Virus record (IMG/VR): IMGVR_UViG_3300044798_000072 | Span: 1 to 54,748 of that record | DNA from: a virus | Length of the DNA: 54,748 nt | Direction: 5' to 3' (one strand) | Shown: positions 1 through 54,748 of the stretch, in pieces | Position numbering within the stretch: position 1 is the stretch's first letter | How the letters are laid out: the number at the start of each line of letters is the position of its first letter | Program-made: the position numbers and the translations under genes | The notes under the pieces: model-generated | Databases searched by the model: none | Seen by the model: the letters and a program-made list of their open reading frames with translations, nothing else | Told to the model about the DNA's origin: nothing

Positions 1-1073
1 GAAGCGCTAAGGTTAAATGCAATACAATAGCCATTTGAACTTATCAGGGTCACCCAGGGGTTTCCGGTGCCGGGAGTCCCGAAAGCATCGGAGTCACTTG
101 ATAGATAATAATTCGTGTTGAGTGGAGCATAACCGCAGTTCGTAATGGACACGCCGAAGTTTGCATTGGAAGTAATCCAGCCGGTTGTGTTGTTTGAACT
201 TACCACATCCGAAGACGAAAACTGTTGTGAATGCGTCCATGCCGAAAGCAACGAAGCCCCGCCAGAATTTGTGCCATGCCAGATTCCGTCCGGCGATTTC
301 CAGCCATTGGTCAAGACCAGATAGTAGCCCAACCCAACATCATTCGTCGCCGTTGCCGAGGTGGTGGCGGAACCGGCTGCGGTCGCATAAGGCGAGTTTG
401 TCACGTCTATATTCGTTACCCCCGTCACTGAGAAATTGCTTGAGAAATGATAAATCAGGCCATTCGCGCCGTTTGTGCCATTCGCGCCATTCGCGCCGTT
501 TGTGCCATTCGCGCCATTCGCGCCGTTTGTGCCATTCGCGCCATTCGCGCCGTTTGTGCCATTCGTTCCCGGCGTTCCCGTTATCCCCGCCGCGCCGGGG
601 ATCAGGTAGTGGATTTCGCCGGGGCTTTTTAACCGGATATATCCATCGGTATTAGACGGAGAACTGGCATCGGTGAACAGGGCCGCTTTGCCAGCGGGCA
701 CATCAAAAGAAGGCACTGATACGGGACTCTGAAAACGCACCCCAATTCCGGGATCATTGCTCTCTTGCATCCGGTTGGTGTAAATCCCAATAACTCCATA
801 ATCCAATTCAGCAACCCCATTATTTGTGCAATGAAAAAGGGCGCTGAGATTTTGAATCGTGACCAATACCCCGACATTATTTGTCCACGGCGTATTCAAA
901 ACAAACGCTGTCGAGATATTAGTGGCGACCGAGTTGGTAATCAGCGACAGCACATGGGCGTCGGCTGCGGCGGGAGTGTTCGTCGTGTATGGATTTTGAA
1001 TGACCGGATTGTTCCCGGCAAACAGGCCAAACGACAGCAACGAAAACAGAGACGAGAGAATTAGCTTTTTCAT
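1..1073 (-). CDS. Tail fibre/spike protein copy A, N-terminal part (cut by the window edge)
   Basis: The reading frame opens at the ATG at 1073 and stays open to base 1, so about 358 residues of the N-terminus are seen. It begins with a signal-like segment (MKKLILSSLFSLL), then an Asn/Thr-rich beta-type region, then a collagen-like Gly-X-Y run, then a region shared with copy B. It is nearly identical to the protein encoded at 52310-54532, differing mainly in the length of the Gly-X-Y run. The start lies 2 bases after the stop of the upstream gene, so translation is probably coupled. Gly-X-Y stretches and position after the structural genes fit a receptor-binding fibre or spike. The C-terminus is missing here. 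Confidence 0.7.
   Translation of the reverse strand, partial: MKKLILSSLFSLLSFGLFAGNNPVIQNPYTTNTPAAADAHVLSLITNSVATNISTAFVLNTPWTNNVGVLVTIQNLSALFHCTNNGVAELDYGVIGIYTNRMQESNDPGIGVRFQSPVSVPSFDVPAGKAALFTDASSPSNTDGYIRLKSPGEIHYLIPGAAGITGTPGTNGTNGANGANGTNGANGANGTNGANGANGTNGANGLIYHFSSNFSVTGVTNIDVTNSPYATAAGSATTSATATNDVGLGYYLVLTNGWKSPDGIWHGTNSGGASLLSAWTHSQQFSSSDVVSSNNTTGWITSNANFGVSITNCGYAPLNTNYYLSSDSDAFGTPGTGNPWVTLISSNGYCIAFNLSA
458..564 (-). repeat. 27-bp tandem repeat encoding collagen-like Gly-X-Y triplets
   Basis: A 27-base unit encoding GTN-GAN-GAN is repeated in frame. Copy A has 13 Gly-X-Y triplets in this stretch and copy B (about 54003-54042) has 4, a difference of exactly 81 bases or three units. 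This is a variable-number tandem repeat that would change the length of a collagen-like stalk. Confidence 0.85.
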
Positions 1074-1075
1074 AG

Positions 1076-1339
1076 TTATACAAGGTTGTGCCATACGCCA
1101 TTGTCATATTCCCAAAACGTGTGATTTGATGTGTCAACCGCCAGTCCGCTACCGGATGCGGGCGGAGGTGTTGGCGTCCCGCCGCCATAGTTTCCAAATG
1201 TTGCGCCCGTTCCTGTGCCGCCACCGCCAGAAAAGTTGCACAGAATTTGAAGCAGCACGGCGCGTTGCTGCGCCGGACTCAAACAAAGAAATCTATTGAG
1301 ACAAGCGTTGGCGAGAATTGTATCTATATCTTGTGCCAT
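1076..1339 (-). CDS. Small late protein with one Cys/Leu repeat domain
   Basis: 87 residues. The N-terminal 40 residues (DTILANACLNRFLCLSPAQQ and following) match the repeat found twice in the next protein upstream (1342-1893), in part in 1898-2305, and in the truncated gene at the right end (54529-54748). The pattern is an alpha-helical pair with a small loop containing C or G, then L-S-x-x-Q/R. The rest is a Gly/Pro-rich linker and a short tail ending in WEYDNGVWHNLV. It lies directly upstream of fibre copy A, as its relative lies upstream of copy B, so each fibre gene travels with one. This suggests an adaptor or fibre-attachment role (inference). Function unknown. Confidence 0.65.
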   Translation of the reverse strand: MAQDIDTILANACLNRFLCLSPAQQRAVLLQILCNFSGGGGTGTGATFGNYGGGTPTPPPASGSGLAVDTSNHTFWEYDNGVWHNLV

Positions 1340-1341
1340 AA

Positions 1342-1893
1342 TTATACCTCACAGATGGTTGCGGTGATGGGTTGTCCAACAGGACCAAAGAGTTGAATGG
1401 AAAAGAAAGGGGTTTGTGTTCCGGCAACAAACGTGAAACTGCCAGAGCCGGGATTTGCAATAGTTCCATAAGGGGCGTAACCGCAAGCAGCAGGTAAGTG
1501 AATTGATGTTTCATTCGCTCCCCAAGTAAGAACATAGGAATTTCCTTCTGTAAGAGGCACATTAAACACCCCGTCACTGATAATGAAAACATAGTTTCCT
1601 GATAGGCCATAAACCGCCCCATCCGGTATCAGGTTCACACATTGATAACCGTTCCCACCACTGTTCGGAACATCAAATAACAACGTCAACGCGGCAGCCA
1701 TCGCCAAATGCTCGCCCAAACAAGCAAACCCGTTTTCACAGGCCGAAGCCCATAGTTGGTCAACTGTTTCAGTGCTGCCGGAAGCGTCATACCACAATTG
1801 CAATTCAGCCGCCCTCGATTGTTTATCGGTCAGCCGGTCGAACCCGTTTGCGACCGCCTCAGCTAAAAGCTGGTCAATGTCGCAAGTAGCCAT
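1342..1893 (-). CDS. Late protein with two copies of the small helical repeat domain
   Basis: 183 residues. Residues 6-34 (DQLLAEAVANGFDRLTDKQ...) and about 45-72 (DQLWASACENGFACLGEHL...) are two copies of the same helical repeat. The C-terminal half (from about residue 82) is predicted to be beta-rich and ends with PVGQPITATICEV. It starts 4 bases below the stop of the upstream gene and ends 2 bases before the next start, so it belongs to one tight operon with the fibre gene. A virion adaptor or baseplate role is likely from context only. Confidence 0.6.
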   Translation of the reverse strand: MATCDIDQLLAEAVANGFDRLTDKQSRAAELQLWYDASGSTETVDQLWASACENGFACLGEHLAMAAALTLLFDVPNSGGNGYQCVNLIPDGAVYGLSGNYVFIISDGVFNVPLTEGNSYVLTWGANETSIHLPAACGYAPYGTIANPGSGSFTFVAGTQTPFFSIQLFGPVGQPITATICEV

Positions 1894-1897
1894 TTAA

Positions 1898-2305
1898 TTA
1901 GAGCAGGCGTATCGTTGATGCCGCCTTGAAGAAACTGCACCAAAGCGGGGTCATAATCGCGTCCAAGTCTGTCTTGCCGCAACTCAACTTACAGGCTTCC
2001 TGAATAAGAGTTTTCTCGGAAGTCGGAGCTTCCTGAGATATTTGTTGGGCAACCGCCCAAAGCAGGTAGGTGAAAATCGCGTCCCTGTCCAAATCGCCAA
2101 TGTTGCAACCGCAACACTTGCCCATTGCCAACAATTCGGGCAATGTATAAATACTATCCTCGTTGAGTGCCGAAATGATGAAATTTAAAAGCACGATTTG
2201 AATTGCCTTCCGCAAAACCGGCGATACGCACGGGTCGCGGAAACACTTGGCGAGCGGCACTAAATCCTTGCAGTCGCAACTTGGTAAAAATTCTTCTTGT
2301 GGCAT
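1898..2305 (-). CDS. Cys-rich helical late protein, repeat-domain relative
   Basis: 135 residues, Cys-rich (CDCKD, KCFRDPC, KCCGCN, KLSCG). Two segments (ELLAMGKCCGCNIGDLDRDA and CKLSCGKTDLDAIMTPLW) keep the spacing of the helical repeat seen in the next two genes downstream, making this a divergent paralogue. It lies between a small unknown gene and the two-repeat protein. No enzymatic motif is visible. The paired cysteines could bind metal or form disulfides in the virion. Confidence 0.55.
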   Translation of the reverse strand: MPQEEFLPSCDCKDLVPLAKCFRDPCVSPVLRKAIQIVLLNFIISALNEDSIYTLPELLAMGKCCGCNIGDLDRDAIFTYLLWAVAQQISQEAPTSEKTLIQEACKLSCGKTDLDAIMTPLWCSFFKAASTIRLL

Positions 2306-2309
2306 AAAA

Positions 2310-2603
2310 TCAAACTACTCCTTCCTGTTTCGGTTGGTCGAGTCTTTCGGCCAGACCGTCGCTGCCGGGTTTTTGCTGTTCAGGTGCTTTTGTGACATTC
2401 ACAGAACCGGCTTGCTGGTCAACACTGACAACCATGAGCCGGGGAACTTCATCGCCTTCTTTGGGCGGCGTTTCGCCCCATAACGACAAAGGCAGACTGG
2501 CGGTTTCCTGCTGGTCTTGATTTCCACTCGCCTGTTCGGGCGGCGTGGCGTCCTCTGCCATCACACCATTAGGGTTTCCCGGCTTTCCCGTTGTATCAAT
2601 CAT
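2310..2603 (-). CDS. Hypothetical late protein downstream of the capsid gene
   Basis: 97 residues, low in hydrophobic residues, rich in Gln, Pro, Glu and Gly, apart from one beta-like stretch (PRLMVVSVDQQAGSVNVTKA). It lies between the capsid gene and the Cys-rich gene in the same orientation. I do not recognise it. Composition suggests a largely disordered structural accessory protein. Confidence 0.45.
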   Translation of the reverse strand: MIDTTGKPGNPNGVMAEDATPPEQASGNQDQQETASLPLSLWGETPPKEGDEVPRLMVVSVDQQAGSVNVTKAPEQQKPGSDGLAERLDQPKQEGVV

Positions 2604-2669
2604 TTTTGGATTTGTTTGGCGGGGCGGTTTTTACTCCACCCCGCCGTTAATTGTTACTGCCGGATTTGA

Positions 2670-3989
2670 TTAAGCATCGCAGACATCCGGCCCGCCTTCG
2701 TAATTCTGAACCACATATTGCGGAGCGTCACCGCACACGGGCGAATCCACCATGCAACCCTGGCCTGCGTCAATCAGATGCAGAATCGGCATGTTCAAAT
2801 CCCTCTGGTCATATTCAAAACCAAGCTGCAACAGACACAGCCAGTAAAACCATTGCTGCGTTTCGTTGTTCTTGGTGCAAACCGTTCCGTCCTCAGCCGG
2901 GTAAATCAAAGCCCCCTGCGGATTGACAAAGTCCCATGCGCCATACATGGCCGAATTGACTTGGGGAATCATTTCGTGGATTTTCTTCGGCTTGGTCGTA
3001 TAGACCTTCGTGGCCATCTTGTGACTGATGACCGACAAACCATAGCGGGAGTTGAGCCATGCCGAGTTGTAAATGGGTTTCTCGCCGGTCGTCGCCGGGG
3101 TGTTCAAATACGGAAGCACGCGTTGCAGCAACCCGCCGCCGTTCGTAACGAATCGGATTTGATGCTCGTCAAAGGTCGGAGCATAAGGCCCAAACGGGTC
3201 GGCATTGATGCCCGTGCCAAGTTCATAAAGAGGCGAGACATCCTTGACGCCAACTAAGTGCAACTGCGACTTGATTTCGGGATTCTGGCCAACCAGATTT
3301 TGCCACACCTTTGAGTGGGTGATGATGTTCCGCATTCCCTTGGCAATCCCGGAATCGCGGTCATACCCGCGCAAGCCGAGGATTTGCGAGAGATACGTCA
3401 AATACTGCCAGGTCAACTGGCTGGTGGGCAGATTGCCCGCACCGCCGAGGTTAATCGTGGACAGGTTCGGCGTGGTATTCAGGGAAGTGATTGCCAGCGT
3501 TCCAAAAGCACTGCCGCAAATTTGAAGGCTGTCGTGGTATGACACCGTGCGGGCGCGGACAAAATCACCCGTAAATCCGAGCGGAATGTTGCGAATGACC
3601 TTGTAAATCTGCTTCATCTGCTGGCCAATCTTGGGCACGCGGGCAAGTTGTTCCAAACAGAATAATTGCGAACGCAGCTTGATTTGCTCCATGACCGCAG
3701 AATCGCGGGTGGAACCGTAGCCGATATACGCGCTTGGCGGGTCGCACGGGCTGTTTGCGGCGCATTCGCTGGCATCAATGACCTGCCACGGGGTCAGGTA
3801 ATTCGCCTGCTCAACATGGAGCTTGTCGAAATATACCCGGTCGGTTTCATAATCCCACACTTCGGATTGATGCCGTCCCACAAACGGGACGTTCACCATG
3901 TCGGAAATGTAGTCGTCCAAAAACGCTTCCGCAAAGACGGGCGTTTGTCGGGCGAGGTTCACACGGAGCGCGGTGCAGCTTGTTGCCAT
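2670..3989 (-). CDS. Putative major capsid protein
   Basis: 439 residues, mixed alpha/beta, no signal peptide and no catalytic motif. It follows the portal, scaffold and GroES-like genes in the late operon, the normal place for the capsid gene. Length fits a HK97-fold capsid protein. Features include an N-terminal helix region with FAEAFLDDYISDM and a Cys-containing C-terminus ending GGPDVCDA. No close family is recognised by eye, so the call rests on size, order and scaffold neighbourhood. A glycosylation island separates it from the scaffold, and the 234 bases upstream may hold its own promoter. Confidence 0.6.
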   Translation of the reverse strand: MATSCTALRVNLARQTPVFAEAFLDDYISDMVNVPFVGRHQSEVWDYETDRVYFDKLHVEQANYLTPWQVIDASECAANSPCDPPSAYIGYGSTRDSAVMEQIKLRSQLFCLEQLARVPKIGQQMKQIYKVIRNIPLGFTGDFVRARTVSYHDSLQICGSAFGTLAITSLNTTPNLSTINLGGAGNLPTSQLTWQYLTYLSQILGLRGYDRDSGIAKGMRNIITHSKVWQNLVGQNPEIKSQLHLVGVKDVSPLYELGTGINADPFGPYAPTFDEHQIRFVTNGGGLLQRVLPYLNTPATTGEKPIYNSAWLNSRYGLSVISHKMATKVYTTKPKKIHEMIPQVNSAMYGAWDFVNPQGALIYPAEDGTVCTKNNETQQWFYWLCLLQLGFEYDQRDLNMPILHLIDAGQGCMVDSPVCGDAPQYVVQNYEGGPDVCDA

Positions 3990-4223
3990 AAAATTCTTTC
4001 GTTTGTTTTGCCCGCTGACAACGCAGCGAGACGGTTAATCGGTTTATCTGCAAAACAAGTGGACGCACTTGCAACGAGTGGATTTACCACAATGAGCCGT
4101 CAGGAGCGGCACTGCCCTGATGCAGGGGATTCCTGCTTCACTTGTTCAATCGTTAATCTTCTTTAACGATAATGTAAAGGGGAAGAAGAAAAGTATAAGA
4201 GACGCTTTAAGACAAAAGAAGAA
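3990..4223. promoter_or_regulatory. Intergenic leader upstream of the capsid gene
   Basis: 234 bases without a gene. It contains a perfect 8-base inverted repeat ATCGTTAA/TTAACGAT (4149-4156 and 4163-4170, loop 6). On the minus strand a TATACT hexamer lies near 4190, which could serve as a -10 element, but the matching -35 is weak. The same TTAACGAT core occurs just before the genes starting at 23552 and 26664. A capsid promoter or RNA processing site is possible. Confidence 0.35.
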
Positions 4224-4745
4224 CTATTTCTTTTTCATTACTGCCAGCATATCGTCAAATTGGCCTTTAACCTTGCGCCGGTCATGGAGCGTGACGTTCT
4301 GGAAACAGCCAAAGAGTTCCAGGTATTGCGGGTAACGAATATCTTCAACGATGAAAAGACCGCCTGGTTTAAGTTTGGGCCAGAACACGGCCACCGCCCA
4401 AATCTGTTCGGTGATGACATGGCTGGCGTCGTCAATGATGATGTCAAAATCAGGCAGAGCATTTCTGATTTCGAGAATGTGATCCCGTTCAACTGTATCG
4501 CAACGGATGCTGGTGATTCGGTTTTCTGTAATCAATCGGGCCGGGTCATTGTCAATTCCATAGACGTGCGCATAGGTGAAAAAATCTCGCCATGCCCGAA
4601 GCGAAGCGCCGTTCATTATCCCCAATTCAAGAATGGCTTCCGCCGACTCCTGATAAGGCAGGAACAATTCTTCATACAGCGGCACATAAGAATGCGATGA
4701 CAATTTATCAGATGGATGCTTTGTAAAGGCTTCAGTAAGATTCAT
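4224..4745 (-). CDS. Class I SAM-dependent methyltransferase
   Basis: 173 residues. A Rossmann methyltransferase pattern is visible: ILELGIMNGASLRAW (motif I, SAM loop), then VYGIDNDPA with the acidic residue for the ribose, FDIIIDDASH (motif IV) and LKPGGLFIVEDI (motif VI). This layout is typical of sugar O-methyltransferases of the macrocin/cephalosporin-hydroxylase-like type. The start overlaps the stop of the GT2-like gene by 4 bases (ATGA). With the two upstream glycan genes it probably finishes a glycan on a virion protein. Confidence 0.75.
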   Translation of the reverse strand: MNLTEAFTKHPSDKLSSHSYVPLYEELFLPYQESAEAILELGIMNGASLRAWRDFFTYAHVYGIDNDPARLITENRITSIRCDTVERDHILEIRNALPDFDIIIDDASHVITEQIWAVAVFWPKLKPGGLFIVEDIRYPQYLELFGCFQNVTLHDRRKVKGQFDDMLAVMKKK

Positions 4746-5947
4746 ATATTTATTTTATTTTGGTAATACCTTTCGTCCATCCATGACCGATTGTAAATAT
4801 CAACCTTTTCGGCAAGCGGTTTCCCGTCCATGTCCGCAATTAGAATTCGCAGATTCCTGCCGATTTTGAATTCTGGAATGATTGATGCCTGCGTTCGCCC
4901 CATGCGCCGGATGTATTCCGTGTGCTCACCGTAATCGGCATGGTAAATCGGGCCGCTCAAGAAACATTTCTTGCACACCCATATCTTTTCATCTTCAAAG
5001 AATTCAATCTCGCCGCGTTTAATCCGATTCCATAAATCAAACCGATTCGGTTCAAGCACGCTTTGAACTCGCTCACATTCCGCACAGCACCTTTTGAATT
5101 CATGGTCGGGTTTTATATTTGCCCGACCCGAAAACGAACCATACCAATGATGCAATCGGTAAAGTATGTGCGCCTTGCGCGAACACGTCAGCTTTGCATT
5201 GTTGGCTCGAATGCAAAAGTCTAAATCCTCGTAGTGCAGAAGGTTCGTAAAAACTTCGTCGCATCCGTTGAGTGAAAGCCAGTCTTTTCGGAACACCATG
5301 TAATTGCCGTAACAATTAAGCGGGAATAATGCAGGGAAAGCATCCTTGTCGCTGTCAGAATTCCACGATGCCCCCGGCACACCAGCCCGTTGTGGAATCT
5401 CACCCCAATTAACAACATCGCTTCCAAAGTTCCATATCTTTGTGTCATGGTTGGTTGCACTATTATCGTCCCGATTTTCCCTGTTTAACGGGTCGCATGA
5501 GTGGAAATAAAAATCCACGTTGGTTTCAGATTCAAGACAGACTTTTGTGAAATCAGGACGCACAAAACGCCAGCACGAATACCGTACAATTCTTGGCGAC
5601 TCAGAAAAACAATAGGCAGCGTTAAATACGGCACAGTCCAGACGTTTTGCAATGTGCTGATTCGGCGTGTATGGAACATGAACGATGTGCAGTTTGTAAT
5701 GTTCCGCAAGCTCCTTCATGTAACCGCTGCGTTTTGAAAAATGCGGGTCAACAATCAGCACGTCGAAATCTTTCACGGTTTGCTCAGACAAACATCGCAG
5801 TTGAGCGCGAAGCAGCCAGTCGCCTTCATACATGAAAGATGGTGTCATTGAAATGGTAAGCGGCCTTATATTGGCCCGCCTGAACACATTCACCAACTCG
5901 TCATGTTCTTGGCCGGTTGCTTTTCTCACAATCTTAAATCCTCCCAC
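4742..5947 (-). CDS. GT2-type glycosyltransferase
   Basis: 401 residues. The fold is GT-A: PLTISMTPSFMYEG at the N-terminus, LRCLSEQTVKDFDVLIVD (nucleotide-sugar binding), a donor-site region with DFYFHSCDP, and GCDEVFTNLLHYEDLDFCIR, where the ED pair is the usual catalytic/acceptor motif of GT2 enzymes. A C-terminal Cys segment (CCAEC ... CKKC) may bind zinc. The first 30 residues overlap the upstream gene by 22 bases, so the true start may be a later Met (for example MTPSF). It lies between a GT9/GH130-like gene and the methyltransferase. Confidence 0.7.
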   Translation of the reverse strand: MGGFKIVRKATGQEHDELVNVFRRANIRPLTISMTPSFMYEGDWLLRAQLRCLSEQTVKDFDVLIVDPHFSKRSGYMKELAEHYKLHIVHVPYTPNQHIAKRLDCAVFNAAYCFSESPRIVRYSCWRFVRPDFTKVCLESETNVDFYFHSCDPLNRENRDDNSATNHDTKIWNFGSDVVNWGEIPQRAGVPGASWNSDSDKDAFPALFPLNCYGNYMVFRKDWLSLNGCDEVFTNLLHYEDLDFCIRANNAKLTCSRKAHILYRLHHWYGSFSGRANIKPDHEFKRCCAECERVQSVLEPNRFDLWNRIKRGEIEFFEDEKIWVCKKCFLSGPIYHADYGEHTEYIRRMGRTQASIIPEFKIGRNLRILIADMDGKPLAEKVDIYNRSWMDERYYQNKINI

Positions 5948-7554
5948 CTAAATTCGGCAATCGCAGACCTGCAATCATTCTGTCCGACTGCAACCAGGAT
6001 GTTATCCCCGTCCAAGAACGCACCGTAAGGAATCACCACATTCCTCTTCCAGTGGTGACAGTCGTGGACATATCGTTCATCACCGCAAAGTAAATATCTT
6101 CCCACGACCTTGACGGTTGCGAATGGCGGCCTGTTCTCCATCAGGCAAGTCCCGATGAAATAGCGGAACGACCTGTCGGGATAAACTTTTCTGGAATGGA
6201 AAAACCGGAGCAGTTTGTCGCCGCGCAGAAGCACCGCCCCGCCCCTTATCTCGCCATTCGGCCAAGTCGGGGCGGGCGACCTGTGTTCAGCCACAACCGT
6301 TTCCCGGTCAACTTCCAGCACAATTTGTTTCCCGTCCTTGATGCCGTAAATGAAATACAACTTTCCGCCCACCACAAACGGACACCAGTTTTTTTCCATG
6401 CCCGAAAAGTCGTTGTGTCCGTATTTGGGCTGGTAATGCTTTTCAACGCGCCACTGTTCCTTTTCTTCGATAACCGGCCCGTATCCCATGACCGAGAACC
6501 ACCGACCGCTTCTTTCCGTTGAAAGTGTGTATGCCGCATAAAGCCTTTCATTGAAAACGAACAATCTTGCATCCTCTTGCCCATATTCCCTATACATTTC
6601 GGGCAGAGTTAACGACAAAGTTCGCTTCCCATCGTCAATAACCAGCTTGGTTTTCCAGTTTTGAGCGGGGTGGTAACGGTAGGATTTTATCAGCCGATTG
6701 CCAAATCGCACAGCAGACAGATTGTAACCATTGTGGAACATTGTCCCACACGGGGTAATTTCAGCCGGCTTGACCCCTCGTATGATGTCCACCATTTCAA
6801 ACAGAATCCTTTTCTTGCGCCGTTCCCATTCCCCATACCGGCAATAAAATCTGAATTTAGGATGCCACGCTGAACCACGCCAACCGTCAGCGGCCAGAAC
6901 AATCGTTGGAACTTTGGATGCCTTTGAAAGATGAACGTGCGCCGTCTCAACCGTTACCAGACAATCGGCCTTGTCATATAAACCAAGCACATCAAAAATC
7001 CGGCTGGCCTTGACTTCGGACAGCCTGATAATCTTGTGGGTTGAACCAAATTCATCCTTCAACATCTTCGCCAGTTCGTTAGCTTGTTGAAACGGTGACG
7101 ACTCGCTGTGGTCGGCAAAGAGGATGAACTTCTCACTAGGGCTTGCACCCCGCCCACACCTCACTGTGCTTCTTATCAGTATCCGCTCCCGCAAGCTGCT
7201 GCGCTGGTCAAACACCAGCGGCCAATCCTCAAAATGTTCAACGCAGCCCGCACGAAGCCACTGGCTGTATTGAAATGAAGGCGTTTTGTGTTCCACGGGA
7301 TAATCCCTGCCGTGAGTTTGCGGGACAATAACATTCTCGAATTTTCGCTTGGCCAACTTTATCGCTCCCCGAACGTCGCCCATGTCACCGTCAAAAATCA
7401 CCGGCCCGACATACGACACGCCTTGCAGAATGTCAGCGTATTGCTTGGCTATGACCAGCGAAGGTTTGATTCCTGTTGTTTGGAACTCATGCAGCAGGAT
7501 TGGGAGAACTGACGCTACATCGCCGTATTTTCCGGTTTGGACATAGGCTTTCAT
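5926..7554 (-). CDS. Two-domain protein: GT9-like glycosyltransferase plus GH130-like beta-propeller
   Basis: 542 residues. Residues 1 to about 265 resemble a GT-B heptosyltransferase (GT9): GKYGDVASVLPILLHE at the start and VTVETAHVHLSKASKVPTIV in the donor half. The C-terminal half resembles five-bladed glycoside phosphorylases/hydrolases of family GH130: QEDARLFVFNERLYAAYT, EKNWCPFVVGGKLYFIYG, GGAVLL...FFHSRK and VVIPYGAFLDGDNILVAVG. A fused glycan-building and glycan-phosphorolysing pair is unusual for a phage. The domain names are by motif reading and should be treated as family-level calls. Confidence 0.6.
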   Translation of the reverse strand: MKAYVQTGKYGDVASVLPILLHEFQTTGIKPSLVIAKQYADILQGVSYVGPVIFDGDMGDVRGAIKLAKRKFENVIVPQTHGRDYPVEHKTPSFQYSQWLRAGCVEHFEDWPLVFDQRSSLRERILIRSTVRCGRGASPSEKFILFADHSESSPFQQANELAKMLKDEFGSTHKIIRLSEVKASRIFDVLGLYDKADCLVTVETAHVHLSKASKVPTIVLAADGWRGSAWHPKFRFYCRYGEWERRKKRILFEMVDIIRGVKPAEITPCGTMFHNGYNLSAVRFGNRLIKSYRYHPAQNWKTKLVIDDGKRTLSLTLPEMYREYGQEDARLFVFNERLYAAYTLSTERSGRWFSVMGYGPVIEEKEQWRVEKHYQPKYGHNDFSGMEKNWCPFVVGGKLYFIYGIKDGKQIVLEVDRETVVAEHRSPAPTWPNGEIRGGAVLLRGDKLLRFFHSRKVYPDRSFRYFIGTCLMENRPPFATVKVVGRYLLCGDERYVHDCHHWKRNVVIPYGAFLDGDNILVAVGQNDCRSAIAEFRWEDLRL

Positions 7555-7726
7555 TCACTTGCGCCGGATGTGAATTATTGGCTATTCAACAATAGGGGGT
7601 TTTATTATCCGCCAAAATATAATTGCGACACTGAAAAGATGAACCGCAAAGAACCCCCGAAGAAATGGAGGTTCTGTTTTATGCCAAGAAATCCCAATTA
7701 GCCAGATTTTCCAGTCGAAGATTATT
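7555..7726. other. Short intergenic stretch, no gene seen
   Basis: 172 bases between the GroES-like gene and the GT9/GH130-like gene. It holds an inverted pair GGGGGTT (about 7593) and AACCCCC (about 7651). No reading frame is supported. Confidence 0.3.
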
Positions 7727-8071
7727 TCAGGTTTCATCTAAAATTCCTTCCACGTCATGCTGTTTGATTTGCACCAATCGCTTGTCACCAATCTCGCAAA
7801 ACAGTCCTGAGAACTTTTTGAAAACAACCCGTTGTCCAATCTTGAATTCAGGTTCAACCAGCACGCCTTTCTTGGTTCTCAGTTTTCCGCCCATTGCGAA
7901 CACCGTTCCGGTGCTTGGCATGTCCCGGTCACGGTAAGTTTCGGGCTTCAAAATCAATCCCGATTTTTCAGGTTCGGGGTCGGGAAGGATAAATACATTT
8001 CCGGCAGTTGGCCGAAGCCTAAGACGGCGCTTGAGGCAACTCTGATTTGGCTCGCCAGTTTTCGGGGGCAT
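7727..8071 (-). CDS. GroES-like co-chaperonin
   Basis: 114 residues. Residues about 18-112 follow the Cpn10/GroES beta-barrel: RPTAGNVFILPDPEPEKSG (start plus mobile-loop region), LILKPETYRDRDMPSTGTVF, FKIGQRVVFKKFSG and LVQIKQHDVEGIL, matching GroES motifs PLxDRV...SGGIVLP...GxVxAVG...VKxGDxVLFxKYxG...xILREDDILAVL. It is probably a cap for the host GroEL during capsid folding, like T4 gp31. Its place between scaffold and capsid genes supports that. The ATG at 8071 follows a good ribosome site (AAGGAGGGCAAATA). Confidence 0.75.
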   Translation of the reverse strand: MPPKTGEPNQSCLKRRLRLRPTAGNVFILPDPEPEKSGLILKPETYRDRDMPSTGTVFAMGGKLRTKKGVLVEPEFKIGQRVVFKKFSGLFCEIGDKRLVQIKQHDVEGILDET

Positions 8072-8487
8072 TATTTGCCCTCCTTCGACTCACGCTCAGA
8101 GTGCCTCAGCTTTGTTTTAGACCACGGAACTACATCAAACCAATATGAACGAAAAATCAAATTTGCAAACCGACCAGATGCTTCTTGGTGCAACCGCCGG
8201 ATATATGGGATTGAGGAAGTTTGTTCTTGAGTGGTATTCACAGATGACGAGTGAGCCGATGAATCAGGCAGAGCAAAGACTTCGCGGGTATATTGACGCA
8301 GAACTAGAGAGACTATTGAGGGAGTTGGCTGAAAGTGGCTCTCCTGATTATGCCAGAATTTTAGATTTCCGCAAAAAGCAATCACCTTAGATATGAAGTC
8401 CAAAATCCGTGGTCTAACAATGCGCTTCAGGACAACGCCGGGTGCGCTGGCCGGTTTAGCTGCATCACTGGTCGGTTTGGTTGTCAT
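8071..8487 (-). CDS. Small late gene possibly interrupted by an inserted element
   Basis: The minus frame (138 codons) starts at a supported ATG (GAGAAAGGAAAACGA before it) and begins MTTKPTSDAAKPASAPGVV. The remainder covers, in antisense, the plus-strand gene at 8145-8390 and the 12-base inverted repeats around it, so most of the frame after residue about 25 may be inserted sequence. The frame closes on the GroES-like start (TAATG). I read it as a short late gene broken or extended by insertion. Confidence 0.4.
   Translation of the reverse strand: MTTKPTSDAAKPASAPGVVLKRIVRPRILDFISKVIAFCGNLKFWHNQESHFQPTPSIVSLVLRQYTREVFALPDSSAHSSSVNTTQEQTSSIPYIRRLHQEASGRFANLIFRSYWFDVVPWSKTKLRHSERESKEGK
8117..8417. 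repeat. 12-bp perfect inverted repeats flanking a plus-strand gene in the late operon
   Basis: TTAGACCACGGA at 8117-8128 is the exact reverse complement of TCCGTGGTCTAA at 8406-8417, followed by C. The ends follow the same TTAGRC...GYCTAAC rule as the cassette units at 37-42 kb. No attC-type stem is seen beside it, so cassette origin is only a possibility. Confidence 0.6.
8145..8390 (+). CDS. Small gene of unknown function, antisense to the late operon
   Basis: 81 residues: MNEKSNLQTDQMLLGATAGY then helical text ending RELAESGSPDYARILDFRKK. The sequence is amphipathic and protein-like (RGYIDAELERLLRELAE), unlike the opposite frame. The ATG has an A-rich leader (AAACCAATATG), as in early genes. 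It is the only convincing plus-strand gene in the first 26 kb and lies inside a pair of 12-base inverted repeats, which marks it as a likely acquired unit. Confidence 0.55.
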   Translation: MNEKSNLQTDQMLLGATAGYMGLRKFVLEWYSQMTSEPMNQAEQRLRGYIDAELERLLRELAESGSPDYARILDFRKKQSP

Positions 8488-8529
8488 TCGTTTTCCTTTC
8501 TCTCACGGCGCGTGCCTGAGCTTGGGTTG

Positions 8530-9732
8530 TTAGGTTCTTTTCGTCATCTTGTCAATTTCAGCAGCCATTGCGTCCGAGCCTTTGGGAGCGCCTTCGGGCG
8601 GTGGCGTTCCGCCGCCTTCGCCGCCGCTACCAGGGTCGGACTTGCGGTATTTTTTCAGTTCTTCCTCTTTGGACGCAATATCGGCCCGAAGCTGTTTGAT
8701 TATCACTTGGTCGCGCGGCCATGAAACGGCCCACCGCCGAATCAGCGATGTCATTTTGGCGCGTTCTTCCAGCGGCATATTGTTTGCACCATTGACGGCA
8801 TTATCTACAAATTCCCCGCCTTGTTTCAAGGCTGCTGTGACTTCGGCGTTTGTCCCGTCATCACCAAAGAATTCGGGATACTTCTGGACAATGGCTTGGT
8901 CATATTGATTGCGTGCGGCTTCAAACGTCTTGCCGTCGTTCTGCATCCGGTCGAGCATTTGTTTGCGCGTTTCTTGAAAGGTCACGCTCTTTTCGGACAC
9001 GGCCTTGTTGCCGTTTTCTTCAATCTGATTCAGTTCGGCGCGGTATTGCAGGGCAACATCGGCATCGTCACCAAACAGTTCTTTTGCCATCCGACGAGCA
9101 ACAGTCAGAGTTGGCGCGCCCAAAACTCGGTCAAAATCGGCCTTCGTTGCCGGTCGAGTTCTGTCCTCATCATTTTCCTTGAACGTGACAGTCAACCCCT
9201 TGACTTCTTCCAATGCCTGCCCGTATTTGTTTTTCCACGGCGTTTCATACTTGACCTTGAATTCGGGACTTTCCCGGTAATCACGGGAATAAAGGTCGGA
9301 CTCCAAAGATTGCAACCGTTGTTCCTTTTTGGCGTATTCCGCTTCCTGTTCCGGTGTCAGGAACTTGCGCTTATCCAACTCAGCAAGGCGGGATTGCAGC
9401 CGGCCAGTTTCGGCTTCCTTTTCGGACTTGGTTTGCTCGTAGGTCTTGAGCAACTTTTCGTGGGCCGTGCGGAATTCTGCCGGGGCAGTTTTCCAGTCTA
9501 ACGCTTTTTCTGCCGGGGCGGGTTTGCTTTTGGTCACTGGCGGCGTCTTTTCAGGCTTCGGTGGCGCAGGGGGTGGCGCTTTGCCCGCTTCCGGCGCTGA
9601 CGTTTCGGGCGGTGGCGCAGATTCGGGCTTGAGCGCGTCCATCTGCGATTCAAGCAGGGCGCTGCCGGTCAATGGTGCTGGCGTTACTGGCGGGGTTGTT
9701 TCAACGGGTGGAGTTGTAGAAGGTTCTGCCAT
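8530..9732 (-). CDS. Putative capsid scaffolding protein
   Basis: 400 residues. The N-terminal 75 residues are Pro/Ala/Lys-rich and disordered. Residues about 78-160 form a long Glu/Lys/Gln coiled coil (LLKTYEQTKSEKEAE..., LTPEQEAEYAKKEQRLQSLE). A helical middle follows (RRMAKELFGDDADVALQY, RKQMLDRMQNDGKTFEAARN), then a C-terminal coiled coil (LRADIASKEEELKKYRK) and a Gly/Pro tail. Charge, coiled coils and place after the portal are typical of phage scaffolds. Confidence 0.65.
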   Translation of the reverse strand: MAEPSTTPPVETTPPVTPAPLTGSALLESQMDALKPESAPPPETSAPEAGKAPPPAPPKPEKTPPVTKSKPAPAEKALDWKTAPAEFRTAHEKLLKTYEQTKSEKEAETGRLQSRLAELDKRKFLTPEQEAEYAKKEQRLQSLESDLYSRDYRESPEFKVKYETPWKNKYGQALEEVKGLTVTFKENDEDRTRPATKADFDRVLGAPTLTVARRMAKELFGDDADVALQYRAELNQIEENGNKAVSEKSVTFQETRKQMLDRMQNDGKTFEAARNQYDQAIVQKYPEFFGDDGTNAEVTAALKQGGEFVDNAVNGANNMPLEERAKMTSLIRRWAVSWPRDQVIIKQLRADIASKEEELKKYRKSDPGSGGEGGGTPPPEGAPKGSDAMAAEIDKMTKRT

Positions 9733-9734
9733 AA

Positions 9735-9980
9735 TCAGTTTTTGTTTTGTCCGTCAATTTGTGGGGTTGCATCAGCGATTTTCTGCGCTAGGTTTTTGGC
9801 GCGTTTTCCTACCTGCTGTTCAATGAACTGGTTGGCCAAGTCAACCTTCGTTATTTCAATGGCTGAAACCATAAAATCCAGCGGCACTTTCGCCCGCATA
9901 GCCTGTCCAACTGCCCGATGAAATGCCGTTACAAAATCTTGCGCGTTTGAGTCCATTTTAGGGTTCCAGAGTTTTGCCAT
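9735..9980 (-). CDS. Small late helical protein
   Basis: 81 residues: WNPKMDSNAQDFVTAFHRAV then a helix-rich body (VDLANQFIEQQVGKRAKNLA). It overlaps the gene before it by one base and ends 2 bases before the scaffold start. Function unknown. Position between portal and scaffold suggests a capsid assembly accessory. Confidence 0.5.
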   Translation of the reverse strand: MAKLWNPKMDSNAQDFVTAFHRAVGQAMRAKVPLDFMVSAIEITKVDLANQFIEQQVGKRAKNLAQKIADATPQIDGQNKN

Positions 9981-10276
9981 TATTTGTCGTAGGTTTCAAG
10001 TTGGACTTTTGGCAACTGCCCAATCTTGGTGTTCTTTTCCGGCAGGTCAAGAAGCACTTCAATAAATGACCGAGCGCCCAACAACTTTTCACTGCTTGCA
10101 CCCTTTGACGCCAGTTGAGCAAGCGCGGCATCCAGCGAAACGCGCAACCAGCGGGAATTTGTCACTTCCTGCAACGCCTTCGCACTGTCGGCCTGAAACC
10201 GCTGATATTGCGCTTTGGGAGAGAAGGCGTCAACTATTGGCTCGGATACGGAAGATTCAGGTTTGGGTTTGCTCAT
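9980..10276 (-). CDS. Small late helical protein
   Basis: 98 residues, Ala/Ser/Lys-rich helices (RWLRVSLDAALAQLASKGAS, FIEVLLDLPEKN). The start ATG overlaps the stop of the upstream 52-residue gene (CCATGA), and its own stop overlaps the next start. This indicates a translationally coupled trio between portal and scaffold. Not recognised. Confidence 0.5.
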   Translation of the reverse strand: MSKPKPESSVSEPIVDAFSPKAQYQRFQADSAKALQEVTNSRWLRVSLDAALAQLASKGASSEKLLGARSFIEVLLDLPEKNTKIGQLPKVQLETYDK

Positions 10277-10431
10277 GGCTTTTTCCTTTTAAATCGTTTC
10301 AACTCGCGTTGCAGTGTTTCAGCTAGCATGGAATTTGCAATTTGAGTTAGTGAAACATTGTATTCACGGTCAATTTTTTTTGACTCGCAAAAAAAACGGG
10401 CGAGGTCGGCTTCGTTTGATTCACTCAACAT
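10273..10431 (-). CDS. 52-residue gene with ribbon-helix-helix-like sequence
   Basis: MLSESNEADLARFFCESKKI and on to LKRFKRKKP. The frame extends in-phase upstream with NEVQRVQV, giving the pattern RVQVMLSESNEADLARFF, which resembles the beta strand and first helix of a ribbon-helix-helix protein. A GTG at 10440 is an alternative start. It fills the portal-to-10276 gap and overlaps the next gene by ATGA. Confidence 0.5.
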   Translation of the reverse strand: MLSESNEADLARFFCESKKIDREYNVSLTQIANSMLAETLQRELKRFKRKKP

Positions 10432-10479
10432 TACTTGCACACGCTGAACTTCGTTGAATCTTCCTGAATTGTCAAGCGG

Positions 10480-12762
10480 CTATTTTGAACTATTTTCGGC
10501 CCCGTCATTCACGCCCCGCAAGGCCGCAACGGTTCTTTCAAGGGAATCATTGATAAGTTCCTGTTTGTGACTCAAATCCTCCCGCTTGATTTCGGCCAAA
10601 AGCCTCATATTTTCGCGGGCTTGGTCAAGTTGGAATTCAATCATTTTAAGGCGTTGTTTGGCTGCATCTTGCATCTGTTTGGACTGAATCTTGGCCTGCG
10701 TCGTCATCATTATGGATTGCGCCTTGGCTGCGTCTTTGGGGTCGCCTTGTGCTCCACCCTTCGCCTGTGCTTGCCTTTGAGCGAAACTTTTAATGAAATT
10801 CATTGCCTTGCCGATAATGTCGCCATATCGCTTGATGCGCGGCTTTTCCTTTTCGTCGCCTGCCAAAACCATCAAATGTTGGCCAACGCATTGAATCGTC
10901 GTGACCAAACCGACAAGTTCATTAGGAGTTCCCATGTTGTCAGTCGCCGAAATTCTCTGGATAACTGCGCCAACCATCTTGATAAGGGTTTCGATGAAGC
11001 CAATCAAATCCACGCCCGTTCTGACTGAAACCTGATTGCCGGTCATCAATGTTCCGAACACGTTTTCGGCGGCATGAGTGCCGTCCGTTGCGCTCACTGG
11101 CGCTGTCGGCACGAGCATCAGCGCCTTAGCCGGGTCGTTGAGCATGGTTGCCGTGGACAGGCGCAAAATCTTGGTTTGCGCCATCGGGTCGTAAAGGTTT
11201 TTGTTCTGCAAAAGCCATTGGGCTTCCTGCTGCGCCAGAGTCCGGTCGCCGCCGCCAAGCACGCGCTCCGGCGTCACCCGCCATTTATCGGCCACCAGCA
11301 GTTCTTCGGGAATGCCCGCCTTGAGACAATCTTCCCTGAACTTTTTGACCTCTGCATCTTCGGATTCCTTGTAGAGAAAGCGCCTGACCAATTCCTGATA
11401 ATAAAACGCTTCCTGCAAATACATATTTTGCAGCATCCCGTTGACCATGACACTCGCCTGATTCAGCCGGGCGTTGGCTTCAAACGCTGTCATTTCCTTT
11501 TCGCGGCTGTCGTTGACATCCTTGACATAAGCCGAAGAATTCTCCTGCATCAAGCCACGCACTTCGGATTCGGCCTGCTGAACGAGTTTCGGGTCAATCT
11601 GATGGCGTTGTTCGCGTGGAACAATCGTCAATCCATCCGGGATAAACCCGTATTGCTGCAATAAAACCTGTTTAAGCCTGTCCCGGTCTGCCGGGTCTTG
11701 AATCCGAAAATACATTTTCAGGTGTTCAAACACGGCCTGAACAAATTCACAACGCAGCCGATTCAGGGTTTCCGCCGGAGCAAATAGGTCAACGCCCAAG
11801 CTCCGGACTGAATGATATTTCAGGGGCGCAACAAGATTCACGTCGCCAAATTGCACGTTCAGAATCTGGTCAATGTCATCGGCAAAAACATTGTCCTTGC
11901 CGTCGTAAATGAACTTGTCGGTTTTGACCTTGCCGATGGTTTCGCGCAAGACAATGTGCCGATACCACTTGTTAGGTTCATCCACTTCCTGCCAATAAAA
12001 TGCGCGGAGTTTTATGGTGGGAACTTTATCGGAATAAAGATAACCCTTGTTCTGGTCGTGAATTTGCTTCATCGCTTCCGGCTGGTCGCGCCAAGTTGAC
12101 GACGTGCTTTCCGTGTAAAGATTTCGTTGTTCATCCAGAATATCCCTGGCCATCTGCTGATTCCAGCCCTTGTCAACCGTTTCGCCCAACGCCATGTCTG
12201 CAAACTCTCCGGGAGTCAGATAAAGGTTCACCGCGAAATAACGCAGATTGGAAAAGTCGCAATAGGTGTCAGTCGGAATGAGCAAATCTTCCAACGGCAC
12301 AAATCGCCCCTTCCAACTGTAAGAGTTCGGCCAGAGGATTGCACCTATGCCGTGCATACAAACGGTGGCATTACGCGAACGAATCAGGAAATGATGACGC
12401 TTACCAGTGCGTCCACGCTGCAATGGCTTGTGAATCAGATTGGTGAAAACTGTTGACCATTCATCGCGCTTGTCAACCTTGCCTTCTTCCAAGGCGCAGT
12501 TGAACAGGATGCCGGGATGAAGGAGCGCATTGTTAAGCTGGCGGTTGGCATCAGCCATGACCCGCTTGCCTTCGCCCCAATTTACATTTATCTGAATGTT
12601 GAATTTTTCCTCATCCTCTTTGGTGTAGGGCTGTTGGCCATTCATCAAAGAATTTATTTTGGTGCGGTCGCTACCGCGGTCTGACTCGATTCGCTGCATG
12701 GCCTCGCAAACATCAAATATTTTTTGGGGCGAGCCGAATTCGGATTTGGATTTCCTGGCCAT
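10480..12762 (-). CDS. Portal (head-tail connector) protein
   Basis: 760 residues, the length of P22-type podovirus portals. Helix-rich sequence with an N-terminal MARKSKSEFGSPQKIF, a clip/stem-like centre (EFVQAVFEHLKMYFRIQDPA; EKEMTAFEANARLNQASVMV) and a long C-terminal coiled-coil barrel (KAQSIMMTTQAKIQSKQMQD, FQLDQARENMRLLAEIKRED, SLERTVAALRGV). It is the dodecameric ring through which DNA is packaged and ejected. Gene order terminase-divergent / tail / portal / scaffold / capsid supports the call. Confidence 0.75.
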   Translation of the reverse strand: MARKSKSEFGSPQKIFDVCEAMQRIESDRGSDRTKINSLMNGQQPYTKEDEEKFNIQINVNWGEGKRVMADANRQLNNALLHPGILFNCALEEGKVDKRDEWSTVFTNLIHKPLQRGRTGKRHHFLIRSRNATVCMHGIGAILWPNSYSWKGRFVPLEDLLIPTDTYCDFSNLRYFAVNLYLTPGEFADMALGETVDKGWNQQMARDILDEQRNLYTESTSSTWRDQPEAMKQIHDQNKGYLYSDKVPTIKLRAFYWQEVDEPNKWYRHIVLRETIGKVKTDKFIYDGKDNVFADDIDQILNVQFGDVNLVAPLKYHSVRSLGVDLFAPAETLNRLRCEFVQAVFEHLKMYFRIQDPADRDRLKQVLLQQYGFIPDGLTIVPREQRHQIDPKLVQQAESEVRGLMQENSSAYVKDVNDSREKEMTAFEANARLNQASVMVNGMLQNMYLQEAFYYQELVRRFLYKESEDAEVKKFREDCLKAGIPEELLVADKWRVTPERVLGGGDRTLAQQEAQWLLQNKNLYDPMAQTKILRLSTATMLNDPAKALMLVPTAPVSATDGTHAAENVFGTLMTGNQVSVRTGVDLIGFIETLIKMVGAVIQRISATDNMGTPNELVGLVTTIQCVGQHLMVLAGDEKEKPRIKRYGDIIGKAMNFIKSFAQRQAQAKGGAQGDPKDAAKAQSIMMTTQAKIQSKQMQDAAKQRLKMIEFQLDQARENMRLLAEIKREDLSHKQELINDSLERTVAALRGVNDGAENSSK

Positions 12763-12765
12763 AAA

Positions 12766-13521
12766 TTATGGTGCGGTTCGAGTTGCCCGCGCCGTTGACC
12801 GTATCGGTATCGCTTCGCCAACTTCGGGTTCGGGCTTTAGTTCATCACGGAGCAGGCCAATGAGTTGTCCCTTTTTGTCACCGTGAAACAGCACTGCTCC
12901 GGGTCGAATCTTTTCCTTGTCGGATTCGTCCTTAAGCGGGAATTGCTGTAACAGCGAGCACTTGGTTTGCATCTTCATTATCAGTTCCGCCCCGGCGATA
13001 TTGAACGGAATTGGTTTGTTGCAAAGCAGTCTCAAATCATCTGCGGCATTATTGGGATAAATGGCAACCCGTGATGGAAACAGCGCTTCTTCCTTTTCCT
13101 TCGACACGGATTTCATCACCGACCCCAAGTATCGTTTCGGTTGCTCTTCATAGGCGGCAAAAAGCATTTCCAGCCATTGCGGTTTAAGAGGAACGCAATC
13201 CGGCTCAAGCCAGAGGAACGGCCATTCAAAAATCGTGCTGACATAATTCGATGCGGCAAGGAACATCTTGTTTATGCGTTCGGCCTTTGGCTGAGTCGCT
13301 ATCCCGCTGGTTTTATCCGTTATGAACGCAGCGGTTTCAAACGCCACTTCTGCCGCAAGCTGAACCTTTGTCGCCATTTCGGGATGAACGTCACCAGACG
13401 CCACAATCAAAGCATGGCCGCGTGACTGGCGATTGTTGAGAAAGAATATCCAATCACAGAGCTTTTCGGCAAGAGCGCCGTCCTGTTTTGAAAATGGAAT
13501 TACAGTCAGTAGTTTTGTCAT
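12766..13521 (-). CDS. Glycosyltransferase-like (GT-A fold) protein
   Basis: 251 residues. It begins KLLTVIPFSKQDGALAEKLC and has FEWPFLWLEPDCVPLKPQWL, where the EPD triplet after a hydrophobic strand looks like the metal/nucleotide-sugar motif of GT-A enzymes. Residues 165-185 (LCNKPIPFNIAGAELIMKM) may form the acceptor side. It ends 4 bases before the portal start. With 4224-7554 it makes a fourth glycan-related gene in the structural operon. Family-level call only. Confidence 0.5.
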   Translation of the reverse strand: MTKLLTVIPFSKQDGALAEKLCDWIFFLNNRQSRGHALIVASGDVHPEMATKVQLAAEVAFETAAFITDKTSGIATQPKAERINKMFLAASNYVSTIFEWPFLWLEPDCVPLKPQWLEMLFAAYEEQPKRYLGSVMKSVSKEKEEALFPSRVAIYPNNAADDLRLLCNKPIPFNIAGAELIMKMQTKCSLLQQFPLKDESDKEKIRPGAVLFHGDKKGQLIGLLRDELKPEPEVGEAIPIRSTARATRTAP

Positions 13522-13525
13522 ATAT

Positions 13526-13885
13526 TTATTTCAAAAGCCAGCATCCTGCATCGAACTTCGCCCTTTCTTCCGGTTCTGGCAAGATGTTTTCCAGTGGAAG
13601 CCAGATTTTCAGCCGGCAAACACACCCACAGCCGGCACAAAAATGCAGTTTCTTTTCGCCCCGGACATGAAGCTGCAAATGGTTCTTTATCTCAACCTGT
13701 TTCCGTATCGCATCGGCAACCGACTCCAACACCAGCCAGTCTCTAACGTGTTTCGGACAAACCAAACAGATGTCAGCGCGGGATTGAGCAACGCCCTTTT
13801 CCACCGTCAAACCGCCATGCCCCAACCAGTCACCAAGCACTTTCGCCCCGTTTGCAATCTGACCCACTCTATCAATCCAATTCAT
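13526..13885 (-). CDS. Cys-rich small late protein
   Basis: 119 residues from MNWIDRVGQIANGAKVLGDW, start chosen because it overlaps the upstream stop by 4 bases. Two Cys clusters: CLVCPKH at about residue 40 and CAGCGCVCRLK at about residue 83. They could form one zinc site. Unknown function. Its neighbour upstream also ends in zinc ribbons. Confidence 0.5.
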   Translation of the reverse strand: MNWIDRVGQIANGAKVLGDWLGHGGLTVEKGVAQSRADICLVCPKHVRDWLVLESVADAIRKQVEIKNHLQLHVRGEKKLHFCAGCGCVCRLKIWLPLENILPEPEERAKFDAGCWLLK

Positions 13886-14286
13886 TTTGGAAACTCCGTT
13901 TTGCATACATCGCATTTATAGCCGGTCACACGCCGACCGCTGCAAGTGGCACATATTTTCTCCGTTAAAGCCTTGCCGCATTTGGGGCAAGTTCTGACAA
14001 CAACGCGGGCCGGTTGTGATGTTCCTATTCCGCCCGTGCAATAATTGGAATTGTTTCCAATTCGCTGACAGGTGTAGTCGTCCAACTCAACGGCAACACT
14101 TGTTGGCGAAAGATGCTCCGTGTCGGATGGCAGATATACTTTGGGATTGGCAAGGCGATGTTTGATTATCCGTTGAACCTGTTCATCAAAGGTGCAGGAC
14201 ATTCCCTCAAAGGCCATTCCCGTTCGCGGGTCTGCGAAGTAGTAACCTCCGGGCGGCATCGGGCCATCATGTCTGATAAGGCTCAT
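13882..14286 (-). CDS. Protein with C-terminal tandem zinc ribbons
   Basis: 134 residues, start ATG at 14286 directly behind the upstream stop (TGATATG). The N-terminal part MSLIRHDGPMPPGGYYFADP has no known motif. The C-terminal 45 residues hold CPKCGKALTEKICATC and YKCDVCKTEFPK, three CxxC knuckles typical of zinc ribbons. A nucleic-acid or protein-binding role in the virion operon is inferred. Confidence 0.55.
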   Translation of the reverse strand: MSLIRHDGPMPPGGYYFADPRTGMAFEGMSCTFDEQVQRIIKHRLANPKVYLPSDTEHLSPTSVAVELDDYTCQRIGNNSNYCTGGIGTSQPARVVVRTCPKCGKALTEKICATCSGRRVTGYKCDVCKTEFPK

Positions 14287-14287
14287 A

Positions 14288-15349
14288 TCATTTGAAATCG
14301 CATAATTTGTTCTGCCGCAAAAACTGTATCCATTTACTCCCAAATTTTTCGGGCCAGTTCAAGCCGGCATCAACTTTATCTCCCATCATTTGCAGGGCCG
14401 AAATTAGTCCACAAGCCACCAAATAGCTTGTCGCATTTGAACGAACAGGAATTGCCTCGTCCTCATTTGAGGCAGAAATGTTTCCTTCAATGACCTTCCC
14501 GCCATTAAATTCAGCCACCAAGCCAATCGTATCTCCCCCGCTTGGGATTCTGTCTTTCATTTTTCGGCAAAGTGGCAATTCCAATCCGGCACGGATGTTT
14601 TTCTCTATCGCCGCCAAAGTGTCGGGCAAATAACCATAAATGTATCTAGCCTTACATCCATAATCCCAACCCCATTTAAGAATTTCTTCATGTGGGCACA
14701 ATGCCCCCGCGTTTCCGTCTGGCATGGTCAAAAGATTATCTATCGGCGGGCCTTCCAAGAAAAGAATCCTTTTACCATCTATTTCCCACGTTGATTCGTC
14801 TGAAAATTCGCTGGCAAATTCCGCTGGACTCCATGTTGCAAATCCCTCGCCATCCCAATTAAGGGGTGTGGTAGAATCCAATTCCCACTCCGTTACATCA
14901 ACTGGATTTCCATATTTTTCAATCATCATTCCAAGCAAAGCATTTACATTCCCCGGATTCATTCCGGCGCACGGAATGTGCGGCGCTTGCCATTTGTAAC
15001 GACCAAGCAACAGCTTTTTATCAAGCAAATCAACAAGCGACAATGTTCCCCGGTCTTTTTCGCAAAGAGTCGCATTGATAACAGAAACCCCCGCCCCATC
15101 TGCTTCTTGCATTACTTCCAATTTTGAAAGTTCAGTGGTTAAGTCTATAAGAATGTCGCCCCTTTCCATTCCAAAAGACCGCAAAATGTGCCACAACTGT
15201 TTAATCTCAACCAACGCATTGATTATTGGCGGCATAGATTCTTCGGATGAATCAATTAGAATAAGCTCGCTGCCTTTTTCGTATTTCTCCAACAGCGGAA
15301 TGAGCGACGTTCCACAAAGTCCATTCGCGCCAATAACCATTATCTTCAT
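14288..15349 (-). CDS. Saccharopine dehydrogenase / homospermidine synthase-like oxidoreductase
   Basis: 353 residues. The N-terminus is a Rossmann NAD(P)-binding fold (MVIGANGLCGTSLIPLLEKY, GxxGxxG). The segment CAGMNPGNVNALLGMM at about residue 132 matches the GxNPGxV motif of homospermidine synthases and related saccharopine dehydrogenase-like enzymes. A metabolic gene inside the structural operon is odd. Homospermidine or another polyamine could balance packaged DNA charge, but substrate cannot be read from sequence. Confidence 0.6.
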   Translation of the reverse strand: MKIMVIGANGLCGTSLIPLLEKYEKGSELILIDSSEESMPPIINALVEIKQLWHILRSFGMERGDILIDLTTELSKLEVMQEADGAGVSVINATLCEKDRGTLSLVDLLDKKLLLGRYKWQAPHIPCAGMNPGNVNALLGMMIEKYGNPVDVTEWELDSTTPLNWDGEGFATWSPAEFASEFSDESTWEIDGKRILFLEGPPIDNLLTMPDGNAGALCPHEEILKWGWDYGCKARYIYGYLPDTLAAIEKNIRAGLELPLCRKMKDRIPSGGDTIGLVAEFNGGKVIEGNISASNEDEAIPVRSNATSYLVACGLISALQMMGDKVDAGLNWPEKFGSKWIQFLRQNKLCDFK

Positions 15350-15519
15350 ATTAAAGAGTGTCTGATTTTGACTGTGCGCCGTTCTCTGGCCTCGCGCAAG
15401 GATTTACGTTCGGCGGATTTGTTGTCGGTCAAATCGTGGGTTTGTCTTTTCACTTCATCGGCAACCATCTTCTTTTGCCGAAGCTCCGATATTTCAAAGG
15501 CTGAAAGTTCGATGCTCAT
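15346..15519 (-). CDS. Small charged coiled-coil protein
   Basis: 57 residues from MSIELSAFEISELRQKKMVA, rich in Lys/Arg/Glu, predicted single helix. The start overlaps the stop of the 1640-residue gene by 4 bases (ATGA) and its own stop overlaps the next start. Unknown. Possibly a small virion-associated protein. Confidence 0.45.
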   Translation of the reverse strand: MSIELSAFEISELRQKKMVADEVKRQTHDLTDNKSAERKSLREARERRTVKIRHSLI

Positions 15520-18500
15520 TCGGAGAATATGCTGGCCGGTTTGATGGGAGGGGCAGTTGCTTGTTCCTTGTTCCAATCGTCTGACAGTCTGCCGCCCGTT
15601 CCGGCCATTATGATTCCGGTGATAAACGCTTTTGTCAAAGCATGGTCTTGCTCTGGTTTTGTAGATAGTTCATGGCTGTGCCAGATGTCGTTCATTCCCT
15701 GTTCAACCGGAATTGGCAAAATAATATCTGAAAGAAACTCCGGCCATGTGTAGGGCTTGACACCTTGCTTTGCCAAACGCTTTGGAACGGGAGGCGGCGG
15801 GCCGTAACCTGGGATTTGAGGCAATGGCCTGTCCTGATAATCGCCCTTTGTGATGACAGAAATGATGGGGCTTAAAAACGGGCTGGCCTGTGTTCGCAGG
15901 TACGAACCTGCCGTTTTATACATGCTCTCATCCGGGTAAATCAGATATTTGGTCTTGCCGCCGCTACCAGCGCCGATTTGATACAGGCGCAACGGCAACC
16001 GCGCCATTGTCAGGAATGGACTTCCCCAAGCGAAATTCATCCCGGCAACCCGGAACTTCATAAAATCGGATTCCATCGGATTCCAGCCGCCGCCACCAAG
16101 AAATGCGGGGACGCCGTTGAGCTTCTTTTTGTCCCCAAACAGAGTGTTCAACTGCTGATTGGCCAGCAGCAGGCCGAATCCAACGGCGGCGATTTTTGCC
16201 TTTTCCTTGAACTGATTTTTGGCAAACCACTTCTCAGCGTCCGTCATGCTGTCCATCTTGACCAGACTATTGGCGGCTCGTAGCGGGTCAGAAACCATCA
16301 CGGCAACGCGGGACGCTTCCAACTTCGGGGCGAACAGCGCATAGCTGGCGGCTCTTCCAAGTTGTCCGGCCCCCGCCTTGGTAACGCCGGTCATGTGGTT
16401 CACAGAATCAGCGATTGCCTTTGCCATGCTGTCGGACTTTTGGGATTCGGAGAGTTTGTCCCATTCGTGGTCGAACAGGTCTTGGCGTAGGATTTTCAGG
16501 ACGGAATAACCGCGTGTCCCCATGCCTACCAGTTTTCCAAGATGAACGCGGTCAAGTTGCGCCTTGAACCACGCCGCCATTTTGGGAAATCCTTGTGCAA
16601 GCTGCGGGTCGTTGAAATCCTCCATCTTGTTCATGTCATTCACCAGTCCGTTTCGTTGTGCGATGGTATGGTTTGGACGACGGGCCAGTGAAGATTTTTG
16701 CATCTCGAAATACTCTGGGCTGGCAACAAGCCGATACATCTTTCCAAAGTTGTCTCCGAAAACGATTGGGTGAGTTGCGGCAACCAGCGAAGCATGAGTC
16801 CCCATTGCAACCAATCCATGCCCTCCCACCTTCATGCTGAACATTGTTTTGGCTGTCGCTGGAAGCGCCTTTTGAAGCCATGTTTCCTGTGAATGTTCAA
16901 TCCAGCGTTTTGCGGCCTGTTTGAGCAACCGCGCCTGACGTTGTTTCTGCCAGACATCATCGGCAATCCGTTTGACCTGCTTGGTTTGGGACAAGCCCTT
17001 GAGAACGTCCTTGGCGTCAATGCCCAAATCTTCGGCCAGCTTGTGAACCGTGTCGCCCTTGTCAGTTCCGCCCTTGTCAATGTATTCGCTCTTGGCGCGA
17101 GTCCAAAGCGTCTTGACCTGAATCGGCGTCATCGGCTTGCCGGACTCGTAATCTTGGAAAAGTTTCTGCTGTTCGACCAAATCAGTCGGGGCTTTTGTGC
17201 CGCCAGTTTTCTTGACGGCTTTCTTGACGCTCTCGGCGTTTGACCCGTGCCTGTCGCCCTCGGCGTCCACCAGCTTTTGAGACGCATCGAAAATGGTTTT
17301 CAAGTGTGGATTAATCTTGTCCCCAAATTCGTCCACCATCACTTTTGACCACTTGGCGAAGTCGAGTCCCCAATGGGCAATGTGAGACGCGCCGATTTCA
17401 GCCACGTCACGCAACACGGTCGGGTCAATGTTGGCAGAGAAAGTGAACGCTCTTGCGCGGATTCTGGCGCGGGCGGCATCGGCCCGTTTGTCGAGGCTGG
17501 AAACAATCTTTTCAGCAATCTTGATGATGGTGTCGCTGTATCGCGGCTTGCCGGTTTCCGTCAGGTTGTCAATGGCGGCTTGCAGGCTGACTTTGGCCGG
17601 TTCAACGGCCTTGTCCGCATCCGAAACTCCCTTGGCGATTCCCTTAGCCTTTGGCTCAAGATATTTCGGCAAATCTTCCCCCGTAACATCCTTGAAAGCG
17701 CGGCTGATTCCGGTGAATGAGCCTGTGTCCAAATCGGTTTCGCCCTGTTGCGCCATGCCCTGCTTGTGCCACTCAGTTTGAATGGCCTTTGACCGAGCAT
17801 CCCAATCACTCAGAGCCTTTTGTGCCGTGCGATACGCCGTTGAATCGGTTCCAAACGTGGATTCAACTTGTCGGGCGGATTGCGCTAAATCTTCTCCATG
17901 AGCGCGAGCCAAGGCAATTAAATCAAACGATGTCGCCTTGGTTTTCTCGAAACCTTGCATGGCCTTTTCCGGGTCGGCTCCGTTGCGCTTCAAATCGCGT
18001 CCCCATTCAACGGCGGCTTCGGCGCTGACACCTTGCCCGTTTGCTGGCAACGCTGACTGACCAGCCTTTGTCCGCGCCTCACGGACGCGCTGAGCGATGC
18101 CATACACGTCACCGCCAGAGCCTTCAACCCATCCGGGGCCAGTGTCCGGGCCTTGCTTCCCTGACGGGCTTCCGGGGCCGGACATTTCACCCGTCGTCTC
18201 TGCCTTCGCTGATTCAACCTGTGCAGGTTTTGCAACGTCTTGTTTGTCCCATTTCGCTTGCGCCCACCGATTTCCCGGCGCGGCGGCAATGTTCGTCATC
18301 TCGGTGCTGGCCTTGTCAATTCCCTTGGCGAGTTTAACGGCGTCCTTTTTCGAGGCTCCGGCTTGCTGCTGAACCAAATCGTCATGCTGTTTCAGAAGTT
18401 CCGCGTATCGCGCCTGTTCTGCTGCAGTGTAGAAAAACTCAGGCGAATTTAATTCAGGGCGTTCTGTGAATGGCTTGAGTGGCAAAACTTGCTCCGGCGC

Positions 18501-20438
18501 TGGCGGTTTGGCTGCTGCTATCTGCTTTAGCGGAGTTGCCGCACCCATCTTTGCGCCAAGTTCGCCTTGTGGTAATTCAATTCCCTGCTGATTGGCAAAC
18601 GCTTTTATCTTTTCAGCATACGATTTGAACGCTTCGATTTTATCGCCTTGAGAACTTGAATTTCGAGTCGTGTGTTTGTCTAATTCACGAGCAACGTCGC
18701 TCCATGTCCCGCCATTCTCTTTCAACTTTCTCAAGGCAACGACGGCATGAAGTAGTTTGTCGCCAAAATCAGTCGGGGCGGATTCGCGGGAAAGGTTTTG
18801 AACAACGTTTCTGGCCAGTTCTGACTTGTCGGTTTCATACGTCAGTTCTTCGGGGTCATATTGCCTGTCCCACTGATACATTTCCGAACCCTCTCCGGTT
18901 GAAAAAGCGTCCAGTTTCTCCCTGTTTTCTGGGGATAATTTATCTTCCAACTTTGAAACATCAAGATTGCTTCGTCCATCAGACGCTCTAAACATTTTCT
19001 GAGCTTCCTTGTCTGAAAATCCAAGTGATTTGTAAAATGAAATTTCCGAATCTCTGTAATCGTTCCTGTATTTTATGACATCTTCCAAAGAATTGAATTT
19101 CTCCGGCATCGGTGGTGGATTAAAACCAGACGGCTTTCCACTCGCCGCTGTTGGCGTAGCGACCGATTCAGCGATCGGAGCGTTTTTGGACTCACCTGAG
19201 GGTTGAGGAATTGCTTTTCCCCTGAAATCTTCCGCAACCGATTTTGCGCGACCTAGTATTTGTTCGGGTGTGGCGTCAATCGGAAGATTGAAGGTTGCGC
19301 CATACGCCGGGTCAGATTTTGGAACGTCAGTAAAGGTGAAAGACAATAAGGGTTTGACTCCGGGATATTCATGTGTCCCATCAAACGAAAACCCCATGTC
19401 TTTGCCAATGGTTGAATAATCTACTGGCTTTACTTCTTGTGGCGCTTTTTCTCCCGCGACCACGGGTTCGGGTTTGACGGGTGGCGTTTGTTCCAAGTCA
19501 TCGCGGCCAACTTCTTCGCCAATTCCGCCGACTTCCCCTGTCGCTCGTAACTGTCCCTGATTTTCTCGTATTCTTTCGGCATTTTGAGCCTCACTTTCTG
19601 GTGTTGGTGGTTGTGCGCCTTTCGGCAATGGATATAAACTTGCTCCGGTTAAAATTGGCGCTGCGGCTGGAATTTGTTCAAGTGCGTCTCTGCCCGTCAT
19701 CGGTGCTGGCGCTTCCCGCGATGCAGGCGGTGCAACTGTTTCTAAATCTGACAATTTTCCAAAATAATCCTTGAGACTTTTGACTTCTCCGCCGCCAACG
19801 CCCAAGGCTCCTTCAAAGTTTGCCGTCGCTCCAATGATGTTGTCTCGAAGCCGCTGCGTGTCGCCTTTTTTGAAGGCATCCACGGCGTCAACGATATTCA
19901 GATAACCGCCCTTCACCATGTCGGAAATCCACTTCGCCGCCATTGGCAATTTAAGAATCGGAACACCGTAAGTAGCCATTTGTTCAGCGCCTTGAGGCGA
20001 CGTGACAAATGAAGCCAACCCCATAACCGTCTTGTCAATCGCGCTGGCGGTTTCCGTGACAACTGGGGGAAGTCCGGTGTCCCTCGTCAGTTCCGCACCT
20101 GACGGAACTTCAATTGACGACAATGGAGATGGCGGTAATGGATGGTCTGGATTTTTACCAATCGAAGCCTTTGCGAAGTCAACAACACTTTGACCTAATT
20201 TGCGCGCGGTTTCAGGGATTTCACCAATGGTCTTGAATGGCTGTTGCTGGCCTAATTCGTCAGCGGCCATTTTCAGGCGGTCGCCAATCGTAGGAGTCCA
20301 CTCACTTAATGATTGTGATGCAGGCTGCGAAGCCTCAGATGGGGCGGCGGGTTCTTCAACCGGCGTTGTCTCATCCCATGAAGGAGTGATTTCAGTCGTT
20401 TCATCCCACGTTGGAGTAGTTGTGGCCACATTATTCAA
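15516..20438 (-). CDS. Very large virion/ejection protein (large polyvalent-protein type)
   Basis: 1640 residues. N-terminal 450 residues are Pro/Thr/Glu-rich with low complexity. The middle is highly charged and helical (GDKIEAFKSYAEKIKAFANQ; WHKQGMAQQGETDLDTGSF). The last 350 residues include long helices and hydrophobic stretches (KIAAVGFGLLLANQQLNTLF, NFAWGSPFLTMARLPLRLYQ) and a Pro-rich PQIPGYGPPPPVPKRLAK. This is the style of phage large polyvalent proteins carried in the virion and injected with DNA. No lysozyme or polymerase motif was spotted. Confidence 0.55.
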   Translation of the reverse strand: MNNVATTTPTWDETTEITPSWDETTPVEEPAAPSEASQPASQSLSEWTPTIGDRLKMAADELGQQQPFKTIGEIPETARKLGQSVVDFAKASIGKNPDHPLPPSPLSSIEVPSGAELTRDTGLPPVVTETASAIDKTVMGLASFVTSPQGAEQMATYGVPILKLPMAAKWISDMVKGGYLNIVDAVDAFKKGDTQRLRDNIIGATANFEGALGVGGGEVKSLKDYFGKLSDLETVAPPASREAPAPMTGRDALEQIPAAAPILTGASLYPLPKGAQPPTPESEAQNAERIRENQGQLRATGEVGGIGEEVGRDDLEQTPPVKPEPVVAGEKAPQEVKPVDYSTIGKDMGFSFDGTHEYPGVKPLLSFTFTDVPKSDPAYGATFNLPIDATPEQILGRAKSVAEDFRGKAIPQPSGESKNAPIAESVATPTAASGKPSGFNPPPMPEKFNSLEDVIKYRNDYRDSEISFYKSLGFSDKEAQKMFRASDGRSNLDVSKLEDKLSPENREKLDAFSTGEGSEMYQWDRQYDPEELTYETDKSELARNVVQNLSRESAPTDFGDKLLHAVVALRKLKENGGTWSDVARELDKHTTRNSSSQGDKIEAFKSYAEKIKAFANQQGIELPQGELGAKMGAATPLKQIAAAKPPAPEQVLPLKPFTERPELNSPEFFYTAAEQARYAELLKQHDDLVQQQAGASKKDAVKLAKGIDKASTEMTNIAAAPGNRWAQAKWDKQDVAKPAQVESAKAETTGEMSGPGSPSGKQGPDTGPGWVEGSGGDVYGIAQRVREARTKAGQSALPANGQGVSAEAAVEWGRDLKRNGADPEKAMQGFEKTKATSFDLIALARAHGEDLAQSARQVESTFGTDSTAYRTAQKALSDWDARSKAIQTEWHKQGMAQQGETDLDTGSFTGISRAFKDVTGEDLPKYLEPKAKGIAKGVSDADKAVEPAKVSLQAAIDNLTETGKPRYSDTIIKIAEKIVSSLDKRADAARARIRARAFTFSANIDPTVLRDVAEIGASHIAHWGLDFAKWSKVMVDEFGDKINPHLKTIFDASQKLVDAEGDRHGSNAESVKKAVKKTGGTKAPTDLVEQQKLFQDYESGKPMTPIQVKTLWTRAKSEYIDKGGTDKGDTVHKLAEDLGIDAKDVLKGLSQTKQVKRIADDVWQKQRQARLLKQAAKRWIEHSQETWLQKALPATAKTMFSMKVGGHGLVAMGTHASLVAATHPIVFGDNFGKMYRLVASPEYFEMQKSSLARRPNHTIAQRNGLVNDMNKMEDFNDPQLAQGFPKMAAWFKAQLDRVHLGKLVGMGTRGYSVLKILRQDLFDHEWDKLSESQKSDSMAKAIADSVNHMTGVTKAGAGQLGRAASYALFAPKLEASRVAVMVSDPLRAANSLVKMDSMTDAEKWFAKNQFKEKAKIAAVGFGLLLANQQLNTLFGDKKKLNGVPAFLGGGGWNPMESDFMKFRVAGMNFAWGSPFLTMARLPLRLYQIGAGSGGKTKYLIYPDESMYKTAGSYLRTQASPFLSPIISVITKGDYQDRPLPQIPGYGPPPPVPKRLAKQGVKPYTWPEFLSDIILPIPVEQGMNDIWHSHELSTKPEQDHALTKAFITGIIMAGTGGRLSDDWNKEQATAPPIKPASIFSE

Positions 20439-21435
20439 CGTATCTTAGGAATTCTTTCGTGTCGGCATCAAATACAGCTTGTCGGCCATCCTTTGTCAAC
20501 CGAATAACTTCGTTGGCTTTGGCGGTCGGTTCAACCGACTCGCTTTCGGCTGCTGCTGGCGTCGTAAAACCAACACCACGGCCATAACGCGCCTGCCACG
20601 CCGCATCTGCTTCTGTTCTGCCCCCGGCGTAATTGGTCAAATCAGGCTTTCCCTGTTCGCCTGAGATAAAGAATTTTCCTCTGTTTTGTGGATAATATGA
20701 TGCTCCCTGTCCCATTGCATTCTGCATTGCATCTCTGGCGGGCATAATTGCATTGGCGTATGGAGCAATTATGGGAACGTCCGCTTCTGTAGATTCGTTG
20801 GTTGCCGTCGAAGGCTCGGCGGGCGGGACAAAGGATGTTCCGGTGCGGCTGAATGGTGTTTGGACTTCGGGCGTAACAGTGGATTGTGCGCTTGAAGAAA
20901 CGTCTCCACGAACGGCTTCTTGATATTTTGCATTCCAGTCTTGCCACTGTCTGTCTGATTCATTCTTTTGTTTTTCCCAATTCGCACGCATAACCGCGTA
21001 ATCCGGGTCGCTTGGTTTCAAGTGCAGAATCGCTTTTTGTGCTGCTGTTGACATGGCTTGCGCTTTCACCATTTGAGAATGCAAAGCAGTTAGGTCGCGT
21101 CTTTCCGTCTTGGATATTTCCGGCATTGAAGCCAGTACCGTCCATTTTTGGAGCAGGGGCGCAAACCGCTTTGTGACCGTCACACCAGTTGGCTCGTCGC
21201 GGGTTAAATCTTTAATGGCGCTTCCGGTTGCCGAATCAAAATCATCGGAGATTTGTTTGAACATTCCCGGCTTCAAGAACTTTTCGGGGTATGTCTCAAT
21301 TATTTTCCGTTTTGCCAGTGCCGGTTTAAGATACAATTCAAGCGAATCAGACTCGTCATAACCCGACGCATCATAACGCGACATGGCCTTGTTCCAGTCC
21401 GCGTCAAACATTGAACTTAAATCTTGGGTGTCCAT
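20431..21435 (-). CDS. Putative internal virion protein
   Basis: 334 residues. N-terminal half is helical and charged (DADWNKAMSRYDASGYDESD, KRKIIETYPEKFLKPGMFKQ). The C-terminal half is disordered, with an RYGRGVGFTTPAA segment and a terminal AVFDADTKEFLRYVE. It overlaps the very large protein gene by 8 bases and lies with the Gln-rich genes. Context suggests an ejection/internal protein. Confidence 0.45.
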   Translation of the reverse strand: MDTQDLSSMFDADWNKAMSRYDASGYDESDSLELYLKPALAKRKIIETYPEKFLKPGMFKQISDDFDSATGSAIKDLTRDEPTGVTVTKRFAPLLQKWTVLASMPEISKTERRDLTALHSQMVKAQAMSTAAQKAILHLKPSDPDYAVMRANWEKQKNESDRQWQDWNAKYQEAVRGDVSSSAQSTVTPEVQTPFSRTGTSFVPPAEPSTATNESTEADVPIIAPYANAIMPARDAMQNAMGQGASYYPQNRGKFFISGEQGKPDLTNYAGGRTEADAAWQARYGRGVGFTTPAAAESESVEPTAKANEVIRLTKDGRQAVFDADTKEFLRYVE

Positions 21436-21436
21436 A

Positions 21437-22018
21437 TCAATACATCGGCGACCATTTTCCCGTGTTCACATAAGACTTAGGGGTTTCACTGGAAGTTTTG
21501 CTGGGAGTTGGCGCTTCCATAGTCAACAAATTAACCGGCCCCGCATTTCCAGCCGGGGTTGTTTGGTAAAACATGGACTTGTCAGAAATGTCACTGTATT
21601 GAGGGTGGGCGGATTTCCATTGCGTGAAGGCGATTCGGTTTAGATAGTCTTTAACGTAGGCATCTGCTGACGAACTGTCTCCCAAGCTGCTCAATAATTG
21701 CAAATAGCCTGGGCTGCTCTGCAATGTCTGTTGCTGTTGTGAATACTTTTGGCCTTGTTCGGATTGTGTCTGCTGTTCTTGCGCCAATTTATTCGCGGCC
21801 AATCTCGCGGCAGTTTGTTCGCCCAATGATTGACCGAACTCGCTCCCTTGCTGGCTCAATTGGGCCTGTTGATATGCCATTTGCTGTGCATATTCATTGG
21901 CTTGTTGCTGCAACTCTTGTTGTGAAAATCCAAGTCCCTGTTGCCATTGGCTCGCTTGTGTGGTTTGCTGGTTTCCAAGCAACCCTTGCAAGTATTGAAG
22001 CATGTCATTGTAATTCAT
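21437..22018 (-). CDS. Gln-rich internal virion protein 1
   Basis: 193 residues, very rich in Gln. The N-terminal 120 residues are helical repeats (FSQQELQQQANEYAQQMAYQ, GSEFGQSLGEQTAARLAANK). The short motif EFGQ(S/N)L is shared with the next upstream gene (22034-22552), pointing to common origin. Such Gln-rich helical proteins sit next to large ejection proteins in short-tailed phages. One base separates it from the next gene. Confidence 0.5.
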   Translation of the reverse strand: MNYNDMLQYLQGLLGNQQTTQASQWQQGLGFSQQELQQQANEYAQQMAYQQAQLSQQGSEFGQSLGEQTAARLAANKLAQEQQTQSEQGQKYSQQQQTLQSSPGYLQLLSSLGDSSSADAYVKDYLNRIAFTQWKSAHPQYSDISDKSMFYQTTPAGNAGPVNLLTMEAPTPSKTSSETPKSYVNTGKWSPMY

Positions 22019-22033
22019 AAATGTTTCTCCATT

Positions 22034-22552
22034 TCACGATTGCCCGCCTGAGTATGTTGGAATCTGCGTCTGGTTGCTGCTGGTAATCTTTTCGCCCAAA
22101 CTAAGAGCTTGCAACATCGCCTGGAACTGTTGGAGTTGTAAATTCTGACCAAATTCAGAACTTTGTTCGCCCAACTGTTGTCCGAATTGGGTGTTTTGCA
22201 GCGATTGACCGGCAGTAGGAACAACCGTGCCGGAGTATCCGCCTATGGTGGAAAGCAAATCCTGCAATCCGGTTTGCTGGCGTTGTTGCGCCTGTTGGCC
22301 ATAAAGGTCGTAACCCCGATTGCGGAGAAAGTCACTGGTTGACCCCACCCCGGAACCCGCCCCGAAATAGGCGTTGGAAGTCCGGGCCGCGCTTGCCGAT
22401 GGCAACCCGGAAAGAAGATTGCTAATAACGCTGGTGGCCTGCCCGCCCAACTTGTCGAATCCCGGCAAGACCTGATTCAGATATGCCGATGTGTCACCCG
22501 GCAATGCAGTTGAAGTCGTTTGGCTCGACCCACCGTAAGATGCTCCTGCCAT
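22034..22552 (-). CDS. Gln-rich internal virion protein 2
   Basis: 172 residues. N-terminal half is Gly/Ser-rich (YFGAGSGVGSTSDFLRNRGY), C-terminal half Gln-rich helical (FGQQLGEQSSEFGQNLQLQQ). It shares the QLGEQxxEFGQxL repeat with 21437-22018. Probably an internal or ejection protein by composition and neighbours. Confidence 0.5.
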   Translation of the reverse strand: MAGASYGGSSQTTSTALPGDTSAYLNQVLPGFDKLGGQATSVISNLLSGLPSASAARTSNAYFGAGSGVGSTSDFLRNRGYDLYGQQAQQRQQTGLQDLLSTIGGYSGTVVPTAGQSLQNTQFGQQLGEQSSEFGQNLQLQQFQAMLQALSLGEKITSSNQTQIPTYSGGQS

Positions 22553-22556
22553 AAAA

Positions 22557-23552
22557 TCAGTATAAACTCCTTATTCTTCGTCCCGACATTGCTACAACCT
22601 GAATGGGCGTAGTCTGGTCGGGAAATTTGTCTCGGTCACGGAAATTCAATTCCCGGATGGCCTTCAAAATAAAAGCCTCGGCAGTCGGGTTATCCTGCGC
22701 CTGTTCCGCTTTGATGGCCTGAATCATAAACGCCAATGCGTCGAAGTCGTCTATCAAAAGAAAATCTCGGTCATTGACCAGTGGAATAAATTCGAGCTTT
22801 ATCAGCGCCTCAATCCTGCGCCAGCAAATCCCATTGGCGTCCGGTCTGCCGTGCGGTGCGTTGTGGATGCAGGAACGGCGATAACGCGGATTGGTTTCAT
22901 TTGGCTGGTATTGCGCCAAGTCAACCACATCAGTTGTTGTCGGGTCATACGAATACAAATAAGCCATCCCGCTTGTTGCTTCGCGGGTAACAGAATCAAT
23001 CTGTGTGACGAGCGTTGCATCCGTTCCGTATGGACTGGCGGCGGTGATGGTCAGTCCGTCAATCCATTGGCCGGTAACTGGGTTTTGTTCTTGTAACGGT
23101 TGCCCGCCGTATTTCTTGCCGTAGATGGTTATTTTCTTTCCGATGTCAGCGAGTTTGACGACATTGTAGCGTATCTGTTTCCCGGTCGTGCCGGTGATGT
23201 CATTGTAACAGGGCGCGGTTCCGGCGTCTTCCAGAACAACATCGGAACGCCATTCAGAATGAACGTGATGCGCCCCCGTGAACCGATACCAGTTATTGAA
23301 AACGTGTCCGGGTTTGTCGTGCTGGAAGCGAACGCCTTCGATTGTGCCGGCCCAATTCGGCCATGTGATTTCGCAACCACGGGTGCAAAATTCAACCACC
23401 TGAGTCGTGCCATACCAGTCACCACGTTTCAGCAACCGGCGAATCGCCGTGTTGACCAACGCAATGAACGCAGCCGAATTCGGACAATTACTTGAGATGT
23501 TCTTGATTGTCTCGTCGTTCTTGGCGTCTGCTAATTGTAGCGTGAAAGGCAT
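22557..23552 (-). CDS. Putative tail/adaptor protein
   Basis: 331 residues. N-terminal helices (PNSAAFIALVNTAIRRLLKR) are followed by a long beta-rich middle with paired aromatics (NNWYRFTGAHHVHSEWRSDV) and a helical C-terminus (FMIQAIKAEQAQDNPTAEAF). The shape resembles head-to-tail adaptor/tubular proteins of short-tailed phages, and the next gene upstream is nozzle-like. A TTAACGATAA motif lies 5 bases before the start. Confidence 0.5.
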   Translation of the reverse strand: MPFTLQLADAKNDETIKNISSNCPNSAAFIALVNTAIRRLLKRGDWYGTTQVVEFCTRGCEITWPNWAGTIEGVRFQHDKPGHVFNNWYRFTGAHHVHSEWRSDVVLEDAGTAPCYNDITGTTGKQIRYNVVKLADIGKKITIYGKKYGGQPLQEQNPVTGQWIDGLTITAASPYGTDATLVTQIDSVTREATSGMAYLYSYDPTTTDVVDLAQYQPNETNPRYRRSCIHNAPHGRPDANGICWRRIEALIKLEFIPLVNDRDFLLIDDFDALAFMIQAIKAEQAQDNPTAEAFILKAIRELNFRDRDKFPDQTTPIQVVAMSGRRIRSLY

Positions 23553-23588
23553 TGCTTTATCGTTAATCCTGTTTCTAGTTCATGTCAA

Positions 23589-26102
23589 CTATGGCGCGGC
23601 GCAAATTGGCCTTGCAAATGGCGCTTCCGGTTCGCTGGTTGCCTGCACTCGCATTCCCATGAACTTTATTGTTCCGGTTACGATTACGCGCAACTGGAAG
23701 AAATAACCAACGCGCATCTGACGTTCGCCCTGAACTTCGCAATCGTCGGATGAAGGCTCGCCCAAACCCATGCGCGGCTTCCATGTCGTCGGGTCAACGG
23801 TGAATTTCCGCCACGTCGTCCAGATGGGATTAAAGTCGGGCCGGTATTGAACTTCGATGTCAACCGTGCCGGAAATATCCTTTGTGTAAATTTCGCCGTC
23901 GGCCAGTTTCGCCAGTTCGTTCAACGGTTTGATGTCCTTGTTGAAAATAACCGGGGTGTCAAAGTTCCAAGAAATTCTATCCGTTCCATTGTCCAATGTT
24001 TGAGGGTCGGCTGAGTATAAATACTCCACCAACTCAATCAGGTTGGTGGTTTTATTTCTAGTGAAAGCAAAGGCGCGGCGGGTTCCGTTGACCTTCCCGC
24101 AAACAACCTGCAATATATTTAAATCCGTCCATGCGCCCTCATAAACCGCTGGCAGTTTTGTTCTCAGATTGCTGACTGTATCGAAACTCATTGCCACCAA
24201 CCCGGAATGAACGACGCCGCTTGCAGTTTGGGCCGGGTCATAGACGTGCAAATCCCGGTTGTCGAAGGGAATTGCGCTGCCAACCGATAAAAGAGTCTGG
24301 TCATCGTCATCAAAGATGTAACTAACTTCCCGGCTGATGGGAGTATTCCCCCCGCCAACGCTTCCGCTGGAAACAAAATCTCGCCGCGCCTGAATCAGCG
24401 AACCAAGCCCGTCATATTCTCTGAATATAATGTCGCTATTGTCAATAATGGTTGAGTCCTGTCCAAGCGGCCCCTTTCCGACCAAAGACGCCGGAAGAAT
24501 CAGTTGAACCGCTGTCCAGGTTGAACGGTCGGCGGGAAGATTGACCGAAAACATGGAATTGGCTGTCCCAATTTGCAGCGGGCCTTGACCCAAAGAATTG
24601 TCCAGCACGGCGGGAAATATCATAGCCGTGATGATGTCGCCCGAAGTTGGAAGCCGGAATGTTCCGCTGCCCGGCAAGAAGGTTTGTTCAGTGGTTTTTA
24701 GAACACTGTCCCGATAATCATTTGCCACAGTCCCCGCCCCGCCACCAACAATATCGCCCGCCCCAAAAGTTATTCCGTCAATTCCAGAATACCAGACCCG
24801 GCCTTGTCCGTATGCGCCCATGCGACCGGCAGGCAATTCAGGCACAGACAGAATATCCCCGGCGTGTGAACCTGTCGGCATGGCCGCGCCAGCATCTGCT
24901 GTGTCAGTAAGATTTTGCAAGTAAAGTGTCGTGCTTCCGCCCGAAGGCGCAACTGACGCGACAAGGGTGTATCGGTCTGTTCCTATAAACGCCGTTTGAT
25001 TGTTTGTGTTGGTATAAATCCGGTCAATCGTGACTGTCACAGTGCTTCCCACCGCCGGCACGGTGAAAACAGCGGTTGTATTACCGATAATAAAGTTAAT
25101 TCCGCCACCGGTGGCTTGAATTGAAGAACCGGCAATAACTGTTACGCCATAAACACCATAAGTAAGCGGCTTGATGTCAATGGTTGGAGGCGTAGTATTC
25201 GTGTATATTCCAAGCACCTTGAAATTATCCGAGCCAACCGTGTAAGCGCCCATCCCGACATAAACATGACAACCATCAATCGTAATAACATCATTTATAG
25301 ACAAACCACCCACGGCAGTAACTTCCACTCCGTTGATTGCTTGAAAGTTCGGACCACCCGCCTTGGTGGTGACAATGCTGCCAATCACACTCGGATTTAC
25401 GATGATTTGTGAACCTATTGGCATAACCGCTCCCGGTGTTCCGGTTACGTTGGTTAAAATGACAGTGTTGCCACCACCTATACTTTGAATCGTCTCGTAA
25501 AACTCACTGTTAAATATAACCGGCACATTAAATGGCCCGATGTAGTTAGAAACCAGGGTTACAGTTATGACTTCGCCGATAACTCTTGTGGCGGGAAAAA
25601 GGGCCGCACTGGTATTCACTCCAAGAGGAACCGAATCGCCATAAGACCGGCGCGAAGTTGTTCCATCGTAAAAGATAGGCAATGCTCCGCTGCCATCATT
25701 CACAATCAGCCACTTTTCCGCCTGCAACATCCATGCCTTTGCAACCGTCGCGCTGTTCAAATCGCCAACCACACTGATGTCGGCCACGGTGAAACTGCCG
25801 CCTATTTCAGTGAATGAAAACAAATGCCCTGAAATCTGTGCAATCAATTGTTCCGTTCCGTAATCTGGCCGGTAATATCCCCCGCCCTGAAACAGACCGC
25901 CCTCAACCGTTGCTTGGTCGGTTGGACTGGCGAAAATAAAGTTGCGCTTCATCTTCGGCGGGCGATGGGAAATATAAGCGCCTCGGACGGTCGCGTTTTC
26001 GGCGCGAGCTAGCTGGTTTTTCGGAAGCAGTAAAGGTTCTATCCCGCCGTTGACTCCGGCATCAAACGCGGCAAGAAAGTCGAGATAGGTTTTCGCGGCC
26101 AC
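23589..26102 (-). CDS. Putative tail nozzle (tail tubular B-like) protein
   Basis: 837 residues, almost entirely beta (repeats such as VTVTIDRIYTNTNNQTAFIG). The N-terminus GVNGGIEPLLLPKNQLARAE plus ENATVRGAYISHRPPK has the pattern NxxxRxGxxxxRP of nozzle proteins of T7-like tails, which begin with a loop over the adaptor. Residues 125-150 (WLIVNDGSGALPIFYDG) also fit. It would close the tail tube until DNA release. It lies at the upstream end of the late operon. Confidence 0.6.
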   Translation of the reverse strand: MAAKTYLDFLAAFDAGVNGGIEPLLLPKNQLARAENATVRGAYISHRPPKMKRNFIFASPTDQATVEGGLFQGGGYYRPDYGTEQLIAQISGHLFSFTEIGGSFTVADISVVGDLNSATVAKAWMLQAEKWLIVNDGSGALPIFYDGTTSRRSYGDSVPLGVNTSAALFPATRVIGEVITVTLVSNYIGPFNVPVIFNSEFYETIQSIGGGNTVILTNVTGTPGAVMPIGSQIIVNPSVIGSIVTTKAGGPNFQAINGVEVTAVGGLSINDVITIDGCHVYVGMGAYTVGSDNFKVLGIYTNTTPPTIDIKPLTYGVYGVTVIAGSSIQATGGGINFIIGNTTAVFTVPAVGSTVTVTIDRIYTNTNNQTAFIGTDRYTLVASVAPSGGSTTLYLQNLTDTADAGAAMPTGSHAGDILSVPELPAGRMGAYGQGRVWYSGIDGITFGAGDIVGGGAGTVANDYRDSVLKTTEQTFLPGSGTFRLPTSGDIITAMIFPAVLDNSLGQGPLQIGTANSMFSVNLPADRSTWTAVQLILPASLVGKGPLGQDSTIIDNSDIIFREYDGLGSLIQARRDFVSSGSVGGGNTPISREVSYIFDDDDQTLLSVGSAIPFDNRDLHVYDPAQTASGVVHSGLVAMSFDTVSNLRTKLPAVYEGAWTDLNILQVVCGKVNGTRRAFAFTRNKTTNLIELVEYLYSADPQTLDNGTDRISWNFDTPVIFNKDIKPLNELAKLADGEIYTKDISGTVDIEVQYRPDFNPIWTTWRKFTVDPTTWKPRMGLGEPSSDDCEVQGERQMRVGYFFQLRVIVTGTIKFMGMRVQATSEPEAPFARPICAAP

Positions 26103-26112
26103 ACGTTTTGCC

Positions 26113-26664
26113 TTACGGATAAGTCCAGTTCGTGCAAATAATTCCGTTAGTGATCGCCAGATAATTTGTCATCAAGGTCGAGCGTGCGGTGGCAATGCCG
26201 GTGAATTTCATTCCCGACAATGCCGAAGGCGCAACATTCGATGCCAAGCCTGTTCCATTTCCATTCACCAGATTTGTCAACCCGACATTGGCCGGTTGCT
26301 TGGTGGTGTCCACAGCAATTCTGGCATCGGCGTTAGTCGAAATAAGATTCATCGAGTCGGCGGGAGTATTGGTTGTCAACGGCCCGCGCAGAATCGGCGG
26401 CAGGGCCATCGCCGACATGGTGAAAAAGAGAAAGGCGAACACCCCTATCAATTTCAGCCAGTTGGCGCTTCCGGCTGCCAGTGCAATCCAGAAACTTTGG
26501 GTGGCGGAATTGAGGTAGGTTTGTCCGGCATAAATTGCCACCTTTACGCCGGTCGGGTCAACCGCGTCAGGTGTAAGGACGGTTAAATCCTGTCCCGGAG
26601 CGCCGGGTATGGCGACTAGGGCGGGGTCAGGACAGGCACATCGGGATTGGCAGGCTTGGGACAT
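26113..26664 (-). CDS. Membrane-anchored late protein, first gene of the late operon
   Basis: 183 residues. The N-terminus is Cys/Pro-rich (MSQACQSRCACPDPALVAIP) with a GAPGQDL collagen-like hint. A hydrophobic segment at about residues 68-86 (WLKLIGVFAFLFFTMSAMAL) looks like a transmembrane or signal segment. The rest is Asn/Thr/Ala-rich with NGNGTGLASN and GIATARSTLMTNYLAITNG, a style shared with the fibre proteins. Function unknown. Confidence 0.5.
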   Translation of the reverse strand: MSQACQSRCACPDPALVAIPGAPGQDLTVLTPDAVDPTGVKVAIYAGQTYLNSATQSFWIALAAGSANWLKLIGVFAFLFFTMSAMALPPILRGPLTTNTPADSMNLISTNADARIAVDTTKQPANVGLTNLVNGNGTGLASNVAPSALSGMKFTGIATARSTLMTNYLAITNGIICTNWTYP

Positions 26665-26739
26665 AAATCGTTATCGTTAACTCACGTTTCAGATATTTCG
26701 TTTGTTTTTCTGAAACTGTCAAGTAAGTTCTTTGTCAGA
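26665..26739. promoter_or_regulatory. Divergent control region between late operon and terminase
   Basis: It contains a perfect 7-base inverted repeat GTTTCAG/CTGAAAC (26686-26692 and 26710-26716, 17-base spacer), operator-like. A TTGACA hexamer on the minus strand (26717-26722) could be a -35 for leftward late transcription. TTAACGATAA lies just before the late start at 26664. No strong -10 was found. Confidence 0.45.
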
Positions 26740-28521
26740 ATGCCCAAAGCAAGAACTTGGCCGATGTTGGGGTGGGATTTCCCCCTGTCCATGAATGCGC
26801 TGGACGTTCATTTTTTCTTCATCAACAAAGGGGACGAATGGCTCAAGCATCAGGGCCGTTCCCTGTTCTATCATTTCCGCGAAGCCTTTTCTTTGCTCTG
26901 GCCGCAGGATAAACACAATCGCTGGTCGGACTTGATTCTGAAATCGTTTTGCGAGCATGAAGTGACGGTTTTGCTTGGCTCGGCGGATTCCGGCAAAACT
27001 TGGACGATGAGCAAAATTGCATTGGTGGATTACTGGTCGCAGCCGGACAAGACCTTGTGGCTCATTTCCACCACCGAGGGGCGGGGTTCGGAGCTTCGCA
27101 TTTGGGGCGCTACCAAAGACCTGTTCAATCAGGCAAAAACCCGCCACCCGAATCTGGCCGGGAAACCGCTGGATTATCTGAAAACCATAACCACGGATTC
27201 TCTGGATGACGAAAAAGAACTGGCTCGCTCACTCCGACGCGGACTGATTATCGTTCCCTGCAAGACGGGCGGCTTGTCCAGCGGACTTGCCCCGTTCATC
27301 GGCATCAAAGCCCCGCGCCTGCGCCATGCCGGGGATGAATTGGCGGTAATGACCGACAGTTTTCTCAACGCCTATTCAAACTGGTATGGCAAGAGTGATT
27401 TCAAGGGCATCATGTCGGGCAACTTCATGGAAACCGACGACCCGCTTGGCATCGCATCCGAGCCGGAGGATGGATGGGACTCGTTCCACGACACCGGCAA
27501 AACGCAGGAATGGACGGGCAAGTTTTACAACGCGCATGTTGTCGCTCTTGATGGGCGCGATTCTCCTAATTTCGATTTACCGCCAAACCAGTATGATTTT
27601 CTGATTGGAGAAAAGAAACTCAACGCCATCAAAAAAACCTACGGCACGGATTCATGGCAGTGGTGGTCGCAGTGTGTGGGCAAGCCGGTCAAGGGCATGG
27701 ACATCTGGCGCGTGCTCTCCAAAGACTTCGCCAAACAACATCATGCCGACGAGGATATTATCTGGTCGGGCAAACCGCTGACATCGCTCTACGCGCTCGA
27801 CCCGGCTTATGGCGGGGGCGACCGCTGTGTTGGACGCCGGCTTGATTTTGGCGAAGCAGTTGATAAGACCATTATTCTGCGGGTGGGTGAACCTGAAATC
27901 ATTCCCATTGCCCGGACTTCAAATCTTGAACCGGAAGAACAAATCGCCATCTTCGTCAAAAACCGGCTGGAACAACTCGGCATCCCGCCGCAAAACTGCT
28001 TTTACGATTCGTTCGGTCGCGGCACGCTCGGCTTCTCCTTTGCCAAACTGTTCGGCGCAACCTGTCCCGTGCCGGTTGATTCCGGTTCGCAACCCACCAC
28101 CCGCCCCGTCCGATTCGACCTCTACATTGAAGAACTGAACAATCGCAAGCGCCTCAAACGCTGCGACGAGCATTACATCAAGTTCATCACCGAGCTTTGG
28201 TTTTCCGTCCGCGAAACCATCCAAGCCGAACAACTCCGCAATTTAGACGCCGAAACCCTGCGCGAAGGCTGTTCCCGCAAGTTCACCCGCAAGAACGACA
28301 AGTTGGAAGTCGAGCCGAAAGACGACATGAAAACCCGGCTGGGCAAGTCTCCCGACCTTTTTGATAATCTGGCCATTGGCGTCGAAGGCGCTCGCCGTCT
28401 CGGTTTCAAAATCCAGCGCATCGGCGGTGACATCAAGAAATCCGACCAACCCGACTGGCTGGACAAACAGGTAAAAGGCTATCAGGAACTGCTCAAAGAC
28501 CGGCAGCTGGTGAACGCCTAA
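26740..28521 (+). CDS. Terminase large subunit
   Basis: 593 residues from MPKARTWPMLGWDFPLSMNA (start chosen because upstream codons overlap the divergent gene). Walker A-like GSADSGKT at residues 80-87, a DE pair in RLRHAGDELAV, then the RNase H-like nuclease part: SLYALDPAYGGGDRCVG (first Asp) and FYDSFGRGTLGFSF. It packages DNA into the prohead with ATP and cuts concatemers. No small-subunit gene is obvious next to it. Confidence 0.8.
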   Translation: MPKARTWPMLGWDFPLSMNALDVHFFFINKGDEWLKHQGRSLFYHFREAFSLLWPQDKHNRWSDLILKSFCEHEVTVLLGSADSGKTWTMSKIALVDYWSQPDKTLWLISTTEGRGSELRIWGATKDLFNQAKTRHPNLAGKPLDYLKTITTDSLDDEKELARSLRRGLIIVPCKTGGLSSGLAPFIGIKAPRLRHAGDELAVMTDSFLNAYSNWYGKSDFKGIMSGNFMETDDPLGIASEPEDGWDSFHDTGKTQEWTGKFYNAHVVALDGRDSPNFDLPPNQYDFLIGEKKLNAIKKTYGTDSWQWWSQCVGKPVKGMDIWRVLSKDFAKQHHADEDIIWSGKPLTSLYALDPAYGGGDRCVGRRLDFGEAVDKTIILRVGEPEIIPIARTSNLEPEEQIAIFVKNRLEQLGIPPQNCFYDSFGRGTLGFSFAKLFGATCPVPVDSGSQPTTRPVRFDLYIEELNNRKRLKRCDEHYIKFITELWFSVRETIQAEQLRNLDAETLREGCSRKFTRKNDKLEVEPKDDMKTRLGKSPDLFDNLAIGVEGARRLGFKIQRIGGDIKKSDQPDWLDKQVKGYQELLKDRQLVNA

Positions 28522-28604
28522 TTTCGTCAATAAAAACTTGACAGTTGTAAATTCTCGTGCGAATTGTCTTGCGTGATTGCTACTTTAAAGTTTAATTCAG
28601 TTTT

Positions 28605-28662
28605 GCCGTCTGTGGCCGGGAAACCGGCAAGCGCCGCCAAAGTAGCTTCACACACAGACGGC
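28605..28662 (+). ncRNA. Nested palindrome with GAAA tetraloop, possible structured RNA
   Basis: Outer arms GCCGTCTGTG (28605-28614) and CACAGACGGC (28653-28662) are exact reverse complements. Directly inside is GCCGG-GAAA-CCGGC (28615-28628), a perfect 5-base-pair hairpin with a GNRA loop. About 24 bases remain for a third arm. No U-run follows, so it is not a plain terminator. Role unknown. Confidence 0.4.
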
Positions 28663-28769
28663 TTTTCCATATCCACCCAAAGCCCGGCACAATTCGCTTC
28701 GGCAGTTAGACCATGACTTACGCTGAATATCTTCAAACTATCGGCGTGGGGCAATAAAATGAAGGGCCA

Positions 28770-28797
28770 TTGACCGGCCTGAATTAAACTCGGTCAA
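28770..28797. repeat. 7-bp inverted repeat TTGACCG/CGGTCAA
   Basis: Perfect arms at 28770-28776 and 28791-28797 with a 14-base spacer, in the non-coding hub. It could be an operator or a hairpin. Confidence 0.4.
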
Positions 28798-29166
28798 CGT
28801 GGTGGCGGCCTTCGGTAATGCTCCGACACTCGCCCAAACGCGGCCAGATGGACTGAAAACCGGCTGGCTTAAAGATGTAAGGCAAATTGGGTTTTAACTC
28901 GATGTTCCGGCTTTGCAGGACGATTCAACTGGCAAACGATATTGCCCGGCTCCCGATGATTAAGGCGTGCCGAATGTTTGAATTGATAACCAATTCTCTG
29001 CGAGGTTGGATTATGCCCAGACCCAAATTCGTGAGTGCTGCATCGTTCAATTACTCCTTCAATTTCACTCCAAGTAATCCCTTAAATTAACCGAACCTTA
29101 ACCAAACTATCCCAAAAATACGGCTCTCTAAGAAATGGCTATGTCGTATTTAGGGACTCCTTTTCC

Positions 29167-29196
29167 GGGCGGGGGGTGGGGGCCGGGGGTGTGGGG
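29167..29196 (+). other. G-quadruplex-forming G-run cluster
   Basis: Five runs of three or more G within 30 bases on the plus strand (GGGCGGGGGGTGGGGGCCGG is the first part), separated by one or two bases. This is a strong G4 candidate in otherwise average-composition DNA, located between terminase and the early genes. Confidence 0.65.
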
Positions 29197-29302
29197 ACGG
29201 TCAGGGAAAAAAGAATGCTTTGTTGTTGGCCGGCAATTAAGGTGACGCACAATAGTAGTTATATTCAATTGGCTAAACACCACAAGAGACAGCCGTTGAT
29301 TG

Positions 29303-29659
29303 TCAACTGCTTGTGCCGTTTGGGTCTGCTGTTGGCTGTTCTGCCGCTGAAACACCACAAGGCAAGGGCACACTAGCGCTCTCCACTTGTGGTGCTGGCG
29401 CTGACTCAGGCCGCGTCTTGGGCTTCTTGGCAACTGGCCTGAGAGTGCCAGGGAGCGGCTTGCCACGAGCTATTCTGACCTGTTCACAGGCGTCTGACCA
29501 CGCACGGATTAGGGCCGTAATGTCGCGGGCGACCTGCTGTTCGCTTTCGCTTGCTTTCCCCTTTCCCAGCTTCATTGCGAGCTTGTAAGCAAGGTCTTGC
29601 AGTTCATAACCCTGCTGTCGTGTTGGTGTTCGGTCTTTTGGCAAAATTGAGTTGGACAT
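29303..29659 (-). CDS. Small basic leftward gene, possible regulator
   Basis: 118 residues from MSNSILPKDRTPTRQQGYEL. N-terminal 65 residues are helical (LQDLAYKLAMKLGKGKASES, ARDITALIRAWSDACEQVRI). The C-terminal half is Pro/Ala/Lys-rich and disordered. It is the only leftward gene in the 29-48 kb block and diverges from 29764-29928 across a promoter region, a layout typical of a control gene. No helix-turn-helix is clear. Longer upstream codons overlap the divergent gene and are not used. Confidence 0.5.
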   Translation of the reverse strand: MSNSILPKDRTPTRQQGYELQDLAYKLAMKLGKGKASESEQQVARDITALIRAWSDACEQVRIARGKPLPGTLRPVAKKPKTRPESAPAPQVESASVPLPCGVSAAEQPTADPNGTSS

Positions 29660-29727
29660 TCTGTTTGGCGATACCTGTTGCTGAACTTGGCACTGGTTGT
29701 GAGCTTTTGCAAGTGTCCATTTTTCTG

Positions 29728-29756
29728 TTGACTTTTGTCCTGCTTGGCGGTAGGCT
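29728..29756 (+). promoter_or_regulatory. Sigma70-like early promoter
   Basis: TTGACT (29728-29733), 17-base spacer, TAGGCT (29751-29756). The ATG at 29764 is only 7 bases downstream of the -10, so the mRNA would have almost no leader. Confidence 0.5.
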
Positions 29757-29763
29757 ATCGGTA

Positions 29764-29928
29764 ATGAACAAGGCAGCACAGGTTTTGGGCCGGCTTGGGG
29801 GATTGAAACGAGCGGCAAACATGACCAGCATTCAGCGTCAAGCCGCCGCTGCCCTTGCTGCCAATGCCCGTTGGACTGCGAAGCGGCAAGCATTGCCCGT
29901 GCCAAGTGCGGCTTCTTCCGTGAAATAA
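29764..29928 (+). CDS. Small Arg/Ala-rich protein, first early gene
   Basis: 54 residues: MNKAAQVLGRLGGLKRAANM followed by an Arg/Ala-rich helix with AAALAANARWTAKRQA. The pattern LGRxGGxxRAxxM...RxAAAxLAAxARW resembles small basic GG-loop proteins often found in phages and near regulators. It starts just behind the promoter at 29728-29756. DNA binding is plausible from charge. Confidence 0.5.
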   Translation: MNKAAQVLGRLGGLKRAANMTSIQRQAAAALAANARWTAKRQALPVPSAASSVK

Positions 29929-30028
29929 ATCTTCGGTTTGATTGATTCTTTTCTTGCGTAGCGTTAAGCATTGGATTATTGTCTTGTCAGTAACAGTAAA
30001 CAACCAACCGAACAACACAGACAAAAAT

Positions 30029-30289
30029 ATGACAACCGCAACTGCCCAAGACTGGATTGACACCGACCCAAATGCCTGCCGCGCTGACGTGAAGCGTCTC
30101 GGACTCGACAAAGCGGTCGAATACCAACTCTCCCTGATTATTGACCGCGCCGCCGCTGGTGGTGACAACCGCTGGGACGATGCCGAGGAAAATATGCCAA
30201 ACCAAAGCCGCATGGATGCGGAAGATGTTGCCCGGCAAATAAAGAGCCGCTGTGCTTATTCAGTTCGCACGCGAATCGTCGAAGAATAA
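30029..30289 (+). CDS. Early protein of unknown function
   Basis: 86 residues from MTTATAQDWIDTDPNACRAD. A-rich leader AGACAAAAAT before the ATG, typical for early genes here. Acidic N-terminus, helical body (VKRLGLDKAVEYQLSLIIDR), C-terminal basic stretch (VARQIKSRCAYSVRTRIVEE). Not recognised. Confidence 0.5.
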   Translation: MTTATAQDWIDTDPNACRADVKRLGLDKAVEYQLSLIIDRAAAGGDNRWDDAEENMPNQSRMDAEDVARQIKSRCAYSVRTRIVEE

Positions 30290-30318
30290 TTCCCTCGCTA
30301 ACCAACACGAAAGGTAAT

Positions 30319-30465
30319 ATGAAAAACACGCATCAAAACGACAAGGCGACTTAGATTGCAAGCGGACCAACAACCGACTCTTACAACCCTTACCGAGTGG
30401 ACACAACGGCCAAGCGGCCATTGGGCGCGGAATTAACCGCAAATGAAAGACCAATAAAACCATGA
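30319..30465 (+). pseudogene. Short early gene interrupted by an in-frame amber codon
   Basis: ATG at 30319 after AAAGGTAAT opens MKNTHQNDKAT, then TAG at 30352-30354, then the same frame continues with protein-like IASGPTTDSYNPYRVDTTAK and on to ERPIKP, ending in TGA at 30463-30465, which overlaps the next ATG. Forty-eight codons in all. TAG is used as a normal stop in other genes here, so this is a nonsense mutation, a read-through site, or a gene with a non-ATG start after the TAG. Confidence 0.5.
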
Positions 30466-30857
30466 ATGCAAAGACACTTGAAGCAATCACGCGCCACGGC
30501 GAAACCCTGTTAAGGGCTTTCCCGAACGCAACCGAGAAAAACCCTGTAACGCTTTGCAAAAAGTTACGCCGGATTGAAAACGCAGTTGCCAAGCCGATTC
30601 TGGATTACACTAACGGCGACAATGGCATGACGATTGAAAAGCTGGACGTTCAAACGGATAAGGCGTATTCGCGCTTATTACGCTTGCTTGGGAACACTAC
30701 GCCCATTTTGATTAACCGCGATCCACGCGGCCACGCCTTGAAAATAAACGACGCCTGGTCGCACCAGTTTAACGATGGGCAATACGCAGCCAAAATGCCC
30801 GCGCTTTACACCGACATGGGCGGGTATGGCATTCTAGCGCCTGATTTGAACCAATAA
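30462..30857 (+). CDS. Early protein of unknown function
   Basis: 131 residues. Helical N-terminus (MNAKTLEAITRHGETLLRAF), basic KKLRRIENAVAKP, then DKAYSRLLRLLGNTTPILIN, and an aromatic C-terminus (YAAKMPALYTDMGGYGILAP). The start overlaps the preceding stop (ATGA). No known domain seen. Confidence 0.5.
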   Translation: MNAKTLEAITRHGETLLRAFPNATEKNPVTLCKKLRRIENAVAKPILDYTNGDNGMTIEKLDVQTDKAYSRLLRLLGNTTPILINRDPRGHALKINDAWSHQFNDGQYAAKMPALYTDMGGYGILAPDLNQ

Positions 30858-30879
30858 CCCACCCACTCAACGCAAAATT

Positions 30880-31350
30880 ATGAAAAGCCAAATAATGCAG
30901 GACGACGTGAAGCGGTTCGCTGCCCGTCAAGAAATTGAACGCGCCGGGGCTTGTGTCGAAACATACAACGATGACGGCATGACGGTTGAACCGGGAAACA
31001 AACGCAAATCAAACCGATACTTTCTCAGAGGTTCCACTCAGAACCTCACAGGTTCTACACAACACCAAGACAGAGGTTCCAAACAGGCACACGAATTTAA
31101 CTCAGTAGAACTTAATTCAAAGAATGGAGAGTCCGCCCCCGTTCTTTTAAGAGCAAAAACGCGGAGCATGGCGGAAATAATTCACTTGGACAAAGAGCGT
31201 GACCGTTTGGAAAAAGAGCGGCAGGACATTCGCAGAAAAGCCGAAACGGGACTGGGCGGATATTCCTACACGGATACGCAACGCGCCCGAATCGTCGAAA
31301 TCAAAGAACGCATCGCAGCCATTGACAAGGCAACACACATTGAATTATGA
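30880..31350 (+). CDS. Early protein with C-terminal coiled coil
   Basis: 156 residues. The N-terminal 45 residues contain RFAARQEIERAGACVETYND. A Ser/Gln/Asn-rich linker follows (FLRGSTQNLTGSTQHQDRGS). From residue about 95 there is a coiled coil (HLDKERDRLEKERQDIRRKA, ARIVEIKERIAAIDKA). It overlaps the next start by 4 bases. Not recognised. Confidence 0.5.
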   Translation: MKSQIMQDDVKRFAARQEIERAGACVETYNDDGMTVEPGNKRKSNRYFLRGSTQNLTGSTQHQDRGSKQAHEFNSVELNSKNGESAPVLLRAKTRSMAEIIHLDKERDRLEKERQDIRRKAETGLGGYSYTDTQRARIVEIKERIAAIDKATHIEL

Positions 31351-31562
31351 ACGCATACACTCAGGCATTAACCCACCTAAGAGGCTGGTCAGACGCGGCG
31401 GGAAGCCGACCCATGAACCAAACCTATTTAGATATGGACGACCAAGCCACAGCCGCCGCTTATTCTGACGGATACGCCTTAGGCAAAGCAGATCGCCGAC
31501 GCGCATCGGATTATTCAGAAGCAAAATTTGGAGTCAAATTTAATGAAATCAAATTACAATGA
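31347..31562 (+). CDS. Small early protein
   Basis: 71 residues, MNAYTQALTHLRGWSDAAGS ... AAAYSDGYALGKADRRRASD. The segment with SDGYALGKADRR is a pattern seen in small phage proteins of unknown role. Coupled to the preceding gene by ATGA overlap. Confidence 0.5.
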   Translation: MNAYTQALTHLRGWSDAAGSRPMNQTYLDMDDQATAAAYSDGYALGKADRRRASDYSEAKFGVKFNEIKLQ

Positions 31563-31615
31563 TTTTCCCCTTTCCAGTTTTCTTTTACGCGGTCAACAAT
31601 TAACACATTGAAGAT

Positions 31616-31846
31616 ATGAGTGAAGAAGTAATTTATCACCTGCTCAAGCCGAAGGAATTTCGGGTGTGGTGCGTCCACAATCGGCCACCCGGCCCAAAGA
31701 TGAACGTGACGCAATTCCCATCCAAGGCGAACTGCGTCAACTGCTTGACGAATTATCGCTATGCCCACAACAAGAGGGCCTGTTTTCACAAACGCTGGAC
31801 TGACCGCTATAACCCACCAGAAAGAACGCCAGCATTGGAGGAATAA
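31616..31846 (+). CDS. Small early protein with Cys/His residues
   Basis: 76 residues, MSEEVIYHLLKPKEFRVWCV ... SKANCVNCLTNYRY. A C-x2-C pair plus a Cys/His further on (WCVHN, ACFHK) could bind one zinc. Located 54 bases after the previous gene; followed 2 bases later by the next. Confidence 0.45.
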   Translation: MSEEVIYHLLKPKEFRVWCVHNRPPGPKMNVTQFPSKANCVNCLTNYRYAHNKRACFHKRWTDRYNPPERTPALEE

Positions 31847-31848
31847 TT

Positions 31849-32046
31849 ATGAGTGATTACAAATACGAAATGCAGCTTTTGGCCGAACAAGCCGCAGAGG
31901 AAAAATACGGCAAGGATTTCAGCGAGCTTCCTTCATCCGTTCAGGATGAGCTTTACCGCCGAGCGATGGACGATTGGCACGACCAACGAACGGAACAGGC
32001 CGACATGATGCGAGACGCGGCCAGAGACAGAGCAATGGGAATCTAG
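31849..32046 (+). CDS. Small acidic helical early protein
   Basis: 65 residues, MSDYKYEMQLLAEQAAEEKY and following, helical throughout. A GGAGGAATAATT sequence before the ATG gives a good ribosome site. Unknown function. Confidence 0.5.
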   Translation: MSDYKYEMQLLAEQAAEEKYGKDFSELPSSVQDELYRRAMDDWHDQRTEQADMMRDAARDRAMGI

Positions 32047-32075
32047 ACAATTCAAACACAACAACAAATGAGAAT

Positions 32076-32279
32076 ATGAAACTAAAACCTTACAGCATAA
32101 ATTCCGCCAAGCTCGCCCGGTTTCGCGCTGACAGAATCCGCAAGGCTGGAAAGCATAAATGCGTCCGTATCTTGGGCGCGACTGTTAGCCAGATCACCAG
32201 CGGGAGCAAAACTTTGAAACGCCCAAAAGTCCTAGCGCGATTCTACGAGTGCAAAATCTGCGGGCGCGACATGATATGA
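32076..32279 (+). CDS. Small basic early protein with a CxxC
   Basis: 67 residues from MKLKPYSINSAKLARFRADR. Strongly basic; C-terminal FYECKICGRDMI contributes a CxxC knuckle. With Cys at position about 29 it may make half a zinc site. Unknown. Confidence 0.45.
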   Translation: MKLKPYSINSAKLARFRADRIRKAGKHKCVRILGATVSQITSGSKTLKRPKVLARFYECKICGRDMI

Positions 32280-32482
32280 CTTTCACCCCGTCAATGCGTC
32301 CTCGTGTCCGGCGTGGCCTTTTGCGGTGCTTTCCGCTGAGGCATCGTATCTTCATCCACGCATCGGATTGGCAAGGACAAAGCCGCAAGCCATTGCTCGC
32401 CGCCGGCCTAACACATGGCGCAGGCAGGTTATGGCCGGTTCACCTACCGAGAAAATTGCGGCCATTGGCGGGGTGTTCTTAA
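32276..32482 (+). CDS. Possible small basic protein
   Basis: 68 residues, MTFTPSMRPRVRRGLLRCFP ..., starting in an ATGA overlap with the preceding stop. Arg-rich with little helical pattern. The overlap is the only support; it may be non-coding leader for the promoter downstream. Confidence 0.25.
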   Translation: MTFTPSMRPRVRRGLLRCFPLRHRIFIHASDWQGQSRKPLLAAGLTHGAGRLWPVHLPRKLRPLAGCS

Positions 32483-32532
32483 CGTGTTAAAATGCAATGA
32501 AATACAGTGTTTCACAATTTGTTAAATAATCG

Positions 32533-32561
32533 TTGACACAAACTGTAAAAAAGATTAAGCT
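32533..32561 (+). promoter_or_regulatory. Sigma70-like promoter
   Basis: TTGACA (32533-32538), 17-base spacer, TAAGCT (32556-32561). The ATG of the next gene at 32571 is 9 bases downstream. Surrounding DNA is A/T-rich with GTTAAA-type repeats (AACGTGTTAAAATG, TTTGTTAAATAATCG). Confidence 0.55.
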
Positions 32562-32570
32562 CTTTCAGTT

Positions 32571-32774
32571 ATGAGAACAAGAAAACCAAAGAATAAATTC
32601 ACCCGATTCTGCGCCGACCTTGACGCGCTTAAAGTTGGCGACACCATTTCGCATTCGATTGATGAGGCTCTCAGGTGGCGGGCATACAATCTCGCCCAGT
32701 TTGTCGGAGTCGAAATCAAGATTCGGGAAATACCGACGAAGAAGGGCCGTTACGAAGTAACGCGCATCCGGTGA
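32571..32774 (+). CDS. Small early protein
   Basis: 67 residues, MRTRKPKNKFTRFCADLDAL ... IREIPTKKGRYEVTRIR. Basic with a predicted helix-strand arrangement (VGDTISHSIDEALRWRAYNL). First gene after the promoter at 32533. Resembles small phage DNA-interacting proteins in general style only. Confidence 0.5.
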   Translation: MRTRKPKNKFTRFCADLDALKVGDTISHSIDEALRWRAYNLAQFVGVEIKIREIPTKKGRYEVTRIR

Positions 32775-32775
32775 T

Positions 32776-32856
32776 ATGACAGAATATAAGGAAGAACTCA
32801 CCCGTCGAGCAAGAAAGCTAATCTGGGCGTCGAAGATTCAACCGATAACAAAGTGA
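32776..32856 (+). CDS. 26-residue ORF
   Basis: MTEYKEELTRRARKLIWASK and on to TK, a short amphipathic basic helix, beginning 1 base after the preceding stop. Spacing in the operon suggests it is real, but length gives little support. Confidence 0.3.
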   Translation: MTEYKEELTRRARKLIWASKIQPITK

Positions 32857-32869
32857 TATAAAATAATTT

Positions 32870-33103
32870 ATGAGCGAAATAAAAATTGAAAATAACATAC
32901 CCTGTCCAGTCGGTCGGGCTTCGGGAGGAAAATGGAAATCTATTCTTTCGACGATGAAGGATGGAGAATCCTTTGTTGTGGACAATCTAACTGTCGCCGG
33001 TTCCGTGCGGGCCTCCGCGCACCAAGCTGGGTTCAGGATAAAATCCCATTGCCTTGATGATGGGAGAGTCCGCATTTGGAAAATCAGCACCATCAAGCCA
33101 TGA
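32870..33103 (+). CDS. Small early protein
   Basis: 77 residues, MSEIKIENNIPCPVGRASGG ... ILSTMKDGESFVVDNLTVAG. The segment MKDGESFVVDN...RASAHQAGFRIKSH is a pattern common in short phage early proteins of unknown role. A-rich leader AATAATTT. Overlaps the next start by 4 bases. Confidence 0.5.
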   Translation: MSEIKIENNIPCPVGRASGGKWKSILSTMKDGESFVVDNLTVAGSVRASAHQAGFRIKSHCLDDGRVRIWKISTIKP

Positions 33104-33321
33104 ACACATTTTTTATCTGGTGGCATAGACGGCTTGCCGCTCACCACTTCGCGCTGTCAAGGCAAGGATGGAGTATGATGCATGAAGGAAGCTGGCATTA
33201 CGCATGGATGGAATGGCATCTTGACCAAGTAAAACGACTTTCCGCGCCGGAGCGCAAAGTGCCTGCAACGGCTCAGGAGAGCGCGGTTAGGCAGCGAGAC
33301 GGCGCGGGATTGAATTTATGA
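33100..33321 (+). CDS. Small Trp/His-rich early protein
   Basis: 73 residues from MNTFFIWWHRRLAAHHFALS. Start chosen for the ATGA overlap with the preceding stop. Rich in Trp and His (WWHRR, SWHYAWMEWHLDQVKRL). Unknown. Confidence 0.45.
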   Translation: MNTFFIWWHRRLAAHHFALSRQGWSMMHEGSWHYAWMEWHLDQVKRLSAPERKVPATAQESAVRQRDGAGLNL

Positions 33322-33512
33322 ACGACCAAGACAGAATCAAAGTGGGTGACAAGGTGCATGTGGACTTCAATAACACACAAACCACACTCTGCCATGAGGC
33401 TGAGGTATTGTGGTCGCCGACCAACATGGGCGAATCGTGGATATTCAAAGACACAACCACCGGATTAGTCCACTACGTTTCCGAGGGATGCACAATCTCA
33501 AAATTGCGGTGA
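33318..33512 (+). CDS. Small SH3-like beta protein
   Basis: 64 residues. VGDKVHVDFNN and AEVLWSP then SWIFKDTTTG suggest a five-strand SH3-like barrel. Start overlaps previous stop. Unknown role. Confidence 0.45.
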   Translation: MNDQDRIKVGDKVHVDFNNTQTTLCHEAEVLWSPTNMGESWIFKDTTTGLVHYVSEGCTISKLR

Positions 33513-33524
33513 ACAAAACAAAAT

Positions 33525-34592
33525 ATGAACGAACCAAAAACAATCGAAATGGAAATCGTCAGTCAAACCGACGACAAGCTTGTAAAATTCGCAACCAAGA
33601 CGGGACTTGAAAAGGGCAATAATATACTTGACTCACATGCGGCAAAAGGTTTAATCTTTCCGAAACCTAAACGAAAGAAAAAACCCGTGACCGTTATAAT
33701 TGGAATAATTTGCGAATTTGGAATCGTGCTGGCAAGCGATAGTCAAACCACGTTTGGAGATAACTCTAAAAGGTGTGATGCTGAAAAAATCCGCGTGGTA
33801 AAATTCAAAGAAAGCGACGACAAAGTATTGGTAGCCCAATCAGGGTCAGTTGAAACATCAAGCCGAGCAATAGACGTAATGGAACAATTGGCGGCTGACC
33901 GAAAATTGGAAAACGAAGAAACGGTTATCAGCACTGTCCAGAAAGCCATGCATAAAGTAAGAACAGAAATACGACATCAAAACTTCGATTGCAGCGCGGA
34001 AGAATTCGACAAAATCATAACCAATCACGGATTGGACTGTTCTTTGATGACGGCGAATTTTTTCGACAAGAAGCCTTTTATTCACACATTTAACTTTCAG
34101 CGCGGAACAACTGAAAACTGCAAAACATTTTACGAATCCACCGGATGCGGCTCTGCGCTGTCCAATTATATTTTAAGCGAATTATGTTCACCAAAAATGG
34201 ATTCTCGGTTGGGACAAGCCATTGCAGTTTATGTCGTAGATAAAGCGATCAAACACGTTGCCTACTGCGATAGGCCAATACGATTGGCGACCATTTATCC
34301 GTGGGAGTCGTCATTCTTTCCTTCACCATCAAATTTGCTTGGCTCTCTACTTGATGAATCTAAATCAACAGCGCCGCGCATATTTTCATCTGCTCCGCCC
34401 TTATTTATGGACAATGTTAAGATAGAAGACGCCGAAGAAGTCGAAAAAATCATAAATAAAGTGACTAAAATTGATGAGGAAACAAAGCCGCAGAGAATTA
34501 AAAAGCTACGCGAAGCATTGATTTCTTACGCTGACACAATGAATGACTATTCCCAAGCAGCCTTAACAAAGAAACAAGCACCAAATGAATAA
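33525..34592 (+). CDS. Proteasome beta/HslV-like Ntn hydrolase
   Basis: 355 residues. After a 55-residue N-terminal extension ending KRKKKPV comes TVIIGIICEFGIVLASDSQT. Taking Thr56 as T1, Asp72 is D17 and Lys88 is K33, the three canonical residues of proteasome beta subunits and HslV. VAQSGSVETSSRAID follows where beta subunits have their conserved small-residue loop. The extension fits a propeptide removed to free the Thr nucleophile. The last 130 residues have no clear homology. It overlaps the transposase start by 8 bases. Either a phage peptidase or a subunit that interferes with host proteolysis. Confidence 0.65.
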   Translation: MNEPKTIEMEIVSQTDDKLVKFATKTGLEKGNNILDSHAAKGLIFPKPKRKKKPVTVIIGIICEFGIVLASDSQTTFGDNSKRCDAEKIRVVKFKESDDKVLVAQSGSVETSSRAIDVMEQLAADRKLENEETVISTVQKAMHKVRTEIRHQNFDCSAEEFDKIITNHGLDCSLMTANFFDKKPFIHTFNFQRGTTENCKTFYESTGCGSALSNYILSELCSPKMDSRLGQAIAVYVVDKAIKHVAYCDRPIRLATIYPWESSFFPSPSNLLGSLLDESKSTAPRIFSSAPPLFMDNVKIEDAEEVEKIINKVTKIDEETKPQRIKKLREALISYADTMNDYSQAALTKKQAPNE

Positions 34593-35379
34593 CGAATTTC
34601 CACAAACCCTAGTCGCCGCAATTCGGCATTTCTCTGACCCGCAAGTGGCGTTTGACTTCATGGTGAAACTGCGCTGGCCGGACAAGGTGAAATGCCCGCG
34701 CTGCCAGTGTGAGGACGTGAGTTTCATTGCCACGCGCAAAATCTGGAAATGCAAGCATTGCACAGAGAAAGGCCAGTTCTCCGTTCGCGTCGGCACGATT
34801 ATTGAAGATAGCGCATTGTCATTGGACAAATGGCTTGCCGCGATCTGGATGATTGCCAATGACAAAAACGGCGTTAGCTCCTACGAAGTTCATCGCTCAA
34901 TCGGCGTCACGCAAAAAACCGCTTGGTTCATGCTGCAAAGAATCCGGCTCGCTATGCAAACCGGCACGTTTGAAAAGATGAAGGGGGAAATCGAAGCCGA
35001 CGAAACTTATATCGGCGGCAAAGTTCGCAATATGCACGTTGAACAGAAACGCAAACGCGGTCGCGGGACTGGCGGCGTAGGTAAGGCGATTGTTATGGGA
35101 TTATTGGCGCGGCACAGTAAAGCGGGCACAAGTAAGGTGAAGGTCAAACACGTTCCAAACTCCCGGCGCGGCACGGTTCAAGGCGAAATCCGCGAACACG
35201 TCGAGGCTGGTTCACAGGTGTTCACGGATGCCCTGCCATCTTACAATGGGTTGAATCCTGATTACGTTCACGAAGCAATCAATCACGCCGAATGTTATGT
35301 GCGCGGGAATGTTGCGCGACATGGCCCGCGTGAAGTTGATGGACGAATCACTGTCAGACTCCATCTGGACAAAAGTTAA
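34585..35379 (+). pseudogene. IS1595-type (ISXO2-like) transposase, C-terminally truncated
   Basis: 264 codons. N-terminal zinc ribbon CPRCQCEDVSFIATRKIWKC with following CKHC, a helix-turn-helix region (WLAAIWMIANDKNGVSSYEV, GVTQKTAWFMLQRIRLAM), the first catalytic Asp in EIEADETYIGGK and the second in VFTDALPSYNGLN. The family then has a conserved YVRGxVHTNxIExFWSLxKR segment with the last catalytic residue. Here the text departs after CYVRGNVARHGP. So the enzyme lacks its final active-site part and is probably inactive. No clear terminal inverted repeats were seen. Confidence 0.75.
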
Positions 35380-35422
35380 TGAACTCGCCGATTGGTGCGA
35401 CGAACAAGCCCAAAGAATATGA
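35321..35422 (+). CDS. 33-residue ORF overlapping the transposase 3' end
   Basis: MARVKLMDESLSDSIWTKVN ... WCDEQAQRI in another frame than the transposase, more protein-like than the transposase frame here. It may be the 3' part of an original early gene cut by the IS insertion. Confidence 0.35.
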   Translation: MARVKLMDESLSDSIWTKVNELADWCDEQAQRI

Positions 35423-35464
35423 ACAAACAAAATGAACTCGCGGTAAATTAACAAAACAAAACCT

Positions 35465-35899
35465 ATGCCTACCATAAATGACCTAAAACAGTTCAAGTAT
35501 TTAACCAAAGCCGATGTTACACCACCCGTGCTGGTGACTATTCGCAGCTATGAACAAGTCAATGTTGCCAAGGAGGGGGCAGAACCAGAAATGCGATGGG
35601 CGTTGCTATTTGATGAATTGGACAAACCAGCAATCGTCAACAGCACGAACGGCCAAATCATAGCCGCTATCACCAAGAGCGAAGATTTTGACGGCTGGAT
35701 TGGACACAAAATCGTTTTGTTCAACGACCCGAATATCAGCTTCGGGGGGAAACTCACCGGCGGCATTCGTTGCCGCGCCCCGCGCAACCAGTCGGCACAA
35801 ACCGCGCCCGCGCCCTCCGCTGCACCAGCCAAGGCCAACCCCGCGCCAGTTGTTGAAGCTGCCGAGCAAGAGGCGGGAGATTCCTGGGTCCCTTTTTGA
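35465..35899 (+). CDS. Possible single-strand-binding-like early protein
   Basis: 144 residues. N-terminal 100 residues have beta-rich OB-like character (PPVLVTIRSYEQVNVAKEGA, MRWALLFDELDKPAIVNSTN, IGHKIVLFNDPNISFGGK). A Pro/Ala/Gln linker follows, then the acidic tail EAAEQEAGDSWVPF. Linker plus acidic tip ending in P-F mimics bacterial SSB (DDDIPF), which recruits partner proteins. It precedes exonuclease and replication genes. Not a confirmed SSB. Confidence 0.45.
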   Translation: MPTINDLKQFKYLTKADVTPPVLVTIRSYEQVNVAKEGAEPEMRWALLFDELDKPAIVNSTNGQIIAAITKSEDFDGWIGHKIVLFNDPNISFGGKLTGGIRCRAPRNQSAQTAPAPSAAPAKANPAPVVEAAEQEAGDSWVPF

Positions 35900-35910
35900 A
35901 ACGCGGATTG

Positions 35911-36009
35911 ATGTTATGCGAAAAATGCGGAAAATTCAAATCGGTTGCTTGGTCGGTTAAACACCAAGCAGCCGTTTGTTTCACTTGTCAAATGGAACCA
36001 GTAAAATGA
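35911..36009 (+). CDS. 32-residue zinc-knuckle protein
   Basis: MLCEKCGKFKSVAWSVKHQA, continuing AVCFTCQMEPVK. C-x2-C, 18 residues, C-x2-C makes a complete four-Cys zinc ribbon. It overlaps the next ATG by 4 bases. The DNA also contains an 11-base imperfect hairpin (GGTTGCTTGGT/ACCAAGCAGCC), explained by coding. Confidence 0.6.
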   Translation: MLCEKCGKFKSVAWSVKHQAAVCFTCQMEPVK

Positions 36010-36368
36010 AAGCTATCGTTTCTCAAATAATTCTGACCAGTTTCAGCAGCCGTGCTGACGGGAGCATGAGCTTTCGCGGCGTGACCCCGGAGCTTTCCAC
36101 CGTGGAAAAAGTTGCCATGATGGAATTGCAAAACCTTAACTGCCGCGCACTGTTTGAACCATCGGACTTTTCCAGCGACGGCAAAGTTGAAATGAAAAAT
36201 CCGATTGGCACAAAGCCGCCAAGCGTCAGGCTTCGCGGCGTCCTGTTTGTGCTTTTCAAGCAGCTTACGGCCAGAGGAAAGCTGGACGGGAAAAACTTTG
36301 ACACGTTTTACGTCGAGCAAATGGAAACCATAATTCAGTCCTACAAAGACCAACTCGAACCTGAATAA
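36006..36368 (+). CDS. Conserved-type early phage protein
   Basis: 120 residues from MKAIVSQIILTSFSSRADGS. Beta-rich N-terminus (MSFRGVTPELSTVEKVAMME), then VRLRGVLFVLFKQLTARGKL and a helical end. The style matches small phage proteins placed before exonuclease/replication genes. Function unknown; start chosen by ATGA overlap. Confidence 0.5.
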   Translation: MKAIVSQIILTSFSSRADGSMSFRGVTPELSTVEKVAMMELQNLNCRALFEPSDFSSDGKVEMKNPIGTKPPSVRLRGVLFVLFKQLTARGKLDGKNFDTFYVEQMETIIQSYKDQLEPE

Positions 36369-36371
36369 ATT

Positions 36372-37019
36372 ATGAACCGAATTTTCTACGACCTCGAAAC
36401 CGAGGGATTGCCAGAAGCCGACCTTGCCAAGCTCATGCCGGAATTCGCGGCGGGCGCAAACCTGAAAGACCCGGCCAAGATTGTCGCCGCCATCGCTGAC
36501 AAGAAACAGGACTGGCTGGACGGCGCGGCATTGAAAGCCATCACCGGCAAGATTGTGGCAGTGACGATTGCTTGGGACGACACTGAGCCGACAATGTTTG
36601 CCAACGACCCCGACGGCGAAATTGGTTTAATCAAGATTGTTTTGCGTGAACTGAAACGGATGATTTCGGTTGGAGGCATGGCTTACGCTTGGAACGGCCA
36701 CGGCTTTGACCTACCATTTCTTTGTCAGCGGGCGGCGGTTCACAACATCCAAGCCTTTCGTGACCTGACCGTGAATGTCCGGGGCAGGTTCTATTGGCAC
36801 GAATCGCTAATTGACCCAAAACTTGTCTGGTCAAATTACTCACCCGACCATACCGGAACCAGTCTGAAATCTGTTGCGCTTGCATTGGGTGTTGGTGAAA
36901 AAATTGGAAGCGGCAAGGACTTCGCCAAACTGCTCAAGGAAAATCCAGCCGAGGCTACACGCTACGCGCTGGCCGACATTACTTTGATGCGTGGCATAAT
37001 AAACCGAATGGGAATATGA
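36372..37019 (+). CDS. DnaQ/PolB-like 3'-5' exonuclease
   Basis: 215 residues. MNRIFYDLETEGLPEADLAK gives Exo I (D-x-E). YAWNGHGFDLPFLCQRA gives Exo II (N-x-x-x-F-D). ATRYALADITLMRGI supplies the last Asp (Exo III-like). The centre has GKIVAVTIAWDD. This is an RNase H-fold exonuclease trimming DNA 3' ends, used in replication or recombination. It is the last ordinary phage gene before the cassette-like array. Confidence 0.7.
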   Translation: MNRIFYDLETEGLPEADLAKLMPEFAAGANLKDPAKIVAAIADKKQDWLDGAALKAITGKIVAVTIAWDDTEPTMFANDPDGEIGLIKIVLRELKRMISVGGMAYAWNGHGFDLPFLCQRAAVHNIQAFRDLTVNVRGRFYWHESLIDPKLVWSNYSPDHTGTSLKSVALALGVGEKIGSGKDFAKLLKENPAEATRYALADITLMRGIINRMGI

Positions 37020-37054
37020 CCAACAACCGCAACCCGAAGCCGGATTCGACCTGA
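37016..37054 (+). pseudogene. 12-codon stub at the left edge of the array
   Basis: ATGACCAACAACCGC... gives MTNNRNPKPDST then TGA, starting in an ATGA overlap with the exonuclease stop. It looks like the start of an early gene whose rest was lost at the array boundary. Too short to be sure. Confidence 0.3.
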
Positions 37055-37079
37055 CGCCATAAGCAAACCAAAAACGAAT

Positions 37080-37178
37080 ATGAAGAAACATCTTGTCACT
37101 GCAAAACGCGCTGTGAAACGACAAGCCGCTGCCGGAACTGGAGTGCGTAGCTCCAGTTCTGTGCAGCGCCCTTGTTAG
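37080..37178 (+). CDS. Small basic ORF running through site 0
   Basis: 32 residues, MKKHLVTAKRAVKRQAAAGT ..., with an A-rich leader. The stop TAG lies in the GTTAGGC of site 0. Basic, no known domain. It may be a remnant cassette ORF. Confidence 0.3.
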   Translation: MKKHLVTAKRAVKRQAAAGTGVRSSSSVQRPC

Positions 37179-37180
37179 GC
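37113..37180. other. attC-like site 0 (left edge of array)
   Basis: GTTAGGC at 37174-37180. Inner perfect hairpin GAACTGGAG/CTCCAGTTC (37135-37143, 37151-37159), extended by GCTGC (37127-37131) against GCAGC (37163-37167). The left end is GTGAAAC, a poor match to RYYYAAC. Confidence 0.7.
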
Positions 37181-37201
37181 CACTCGCAACGAAATAAAAA
37201 T

Positions 37202-37459
37202 ATGAACATAACATTCGATAAACTGACGCTCGAAATAAACCGAGAGGAGGCATACGCGCTCTACTCGACAATCAAACATGGTCTTGAGGACAGAATCAAA
37301 GACCACTGGCACAACCATCCAGACTCATACGAGAAACTGGAATCTCAACGACTGCACATGATGCGTGAACTTGCCAGATTCACGGGCAACGACTTTAACT
37401 ATGACTCCGCCGAGCTAAAAAGGCTGCTGACGGAATACCAGAAACCTAAAGTGGCCTAA
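37202..37459 (+). CDS. Cassette unit 1 protein, unknown
   Basis: 85 residues, MNITFDKLTLEINREEAYAL ... YDSAELKRLLTEYQKPKVA. Helical, charged, well formed. The leader AATAAAAATATG is identical to that of the Lar-like ORF at 40183. The stop TAA lies inside the GTGGCCTAAC site end. Start at 37202 preferred over an upstream TTG inside the junction. No recognised family. Confidence 0.6.
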   Translation: MNITFDKLTLEINREEAYALYSTIKHGLEDRIKDHWHNHPDSYEKLESQRLHMMRELARFTGNDFNYDSAELKRLLTEYQKPKVA

Positions 37460-37577
37460 CGCCGCGCTATGCCGCGACTCTGGAAACGAGCGTGGAGCGC
37501 AAAAACCGGAATAAAATTATGAGCAAAACAACGAACGTAAGACGCCAAGAGTCGTTGGCATCAGCAAGAGGTTCTAC
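37451..37577. other. attC-like site 1
   Basis: Left end GTGGCCTAAC (37451-37460), right end GTTCTAC (37571-37577). Arms GCTATGCCGCGACTCTGG (37466-37483) and CCAAGAGTCGTTGGCATCAG plus C (37545-37565) pair over about 18 bases with extra bases in the right arm. Length 127. Confidence 0.8.
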
Positions 37578-37761
37578 AGCTTCGTGCGACCTGCGAAGCC
37601 CACTAGCAAAAGCGCGTGACGCATTTCTGGCGAGCGAGGAAGGCGAGAAGCTGACGAATCCAGGCATACTAAGAAGCCGTGACCTGCGCCAATATCTCGA
37701 AAATCGAATCGAACTCGCCTACCTCGCGGGCGTAGCCGATGCCAAAAAGCTAAAGCTGTAG
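37519..37761 (+). CDS. Cassette unit 2 protein, reads through site 1
   Basis: 80 residues. The ATG lies in the loop of site 1 (leader GGAATAAAATT). Residues 1 to about 18 come from the site (ending SLASARGS); the cassette-proper part contains EEGEKLTNPGILRSRDLRQY and AYLAGVADAKKLKL, helical and charged. The stop TAG is in the site end GCTGTAGAAC. The LASAxGSTA stretch is shared with 40183-40656 because both pass through related sites. Confidence 0.5.
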   Translation: MSKTTNVRRQESLASARGSTASCDLRSPLAKARDAFLASEEGEKLTNPGILRSRDLRQYLENRIELAYLAGVADAKKLKL

Positions 37762-37889
37762 AACGACCGACTTGCGCCGCAGCCACGGATAACGGCTGAC
37801 GGCTCCGAAAAGGAAAAAATATGAGAGAAGAAAAAGACCAATCGAAAACTGAAAGCGTAGTGGCTGTTGGCTCGAAGGAGTTGTTAGCG
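37755..37889. other. attC-like site 2
   Basis: Left end GCTGTAGAAC (37755-37764), right end GTTAGCG (37883-37889). Arms CTTGCGCCGCAGCCAC (37771-37786) and GTGGCTGTTGGCTCGAAG (37860-37877). Length 135. Confidence 0.75.
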
Positions 37890-38042
37890 ATGGAACAATT
37901 ATACGCGAAGCTCAAACACCGAGAGCACGAACAAAGAGTAAAAGCCGTCGAAGCCGTGAACCGTGCCGAAACATACCAAGACGCTTCAATAGAAGTGGAC
38001 TTCACGATGGACAAAATCAAGAAAATGCTCACAAGCAGCTAA
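37821..38042 (+). CDS. Cassette unit 3 protein, coiled-coil
   Basis: 73 residues. ATG in the loop of site 2 with leader AAAAGGAAAAAAT. After the junction: AMEQLYAKLKHREHEQRVKA ... IEVDFTMDKIKKMLTSS, a helical, Glu/Lys-rich protein. The stop TAA is in the site end AGCTAAC. Unknown. Confidence 0.5.
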   Translation: MREEKDQSKTESVVAVGSKELLAMEQLYAKLKHREHEQRVKAVEAVNRAETYQDASIEVDFTMDKIKKMLTSS

Positions 38043-38126
38043 CGCAGAGTTCAGGAACGCCGCACGCAAGGCGTCCGACTCTGAAGGCAGCGTCCAATAG
38101 GCGTTTCCTGCAACGATTTGTTGGGC
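38037..38126. other. attC-like site 3
   Basis: Left end AGCTAAC (38037-38043), right end GTTGGGC (38120-38126). Arms GTTCAGGAACGCC (38049-38061) and GGCGTTTCCTGCAAC (38100-38114) pair completely except for two extra bases in the right arm. Length 90. Confidence 0.8.
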
Positions 38127-38148
38127 AGCAAAATTGAGATATACAAAA

Positions 38149-38856
38149 ATGAAAAAGACACTTGGCGAACTTATCGAACCCGGATTTAGCCACTATCGAA
38201 GCATCGGCGAACTGGCGCGCACGCTCCAATTCCTGATGTCCACGGCGCACACATTCCGCGACCCAGGCCGCTGGGGAACTTCCGGCCCGCAAGAATATCT
38301 GTGCGCCTACGGCGGATGCGTGAACTGCGACACCCAGCCGTGGCACAGTGGCCGGATCGTCTCAACAAATCCCCATGTGGTCGAGACAACCACATGGCAG
38401 CAAAACCAAGACAGCATCCGCGACTGCATCCTCGACGCGCTCTGCTCACGCTATCCGGCGGAACTGCGCTGGCGGAAGCGGCACAAAATCAGTCTCGACA
38501 CGCTGCTGAAATTCCCGATGGCTTATCAGAATCAGGACAACGAAAAAAAGGTGTGGGAGCAACCGATGGGGCTTGGACTCGGCGGGACATTCGTGCCATG
38601 CGTCGAACCGATACTATTCTGCCGACGCGGAAACCTGCCCGCAAAACGCCGAATGGATCGCAACTGGTGGGGGTGGCCGCGTGGACGGCACAGCCAAAAA
38701 CCAGAAGCGTTTCAGACGATGGTGGAGTCAGTAAGTCCCGGCCCATACTTGGAAATGTTTGCTCGACGCAAGCGGGAAGGCTGGGCGGCGTGGGGCAATG
38801 AAATAACCAGTGACCTAAAAATGCAGAACATTGGCGCTGAGGCGCGCGACCTATGA
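38149..38856 (+). CDS. Cassette unit 4: chimeric protein with MT-A70-like C-terminal fragment
   Basis: 235 residues from ATG 38149 (leader GATATACAAAA). The C-terminal 85 residues match MT-A70 adenine methyltransferases: FVPCVEPILFCRRG, GWPRGRHSQKPEAFQTMVES and PGPYLEMFARRKREGWAAWG. The catalytic DPPW motif and SAM half are absent; the first 150 residues (LARTLQFLMSTAHTFRDPGR; GGCVNCDTQPWHSGRI) are unrelated and unrecognised. So it cannot be a normal methyltransferase. Either a recombined fusion or a protein reusing the DNA-contact part. Confidence 0.6.
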   Translation: MKKTLGELIEPGFSHYRSIGELARTLQFLMSTAHTFRDPGRWGTSGPQEYLCAYGGCVNCDTQPWHSGRIVSTNPHVVETTTWQQNQDSIRDCILDALCSRYPAELRWRKRHKISLDTLLKFPMAYQNQDNEKKVWEQPMGLGLGGTFVPCVEPILFCRRGNLPAKRRMDRNWWGWPRGRHSQKPEAFQTMVESVSPGPYLEMFARRKREGWAAWGNEITSDLKMQNIGAEARDL

Positions 38857-38926
38857 CAACCGCAAACGAAAATGCTCCCGGCAAACCTGAAGGCGTAATC
38901 ACGTCGCCTCCAGCAACTTGTTCGGT
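38823..38926. other. attC-like site 4 (weak left end)
   Basis: Right end GTTCGGT (38920-38926). Arms GCTGAGGCG (38836-38844) and CGCCTCCAGC (38905-38914) pair with one extra base. The left end GCAGAAC (38823-38829) does not match the start of unit 4. Confidence 0.55.
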
Positions 38927-39101
38927 GGCTTGGTGGATCGTATTGAGGCCACCAGAAAAGTGGGCGCGCGGCGAATTCAGCCACAGTCCGATGCCAATAG
39001 CCGCATTCATAAGTGAACGGATGGCGAAGGAATGGATAGCGTCCGCAGCGCACAGATACCGTGATATAATTCAGCCACCGAATGAGAAAGTTCAGATATG
39101 A
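38853..39101 (+). CDS. Cassette unit 5 protein, unknown
   Basis: 82 residues. ATG overlaps the stop of the unit-4 gene; residues 1-24 are encoded by site 4. Alternative start GTG 38925, just after the junction (VAWWIVLRPPEKWARGEFSH). C-terminal helix FISERMAKEWIASAAHRYRD. The site end GCCACCGAAT lies inside the gene, 18 bases before its stop. Not recognised. Confidence 0.4.
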   Translation: MTTANENAPGKPEGVITSPPATCSVAWWIVLRPPEKWARGEFSHSPMPIAAFISERMAKEWIASAAHRYRDIIQPPNEKVQI

Positions 39102-39207
39102 GCGACCAAAATCACAAGCACTTTTATATTTACGGGCGATGCCAATGCGGGCAAGTCCAACCGAACTACAACGCGCAGAGCGAATTATCTGCAACGCCTT
39201 GTTCGGC
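39074..39207. other. attC-like site 5
   Basis: Left end GCCACCGAAT (39074-39083; last base differs from AAC), right end GTTCGGC (39201-39207). Arms GTTCAGATA (39090-39098) and TATCTGCAAC (39186-39195) with one extra base. Length 134. Confidence 0.7.
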
Positions 39208-39343
39208 GTGGGTGACGGCGATCTGGCGTGAATCGTTTCGTTGTGAACACACCTCGCTATTGGTGTTTTGTAGCTGGTTAACAGCAATGGGAAAGCTGCA
39301 AGCATCGGGCTGGCCTGTGCATTTTGAGGGCCGTGAACAATGA
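39098..39343 (+). CDS. Cassette unit 6 protein, unknown
   Basis: 81 residues, starting in the loop of site 5 with an ATGA overlap. N-terminal RCQCGQV comes from the site; the unit-proper part is VTAIWRESFRCEHTSLLVFC ... SGWPVHFEGREQ from GTG 39212. The stop TGA abuts the site end ACGCCGAAC. Weakly protein-like. Confidence 0.35.
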   Translation: MSDQNHKHFYIYGRCQCGQVQPNYNAQSELSATPCSAWVTAIWRESFRCEHTSLLVFCSWLTAMGKLQASGWPVHFEGREQ

Positions 39344-39476
39344 CGCCGAACGCCAAGCTCACTGACCGGAGCGCCAAATGACAATTTCGCCACACGCACC
39401 CCGCAACCAGGCACCGCGACCGGCGCTGTCTGAACTGGAAGCGCAAGCTCCGGTTCAGTGCAGCGCCGGGTTAGCC
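39343..39476. other. attC-like site 6
   Basis: Left end ACGCCGAAC (39343-39351), right end GTTAGCC (39470-39476). Arms GCTCACTGACCGGAGC (39357-39372) and GCTCCGGTTCAGTGCAGC (39447-39464) pair with two extra bases in the right arm. A second, competing left arm (GGCGCTGTCTGAACTGGA, from 39422) lies inside the loop and resembles site 0, as if two sites were fused. Length 134. Confidence 0.8.
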
Positions 39477-39491
39477 TGCATTTCGACGGCG

Positions 39492-39704
39492 ATGGTGGCG
39501 AAACATAAAGGCTGCCCGGAGCTAAAACCGTGTAAGCACTGCGGCTACTCGCCGGTGAGGATTGACACGACATTTGCGAACGGCTCGAAAGCCTTCGCCT
39601 TCGGATGCCCGAATGAGGAATGCAACCCGCGAGGCCGGCATTCGGTCTTGATGCCATCGAAGCGGGAAGCAGCAGCCGCATGGAATTACGCCAATGCAGG
39701 CTAA
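39492..39704 (+). CDS. Cassette unit 7: Lar-like zinc-ribbon protein
   Basis: 70 residues from ATG 39492 (MVAKHKGCPELKPCKHCGYS). The pattern LKPCKHCGYSP, FGCPNEECN and REAAAAWNYAN follows Lar-type small zinc ribbons (LxPCPFCG ... C ... EAixxWN), first known as restriction-alleviation proteins. The stop TAA lies in the site end AATGCAGGCTAAC. A longer in-frame start at 39378 runs through site 6. Confidence 0.65.
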   Translation: MVAKHKGCPELKPCKHCGYSPVRIDTTFANGSKAFAFGCPNEECNPRGRHSVLMPSKREAAAAWNYANAG

Positions 39705-39826
39705 CGATCAAGCTCACGCGCAGCCACTTGTGAGCGAGACAGGAAAATGAAACCAACAACCAAATTACTGCGACGCACGACAAAACCGAGGGGCGAGTGG
39801 CTGTTGCGTGCAGCGCGGTGTTAGAC
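39693..39826. other. attC-like site 7
   Basis: Left end AATGCAGGCTAAC (39693-39705), right end GTTAGAC (39820-39826). Arms CACGCGCAGCCACT (39715-39728) and GAGTGGCTGTTGCGTG (39795-39810). Length 134. Confidence 0.8.
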
Positions 39827-39831
39827 GACCT

Positions 39832-40104
39832 ATGACGAGAGAAATCATAATACAACCAGTGCTCAACGGCTACGTGTGTGTCGTTGGATGTCAGCGCGTC
39901 GCGTTCACTGACAAGCAAACGATGCTGGGGCAACTCAGCGAATACCTCGACAAGCCCGATGAAGTGGAACAACGCTACATCGAACGTGCCGTGAACAAAA
40001 TGCCAGCGGTGCCGCAACCGTGCAGGCCAACCGACTGCTGTGAGTCAAGCGCGCCCACGCCGTCCGTAACGATGGGACGTGTGGAAGAACGCCGGCCACG
40101 ATAA
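39832..40104 (+). CDS. Cassette unit 8 protein, unknown
   Basis: 90 residues from ATG 39832, 12 bases after the junction. MTREIIIQPVLNGYVCVVGC then DKQTMLGQLSEYLDKPDEVE and QRYIERAVNKMPAV, strand-rich then helical; C-terminal 30 residues low complexity. The first 65 residues are well formed. Site end GTCGTCTAAC is 31 bases after the stop. Unknown function. Confidence 0.5.
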   Translation: MTREIIIQPVLNGYVCVVGCQRVAFTDKQTMLGQLSEYLDKPDEVEQRYIERAVNKMPAVPQPCRPTDCCESSAPTPSVTMGRVEERRPR

Positions 40105-40135
40105 CACAAATGACGACCAGGCTCGCAAGGGTCTG

Positions 40136-40430
40136 GTCGTCTAACGACGGAGCTATGCCGCGCCGTCAAACTAAATAAAAATATGGAAAATCCAAAACTT
40201 CTAGCCTGCCCGTTCTGTGGCAGCGAAGTGACGCTCAAAGATACCGGCAATGACGCCGGATACCGATGGCTCGTGCGCTGCGATAATGCGCTCTGCATGG
40301 TCAACCCATTCGCACGGGCAAAAAGCCTAGATGCGACAATGGCAATCTGGAACCAAAGGGCAGGCGGTCGAAAACCAGCGCCGCCCGAAACCGAGACCGT
40401 AAAGGCGTTGGCATCAGCGACTGGTTCTAC
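40136..40430. other. attC-like site 8, with a gene in its loop
   Basis: Left end GTCGTCTAAC (40136-40145), right end GTTCTAC (40424-40430). Arms GCTATGCCGCGCC (40152-40164) and GGCGTTGGCATCAGC (40404-40418), nearly the same as site 1. Total 295 bases because the loop carries a Lar-like coding start. Confidence 0.65.
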
Positions 40431-40656
40431 CGCTGGCTACGACTGGACTGTGATGTGCGATAAATTGCCACCGCACTGCGTCAGGGTGATGACCTATTCA
40501 CCACAACCAATCGGTGCGCGGCAGAATCTTACGGACGGAGTAGCCATCCTATGCTGGAACGCTCACGAACAACGATGGTGCGATGACAACGGGGAGACAT
40601 CCATGTTCAAACCGACAGCCTGGTGGCCAATAACCATCCCAACTAAAAAGCGGTAG
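40183..40656 (+). CDS. Cassette unit 9: Lar-like zinc ribbon fused to a DUF551-like domain
   Basis: 157 residues. Residues 1-70: KLLACPFCGSEVTLKDTGND, CDNALC, ATMAIWNQRAGG, a Lar-type ribbon. Residues 75-85 come from the arm of site 8 (ALASATGSTAG). Residues 86-157: YDWTVMCDKLPPHCVRVMTY ... AILCWNAHEQRWCDDNGETS, FKPTAWWPI, a DUF551-like pattern (W-x-V-x-D-x-LP ... TxWxPL). The junction G^TTCTACC falls in the linker. Stop TAG is in the site end GCGGTAGAAC. Two cassette proteins joined across a recombination site. Confidence 0.6.
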   Translation: MENPKLLACPFCGSEVTLKDTGNDAGYRWLVRCDNALCMVNPFARAKSLDATMAIWNQRAGGRKPAPPETETVKALASATGSTAGYDWTVMCDKLPPHCVRVMTYSPQPIGARQNLTDGVAILCWNAHEQRWCDDNGETSMFKPTAWWPITIPTKKR

Positions 40657-40746
40657 AACACCCAAGCTGAGCGATGACGCCACTACCAACATCCGATTGC
40701 AAACAAGAGCGCCAAGGCGTCATTCGCTCCAGCGCCCTTGTTAGGC
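40650..40746. other. attC-like site 9
   Basis: Left end GCGGTAGAAC (40650-40659), right end GTTAGGC (40740-40746). Arms GCTGAGCGATGACGCC (40666-40681) and GGCGTCATTCGCTCCAGC (40716-40733) pair throughout with two extra bases in the right arm. Length 97. On the minus strand it begins GCCTAACAAG, the classical attC start. Confidence 0.85.
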
Positions 40747-41513
40747 ATCTTGTCCTATTTTCAGGAGGTCTTGTCTCTTGGGCGACAGCAAAGCGCGTGG
40801 TAGCAGCCCACGGCACGGATGGCGTAGTGCTGCTGTTCGCTGACACGATGATGGAAGATGAAGACCTGTATCGCTTCATAGTCCAAGCCGCCGAAAATGT
40901 CGGCGTGCCGCTGACTCGAATCGCGGACGGTCGCAACCCGTGGGAAGTCATGCGCGATGAACGAATCATCGGCGGCGGAATGACTGGCGCTGATCCATGC
41001 AGCAAAATACTGAAACGCCAACTGCTCGACCGATGGACGCGGGAAAACTGCCAGCCGGAAACGGTTTCTCATGTGGGACTCGACTGGACAGAGCATCACC
41101 GGCTAGACCGGATGCGCGTGAGGATGCCGGAACGCAAATGGTCTGCGCCGATGACAGAAGCTCCCTACATGACGAAGCCGCAAATGATGGCGTGGCTGAA
41201 ATCGGAAGGCATCGAACCTCCGAGACTCTACAAAATGGGATTCCCGCACAACAACTGCGGCGGCTTCTGCATCAAAGCCGGTCAAGCTCACTTCGAGCTA
41301 CTGCTGCGGATGATGCCAGACCGCTACGCTTACCACGAACAGAAGGAAGAAGAAATGAGACAGATGCTCGGAAAAGACTATGCCGTGCTGCGCGAACAGC
41401 GCGACGGAAACAAATTCCCGCTCACGCTGCGGAAGCTGCGCGAGCGGATTCAGTCACAAGGCTCATTCGACCAATTCGAGTGGGGCGGCTGTGGCTGCGC
41501 GATAGATGCCTAA
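40674..41513 (+). CDS. Cassette unit 10: PP-loop (PAPS-reductase-like) protein
   Basis: 279 residues. LVLFSGGLVSWATAKRVVAA contains the PP-loop SGGxxS that binds the adenylate/pyrophosphate; LFADTMMEDEDLYRF follows as in PAPS reductases. Conserved Cys: GADPCSKILKRQLLDRW, FPHNNCGGFCIKAG and terminal GGCGCAIDA, possibly an iron-sulfur site. Such proteins are common phage cargo and some act in sulfur modification. No in-frame start lies between the junction and the PP-loop, so the ATG 40674 in site 9 is used. Stop TAA is in the site end GATGCCTAAC. Confidence 0.65.
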   Translation: MTPLPTSDCKQERQGVIRSSALVRHLVLFSGGLVSWATAKRVVAAHGTDGVVLLFADTMMEDEDLYRFIVQAAENVGVPLTRIADGRNPWEVMRDERIIGGGMTGADPCSKILKRQLLDRWTRENCQPETVSHVGLDWTEHHRLDRMRVRMPERKWSAPMTEAPYMTKPQMMAWLKSEGIEPPRLYKMGFPHNNCGGFCIKAGQAHFELLLRMMPDRYAYHEQKEEEMRQMLGKDYAVLREQRDGNKFPLTLRKLRERIQSQGSFDQFEWGGCGCAIDA

Positions 41514-41606
41514 CGTATGAGCCAAGCCACAGCCAACCAGAAACCGTCAACCGCGATAGCGGATGCTGGACGCCCGATGGCTGTTGGCTTCGGCGATTTG
41601 TTCGGC
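41505..41606. other. attC-like site 10
   Basis: Left end GATGCCTAAC (41505-41514), right end GTTCGGC (41600-41606). Arms GCCAAGCCACAGCC (41521-41534) and GGCTGTTGGCTTCGGC (41579-41594) with two extra bases in the right arm. Length 102. Confidence 0.8.
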
Positions 41607-41861
41607 ATCGTGCTGTCGGTCCGCGAGTCTGCAATAGTGAAACTTCTCTCGGAGGGCATGACCGTAAAAGAGATCGCCCTCAATCTCAAAATCTCGAATA
41701 AGACCGTCGAGTTCCACTCCCTGCGAGCGCGCCGGAAAATCGGTAATCTATCCATTGCTGTGATGACTCGGTTCGCAATCATAAATGGACTGAGTGAACT
41801 TACGATGCCGAACAGAGAGATAACCAACACAAAATCCGACTCTAAATCCACAAATGCCTAG
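41517..41861 (+). CDS. Cassette unit 11: LuxR-type helix-turn-helix protein
   Basis: 114 residues in the full frame, but the first 28 are encoded by site 10. More likely starts: ATG 41577 or GTG 41610. LSVRESAIVKLLSEGMTVKE, IALNLKISNKTVEFHSLRAR and TRFAIINGL match the GerE/LuxR DNA-binding domain (LTxRExxVLxLxxxGxSxKEIAxxLxxSxxTVxxH). No receiver or ligand domain. The site end GATGCCGAAC (41804-41813) lies inside the C-terminal tail. Confidence 0.65.
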   Translation: MSQATANQKPSTAIADAGRPMAVGFGDLFGIVLSVRESAIVKLLSEGMTVKEIALNLKISNKTVEFHSLRARRKIGNLSIAVMTRFAIINGLSELTMPNREITNTKSDSKSTNA

Positions 41862-42138
41862 ACGTTATACAGATAGGGATAGGCAACTTGCAACGCACGC
41901 AAGGGCTAGAATACGAATATCCGCGCCTGATTTCAGCAGCGCGTCTCGTCGGAAAGTTCGTATGCCACGCGGCAGGATCAGGTTCACGCTTACGCTGGAA
42001 GATCACCAGATTGGGGACAAGATGAGATTGGGCCTGTTCGCGCTTCCGTGGCGGGGAAGATTTGTATCAACCGACGGCCAGCAGTTGAGCGCGGTCAAGA
42101 TTATATCAGCGGTCAACACCGTTCTTTGCCATGATTGA
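41854..42138 (+). CDS. Early protein, first phage gene after the array
   Basis: 94 residues, MPRRYTDRDRQLATHARARI, Arg-rich, then FTLTLEDHQIGDKMRLGLFA and a C-terminal VKIISAVNTVLCHD. It overlaps the LuxR-type ORF by 8 bases. Not recognised. Basic N-terminus suggests nucleic-acid binding. Confidence 0.45.
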   Translation: MPRRYTDRDRQLATHARARIRISAPDFSSASRRKVRMPRGRIRFTLTLEDHQIGDKMRLGLFALPWRGRFVSTDGQQLSAVKIISAVNTVLCHD

Positions 42139-42388
42139 GTCCAAGCTAAAATCAGCCGCGCTGGAGTTCAGTCGAAAGTCCGGCATTCGTCCTGCCGTGC
42201 TGGTTCAAGAGGCGATGCAGATTGGGGCGAGCATTGCCCTGGAACACGCCGTCACGAAGGTTAAGAACGAAACCAAGCTGCGCCAGCGGTTGAACCGAAT
42301 TGGACTGCAAGACGGCGGGGAGAAAAGCGGGAGTTTGGTGATTGAGGAATTGGAAAATAAATCGTTGACAAATGGGGCGGTAGGATAG
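42131..42388 (+). CDS. Small helical early protein
   Basis: 85 residues, MIESKLKSAALEFSRKSGIR then PAVLVQEAMQIGASIALEHA, helical throughout, with a charged middle (VKNETKLRQRLNRIGLQ). Overlaps previous stop by 8 bases. Unknown. Confidence 0.5.
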   Translation: MIESKLKSAALEFSRKSGIRPAVLVQEAMQIGASIALEHAVTKVKNETKLRQRLNRIGLQDGGEKSGSLVIEELENKSLTNGAVG

Positions 42389-42456
42389 AACTTAAAGCAT
42401 CGCATATTTTATGCGGTCAGAGCTTTTGAGATGGCCCTGTGAACGCAGTTGAAAAT

Positions 42457-42551
42457 GAACCTAACGAAATTTCAAGTCCGTTGCTGTTGGCGACCTTGCC
42501 AAAAAGCTGAAAGGCTCTGCGACATCTCAACGCCAACGGCAGCGGTCTTGA
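42457..42551. repeat. Imperfect 21-bp hairpin, possible decayed attC
   Basis: GAACCTAAC (42457-42465) followed by arms 42472-42492 (starting TCAAGTCCGTTGCTG) and 42531-42551 (ending AGCGGTCTTGA), 17 of 21 positions paired plus G-T pairs. On the minus strand it reads ...TTTCGTTAGGTTC, like an attC right end. The opposite end has no AAC core. It fills most of the 175-base gap before 42564. Confidence 0.45.
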
Positions 42552-42563
42552 GCTTTTGATTTT

Positions 42564-42743
42564 ATGGATAAATCTCTTTTTGGGTTTCGGATTTACACAA
42601 GCGATTCTGGAAATGTTGTGATAACACAGGATACAGGCCGTGAGGAAAACGTTGTTATTTTGAAGCCAGAGCAAATACCATTGCTTGTTTCATGGCTCAA
42701 AGAAGCGGCGTCTGAAATTTACACCCCGGAGGAAAGGCAATGA
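42564..42743 (+). CDS. Small early protein
   Basis: 59 residues, MDKSLFGFRIYTSDSGNVVI ... KPEQIPLLVSWLKEAASEIY. The QIPLLVSWLKEAA helix is a common ending in small phage proteins. It precedes the replication initiator with ATGA overlap and carries that gene's ribosome site (GGAGGAAAGGCAATG). Confidence 0.5.
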   Translation: MDKSLFGFRIYTSDSGNVVITQDTGREENVVILKPEQIPLLVSWLKEAASEIYTPEERQ

Positions 42744-43426
42744 CCTTTCAAATCAAAGACTGGAACTCTCACTTTGAGAATGACCGCAGCCGACAGCGGG
42801 CTAATTGTTCCTTCGTATGCGTCCCAAACAAGCAGCACGGGATGGGATTCTGCCGCATCATGGCTGAACAGGACGGCGCGGCAATTTATGGAATATGGCA
42901 TTGTATTGTCGGAGCCTGTTCCCAACAGAAGCATCGTGACGGTTGGCTAACCGCAGACGGTGACATGGCGGGGAGTCCGTGGGGAGTTGGCGACCTTGCG
43001 TTGAAATTCAGAAGGCCTGAAAAAGAGGTTGAAAGAGCGTTACAAGTGCTTTGTTCTGAAAAGGTTGGGTGGATTATTATACACGGTAACAGCCAAGTAA
43101 CCGCCGACTCACCGCCGACTCACCTAGAAGAGAAGGAAGGGAAAGAAGGAAGAGAAGAGAAAGAAGGCGCTAGCTCCCTCTCTGAAATACCTTCTTGGAA
43201 TGAATTTTGGGAATACTGCAAGTCTCCTCAATGCGGGATAGCGGCGGAATGGTTTGCGAAGGACAAATATCTTTCCGTGGATGATTGGTCTAAAAAGAGG
43301 GACTGGCGGAAGTTCGCGCTCCGAGTTCGCGGCTGGTGGGACAACGATGGCAGGCCGATGACGCCACCAAAAAAGAACGGTTCCGACACGGGGCCACAAA
43401 AATCATACCTTCAAAGGCCGGGATAA
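42740..43426 (+). CDS. Replication initiator / helicase loader-like protein
   Basis: 228 residues. The N-terminal 100 residues (FVCVPNKQHGMGFCRIMAEQ, DGAAIYGIWHCIVGACSQQK, RDGWLTADGDMAGSPWGVGD) follow the winged-helix pattern of phage replisome organizers (DnaD/DnaT-like N-domain). A Glu/Lys-rich linker (EEKEGKEGREEKEG) leads to a C-terminal domain with PSWNEFWEYCKSPQCGIAAE. It probably binds the origin and loads the helicase encoded right after it (1-base gap). Confidence 0.65.
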   Translation: MTFQIKDWNSHFENDRSRQRANCSFVCVPNKQHGMGFCRIMAEQDGAAIYGIWHCIVGACSQQKHRDGWLTADGDMAGSPWGVGDLALKFRRPEKEVERALQVLCSEKVGWIIIHGNSQVTADSPPTHLEEKEGKEGREEKEGASSLSEIPSWNEFWEYCKSPQCGIAAEWFAKDKYLSVDDWSKKRDWRKFALRVRGWWDNDGRPMTPPKKNGSDTGPQKSYLQRPG

Positions 43427-43427
43427 A

Positions 43428-44687
43428 ATGGAAACGAAACTACCGCCGCACAGCGCAGATGCAGAGCAGTTCGTCATAGGCTGCTGTCTGACGACGCCGG
43501 TTGAATCCGTTCCTGAATCCATTGGCCGAATTAACAGCGGCCACTTTTACGACCAGCGGAACAGAATCGTTTGGGAAGCGATGGCAACAATGCGGCCTGA
43601 CGAAGTGGACGCCATCACAGTGCGGCAGTATTTGAAGGGCTTTAAAAGTTCTGAAAAGATTGGCGGCGACCAATACCTTGCGCTGTGTCAGGACAAGGTT
43701 ACATCTTCCGCGATGCTCCCAGCCATGCTGGACATCCTCGTTGAGCAAAAGATTCGGCGGGACATCATTGCCACGGCGACAGAGGCGGAAATGGCGGCTT
43801 ACAGTCCCGGCAACGCGCTTGAAATTCTGGACACCATCGAAAGCAAAATCCTAAAAATCAGACCCGCACAGACCGAAGTCGTCGGCATCAAAGAACTGGT
43901 TCACGCCGCTATTGGCCGGATTGAATCCAAATTCCTGAACGGTGACAAAATAACCGGACTGGAAACCGGACTGGTTGACCTTGACCGGCTGACGGATGGA
44001 TTACACCCCTCTGAAATGCTGGTAATCGCCGCGCTGCCAAGCCGGGGCAAGACAGCCCTTGCCGTTAATATCGCAGTCCGGTCTGCGTTGGCCGGCGTCC
44101 CGGCGCTGATTCTTTCCGCAGAAATGCGCCCCGTGCAACTTGTCGTTCGGTCAATCTGTTCTGAATCCCGCGTCAATTTTCACCACGTCAAAGAGTCAGA
44201 CATGCCAGCCATGATGTCCGCTTGCACAAGGCTGTCCAATGCTCCGCTTTACATCGAGCGAGCCAGCGGGTTCACCATAGGACAAGTCAAGGCCATTGCC
44301 CGACGCCATCACCAAAAAAACGGCATCAAACTGATTGTGATTGATTACCAGCAGCGGCTTGTCGGCGAGGGGGACAATCAGGAACAGAAAATCGCGTCCA
44401 TTTCCAAGGGCGTGAAAGATATTGCGATGGAGTTGGACGTGCCGGTGATTCTGCTTTCACAGGTGAACAAGGACGGCGAGACGAAACACGCCCGCGCCAC
44501 AGCCGAGGACTGCGATTCATTATTTAAATTAGAAAATGAGGGGGAACTTAACCCGACGATTCAAACCGTAAAACTGATTGTTGAAAAATCACGCGACGGT
44601 CAAACCGGATACGTCATGCTGGAATTTTTCAAAGAATTTACCCGATTCGAGAATCGTTCGCCGGTTGATGAAAAGGACATTCCATGA
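43428..44687 (+). CDS. dnaB: Replicative DNA helicase, DnaB family
   Basis: 419 residues, hexameric 5'-3' helicase. N-terminal domain PHSADAEQFVIGCCL; RecA-like domain with Walker A ALPSRGKT at residues 202-209, Walker B LIVIDYQQ at 302-309, DnaB motif H3 region VPVILLSQVNKDGETKHARA, and a C-terminal arginine segment IVEKSRDGQTGYVMLEFF. Ordinary length for the family. It follows the loader-like gene, giving a compact replication module. Confidence 0.85.
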   Translation: METKLPPHSADAEQFVIGCCLTTPVESVPESIGRINSGHFYDQRNRIVWEAMATMRPDEVDAITVRQYLKGFKSSEKIGGDQYLALCQDKVTSSAMLPAMLDILVEQKIRRDIIATATEAEMAAYSPGNALEILDTIESKILKIRPAQTEVVGIKELVHAAIGRIESKFLNGDKITGLETGLVDLDRLTDGLHPSEMLVIAALPSRGKTALAVNIAVRSALAGVPALILSAEMRPVQLVVRSICSESRVNFHHVKESDMPAMMSACTRLSNAPLYIERASGFTIGQVKAIARRHHQKNGIKLIVIDYQQRLVGEGDNQEQKIASISKGVKDIAMELDVPVILLSQVNKDGETKHARATAEDCDSLFKLENEGELNPTIQTVKLIVEKSRDGQTGYVMLEFFKEFTRFENRSPVDEKDIP

Positions 44688-44863
44688 AGCGCGACCCAAA
44701 ATCCCCCTGGCCCGGTGGCTACGCTCAATTCCGGCGTGAGATTACCGCTGAGATTAACGCCAAGTTCCGCGCCTTGCAGATTTGGGACGAGATTTGCCTG
44801 TCAGCCGTGTCAAGGCACGGCGGGGACAGGGGACAGAAGAAAGAAAGGAATCAATTTCAGTAA
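44684..44863 (+). CDS. Small early protein after helicase
   Basis: 59 residues, MKRDPKSPWPGGYAQFRREI ... IWDEICLSAVSRHGGDRGQK. Starts in an ATGA overlap with the helicase stop. Helical, not recognised. Confidence 0.5.
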   Translation: MKRDPKSPWPGGYAQFRREITAEINAKFRALQIWDEICLSAVSRHGGDRGQKKERNQFQ

Positions 44864-44880
44864 ACAACAAAACACCAACT

Positions 44881-45561
44881 ATGAAAAACACCAAACCAAA
44901 AATCGAAACCAAATCGGTCAAACACACGTTCACGCCCGAAGAAATAATGCAACTCAACGGCGATTTTCGCCGTTCGTATGACTCGCTTAAATCCGTTGAA
45001 GCGGAATTCGACAGTGTGAAAGCAACATACAAAGCCAAAACTACTGAGGCGGAGAGCCGCATGGAAACCCTGTCAGCCACACTCAACGCCGGGTTTGAAA
45101 TGCGGCAGGAAAAGTGCCGCGTTGTCCTTACGCCGAAGGAATCCAAGAAGTATTACTTTTTGGAGGCGTCCCCGGAAGATTCGGAGCCTGTATTGATCGA
45201 GCCAATGACTCCCGCAGACTTTCAGGCCGAGTTGATTGAAGCTGAAGGAAAGTTTGAACTACGTGAAGAAATTCCGCTGTTCGCCGCGCTTGGTGAAAAC
45301 AGCAGCGACAACGGCACGCTTATCATTGGCCGGCTCAACAAGCTCTGGTATGCCGCGCTCCGCGTTAACATCGGAACCAGAATTCTTGGAGAGCGGCTAG
45401 ACAGTGAACAGCCCGCCAATAAGAAACGCTTTGATGCCGTTAAACGCGGCTGCAAACGCTTCGATGAATGGGTGACGGAAAATCTTGGCAAGGACGAAGC
45501 AAAAGGTTTTCAAAACGGAATAGCGGACGTTTTAGAGAAGCACAAAGAACGCGAGGAATAA
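44881..45561 (+). CDS. Early protein with coiled coil
   Basis: 226 residues from MKNTKPKIETKSVKHTFTPE. Residues 20-70 are a coiled coil (LNGDFRRSYDSLKSVEAEFD, YKAKTTEAESRMETLSATLN) followed by a small CRVVLTPKESKKYYF beta region; the C-terminal half is helical. Its place between helicase and RusA suggests a replication/recombination accessory. Overlaps RusA by one base. Confidence 0.5.
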   Translation: MKNTKPKIETKSVKHTFTPEEIMQLNGDFRRSYDSLKSVEAEFDSVKATYKAKTTEAESRMETLSATLNAGFEMRQEKCRVVLTPKESKKYYFLEASPEDSEPVLIEPMTPADFQAELIEAEGKFELREEIPLFAALGENSSDNGTLIIGRLNKLWYAALRVNIGTRILGERLDSEQPANKKRFDAVKRGCKRFDEWVTENLGKDEAKGFQNGIADVLEKHKEREE

Positions 45562-46055
45562 TGTTATCCGCTGATTTCAATTCTACAATGCGGGCGAAAG
45601 GTTTCGCCCAAAACGAAGCTGGCGAGTGGGTGAAAGTTTCATCCAGTCCGCTCGCCAGCGTTTCAAATACTCAACCAGAAGTGTCCCTTGTCATCACCGG
45701 ACAGATTCGCGGCGGAAAGAACAATATGATTGTGACCCGAACGGGTATGCACTTTCCGAAACCTGAGTGGGCGAAGTGGCGCGATAACGCTGTTGCTGAA
45801 ATCAAGCGTCAGTTGCCACCATGTTTCAAGCCGTTGGACGTTCCGATCAATATGCGTCTGAATTACATTGCTGGCGACAAGCGGCGTCGGGACATGCCCG
45901 CAATCTTGGATTCAATATTTCATGTAGTCGAGCGGGCGGGAGTTGTAACAGATGATTCCCTGATATGGGTTGTGGAATCCAGCCGCAGCTACGACAAAGA
46001 GCATCCAATGGCAATTATGTATTTAACCGCAACCAAACAGGAGAATAAAAAATGA
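45561..46055 (+). CDS. rusA: RusA-type Holliday junction resolvase
   Basis: 164 residues. N-terminal 45 residues vary. VSLVITGQIRGGKNNMIVTR, PINMRLNYIAGDKRRRDMPA, ILDSIFHVVERAGVVTDDSL and RSYDKEHP match RusA (K-x-RPRxxN...D-x-DN...DLL...GV-x-xDD). The Asp residues in RRDMP, ILDSI and VTDD are the expected metal ligands. It resolves branched phage DNA before packaging. Confidence 0.75.
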   Translation: MLSADFNSTMRAKGFAQNEAGEWVKVSSSPLASVSNTQPEVSLVITGQIRGGKNNMIVTRTGMHFPKPEWAKWRDNAVAEIKRQLPPCFKPLDVPINMRLNYIAGDKRRRDMPAILDSIFHVVERAGVVTDDSLIWVVESSRSYDKEHPMAIMYLTATKQENKK

Positions 46056-46285
46056 AATCACCATTGTCATCTGACCGATTGCAAAAGTGCCTTGCCGCGC
46101 TTCGGGGCGCGGGAGAACAAGGCATCACGCCGATTGAACTCAACAACCAGTGCGGGTCAACCCGTGCGACCAGTGACGTGTCGGAGTTGCGCCAGTGGGG
46201 TATCCCAATCGAGAAGAATTACGTTGGCGTGACGGCGAACAAACGAAGGCTGTTCCGATACCGCCTTTCAACCGCGAGTGCGTAG
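46052..46285 (+). CDS. Winged-helix-like small protein
   Basis: 77 residues. LQKCLAALRGAGEQGITPIE, LNNQCGSTRATSDVSELRQW and GVTANKRRLFRYRLS fit a helix-turn-helix plus wing, common in phage early genes that follow RusA. Overlaps RusA stop by 4 bases. DNA binding likely. Confidence 0.55.
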   Translation: MKSPLSSDRLQKCLAALRGAGEQGITPIELNNQCGSTRATSDVSELRQWGIPIEKNYVGVTANKRRLFRYRLSTASA

Positions 46286-46288
46286 GGT

Positions 46289-46471
46289 ATGAACAAGAAA
46301 ACCACCATTGAAGTTGAATCCGAACAAACCGCTTGGGAATGGTTTGCACAAGCACACCCCCATGAAGCATACGCCACTTGGCCGAATCGGTTTTGGGAAT
46401 TTTTCCAAAGCCGATGTCCCAACACAAGCCGCGCCCAAATGGAGAAAACCCTGAAGGAAACAGCCGAATGA
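46289..46471 (+). CDS. Small early protein
   Basis: 60 residues, MNKKTTIEVESEQTAWEWFA ... PNTSRAQMEKTLKETAE, helical with Trp. Overlaps the lipoprotein start by 4 bases. Not recognised. Confidence 0.45.
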   Translation: MNKKTTIEVESEQTAWEWFAQAHPHEAYATWPNRFWEFFQSRCPNTSRAQMEKTLKETAE

Positions 46472-46740
46472 AACTCCCCCTCCTGATTCTAACCCTCTGC
46501 CTGAGCACGTTGTTGGGCTGCGGGCGTGAATCTGCGAAAATCGAGACGCATCCGACACCGAACGGCCAGTGGAGTCCGCCAGTGTCGTCAATGACTCTCG
46601 ACGACCTCAAAGGACTGACAGGGCTGCAACCAACAAACGGAACGCTCCAAGAAATAGTCATCTGGACAAATGCGGAAAACACCAAGGCGCTCGGAATAAC
46701 CAGAGACGGTGGAATCTGGTTTCGCATGAAACTGGAATAG
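46468..46740 (+). CDS. Phage-encoded lipoprotein
   Basis: 90 residues from MKLPLLILTLCLSTLLGCGR. Classical signal peptide with lipobox LLGC, so it would be lipid-modified at Cys18. Mature part has GQWSPPVSSMTLDDLKGLTG. Exported in the early phase, next to a second exported gene. Superinfection control or envelope role is possible. Confidence 0.6.
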   Translation: MKLPLLILTLCLSTLLGCGRESAKIETHPTPNGQWSPPVSSMTLDDLKGLTGLQPTNGTLQEIVIWTNAENTKALGITRDGGIWFRMKLE

Positions 46741-46756
46741 CGGCCCAACAACTGAT

Positions 46757-47167
46757 ATGCGAACAGCCTTGATTATATCGGCGCTTGCCATCGCCCTGCC
46801 CTGCTTCGGCCAGAGCAGCATGGAGCGGAGGCTGGTGTGCCTTGCGATGGTGGAAACTGGTTGCAATGACATGGCTATTGGGCCAAGCGGAGAGCGGGGG
46901 AGATACCAAGAAACGCTTGCGGTTTTCAAAGAGTTCAACCCAACAAACTGCTGGCAGTTTTATTACGGACTAACCAATGCCGACTTCGCCAGATTGCAGG
47001 CCGAGGGAGTGATGCTAAACCGGCTGCATCGCTATGGGCGCGTTGCAACTGACACCGAGTTTTACCTTCTTTGGCATCGCCCAGCACGTCCAAACCACCC
47101 AAAACCAGCCGAGAAAGACCGCGCCTTGCGGTTCCAAAACCTATGCCTATCGAAAACAGCCAACTAA
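46757..47167 (+). CDS. Exported lysozyme/transglycosylase-like protein
   Basis: 136 residues. Signal peptide MRTALIISALAIALPCFGQS. Then ERRLVCLAMVETGCNDMAIG and PSGERGRYQETLAVFKEF, matching lytic transglycosylase/lysozyme pattern E-S/T-G-xxN-xAIG-xxGE-xGxxQ with Glu about residue 33 as acid. The domain is shorter than a full transglycosylase. Peptidoglycan cleavage in the periplasm is inferred. Confidence 0.55.
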   Translation: MRTALIISALAIALPCFGQSSMERRLVCLAMVETGCNDMAIGPSGERGRYQETLAVFKEFNPTNCWQFYYGLTNADFARLQAEGVMLNRLHRYGRVATDTEFYLLWHRPARPNHPKPAEKDRALRFQNLCLSKTAN

Positions 47168-47406
47168 GCGATAAAATAGCATCAAAACGAGCAGAGAGAC
47201 TTTCAACGTGTCCTTCATCGTGGAGGGGCATCCTAAGACGTTCTTGGCTCGGAAAGAGTCGAAAAACCGCTATCGCCGCGTTTTGTGGTGAGTGCTTAGG
47301 ATTCGACCGACAAGGAATAGCCGATTGTACCGGATTTGCCTGTTCACTCTACCATTTCAGGCCATTCCAGAAAAACGCTGGGAAAAAACCGCCCGCAAAA
47401 CCATAA
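47143..47406 (+). CDS. Small Cys-cluster phage protein
   Basis: 87 residues from MPIENSQLSDKIASKRAERL. KTAIAAFCGECLGFDRQGIA and DCTGFACSLYHFRPFQ follow a four-Cys pattern (KxIRxxCxxC...C....CxLxPFR) seen in many small phage proteins. Likely zinc. Overlaps the preceding gene by 25 bases. Confidence 0.55.
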   Translation: MPIENSQLSDKIASKRAERLSTCPSSWRGILRRSWLGKSRKTAIAAFCGECLGFDRQGIADCTGFACSLYHFRPFQKNAGKKPPAKP

Positions 47407-47425
47407 CCCCCGACACCACTGACAA

Positions 47426-47617
47426 ATGAAAAAGAATAAACGCTACCTAGTTTATGACACGGAATCAATGGGATGGACAATCGGAGACCCTGAATTGGTC
47501 GAGGTGAAGTGCCTTGAGATTTCAAAAAAAGGCATGGTCAAACTGCTCTATCCCATCAGTGGAATGACGCAATGGGAAAGACAGGGACGTTTCAACATAT
47601 TTGAAACGCTGGCATGA
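47426..47617 (+). CDS. Small early protein
   Basis: 63 residues, MKKNKRYLVYDTESMGWTIG and on to NIFETLA. Beta-rich. Overlaps the next short ORF by 4 bases. Not recognised. Confidence 0.45.
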   Translation: MKKNKRYLVYDTESMGWTIGDPELVEVKCLEISKKGMVKLLYPISGMTQWERQGRFNIFETLA

Positions 47618-47670
47618 AAATCCACATGCTTCACATCGGCCAAAGCCATGAAATGCCCTGTATGCGGTAA
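47614..47670 (+). pseudogene. Short repeat of the start of the gene at 48114
   Basis: MKIHMLHIGQ is the same 10-residue start as MKIHLLHIGK at 48114, followed by an early stop. A truncated duplicate. Confidence 0.4.
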
Positions 47671-47761
47671 AAACGATTGCGCCTTTATCCTATGGATACA
47701 GGGCATTAAAAAATCACGGAAAGGGAAGAAACCGACCCGACAACGAAAGGACGGCAAATGA
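47648..47761 (+). CDS. 37-residue zinc-knuckle protein
   Basis: MKCPVCGKNDCAFILWIQGI then a Lys/Arg-rich tail. CPVCGKNDC supplies three cysteines. Overlaps the next start by 4 bases. Confidence 0.4.
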   Translation: MKCPVCGKNDCAFILWIQGIKKSRKGKKPTRQRKDGK

Positions 47762-48117
47762 GCTATTGCAGATTCAGCAGCGATAATTGGAAATCCGATG
47801 TTTACGCATGGGCGGATTGTGGTGGCGGATACCGAACCGAAGTTGCGGCGAATCGGATTGTCGGTGACGTTCCACCTATTCCGCGCTTTGACAGCGTTTC
47901 AAAAGAGGAATTCATTGCCGCCATGAAGGCGCAATCCGAATTTTTGGATGACTGCAAACGCGAGAACATCGGGTTGTCCCGCGATGGCCAAGGATTCCAT
48001 GACGACACTCCCCAAGAATTGCTTGAGCGATTTTTGAGTCTGCGGGAAGAAGGCTATCATGTTCCAGATTCTGCCATCGAATGTGTCCGCGAAGAAGTGC
48101 TTGAACAAATGAAATGA
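47758..48117 (+). CDS. Conserved-type phage protein (MSYCRFSSD family)
   Basis: 119 residues. The start MSYCRFSSDNWKSDVYAWAD is a frequent N-terminus of small phage proteins that follow replication genes; function unknown. The remainder is helical and acidic. Overlaps the next gene by 4 bases. Confidence 0.55.
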   Translation: MSYCRFSSDNWKSDVYAWADCGGGYRTEVAANRIVGDVPPIPRFDSVSKEEFIAAMKAQSEFLDDCKRENIGLSRDGQGFHDDTPQELLERFLSLREEGYHVPDSAIECVREEVLEQMK

Positions 48118-48296
48118 AAATCCACCTTCTGCATATCGGCAAGACGATTCCCAAGCGGCTGTTGTCTCACGGATGGCGTGAAACTGGCCATTCAATCCAT
48201 CACGGGCATGGACTTTGGACGTTCCGGCTTGAGAAGGAAAAGGCGGCGATAAAAAACAACCAAGTAAAATACCCAGTCAGGCGCGGTCGTCTTTGA
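48114..48296 (+). CDS. Small basic protein, last early gene
   Basis: 60 residues, MKIHLLHIGKTIPKRLLSHG. Its tail overlaps the end of the convergent late gene at 48277 by 20 bases, so no terminator lies between the two units. Not recognised. Confidence 0.45.
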   Translation: MKIHLLHIGKTIPKRLLSHGWRETGHSIHHGHGLWTFRLEKEKAAIKNNQVKYPVRRGRL

Positions 48297-48708
48297 AGGC
48301 TCCCGCACCACCAATCGAGACGCCAGCAAAAATAGCATCCATCTGCAACCTCTCAAACGCAGTCGGATTCGGCTTGATGCTCTGCATCGCTTCGAGCAGC
48401 AGGCCGTTGCATTGCTGTTCGTTCAATCCGGCGAGTTGCGTTGATCCGTCAGGCAGGACAATCAAAAGCATGTTCCTGAAAGCGGAATCGTGCATGATGG
48501 TTGGCAGCGACCACCATCCGGTCGGAATCAGGTAAAGCGGCGGCCCCCACAAGACTTTTGGAATTGAAGCGAAATCGGTTGGCTGCGCGTATGGAATTCG
48601 ATAGTGAGTTCCGTCCCGCGCAACGTAATCCACTGGCTTGACCAGCTTCGACACGCTGTAATCAATGCACTGGATTGTCTCGAAATCAACCGTGTTGAAT
48701 CCAATCAT
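48277..48708 (-). CDS. DUF1353-like protein
   Basis: 143 residues. VDYVARDGTHYRIPYAQPTD, FASIPKVLWGP and WSLPTIMHDSAF match DUF1353 (TDxASIPxxLW...A-x-xHDxLY), common near phage lysis/tail genes. Last gene of the leftward unit. Function unproven. Confidence 0.65.
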   Translation of the reverse strand: MIGFNTVDFETIQCIDYSVSKLVKPVDYVARDGTHYRIPYAQPTDFASIPKVLWGPPLYLIPTGWWSLPTIMHDSAFRNMLLIVLPDGSTQLAGLNEQQCNGLLLEAMQSIKPNPTAFERLQMDAIFAGVSIGGAGAFKDDRA

Positions 48709-48781
48709 ATCCTATTTTTGGTAATAATATACCTGTTACAACATGGCCATTATCGGCCATTTGGCCCGGCGTGACCTGATT

Positions 48782-48952
48782 TCAACGGTGCTTTTTGGCT
48801 TCCCGTTTTCTAAAGTTGCCGGCCTGAAATTCAGCCAACTGTTTGTCCGATTCCGCCTTGGTGTTTGACAACACATTCCTGACGGCTCTTTTGAAGCCGT
48901 CAAACGAAACCAGCGGAATACCGTCGGCTGATTGATGTTTTTTGCCGCTCAT
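48782..48952 (-). CDS. Small basic helical protein
   Basis: 56 residues, MSGKKHQSADGIPLVSFDGF then KRAVRNVLSNTKAESDKQLA. Helical, basic C-terminus. It fits between DUF1353-like and DUF7689-like genes. Not recognised. Confidence 0.5.
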   Translation of the reverse strand: MSGKKHQSADGIPLVSFDGFKRAVRNVLSNTKAESDKQLAEFQAGNFRKREAKKHR

Positions 48953-48961
48953 CAAATCATT

Positions 48962-49531
48962 TCACCATTTTACCACAAAATTTAATAAGACTTTTAAAAA
49001 ACCCGACTTTTCTATCCTTTCCCTTCTTAAAATTTTAATTGGTTCTCCATAAGCGGGGTATCTTCCGTTTAGGCATTCAAGCGTCGTATGTTCAATAATT
49101 GCATGTCTGCCGAGTTTGCTTCGCCAGTTGCCATTTATCGTTTGTCTGGCAGCATGAGTTGGCATTCCCGCAAAAGTATGTGGCGGCGTTCCGATTCGGT
49201 CAAAATAAATAGCCACCTTTTCAAAGTTAGGTTCATCAAGCTTTTCATCGAACTCGTTATATCGTGATTTCAATGAACAAAACATCTCAATAAAAGCAGG
49301 AACGCTTTGTTCTCTAGTCACTCCGTCTGGCCAATAATACAGATAATATGGGTCTGGCCACCACCACCGCGTATTGTCGCCAGCAGCATAGGCAATACAA
49401 TTGTATCTTTTAAGCCTCCACCAGATCATCCATTTAGGCCAACTAACAATGCGATATAATTCTCTAGTTAAGCTAGGGAACAAACCCTTTTCGAGTTTTC
49501 TTGGCAAATACCTTTTAATCCAAATACCCAT
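48962..49531 (-). CDS. DUF7689-like protein
   Basis: 189 residues. YNCIAYAAGDNTRWWWPDPY, YWPDGVTREQSVPAFIEMF, KVAIYFDRIGTPPHTFAGMP and HAARQTINGNWRSKLGRHAI form the pattern NCIAxAAGDxxxWWxP...YWP...KVAxY...THAARQ...W-x-SKLG-x-x-I-x-H seen in a bacterial family of unknown function. Conserved Cys/His/Asp could form an active site. It overlaps the upstream partner gene by 17 bases. Confidence 0.55.
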   Translation of the reverse strand: MGIWIKRYLPRKLEKGLFPSLTRELYRIVSWPKWMIWWRLKRYNCIAYAAGDNTRWWWPDPYYLYYWPDGVTREQSVPAFIEMFCSLKSRYNEFDEKLDEPNFEKVAIYFDRIGTPPHTFAGMPTHAARQTINGNWRSKLGRHAIIEHTTLECLNGRYPAYGEPIKILRRERIEKSGFLKVLLNFVVKW

Positions 49532-49916
49532 TCTCTTTTCCCCATTTCAACCAAGCATCTCTCATCTTTTTTAAATTTCCCGCATCCTCTGGCTTAACTG
49601 GCGAAGCTTTTGTGAGCGCCCTTAATGCAGTAAACCAGTGATTTGTTTCCTTTTTCAAATCACGAAGAATAAATTTAATAGCCGGTTGCCCCATTCCTAT
49701 AATATCCAAGTAGTCGGGATGCATGACAATTGCGGAGATCGCAGATTGAAATTTTGTTTCATTTTTCCATCTCTTTGACTTCTGATTAAATTCTGTTTCC
49801 AACTGCGAAATATCAACGGAACCTGCTGGTGCGGCAAATTTCAAGGCGGCATCCGCGTCAGCAAAAAATTCAGTGGCCTCTTTCAGCGTCTTTGGAAACT
49901 CGTTGTTTTCTTTCAT
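49515..49916 (-). CDS. HEAT-like partner protein with a transposase-like N-terminus
   Basis: 133 residues. Residues 1-27 (NNEFPKTLKEATEFFADADA) resemble the start of IS1595 transposases (compare NNEFPQTLVAAIRHFSDPQV at 34585). The rest (IVMHPDYLDIIGMGQPAIKF, ILRDLKKETNHWFTALRALT, KMRDAWLKWGKENGYLD) matches a small bacterial family often found next to DUF7689-like genes. Has its own promoter just upstream. Confidence 0.55.
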   Translation of the reverse strand: MKENNEFPKTLKEATEFFADADAALKFAAPAGSVDISQLETEFNQKSKRWKNETKFQSAISAIVMHPDYLDIIGMGQPAIKFILRDLKKETNHWFTALRALTKASPVKPEDAGNLKKMRDAWLKWGKENGYLD

Positions 49917-49922
49917 GCCACA

Positions 49923-49950
49923 AATTTAACACAAATCATTGTTGTGTCAA
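49923..49950 (-). promoter_or_regulatory. Sigma70-like promoter for the two-gene module
   Basis: On the minus strand: TTGACA (49945-49950), 16-base spacer, TAAATT (49923-49928), ATG at 49916, 6 bases downstream. Nearly leaderless. Confidence 0.5.
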
Positions 49951-50113
49951 GTATATTATTACCCTATTTTTCCATTCGATTATCGTGTTGAGGATAAACC
50001 ACCCAACCACAACCGAGCCGAAGATGATTAGGAATATGGCCATATTAAAAACCGGGGCTTTTTCCTCCTTGTTACACAGTAATGTTATACGAAGTGTGCC
50101 CCGGCGATGGAGA

Positions 50114-50704
50114 TTAAAAGCTGAATCTCAGGAGCGGCCCAACATTGGCTTGATTCCAATTCTTGCCACCCATGATGCAATGTTCATAATCACCAACAAT
50201 GCCAACTGTCAGGGATTTCTTGCCCCATATCCAAGTGTGGAAGTTGATTAAACCACCCGGCCCGGCGCTTCCATAAAGCGATGACTTTCCTAAGCCGGTC
50301 GAGGCTTCGAGAAACTCGGTTACACGCACCCCCAATATGGTTTGAGAGACTTGCAGCTGGGCCTGAACTCCCGCCGTGATTTGCATTCCGTTCATTTCCT
50401 CAGCCCTGACACCTGCCCAAAAGTTAGGCGTTACGGCGTAGAGAACCGCACCACCATACCCCCACTTCTTGTCCGTGAGGTCGTATGAGATATACGGGAT
50501 TGCAGCCCAATTTGTTTGGCCACCAAGGTCAACATTTGTTCCGCTGGATGACGTTAGCGCCGTCCAGATTTCGCTCAACCCACCAAAAAGGGACGGAGCA
50601 GCATTTGTCGAGGGCGCATTGGTTTGCGCTTGAACTGTGAATGCGGCCAGCGCGGCCAGTGCAACTACTAATTTGCTACTAAATTTCCAACTATTAGTTT
50701 TCAT
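50114..50704 (-). CDS. Outer-membrane-type beta-barrel protein
   Basis: 196 residues. Signal peptide MKTNSWKFSSKLVVALAALA ending AQA. Then alternating strands (AAIPYISYDLTDKKWGYGGA, FWAGVRAEEMNGMQITAGVQ, SLTVGIVGDYEHCIMGG) and a C-terminal VGPLLRFSF with terminal Phe, the BAM insertion signal. A small barrel in the outer membrane, perhaps altering host surface during infection. Implies a Gram-negative host. Confidence 0.65.
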   Translation of the reverse strand: MKTNSWKFSSKLVVALAALAAFTVQAQTNAPSTNAAPSLFGGLSEIWTALTSSSGTNVDLGGQTNWAAIPYISYDLTDKKWGYGGAVLYAVTPNFWAGVRAEEMNGMQITAGVQAQLQVSQTILGVRVTEFLEASTGLGKSSLYGSAGPGGLINFHTWIWGKKSLTVGIVGDYEHCIMGGKNWNQANVGPLLRFSF

Positions 50705-50749
50705 AGAATTAAAGGTTACTGCGTTTTCGTTTAATTTGCCAGCGTGAAA

Positions 50750-51040
50750 TTAAAGGATGGGCGGTGGCGGATTGGTTGGCGCGGCTGCCAGCGGAGCGGC
50801 AGAGGCATCCGGCCCAATAAGGTTGATTTTGTCAATTGCAACGGCATTCTTTTCAGAGTTGGCGGCATCGCCAGCAGAAATAAACCCAATGCCACCGAGA
50901 ATGGACATTATGGTTGCGCCACAGTCCACTTCTGTCAGCGCATGGTGCATCAGGGCATAGACAAGATGAACGAGTCCAAGCACAATCATTCCAACTCCAA
51001 CGCAGGATGTTTTCCAATGAGAGAATAGTTTTTGAATCAT
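50750..51040 (-). CDS. Putative holin
   Basis: 96 residues from MIQKLFSHWKTSCVGVGMIV. Hydrophobic segment about residues 13-33 (VGVGMIVLGLVHLVYALMHH) and a second weaker one (ATIMSILGGIGFISAGDAAN). C-terminal Pro-rich tail. Size, two membrane segments and position beside a membrane-coiled-coil gene suit a holin. Confidence 0.5.
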   Translation of the reverse strand: MIQKLFSHWKTSCVGVGMIVLGLVHLVYALMHHALTEVDCGATIMSILGGIGFISAGDAANSEKNAVAIDKINLIGPDASAAPLAAAPTNPPPPIL

Positions 51041-51044
51041 AATT

Positions 51045-51416
51045 TCAATTTGGTTTGTTTTTCTTGCCAAGTTCGTCCAACAGCATTCGCAGATTTTGTG
51101 CATGGCCTTCAGCCAATTCCCTGACCAGCTTCGAGTTGTTGTCGGCCAGTTCCTTCGTCACCAATGCGTTGCTGGAAATGCGGTGTTCGGTTGCCAGTCG
51201 CTCGCCTTCCACCATCTTCAACATCGTTTGGCTGTTTTCTTTCGACTGGCGATATAAAAAATAAACGCAGATGACACACACCGCGCCGAGAATTGTCGTC
51301 AATGGCCAGTGTGCCAAGGCATTTAATGTGCCGGGGTCAGTGGGCAATCCGCCTTCGATGCTCGCTCCCATCCCTGTAAAAGCTGCCAGAAACGATAAAT
51401 ACTTCATTTTATCCAT
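51045..51416 (-). CDS. Membrane-anchored coiled-coil protein, spanin- or holin-associated
   Basis: 123 residues. N-terminal helix, transmembrane segment about residues 37-55 (WPLTTILGAVCVICVYFLYR), then a long coiled coil (KENSQTMLKMVEGERLATEH; LVRELAEGHAQNLRMLLDEL). One membrane segment plus periplasmic or cytoplasmic coil is typical of i-spanins or Rz-like proteins. A lipoprotein partner follows at 51530-51961. Confidence 0.5.
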   Translation of the reverse strand: MDKMKYLSFLAAFTGMGASIEGGLPTDPGTLNALAHWPLTTILGAVCVICVYFLYRQSKENSQTMLKMVEGERLATEHRISSNALVTKELADNNSKLVRELAEGHAQNLRMLLDELGKKNKPN

Positions 51417-51529
51417 TCACCCTTTCGTTGAGGCTGATGGCGATGAACAGTTGGAGGGTGCGGGTCATGTGCTGGTCAGTTGTTCAATTGCACAACGCTC
51501 GACGGCGGCTCTTTTTGGAGTAAAAGTTT
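51417..51529. other. Short gap with peptide-size frames
   Basis: A minus frame 51409-51468 encodes MTRTLQLFIAISLNERVNG, whose first five residues and DNA context (GTGCGGGTCAT) repeat the start of the next gene (MTRTLTIF). This looks like a small duplicated 5' end. Confidence 0.3.
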
Positions 51530-51961
51530 TCATGGCTGGTAGATCCTTTTTTTCGAAGGAGTGGTCAGCGCATAGCCGGAGATCATGTTTGAGACCGAAT
51601 TGCTGGCGCGCACGGCGAAGAAACCCCTCTGGCCGTTAGTCACGGTGAAGGTGTAGCCGTTCGTTCTCACAATCGCAACAACCGGCCAGTTGGTGGGAGC
51701 GCCAGGCAACAAGTTAATATTTGACTGTACCCAAAACGTGGTGTTGGAATCGGTCGGGTAATCCCAAACGAAAACCTTTTTGGAAAACTGATACGCCGGG
51801 CGGGGCGGATGACTTTGCTGCATCAACGCGAATGACTGCTTGGCGTTGACTGGCGCGGACTTCTTGACTGCCTTGGGTGGTGTCAGGCTTGTCGCGCCAA
51901 TGGCCTGCGTCACGCAGCCGGCGAGCAGCAGCAAACAGAAAATGGTGAGCGTGCGGGTCAT
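51530..51961 (-). CDS. Lipoprotein with beta-rich body
   Basis: 143 residues. MTRTLTIFCLLLLAGCVTQA has a lipobox LAGC. Mature part is beta-rich and Asn/Thr-rich (NWPVVAIVRTNGYTFTVTNG, FFAVRASNSVSNMISGY). Could be an o-spanin-type partner or a surface lipoprotein. Its style matches fibre proteins here and Verrucomicrobiota exported proteins. Confidence 0.55.
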   Translation of the reverse strand: MTRTLTIFCLLLLAGCVTQAIGATSLTPPKAVKKSAPVNAKQSFALMQQSHPPRPAYQFSKKVFVWDYPTDSNTTFWVQSNINLLPGAPTNWPVVAIVRTNGYTFTVTNGQRGFFAVRASNSVSNMISGYALTTPSKKRIYQP

Positions 51962-51964
51962 GGG

Positions 51965-52291
51965 TCAATGATTCCGTATATACACGACATCCCCCCACCA
52001 AACTCCGCTGTTGGTTGTGACCTGCGATGTGCTGGTAAAAGCATTGGCCCAGTTGGTTCCCCCGCCGGTTCCTTTGGCGTTGGCATCAATGTACCACTTC
52101 CGGAAAACGCGCTTCCAGCCGGGAGGTCGCATGGCCAAAGCATCAACCCGATTGGTTCCTACCAGATAAATGACCATTCCGGTTGAATTGGTTCTCACCG
52201 GGGTGACTGGAAGCGGCCCACTTGGAGCCGTGAACTCTGCCGCTAAAACAGCAAACCCAAGGAGCGTGAAAGAAAGAATCGTTTTTTTCAT
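51965..52291 (-). CDS. Exported small protein with start of a beta-helix motif
   Basis: 108 residues. Signal peptide MKKTILSFTLLGFAVLAAEF. The C-terminal WYIDANAKGTGGGTNWANAF TSTSQV resembles the opening of right-handed beta-helix domains (YVDAxxGxDxxxGxSWAxAFxTIQxA), which normally continue for hundreds of residues, but this protein stops at IRNH. Probably a truncated relative of a fibre or lyase. Confidence 0.5.
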   Translation of the reverse strand: MKKTILSFTLLGFAVLAAEFTAPSGPLPVTPVRTNSTGMVIYLVGTNRVDALAMRPPGWKRVFRKWYIDANAKGTGGGTNWANAFTSTSQVTTNSGVWWGDVVYIRNH

Positions 52292-52309
52292 GGTGATATT
52301 TGGTTGGGG

Positions 52310-54532
52310 TCATTGATTGGTTGTCCAAGTTACAGCGCCAGAAACGCCGATGTGCGGATAGATTGGCCAATTTGTGACGGATAAAGTTGCAGCATTAATG
52401 TTTGTCAGCCCGGAACCGTTGCCGGTGAAGGTGCCGGTGAATGCCCCTGTGTAATTTGTGCTGCTTCCATCCCAGACATAATCCGGTTTTGGAATCTGCG
52501 TATACACCCCGGCAGCCGTCAAAGAATAATTGGTCATCGGCACCATGCCGGATCCTGACCGATTTGCTACATTGTAAACACGAAGCGGTTCGGCAGATAT
52601 AAATACCATAGGACGCCCGACGGTTTCAAAAGTAACCTGACTCAACTCGTTGGTCGCGTAAATAGCCGCTGAACCATCAACACAAATCCCTGACAGGCCA
52701 CCAAAAAAGTGCAGATTGTGAAACCCACAGTTGCCGCCGTTGTTGAGTATCATTCCTGCGCCTGAAAACATTTCCAGCGCCGTAGGCGGACGCAAAACAA
52801 ATGAAGGAAAGCTGGTAGAGTCGTTGGTTGTCCATGAGTTTGTGAACACTCCCGAAGTAATCTGAGAAGCGGCTACAACGTGAAGGTTTGCCATTTGGAT
52901 GTGTTCGGTGTTCGCAAATATATTAACTGCGGCACCCTCTAAGTATCCATCGTGAACGTCAACATATCCAGCCTGAGAACCATCAACCATTAACCCAAGC
53001 ATTCCTGGTGGCGTTAAAGTTGGGATGACCCCTTGAACAATGGTTCCATTAGTAATATATCCATACCAACCGATGAAGAAATCATGCAGCGTTGTTGTCT
53101 GTGGCAACCCATCCAAACAAACAGCAACCGATTTCGCTCCAACATTCGAGAAGCAAAGCGCCATGTTCCCAGCCTCCCAATGTGCACGAGGCATAGTGAG
53201 ACTCGTGCCGTACTGACTGGCAATGCAAAGCACGTTGCTGTCGCCGATAATGGTAGTTGTCGGGAAACCAGAACCGTTTAACACAAAATTGAATGGGATA
53301 TGGTCAGGGATGAAGTATCCAGCAGGATTGTAGAACACTCCCGGCCCCAACTCAAAGCGTCCACCACAAGAACGGTTCAAATTCCAACAGACAAAAACAT
53401 CGTGATAACCGGACAGTTTTGTGACTGTCGGTGGCGTAGTCATTCCGACTGGCAAGGCATTAATCTGTGTCCACGGGCCGGTTATCTGGTCAGCCCCAAA
53501 GAAGTTTGTCATGCTATCCGGGGTATCAGATATAGTGAACTTCGGCGAAGCGCTAAGGTTAAATGCAATACAATAGCCATTTGAACTTATCAGGGTCACC
53601 CAGGGGTTTCCGGTGCCGGGAGTCCCGAAAGCATCGGAGTCACTTGATAGATAATAATTCGTGTTGAGCGGAGCATATCCGCAGCCAGTAATTGAGACGC
53701 CGAAGTTCGCGTTGGAAGTAATCCAGCCGGTTGTGTTGTTTGAACTAACAACATCGGAAGATGAAAACTGCTGCGAGTCCAACCACGCCGCAAGCAAAGA
53801 ACCGCCAGCGTAATTTGTGGGGTGCCAGATACCCGTCGGCGATTTCCAGCCATTGGTCAAGACCAAGTAGTAGCCCAACCCAACATCATTCGTCGCCTGT
53901 GTCGCGGTGGTGGCGGAACCGGCTGCGGTCGCATAAGGCGAGTTTGTCACGTCTATATTCGTTACCCCCGTCACTGAGAAATTGCTTGATAAATGATAAA
54001 TCAGGCCATTCGCGCCGTTTGTGCCATTCGTTCCCGGCGTTCCCGTTATCCCCGCCGCGCCGGGGATCAGGTAGTGGATTTCGCCGGGGCTTTTTAACCG
54101 GATATATCCATCGGTATTAGACGGAGAACTGGCATCGGTGAACAGGGCTGCTTTGCCAGCGGGCACATCAAAAGAAGGCACTGATACGGGACTCTGAAAA
54201 CGCACCCCACTTCCGGGATTATTGCTCTCTTGCATCTGGTTGGTGTAAATCCCAATAACTCCATAATCCAATTCAGCAACCCCAGTATTTGTGCAATGAA
54301 AAAGGGCGCTGAGATTTTGAATCGTGACCAATACCCCGACATTATTTGTCCACGGCGTATTCAAAACAAACGCTGTCGAGATATTAGTGGCAACCGTGTT
54401 GGTAATCAGGGACAGAACGTGGGCGTCAGCCATTGCTGGCGTGTTTGTCGTGTAGGCGTTTTGAAGAACCGTGTTGGCCCCCGCAAAACAAAACATGGGC
54501 AGAAACAGCAGCGAGAATAAAAGTTTTTTCAT
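52310..54532 (-). CDS. Tail fibre/spike protein copy B, complete
   Basis: 740 residues from MKKLLFSLLFLPMFCFAGAN (start chosen for ATGA overlap with the upstream stop). Domains: signal-like N-terminus; Asn/Thr-rich beta region; a short Gly-X-Y run (GTPGTNGTNGANG); a long beta-helix-like body (residues about 250-650); C-terminal FTGTFTGNGSGLTNINAATL, a motif typical of Verrucomicrobiota exported proteins. The first 330 residues are nearly the same as copy A. Likely the receptor-binding fibre or spike. Confidence 0.7.
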   Translation of the reverse strand: MKKLLFSLLFLPMFCFAGANTVLQNAYTTNTPAMADAHVLSLITNTVATNISTAFVLNTPWTNNVGVLVTIQNLSALFHCTNTGVAELDYGVIGIYTNQMQESNNPGSGVRFQSPVSVPSFDVPAGKAALFTDASSPSNTDGYIRLKSPGEIHYLIPGAAGITGTPGTNGTNGANGLIYHLSSNFSVTGVTNIDVTNSPYATAAGSATTATQATNDVGLGYYLVLTNGWKSPTGIWHPTNYAGGSLLAAWLDSQQFSSSDVVSSNNTTGWITSNANFGVSITGCGYAPLNTNYYLSSDSDAFGTPGTGNPWVTLISSNGYCIAFNLSASPKFTISDTPDSMTNFFGADQITGPWTQINALPVGMTTPPTVTKLSGYHDVFVCWNLNRSCGGRFELGPGVFYNPAGYFIPDHIPFNFVLNGSGFPTTTIIGDSNVLCIASQYGTSLTMPRAHWEAGNMALCFSNVGAKSVAVCLDGLPQTTTLHDFFIGWYGYITNGTIVQGVIPTLTPPGMLGLMVDGSQAGYVDVHDGYLEGAAVNIFANTEHIQMANLHVVAASQITSGVFTNSWTTNDSTSFPSFVLRPPTALEMFSGAGMILNNGGNCGFHNLHFFGGLSGICVDGSAAIYATNELSQVTFETVGRPMVFISAEPLRVYNVANRSGSGMVPMTNYSLTAAGVYTQIPKPDYVWDGSSTNYTGAFTGTFTGNGSGLTNINAATLSVTNWPIYPHIGVSGAVTWTTNQ

Positions 54533-54748
54533 ACAATTTGACTCCATCCGTTGACGTATCCCCATACGATTTTGTTTACATCAATCACAACACTGGCCAG
54601 ATTAGGCGGATTTAATATCGGTGGCCCGGCATAATTTATTGAATCTGGCGCTCCTTCCACTCCCGTGCCGCCATTGCTTGCCCCATACAGGACGCAGAGC
54701 ATTATGTCGCGCGGTGAAAGTCTGTCGTATCCGGCGGCAATGGCATCG
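54529..54748 (-). CDS. Repeat-domain adaptor-like protein, C-terminal part (cut by window edge)
   Basis: 72 residues seen: DAIAAGYDRLSPRDIMLCVL ... KIVWGYVNGWSQIV. The first 20 match the helical repeat of 1076-1339 and 1342-1893 (compare AVANGFDRLTDK). It overlaps fibre copy B by ATGA, as 1076-1339 precedes copy A. The start lies beyond the window. Confidence 0.65.
   Translation of the reverse strand, partial: DAIAAGYDRLSPRDIMLCVLYGASNGGTGVEGAPDSINYAGPPILNPPNLASVVIDVNKIVWGYVNGWSQIV

Follow-up and report, generated by a model that had tools for sequence, protein, structure and literature searches.

The window analysed here spans 54,748 bases and is a single record from an uncultured virus. 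It contains an open reading frame whose product resembles proteasome-like peptidases, and this frame overlaps by 8 nt that of an IS1595-family transposase; the terminal repeat of a mobile element lies inside the peptidase frame, and a second element of the same type is found elsewhere in the window (Table 1).

Table 1. Features of the peptidase locus and of the second element; G007 is a related phage record and L013 a viral contig.
Feature	Position	Strand	Evidence and remarks
Chimeric ORF	33525-34592	+	355 aa; ATG start at 33525
First 30 codons of disrupted phage gene	33525..33614	+	60% identity over 30 aa to G007 ORF N-terminus
Left terminal inverted repeat	33615..33632	+	GGCAATAATATACTTGAC, 18 bp; exact in 14 further viral contigs
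Promoter-like site (predicted)	33628..33657	+	-35 TTGACT from repeat; -10 TTTAAT (16 nt) or TAATCT (18 nt)
Proteasome-like Ntn hydrolase; native start probably GTG, giving a Met-Thr N-terminus	33687..34592	+	301 aa; PF00227, phrog_1040, AlphaFold model, fold search, relatives' alignment
Catalytic-site codons	Thr 33690-33692; Asp 33738-33740; Lys88 33786-33788; Lys93 33801-33803; Gly107 33843-33845	+	
IS1595-family transposase	34585..35379	+	PF12760, PF12762; NF033547 E=7.7e-39; comparison with full transposase of L013
Probable 3' remnant of disrupted phage gene (LRDM...KVNELADWCDEQAQRI)	35312..35422	+	aligns to G007 gene C-terminus; suggestive
Second IS1595-type element, non-autonomous	48720..49963	-	both inverted repeats, 8-bp duplication CTATTTTT, no transposase

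Fold and catalytic residues of the peptidase

The product of the 33525-34592 frame matches PF00227 over residues 56-256, where it exceeds the curated threshold with E=1.1e-7. It also matches phrog_1040 (annotated 'peptidase HslV family'; E=2.1e-9), and together these matches are more than chance would give. An AlphaFold model of the peptidase part, taken from codon 55 (pLDDT 70, pTM 0.70), has the strand and helix succession of the proteasome type, and proteasome subunits are its top matches among solved structures (Foldseek E 2e-10; Z about 20), with an Anbu chain giving the longest structural alignment among the top chains (Z 19.8 over 213 residues). A fold search of viral models returned as its top matches many phage proteins of the same fold, some of them annotated as proteasome or HslV subunits. 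A sequence-only reading of this DNA had proposed an Ntn-type fold, which a predicted structure lacking the Ntn sandwich would contradict; structure prediction and the fold search bear the proposal out, and the model has the four-layer fold. Judged by profile matches and predicted structure, the product is a real proteasome-fold N-terminal-nucleophile hydrolase. The model has an extra helix after H1/H2, and its C-terminal ~100 residues, partly low-confidence and partly helical, gave no convincing profile or family match.

Thr56, Asp72 and Lys88 sit at spacings 1/17/33, as the same reading had pointed out, and the Thr/Asp/Lys/oxyanion Gly set of the PF00227 (T1) proteasome-like family is present; its choice of Lys88 as the catalytic lysine fared less well. 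That choice is suggested by a phmmer alignment against the PDB, which aligns Lys88 and not Lys93, but the family alignment (A3), in which T56, D72, K93 and G107 are invariant columns, favours Lys93. The nine aligned relatives, which come from phages and bacteria, vary in their Thr-to-Lys distance from 32 to 37, but in every one of them the catalytic lysine precedes the conserved oxyanion Gly by 14 residues; in the peptidase, Lys93 lies 14 residues before Gly107, and we therefore assign it as the catalytic lysine. Strand S3 begins directly after Lys93 in both predicted models. The 33-residue spacing to Lys88 is probably a coincidence, and a catalytic lysine is present whichever of the two serves.

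Since no component of an N-terminal threonine hydrolase is missing, peptide-bond chemistry is expected. A proteasome-like protein is not necessarily a protease, as connectase demonstrates (PMC8665760), and the extra helix, the long C-terminal part and a Cys (within a GCG motif) in place of the Ser129-equivalent could fit a connectase-like ligase or transferase, or an inactive regulatory paralogue; however, Thr, Asp, Lys and the oxyanion Gly are all conserved, and we consider a non-protease role rather unlikely, if a serious alternative.

The IS1595-family element and the N-terminal extension

The element ends were found by reading L013, a 60.8-kb viral contig, beside the window; general repeat searches did not reveal them. 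The chance expectation of the terminal repeat in the window is 0.04 (up to 3 mismatches). In L013, the same 18-bp sequence precedes the IS1595 transposase by 67 bp, and a degenerate form with three two-fold positions matches 114 stretches, many of which have an inverted second copy 1.8-3.3 kb away, with an IS1595 transposase starting shortly inside one repeat. Most of the paired copies are bordered by perfect direct duplications of 8 bp, such as CATCCTTC in L013, and the combination of repeat pairs, duplications and transposase in these relatives marks the repeat as the element boundary at 33615.

Members of the IS1595 family have a zinc ribbon, a DDE domain and 8-bp duplications (PMC8101967), and those of the related Merlin group have a terminal GG. 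The transposase next to the peptidase has both the zinc ribbon and the DDE_Tnp_IS1595 domain, and the element resembles passenger-carrying IS1595 elements in this type of transposase and in its GG-starting repeat, and relatives of its kind also have the 8-bp duplications; it differs from passenger-carrying IS1595 elements in that its passenger, placed between left repeat and transposase, is a proteasome-like hydrolase. In the peptidase-bearing copy the left repeat is present and the right end is deleted, so that its own target duplication is not visible; both terminal repeats and the duplication are seen in the 48720-49963 copy and in most intact relatives. From about 35312 the transposase C-terminus is replaced, with loss of the last part of the DDE domain, and the protein ends before the HTNG.ENFW motif, short of the complete catalytic domain of an autonomously mobile element; the transposase is truncated and dead. 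A separate origin of the peptidase gene is suggested by its base composition: its GC content is 41% and its GC3 40%, whereas the transposase and most phage genes have about 52% and 60%.

The second element carries two ORFs, one with DUF7689 and the other a hybrid beginning with a transposase N-terminus (MKENNEFPKTLKEATEFF...). Elements of this cargo-carrying type occur in many phage contigs (L013, L032, L035, L036, L038, L042, L051, L056, L058, L065, L078, L089, L091, L102, L116, and L117), and the passengers of other phage-borne copies include DUF3800, SocA/Panacea antitoxin domain, and PIN domain proteins as well as unknowns. No second peptidase was found in the ORFs of the repeat-bearing contigs fetched, among 80 listed of the 114 matching stretches.

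Upstream of the repeat, the chimeric ORF begins as a different phage gene. Its intact homologue is a 404-aa ORF of G007 (L045:5790-7001), a record whose terminase is 66% identical to that of the window phage and in which PF00227 has no match; none of 5000 shuffles attained the alignment score of residues 1-30, and the DNA similarity ends at 33614, one base 5' of the repeat. The G007 protein has a long, coiled-coil-like middle rich in Ala, Glu and Lys, and no Pfam match. On the far side, the alignment of 35312-35422 to the C-terminus of the G007 gene has a score reached by 18 of 5000 shuffles. Residues 31-36 come from the terminal repeat itself, residues 31-54 together correspond to the element end and promoter leader in frame, and the extension is predicted to be disordered (pLDDT 33-36 across residues 1-50). 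On this sequence evidence, the 55-residue extension is a truncated phage gene start joined to a transposon end, and no propeptide.

The sequence-only reading had taken the extension for a possible propeptide, which in a phage-owned proteasome beta-like subunit would be cleaved before Thr56. The frame is indeed open from ATG 33525, with a start context usual for the phage, and proteasome beta subunits do possess propeptides (PMC8665760). However, the match of residues 1-30 to another phage gene stops at the base before an IS1595-family repeat, the next six residues come from that repeat, relatives are without the extension, residue -1 is Val where Gly is typical of beta subunits, and Fuchs et al. 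report propeptides solely in proteasome beta and HslV (PMC8665760). Being phage gene plus transposon end, the extension does not correspond to the cleaved propeptide of beta subunits, and we give a genuine propeptide next to no credence. Accidental in-frame read-through of such an element end is not improbable: over 20 ends, 12 of 60 frames are open, and the peptidase's frame is open in 4 of the 20.

In principle, metagenome assembly could have created the junction by fusing a phage contig with a transposon from a bacterium; the record does come from an uncultured virus, and the same junction was not found in a second contig. Yet phage-gene sequence flanks the element on both sides, the boundary coincides exactly with the element end, and the same contig holds a second element with its target duplication, all of which make an assembly artefact extremely improbable.

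Native start and promoter

Codon 55 of the ORF, at 33687, is GTG, and there is no in-frame ATG, GTG or TTG between the terminal repeat and this codon. All nine aligned relatives start with Met-Thr and have no conserved extension; the native peptidase thus most likely begins Met-Thr, and removal of the Met would expose the catalytic Thr. In HslV, the nucleophile is exposed in this way, by a Met-Thr start followed by Met removal.

TTGAC forms the end of the terminal repeat; 17 nt further on, 20 other element ends have a hexamer resembling a -10 box, with the start of the next gene a few bases downstream of it. Over the 21 scored ends, matches to the -10 box average 3.86 of 6 at 17 nt and at most 2.3 at other spacings. 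The candidate -10 boxes of the peptidase-bearing copy have a spacing of 16 or 18 nt where 17 is usual, and the GTG is about 30 nt beyond them; we infer a promoter at this element end from the arrangement of these motifs. In the wider set of cargo-carrying IS1595-type elements, the -35 box of a promoter with 17-nt spacing is part of the repeat GGYAAYWATATACTTGAC, and transposase starts often lie just 5-10 nt past the -10 box, which suggests that their mRNAs may be leaderless.

At most gene starts of the window phage there is no Shine-Dalgarno sequence, and the bases immediately 5' of the ATG are AT-rich. ATG 33525 has the AT-rich context typical of the phage's genes, better than that of the GTG, and this context favours it as a native start; we rejected it for the element because of the homology break at 33614. 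With so good a context, the long chimera may also be translated. The fusion would then be a new N-terminal extension, either blocking the Thr or autocleaved; the junction is open in frame, and in-frame read-through, seen at 4 of 20 other element ends, is not rare. Against this stand the promoter-like site and GTG downstream of the ATG and the predicted disorder of the extension, and we regard translation of the chimera as the present state of affairs as improbable. The further proposition, that the fusion became a working N-terminal extension, a propeptide created by transposon insertion, and that the phage uses the peptidase, is very improbable.

Relatives, proposed history and implications

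No close relatives of the peptidase were found in viral contigs, species genomes, annotated phages or plasmids. A profile of three sequences recovered distant relatives only, about 800 genomes of three phyla yielded one distant relative, and the relatives found are 16-24% identical to the peptidase. Neither a scan of viral contigs for the motif GxVxAxDSxTT nor a PADLOC scan of the peptidase gave a match. Membership of HslV or proteasome beta proper does not hold at curated cut-offs: the peptidase scores 14.8 bits against 157.75 for TIGR03692 and 16.5 against 137 for NF003964 (both HslV), and 33.8 against 224 for TIGR03634 (archaeal/proteasome beta).

In the course of these searches we noted a conserved two-gene module, present in both viral contigs and bacterial genomes, in which a small winged-helix-like protein is encoded directly upstream of a Met-Thr proteasome-like hydrolase (L014:1722-2246 and L030:1993-2436, both on the minus strand; upstream of position 4001 in L017, L018, L019, L021, and L022). 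Both copies of the winged-helix-like protein that were scanned match PADLOC PDC-M19A-like (E about 1e-12), and the module is possibly a regulator or toxin-antitoxin-like pair. A phage contig also encodes a compact 207-aa Met-Thr proteasome homologue (L002:8386-9006, minus strand; phrog_1040 E=1.8e-18).

Phage proteasome homologues, PPH, AAH, and CPH, have been described (Fuchs, Alva and Lupas 2021, PMC8665760), so that the phage location of the gene is not itself new; these proteins, the PHROG 1040 phage family and the many viral-model homologues run counter to the earlier view that such subunits are very unusual in phages. The sequence-only reading is therefore upheld in part, in observation and interpretation alike: fold and catalytic residues stand, propeptide and phage rarity do not. 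PPH, AAH, CPH, and PHROG 1040 proteins share with the peptidase a phage-borne proteasome fold with the Thr nucleophile second, no propeptide and no known unfoldase. Unlike them, the peptidase has about 300 aa, a longer pre-Lys loop, an extra helix and a ~100-residue C-terminal part, and it sits in a transposon, not amid phage genes. With HslV and proteasome beta subunits it shares the fold and Thr1/Asp17/Lys/oxyanion Gly, but it lies far below the family cut-offs and has no propeptide, and no HslU or alpha-subunit gene was recognised among the window proteins scanned. Anbu (ancestral beta subunit) likewise has helices at the C-terminus, but is 12% identical, and the C-terminal part of the peptidase is longer and low-confidence. 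The unusual feature is that the gene is carried by an IS1595-family element; we found no report of a proteasome-like passenger in an IS1595 element in the literature searched, from which subscription journals were largely absent.

We are confident that an IS1595-family transposon with a proteasome-like passenger hit a phage gene and was later partly deleted, leaving the passenger intact with its GTG start. The transposon carrying the Ntn hydrolase inserted at codon 31 of the phage gene, as the sequence shows, and a later deletion, which is strongly suggested, would have taken the transposase end, the right element end and most of the phage gene while sparing the passenger. The passenger would be translated from GTG 33687 and transcribed from the promoter to which the terminal repeat contributes the -35 box, and removal of fMet would expose the Thr nucleophile as in propeptide-less HslV-type proteins. 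The predicted fold of the peptidase is that of a proteasome beta-type subunit in which Thr1, Asp17, Lys and the oxyanion Gly are all in place. The enzyme would most likely hydrolyse peptide bonds, alone or as a putative homo-oligomer, and would do so with no unfoldase from the phage; the scanned window proteins included no recognisable HslU-like or proteasomal ATPase, and AAA-type matches among them occur only in a DnaB helicase. Ring formation may be altered or prevented by the extra helix that follows H1/H2 and by the C-terminal part of ~100 residues; Fuchs et al. argue likewise for other subfamilies (PMC8665760).

The locus carries a warning that what looks like a propeptide in a called ORF can be a transposon junction. 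With the repeat sequence as a handle, the many cargo-carrying elements of this kind in phage genomes could be gathered, and small IS1595-family transposons with a promoter in the terminal repeat represent one concrete route for proteasome-like enzymes into phages.

Follow-up and report, generated by a model that had tools for sequence, protein, structure and literature searches.

No bacterial device for gene capture is better known than the integron. Phage-borne cassettes were, to our knowledge, formerly known as scattered cases only. The closest described systems are the CALINs (attC sites without an integrase) of the virulent phages Tetrasphaera TJE1, Polaribacter P12002L, and Pseudoalteromonas PH101, whose attC sites recombine with attI1 via IntI1 in five of six cases tested (Qi et al., 2023; PMC9892861). 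A further precedent is ORF-11 in attI1, which helps translation of TIR-deficient cassettes (PMC8876359). Phage-borne arrays are therefore not the novelty that an earlier reading of the present DNA, made from the sequence alone (the sequence-only reading), had supposed, and the array described here adds another member to those known. Two results go further, the evidence for cassette movement between phages and the existence of mirrored cassettes, in which the open reading frame (ORF) runs against attC polarity. The DNA analyzed is a viral contig of 54,748 nucleotides (IMG/VR record IMGVR_UViG_3300044798_000072), referred to as the window. The favored reading, with a probability of about 0.72, is that it carries an integrase-less array of mirrored cassettes in a Verrucomicrobiota phage, reshuffled by host IntI acting in trans.

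An attC Array in a Phage Genome

Positions 37113-41813 of the window constitute an integron-type cassette array, a CALIN, within a phage genome (Table 1). The sequence-only reading had proposed such an array, and this was confirmed by end complementarity above that of shuffled sequences, by an attC profile trained on bacteria, and by borders shared with related phages. Complementary ends had been claimed for 10 of 11 units, a count that holds: an exact scan for units of the form GTT...AAC with self-complementary ends recovered eight in the array, whereas 300 dinucleotide shuffles averaged 0.24 with a maximum of 2, and two more agree, one (38920) with a terminal C changed to T and one (37883) read from the sequence. 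The sole exception among the eleven is the unit at 38120-38829. The ends of unit 39470, GTTAGCCTGCATT/AATGCAGGCTAAC (13 bp), match the example given earlier for unit 7. In the rest of the window the pattern occurs at chance level only, and chain scores of 16, 15, and 12 for window segments compare with a shuffled maximum of 7.

An attC PSSM trained on 67 chromosomal attC sites only placed its six top plus-strand matches in the 54.7 kb all inside the array (scores 35.2, 26.8, 22.8, 11.6, 2.2, and 1.9; next best in the window -6.4), while stray minus-strand matches at 47105-47240 (15.6 and 7.1) and 8418-8529 (7.7) were judged to be background. The window sites have the R''/R' and L''/L' boxes and the extra base in one arm expected of attC, and bulged arm pairing called a single orientation for all evaluated sites. 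Ten consecutive attC sites share one polarity (10/10), where the definition of a CALIN asks for two or more within about 4 kb. PF00589 had no match across the whole window, as expected of a CALIN, which has no intI nearby; with intI absent from the window, the locus is not a complete integron (intI, attI, and Pc). Single-strand folding, suggested earlier as a check, gave z values of -2.0 to -4.6 for four sites and weak values for the remainder, owing to the long and variable loops of the majority, and the whole-site measure (z ≤ -2 in 4 of 12 sites) separates attC from background poorly at long loops. The attC family is absent from Rfam, where a search in E-value mode gave chance matches only.

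TABLE 1. Features of the array and its flanks, from left to right. Cassettes begin at the G of R', which is counted in the length of the complementary ends; units recovered by the exact scan are marked "exact."
Feature	Coordinates	Strand	Remarks
Left-flank 3'-5' exonuclease gene	36372..37019	+	phrog_17/403; 78% aa in L006/L007, there too adjoining arrays
Leftmost attC-like site	37095..37180	+	R'' degenerate, R' GTTAGGC intact; fold z -4.6; 37097-37170 81% identical to a G013 attC
Cassette 1, function not assigned	37174..37460	+	ORF 37172-37459; 11-bp ends, exact
attC1	37454..37577	+	R''/R' boxes; polarity LLR 28
Cassette 2	37571..37764	+	ORF 37492-37761, start upstream in attC1; 12-bp ends, exact
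attC2	37758..37889	+	Contains ATG (37821) of next ORF; polarity LLR 25
Cassette 3	37883..38044	+	ORF 37821-38042, open from attC2; 6-bp ends GTTAGC/GCTAAC
attC3	38038..38126	+	79% identity to a G011 attC; polarity LLR 34
Cassette 4, DNA methyltransferase, MT-A70-like	38120..38829	+	ORF 38134-38856; phrog_359 E 2e-19, MT-A70 6e-5 (marginally below cut-off); ends not complementary
attC4	38823..38926	+	PSSM score 26.8; polarity LLR 57
Cassette 5	38920..39083	+	ORF 38853-39101; 10-bp ends
attC5	39077..39207	+	Contains ATG (39098) of next ORF; polarity LLR 50
Cassette 6	39201..39351	+	ORF 39098-39343; 9-bp ends, exact
attC6	39345..39476	+	73% identity to G013 attC over 134 bp; polarity LLR 64
Cassette 7, Lar-like zinc protein (restriction alleviation family)	39470..39705	+	TIGR03655 E 2.5e-4, phrog_599 1.6e-5; 13-bp ends, exact
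attC7	39699..39826	+	PSSM score 22.8
Cassette 8	39820..40145	+	ORF 39808-40104; 11-bp ends, exact
attC8 region	40139..40430	+	Unusual length (292 bp), may be two partial sites rather than one; Lar gene 40183-40656 (PF14354 E 4e-8) begins within
Cassette 9	40424..40659	+	In frame with Lar ORF 40183-40656; 11-bp ends, exact
attC9	40653..40746	+	Polarity LLR only 4; fold z -2.6
Cassette 10, PAPS-reductase-like (PP-loop) gene	40740..41514	+	Common to G011 and L222; 11-bp ends, exact
attC10	41508..41606	+	PSSM score 35.2; nearest window site to chromosomal Verrucomicrobiota attC
Cassette 11, LuxR-type HTH	41600..41813	+	ORF 41517-41861; GerE E 3e-13; 12-bp ends, exact; R'' fused straight to phage DNA
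Conserved right-flank phage gene	41854..42138	+	70% aa homologue at G011 7548-7267

Cassettes Shared between Phages

The PAPS-reductase-like unit, 775 bp long, recurs at 92% identity in a phage whose terminase is about 43% identical. The alignment of cassette 10 with contig G011 extends over 790 bp at this DNA identity and ends at the cassette borders. The shared body is flanked on both sides by unrelated attC sites in the window and in G011, and in L222 by a third, different downstream attC. A simple unit of attC plus ORF would have retained one of the flanking sites and is thus insufficient; the arrangement calls in addition for crossing over at both boxes or for homologous recombination. 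The comparison supports movement of cassettes between phages, as judged from their sequences. The exchange between integrons and phages proposed by the sequence-only reading therefore stands in its phage-to-phage part, with further support from attC sites that resemble Verrucomicrobiota chromosomal ones; as to its bacterial part, 320 genomes of the host order yielded attC sites only and none of the cassette bodies.

Sharing of this kind might also arise by homologous or annealing recombination at similar attC sites during co-infection, IntI having no current role, and the facts that these phages have no integrase gene, that attC sites of different phages resemble one another at 70-98%, and that sites and bodies travel separately speak in its favor. 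This explanation is nevertheless considered unlikely. Nearly every unit retains an end complementarity specific to it, which is what continued selection on excised circles or folded sites would produce, and the blocks in common stop no more than about 15-20 bp from the boxes, not at random places in attC.

Orientation of Cassette Genes

When polarity was determined by attC arms, with strands called automatically and the profile trained on bacteria only, a strict set comprised 50 canonical and 9 inverted chromosomal cassettes against 9 canonical and 18 inverted phage cassettes (p = 7e-6), the bacterial side representing 17 loci, six of them from the single genome EW11. The corresponding canonical/inverted counts are 54/9 vs. 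20/47 in a wider set, where as elsewhere most strand calls are based on ORF length, and 16:2 vs. 4:15 when tallied by contig. Polarity was measured by profile and summed over arrays since arm pairing of single attC sites is unreliable (G001 reads R by arms and L by PSSM). The canonical controls, an aadA1-type attC (confirmed in plasmids) and phage TJE1, were called canonical, the former consisting of the attC itself, as the class 1 control plasmid carried only an attC remnant. Some viral contigs (G017 and G365) also hold canonical arrays. In the window nine of ten cassettes judged by hand, on known strands, are inverted, and automatic calls found none of six canonical, that is, with the ORF and attC polarity in agreement as in classical cassettes. 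That the window cassettes are plain host cassettes carried along is contradicted by ORFs that, unlike the chromosomal ones, oppose attC polarity and mostly start in attC. The literature searched held no earlier description of mirrored phage cassettes. In unrelated viruses, too, cassettes are mostly back to front, which suggests that viruses maintain a version of the bacterial gene-swapping system peculiar to them.

An ordinary phage CALIN, a passive load of chance host cassettes whose orientation bias reflects sampling or an ORF-calling artefact, would agree with the known phage arrays, which include methylase cargo and the canonical TJE1, and strand calls are indeed noisy in G+C-rich DNA with long open frames on both strands. 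It is rather improbable, however, given that the strand is borne out by the genes in which Pfam domains were identified (PAPS-like, three C5 methylases, and Lar), that the bias is significant by contig, and that polarity from attC arms alone still predicts start-codon position in bacterial and phage cassettes alike.

Most arrays sit in co-directional phage operons, and co-orientation with the operon was considered as a cause of mirroring. It is at most a partial one: cassette ORFs in G353 and G351 run opposite to the flanking phage genes, so that it fails to explain mirroring everywhere.

Start Codons within attC Sites

With strands called automatically, an ATG in the upstream attC of inverted cassettes lies in the coding frame in 27 of 40 cases, against 20 of 80 for the other two frames; for canonical cassettes the figures are 7/63 and 20/126. 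The frame control matters because the attC sequence, read in that orientation, itself accounts in part for an ATG in the arm. The first ATG of the body falls mostly at codons 2-9 in canonical cassettes and often beyond codon 20 in inverted ones, a comparison in which window strands were set by hand, the polarity and start tests being repeated with automatic strands. Within the window, units 1, 4, 7, and 8 have a start codon of their own, cassette 10 has none, and units 2, 3, and 6 probably have none. The sole usable start of the PAPS-like gene (ATG 40674) is contained in attC9, and its R' box reads GTT-AGG-CAT in place of the ATG-AAR-CAT of homologues. Likewise, in C5-methylase cassettes of viral contigs G353, G360, and G016 the catalytic domain begins just after R', and the first body ATG occurs at codon 103, 94, and 115, respectively. 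A recombination site can thus double as the predicted translation start of the gene that is moved.

These positions bear on whether ordinary bodies were flipped in place between their own R' and R'' boxes, an inverted-repeat pair, and retained wherever the operon required the opposite strand. A flipped body should keep an ATG a few codons past the box, which inverted bodies mostly lack, and the opposed cassettes of G353 and G351 also disagree with such a history; it is very unlikely, even though bodies and attC sites reassort independently, making both boxes borders, and co-directional operons hold most arrays.

Phage Flanks and Probable Host

The phage early genes reported earlier on either side, an exonuclease to the left and DnaB and RusA to the right, are present. 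Tailed-phage affiliation is indicated by terminase (phrog_2, E 4e-8), DnaB (5e-73), and RusA (8e-7). The large terminase on the contig is divergent. Neither megablast of the region nor tblastn of a tail-region protein and the terminase found a match in 50,697 phage records, and alignment of the terminase against the genome-contig collection gave none. At the left border, the relative L006/L007 has cassettes immediately 3' of the same exonuclease gene; at the right, the G011 array immediately precedes the homologue of the window gene at 41854-42138. Misassembly that joined a bacterial integron to a phage contig, conceivable insofar as IMG/VR records are metagenome contigs, is extremely improbable and already largely refuted, as independent contigs from other samples have arrays at the same left or right neighbors and the cargo includes genes that occur as ordinary phage genes.

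Chromosomal sites in genomes from a single order of Verrucomicrobiota match attC10 at 75-82% identity, and the phage host probably belongs to that phylum. IntI is present in 9 of 15 Verrucomicrobiota genomes with similar attC sites, and a tyrosine recombinase is absent from the window phage and from contigs G001-G008 and G011-G014, which together make mobilization in trans by host IntI likely.

Proposed Mechanism and Significance

In the favored reading, the host integron integrase would act in trans on folded attC sites, by which the phage would gain, lose, and shuffle cassettes carrying mostly what appear to be anti-restriction-type genes. In the mirrored class the attC lies 5' of the gene with polarity opposite to the ORF, which usually starts at an ATG in the attC, continues across the L' and R' boxes into the cassette body, and terminates in a TAA or TAG at the R'' box. 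The recombining attC strand would then be the coding strand, given the presumed crossover point, and the gene-preserving unit would be an attC with the ORF that follows it.

More tentatively, and at somewhat less than even odds, several unrelated lineages of Verrucomicrobiota phages may hold a mirrored-cassette pool of their own, in which the 5' attC supplies the start, the coding strand recombines, and anti-restriction genes are shared via the host integrase, amounting to a virus-adapted branch of integrons. If so, mirrored cassettes taken up at a host attI would lie antisense to Pc and hence be largely silent there, but would be expressed in phages, and one cassette body could acquire various N-termini encoded in frame by attC. 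A large, shared, and changing pool spread over several phage lineages would give viruses a genuine place in the integron network and would let phages trade anti-restriction genes cassette by cassette. The mirrored design also offers a way to test whether the needs of the carrier determine orientation and strand choice in attC recombination.

Comparison with Known Systems

The array resembles the CALINs of Qi et al. (2023) in having attC arrays without an integrase in phages and methyltransferase cargo. TJE1 has three attC sites in canonical arrangement, whereas the window phage has 11 units with inverted ORFs starting inside attC, and the window array adds cassettes common to phage lineages and attC sites of Verrucomicrobiota type. 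Sedentary Verrucomicrobiota integrons (Opitutaceae EW11, Limisphaerales MAG palsa_1443, and Chthoniobacteraceae) have the same attC sequence type, with R and L boxes and one extra L-arm base, but most of their cassettes have the canonical arrangement and an ATG shortly past R', and IntI is found there (in the 9 of 15 genomes noted above) and is absent from the phage. Mycobacteriophage PAPS-reductase-like proteins are 48% identical in amino acid sequence over 92% of the protein; unlike these homologues, the gene described here is carried as a cassette, with the R' box in the place of its own start codon. With ORF-11 and TIR-deficient cassettes the mirrored cassettes have in common that sequence outside the body aids cassette translation. 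Whereas ORF-11 provides coupling from a short ORF in attI, the phage cassettes have a predicted in-frame start inside attC, which would place an attC-encoded N-terminus on the protein.

Layout and Detection of the Array

The window, an IMG/VR virus record of 54,748 bp, has eleven short head-to-tail units between the exonuclease gene and the conserved 94-aa gene; further to the right come an ORF without a family assignment, then DnaB, then RusA. Ten of the eleven units had been credited with complementary ends in the sequence-only reading, and this count holds: a mechanical scan for complementary GTT.../...AAC ends picked out eight of the array units, where shuffled sequence yielded 0.24, and two weaker units bring the total to ten. 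Whole-contig scoring gave pieces of the array chain scores of 16, 15, and 12, where shuffled genomes never exceeded 7, and an attC arm profile trained on chromosomal arrays only placed its six best plus-strand sites of the window all within the array. All ten attC sites share one orientation. A Lar gene begins between two attC-like ends, and its ORF runs in frame into cassette 9, giving a 157-aa fusion that is possibly a fused cassette. Elsewhere, an ORF of the phage early region carries a proteasome/HslV-type peptidase domain (PF00227, 1e-7).

Features of the window and of related or array-bearing viral contigs
Feature	Contig	Coordinates	Position or remark
3'-5' exonuclease gene	window	36372-37019	left flank of array
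Conserved 94-aa gene	window	41854-42138	right flank of array
attC-like end pair around Lar gene start	window	40139-40430	
Peptidase-domain ORF	window	33525-34592	early region
Array right end	window	41802-41870	
Array right end	G011	7600-7540	
Array of ~14 cassettes	G365	18358-25047	
Terminase large-subunit gene	G001	7392-10019	interrupted
Terminase large-subunit gene	G012	1171-3783	interrupted
Early-gene repeat	window	33212-33322	
Early-gene repeat	L002	1214-1329	
Early-gene repeat	L005	7339-7420, 6176-6207	
Early-gene repeat	L006	931-1015	

Mirrored Polarity and Start Codons within attC

In a classical attC the extra base is found in the L'' arm, adjoining the 3' end of the ORF, a placement that the polarity caller reproduces in the aadA1-type attC and in phage TJE1. 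Chromosomal arrays of the same attC type as the window comprise 50 canonical and 9 inverted cassettes, whereas phage arrays are mostly inverted (strict set, 9 canonical and 18 inverted, p 7e-6; wide set, 20 and 47). Counted by contig, the canonical to inverted ratio is 16:2 for chromosomal and 4:15 for phage arrays. The automatic call for the window is 0 canonical and 6 inverted; when protein matches and the operon supply the strands, inversion holds for nine of the ten judgeable cassettes, and ORF length leaves the tenth ambiguous.

In most canonical cassettes an ATG lies no more than about 9 codons from R'. Inverted cassettes often have none until deep in the body, and their in-frame ATG is found within the upstream attC, usually 45-80 nt ahead of R'. 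For inverted cassettes, the coding frame contains such an ATG in 27 of 40 cases and the other frames in 20 of 80; no coding-frame excess in the upstream attC is seen among canonical cassettes (7/63 vs. 20/126). The PAPS-reductase-like cassette of the window reads GTT-AGG-CAT where its relatives read ATG-AAR-CAT, so the R' box took the place of the start codon, and the sole usable start predicted for this gene is the ATG at 40674, within attC9. C5 cytosine methylase cassettes recur on three viral contigs (G016, G353, G360), all with predicted starts inside attC; their catalytic domain begins directly after R', and no body ATG occurs before codon 94.

Related Phages and Cassette Turnover

IMG/VR relatives of the window phage, recognized by DnaB (79%), exonuclease (78%), and terminase (39-78%), likewise bear arrays, either in the same location (after the exonuclease gene in L006 and L007, before the 94-aa gene in G011) or elsewhere, adjoining the replicative helicase gene (G001 and G003). 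Among further viral contigs, cassette numbers reach 13 (G013), and G353, which has terminase, portal, and capsid genes of its own, is an unrelated phage. The viral contig G365 holds about 14 cassettes, one stretch of them canonical, possibly of different origin. At the right end of the array in both the window and G011, whose terminases are ~43% identical, L' and R' are absent and the AAC of R'' abuts homologous phage DNA. Large terminase genes of G001 and G012 (frames of 916 and 933 aa) are interrupted by ~1 kb of in-frame extra sequence, in a pattern as would be expected of an intein. A stretch of roughly 80-120 bp by the early genes of the window recurs in several relatives, sometimes twice per contig and on either strand.

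G001 and G003 share long blocks at 98.6-100% identity, yet carry wholly different cassettes between two shared stretches. The window phage and G011 have little DNA in common beyond an attC, the right-flank gene of the array, and one cassette (790 bp at 92%), and G011 and G012, with backbones 65-74% identical, share one cassette at 94%. Some attC sites are shared by G001, G002, and G012 (87-98%) without their cassette bodies, and shared blocks terminate at R boxes or no more than about 15-20 bp away. Judging from these sharing patterns, arrays change faster than the phages carrying them, and bodies and attC sites reassort.

Probable Host and Integrase, and Proposed Mechanism

No tyrosine recombinase was found in the window phage or its nearest relatives. 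When a single 20-base pattern for the attC type was run against 84,980 genomes, it matched 43 loci, 25 of them Verrucomicrobiota by title; of the Verrucomicrobiota genomes so identified, 15 were examined and 9 carry an integron integrase that scores over the curated cut-off. Among 320 genomes of one Verrucomicrobiota order, the window array gave attC-sized matches only, its cassette bodies were not found, and two genomes of the order hold relatives of the window terminase on short contigs. Together, the missing recombinase and the Verrucomicrobiota attC matches, integrases, and terminase relatives make a Verrucomicrobiota host, with IntI supplied in trans, likely.

Integrases choose one attC strand, which in sedentary chromosomal integrons lies on the leading-strand template, limiting excision; a selected strand on the lagging template leads to more excision (PMC5371416, PMC11023631). 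For a mirrored cassette, selection would act on the coding strand and crossover would take place where the ORF has its stop codon, and attC and gene would thereby move as one whole. If replication runs along the phage operon in the operon's own direction, the strand so selected would serve as lagging template. The PAPS body has exchanged both attC neighbors, which speaks for additional use of the other box or of homologous recombination.

Cargo and Comparison with Known Systems

Cargo of the window comprises a DNA methyltransferase (phrog_359), two Lar-like proteins, a PAPS-reductase-like protein, a LuxR-type HTH protein, and small unknowns, and C5 methylases are additional cargo of other arrays. 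This content is compatible with an anti-restriction role, as remarked for phage CALINs (Qi et al., 2023; PMC9892861).

The phage-borne CALIN itself is already known. The literature searched, with poor reach into subscription papers, describes neither an array of such size, nor cassette exchange between phage lineages, nor a class of mirrored cassettes that take their start codons from attC. As far as that literature extends, the main apparent novelty is the mirrored class with its attC-borne starts, ahead of array size and inter-lineage exchange.
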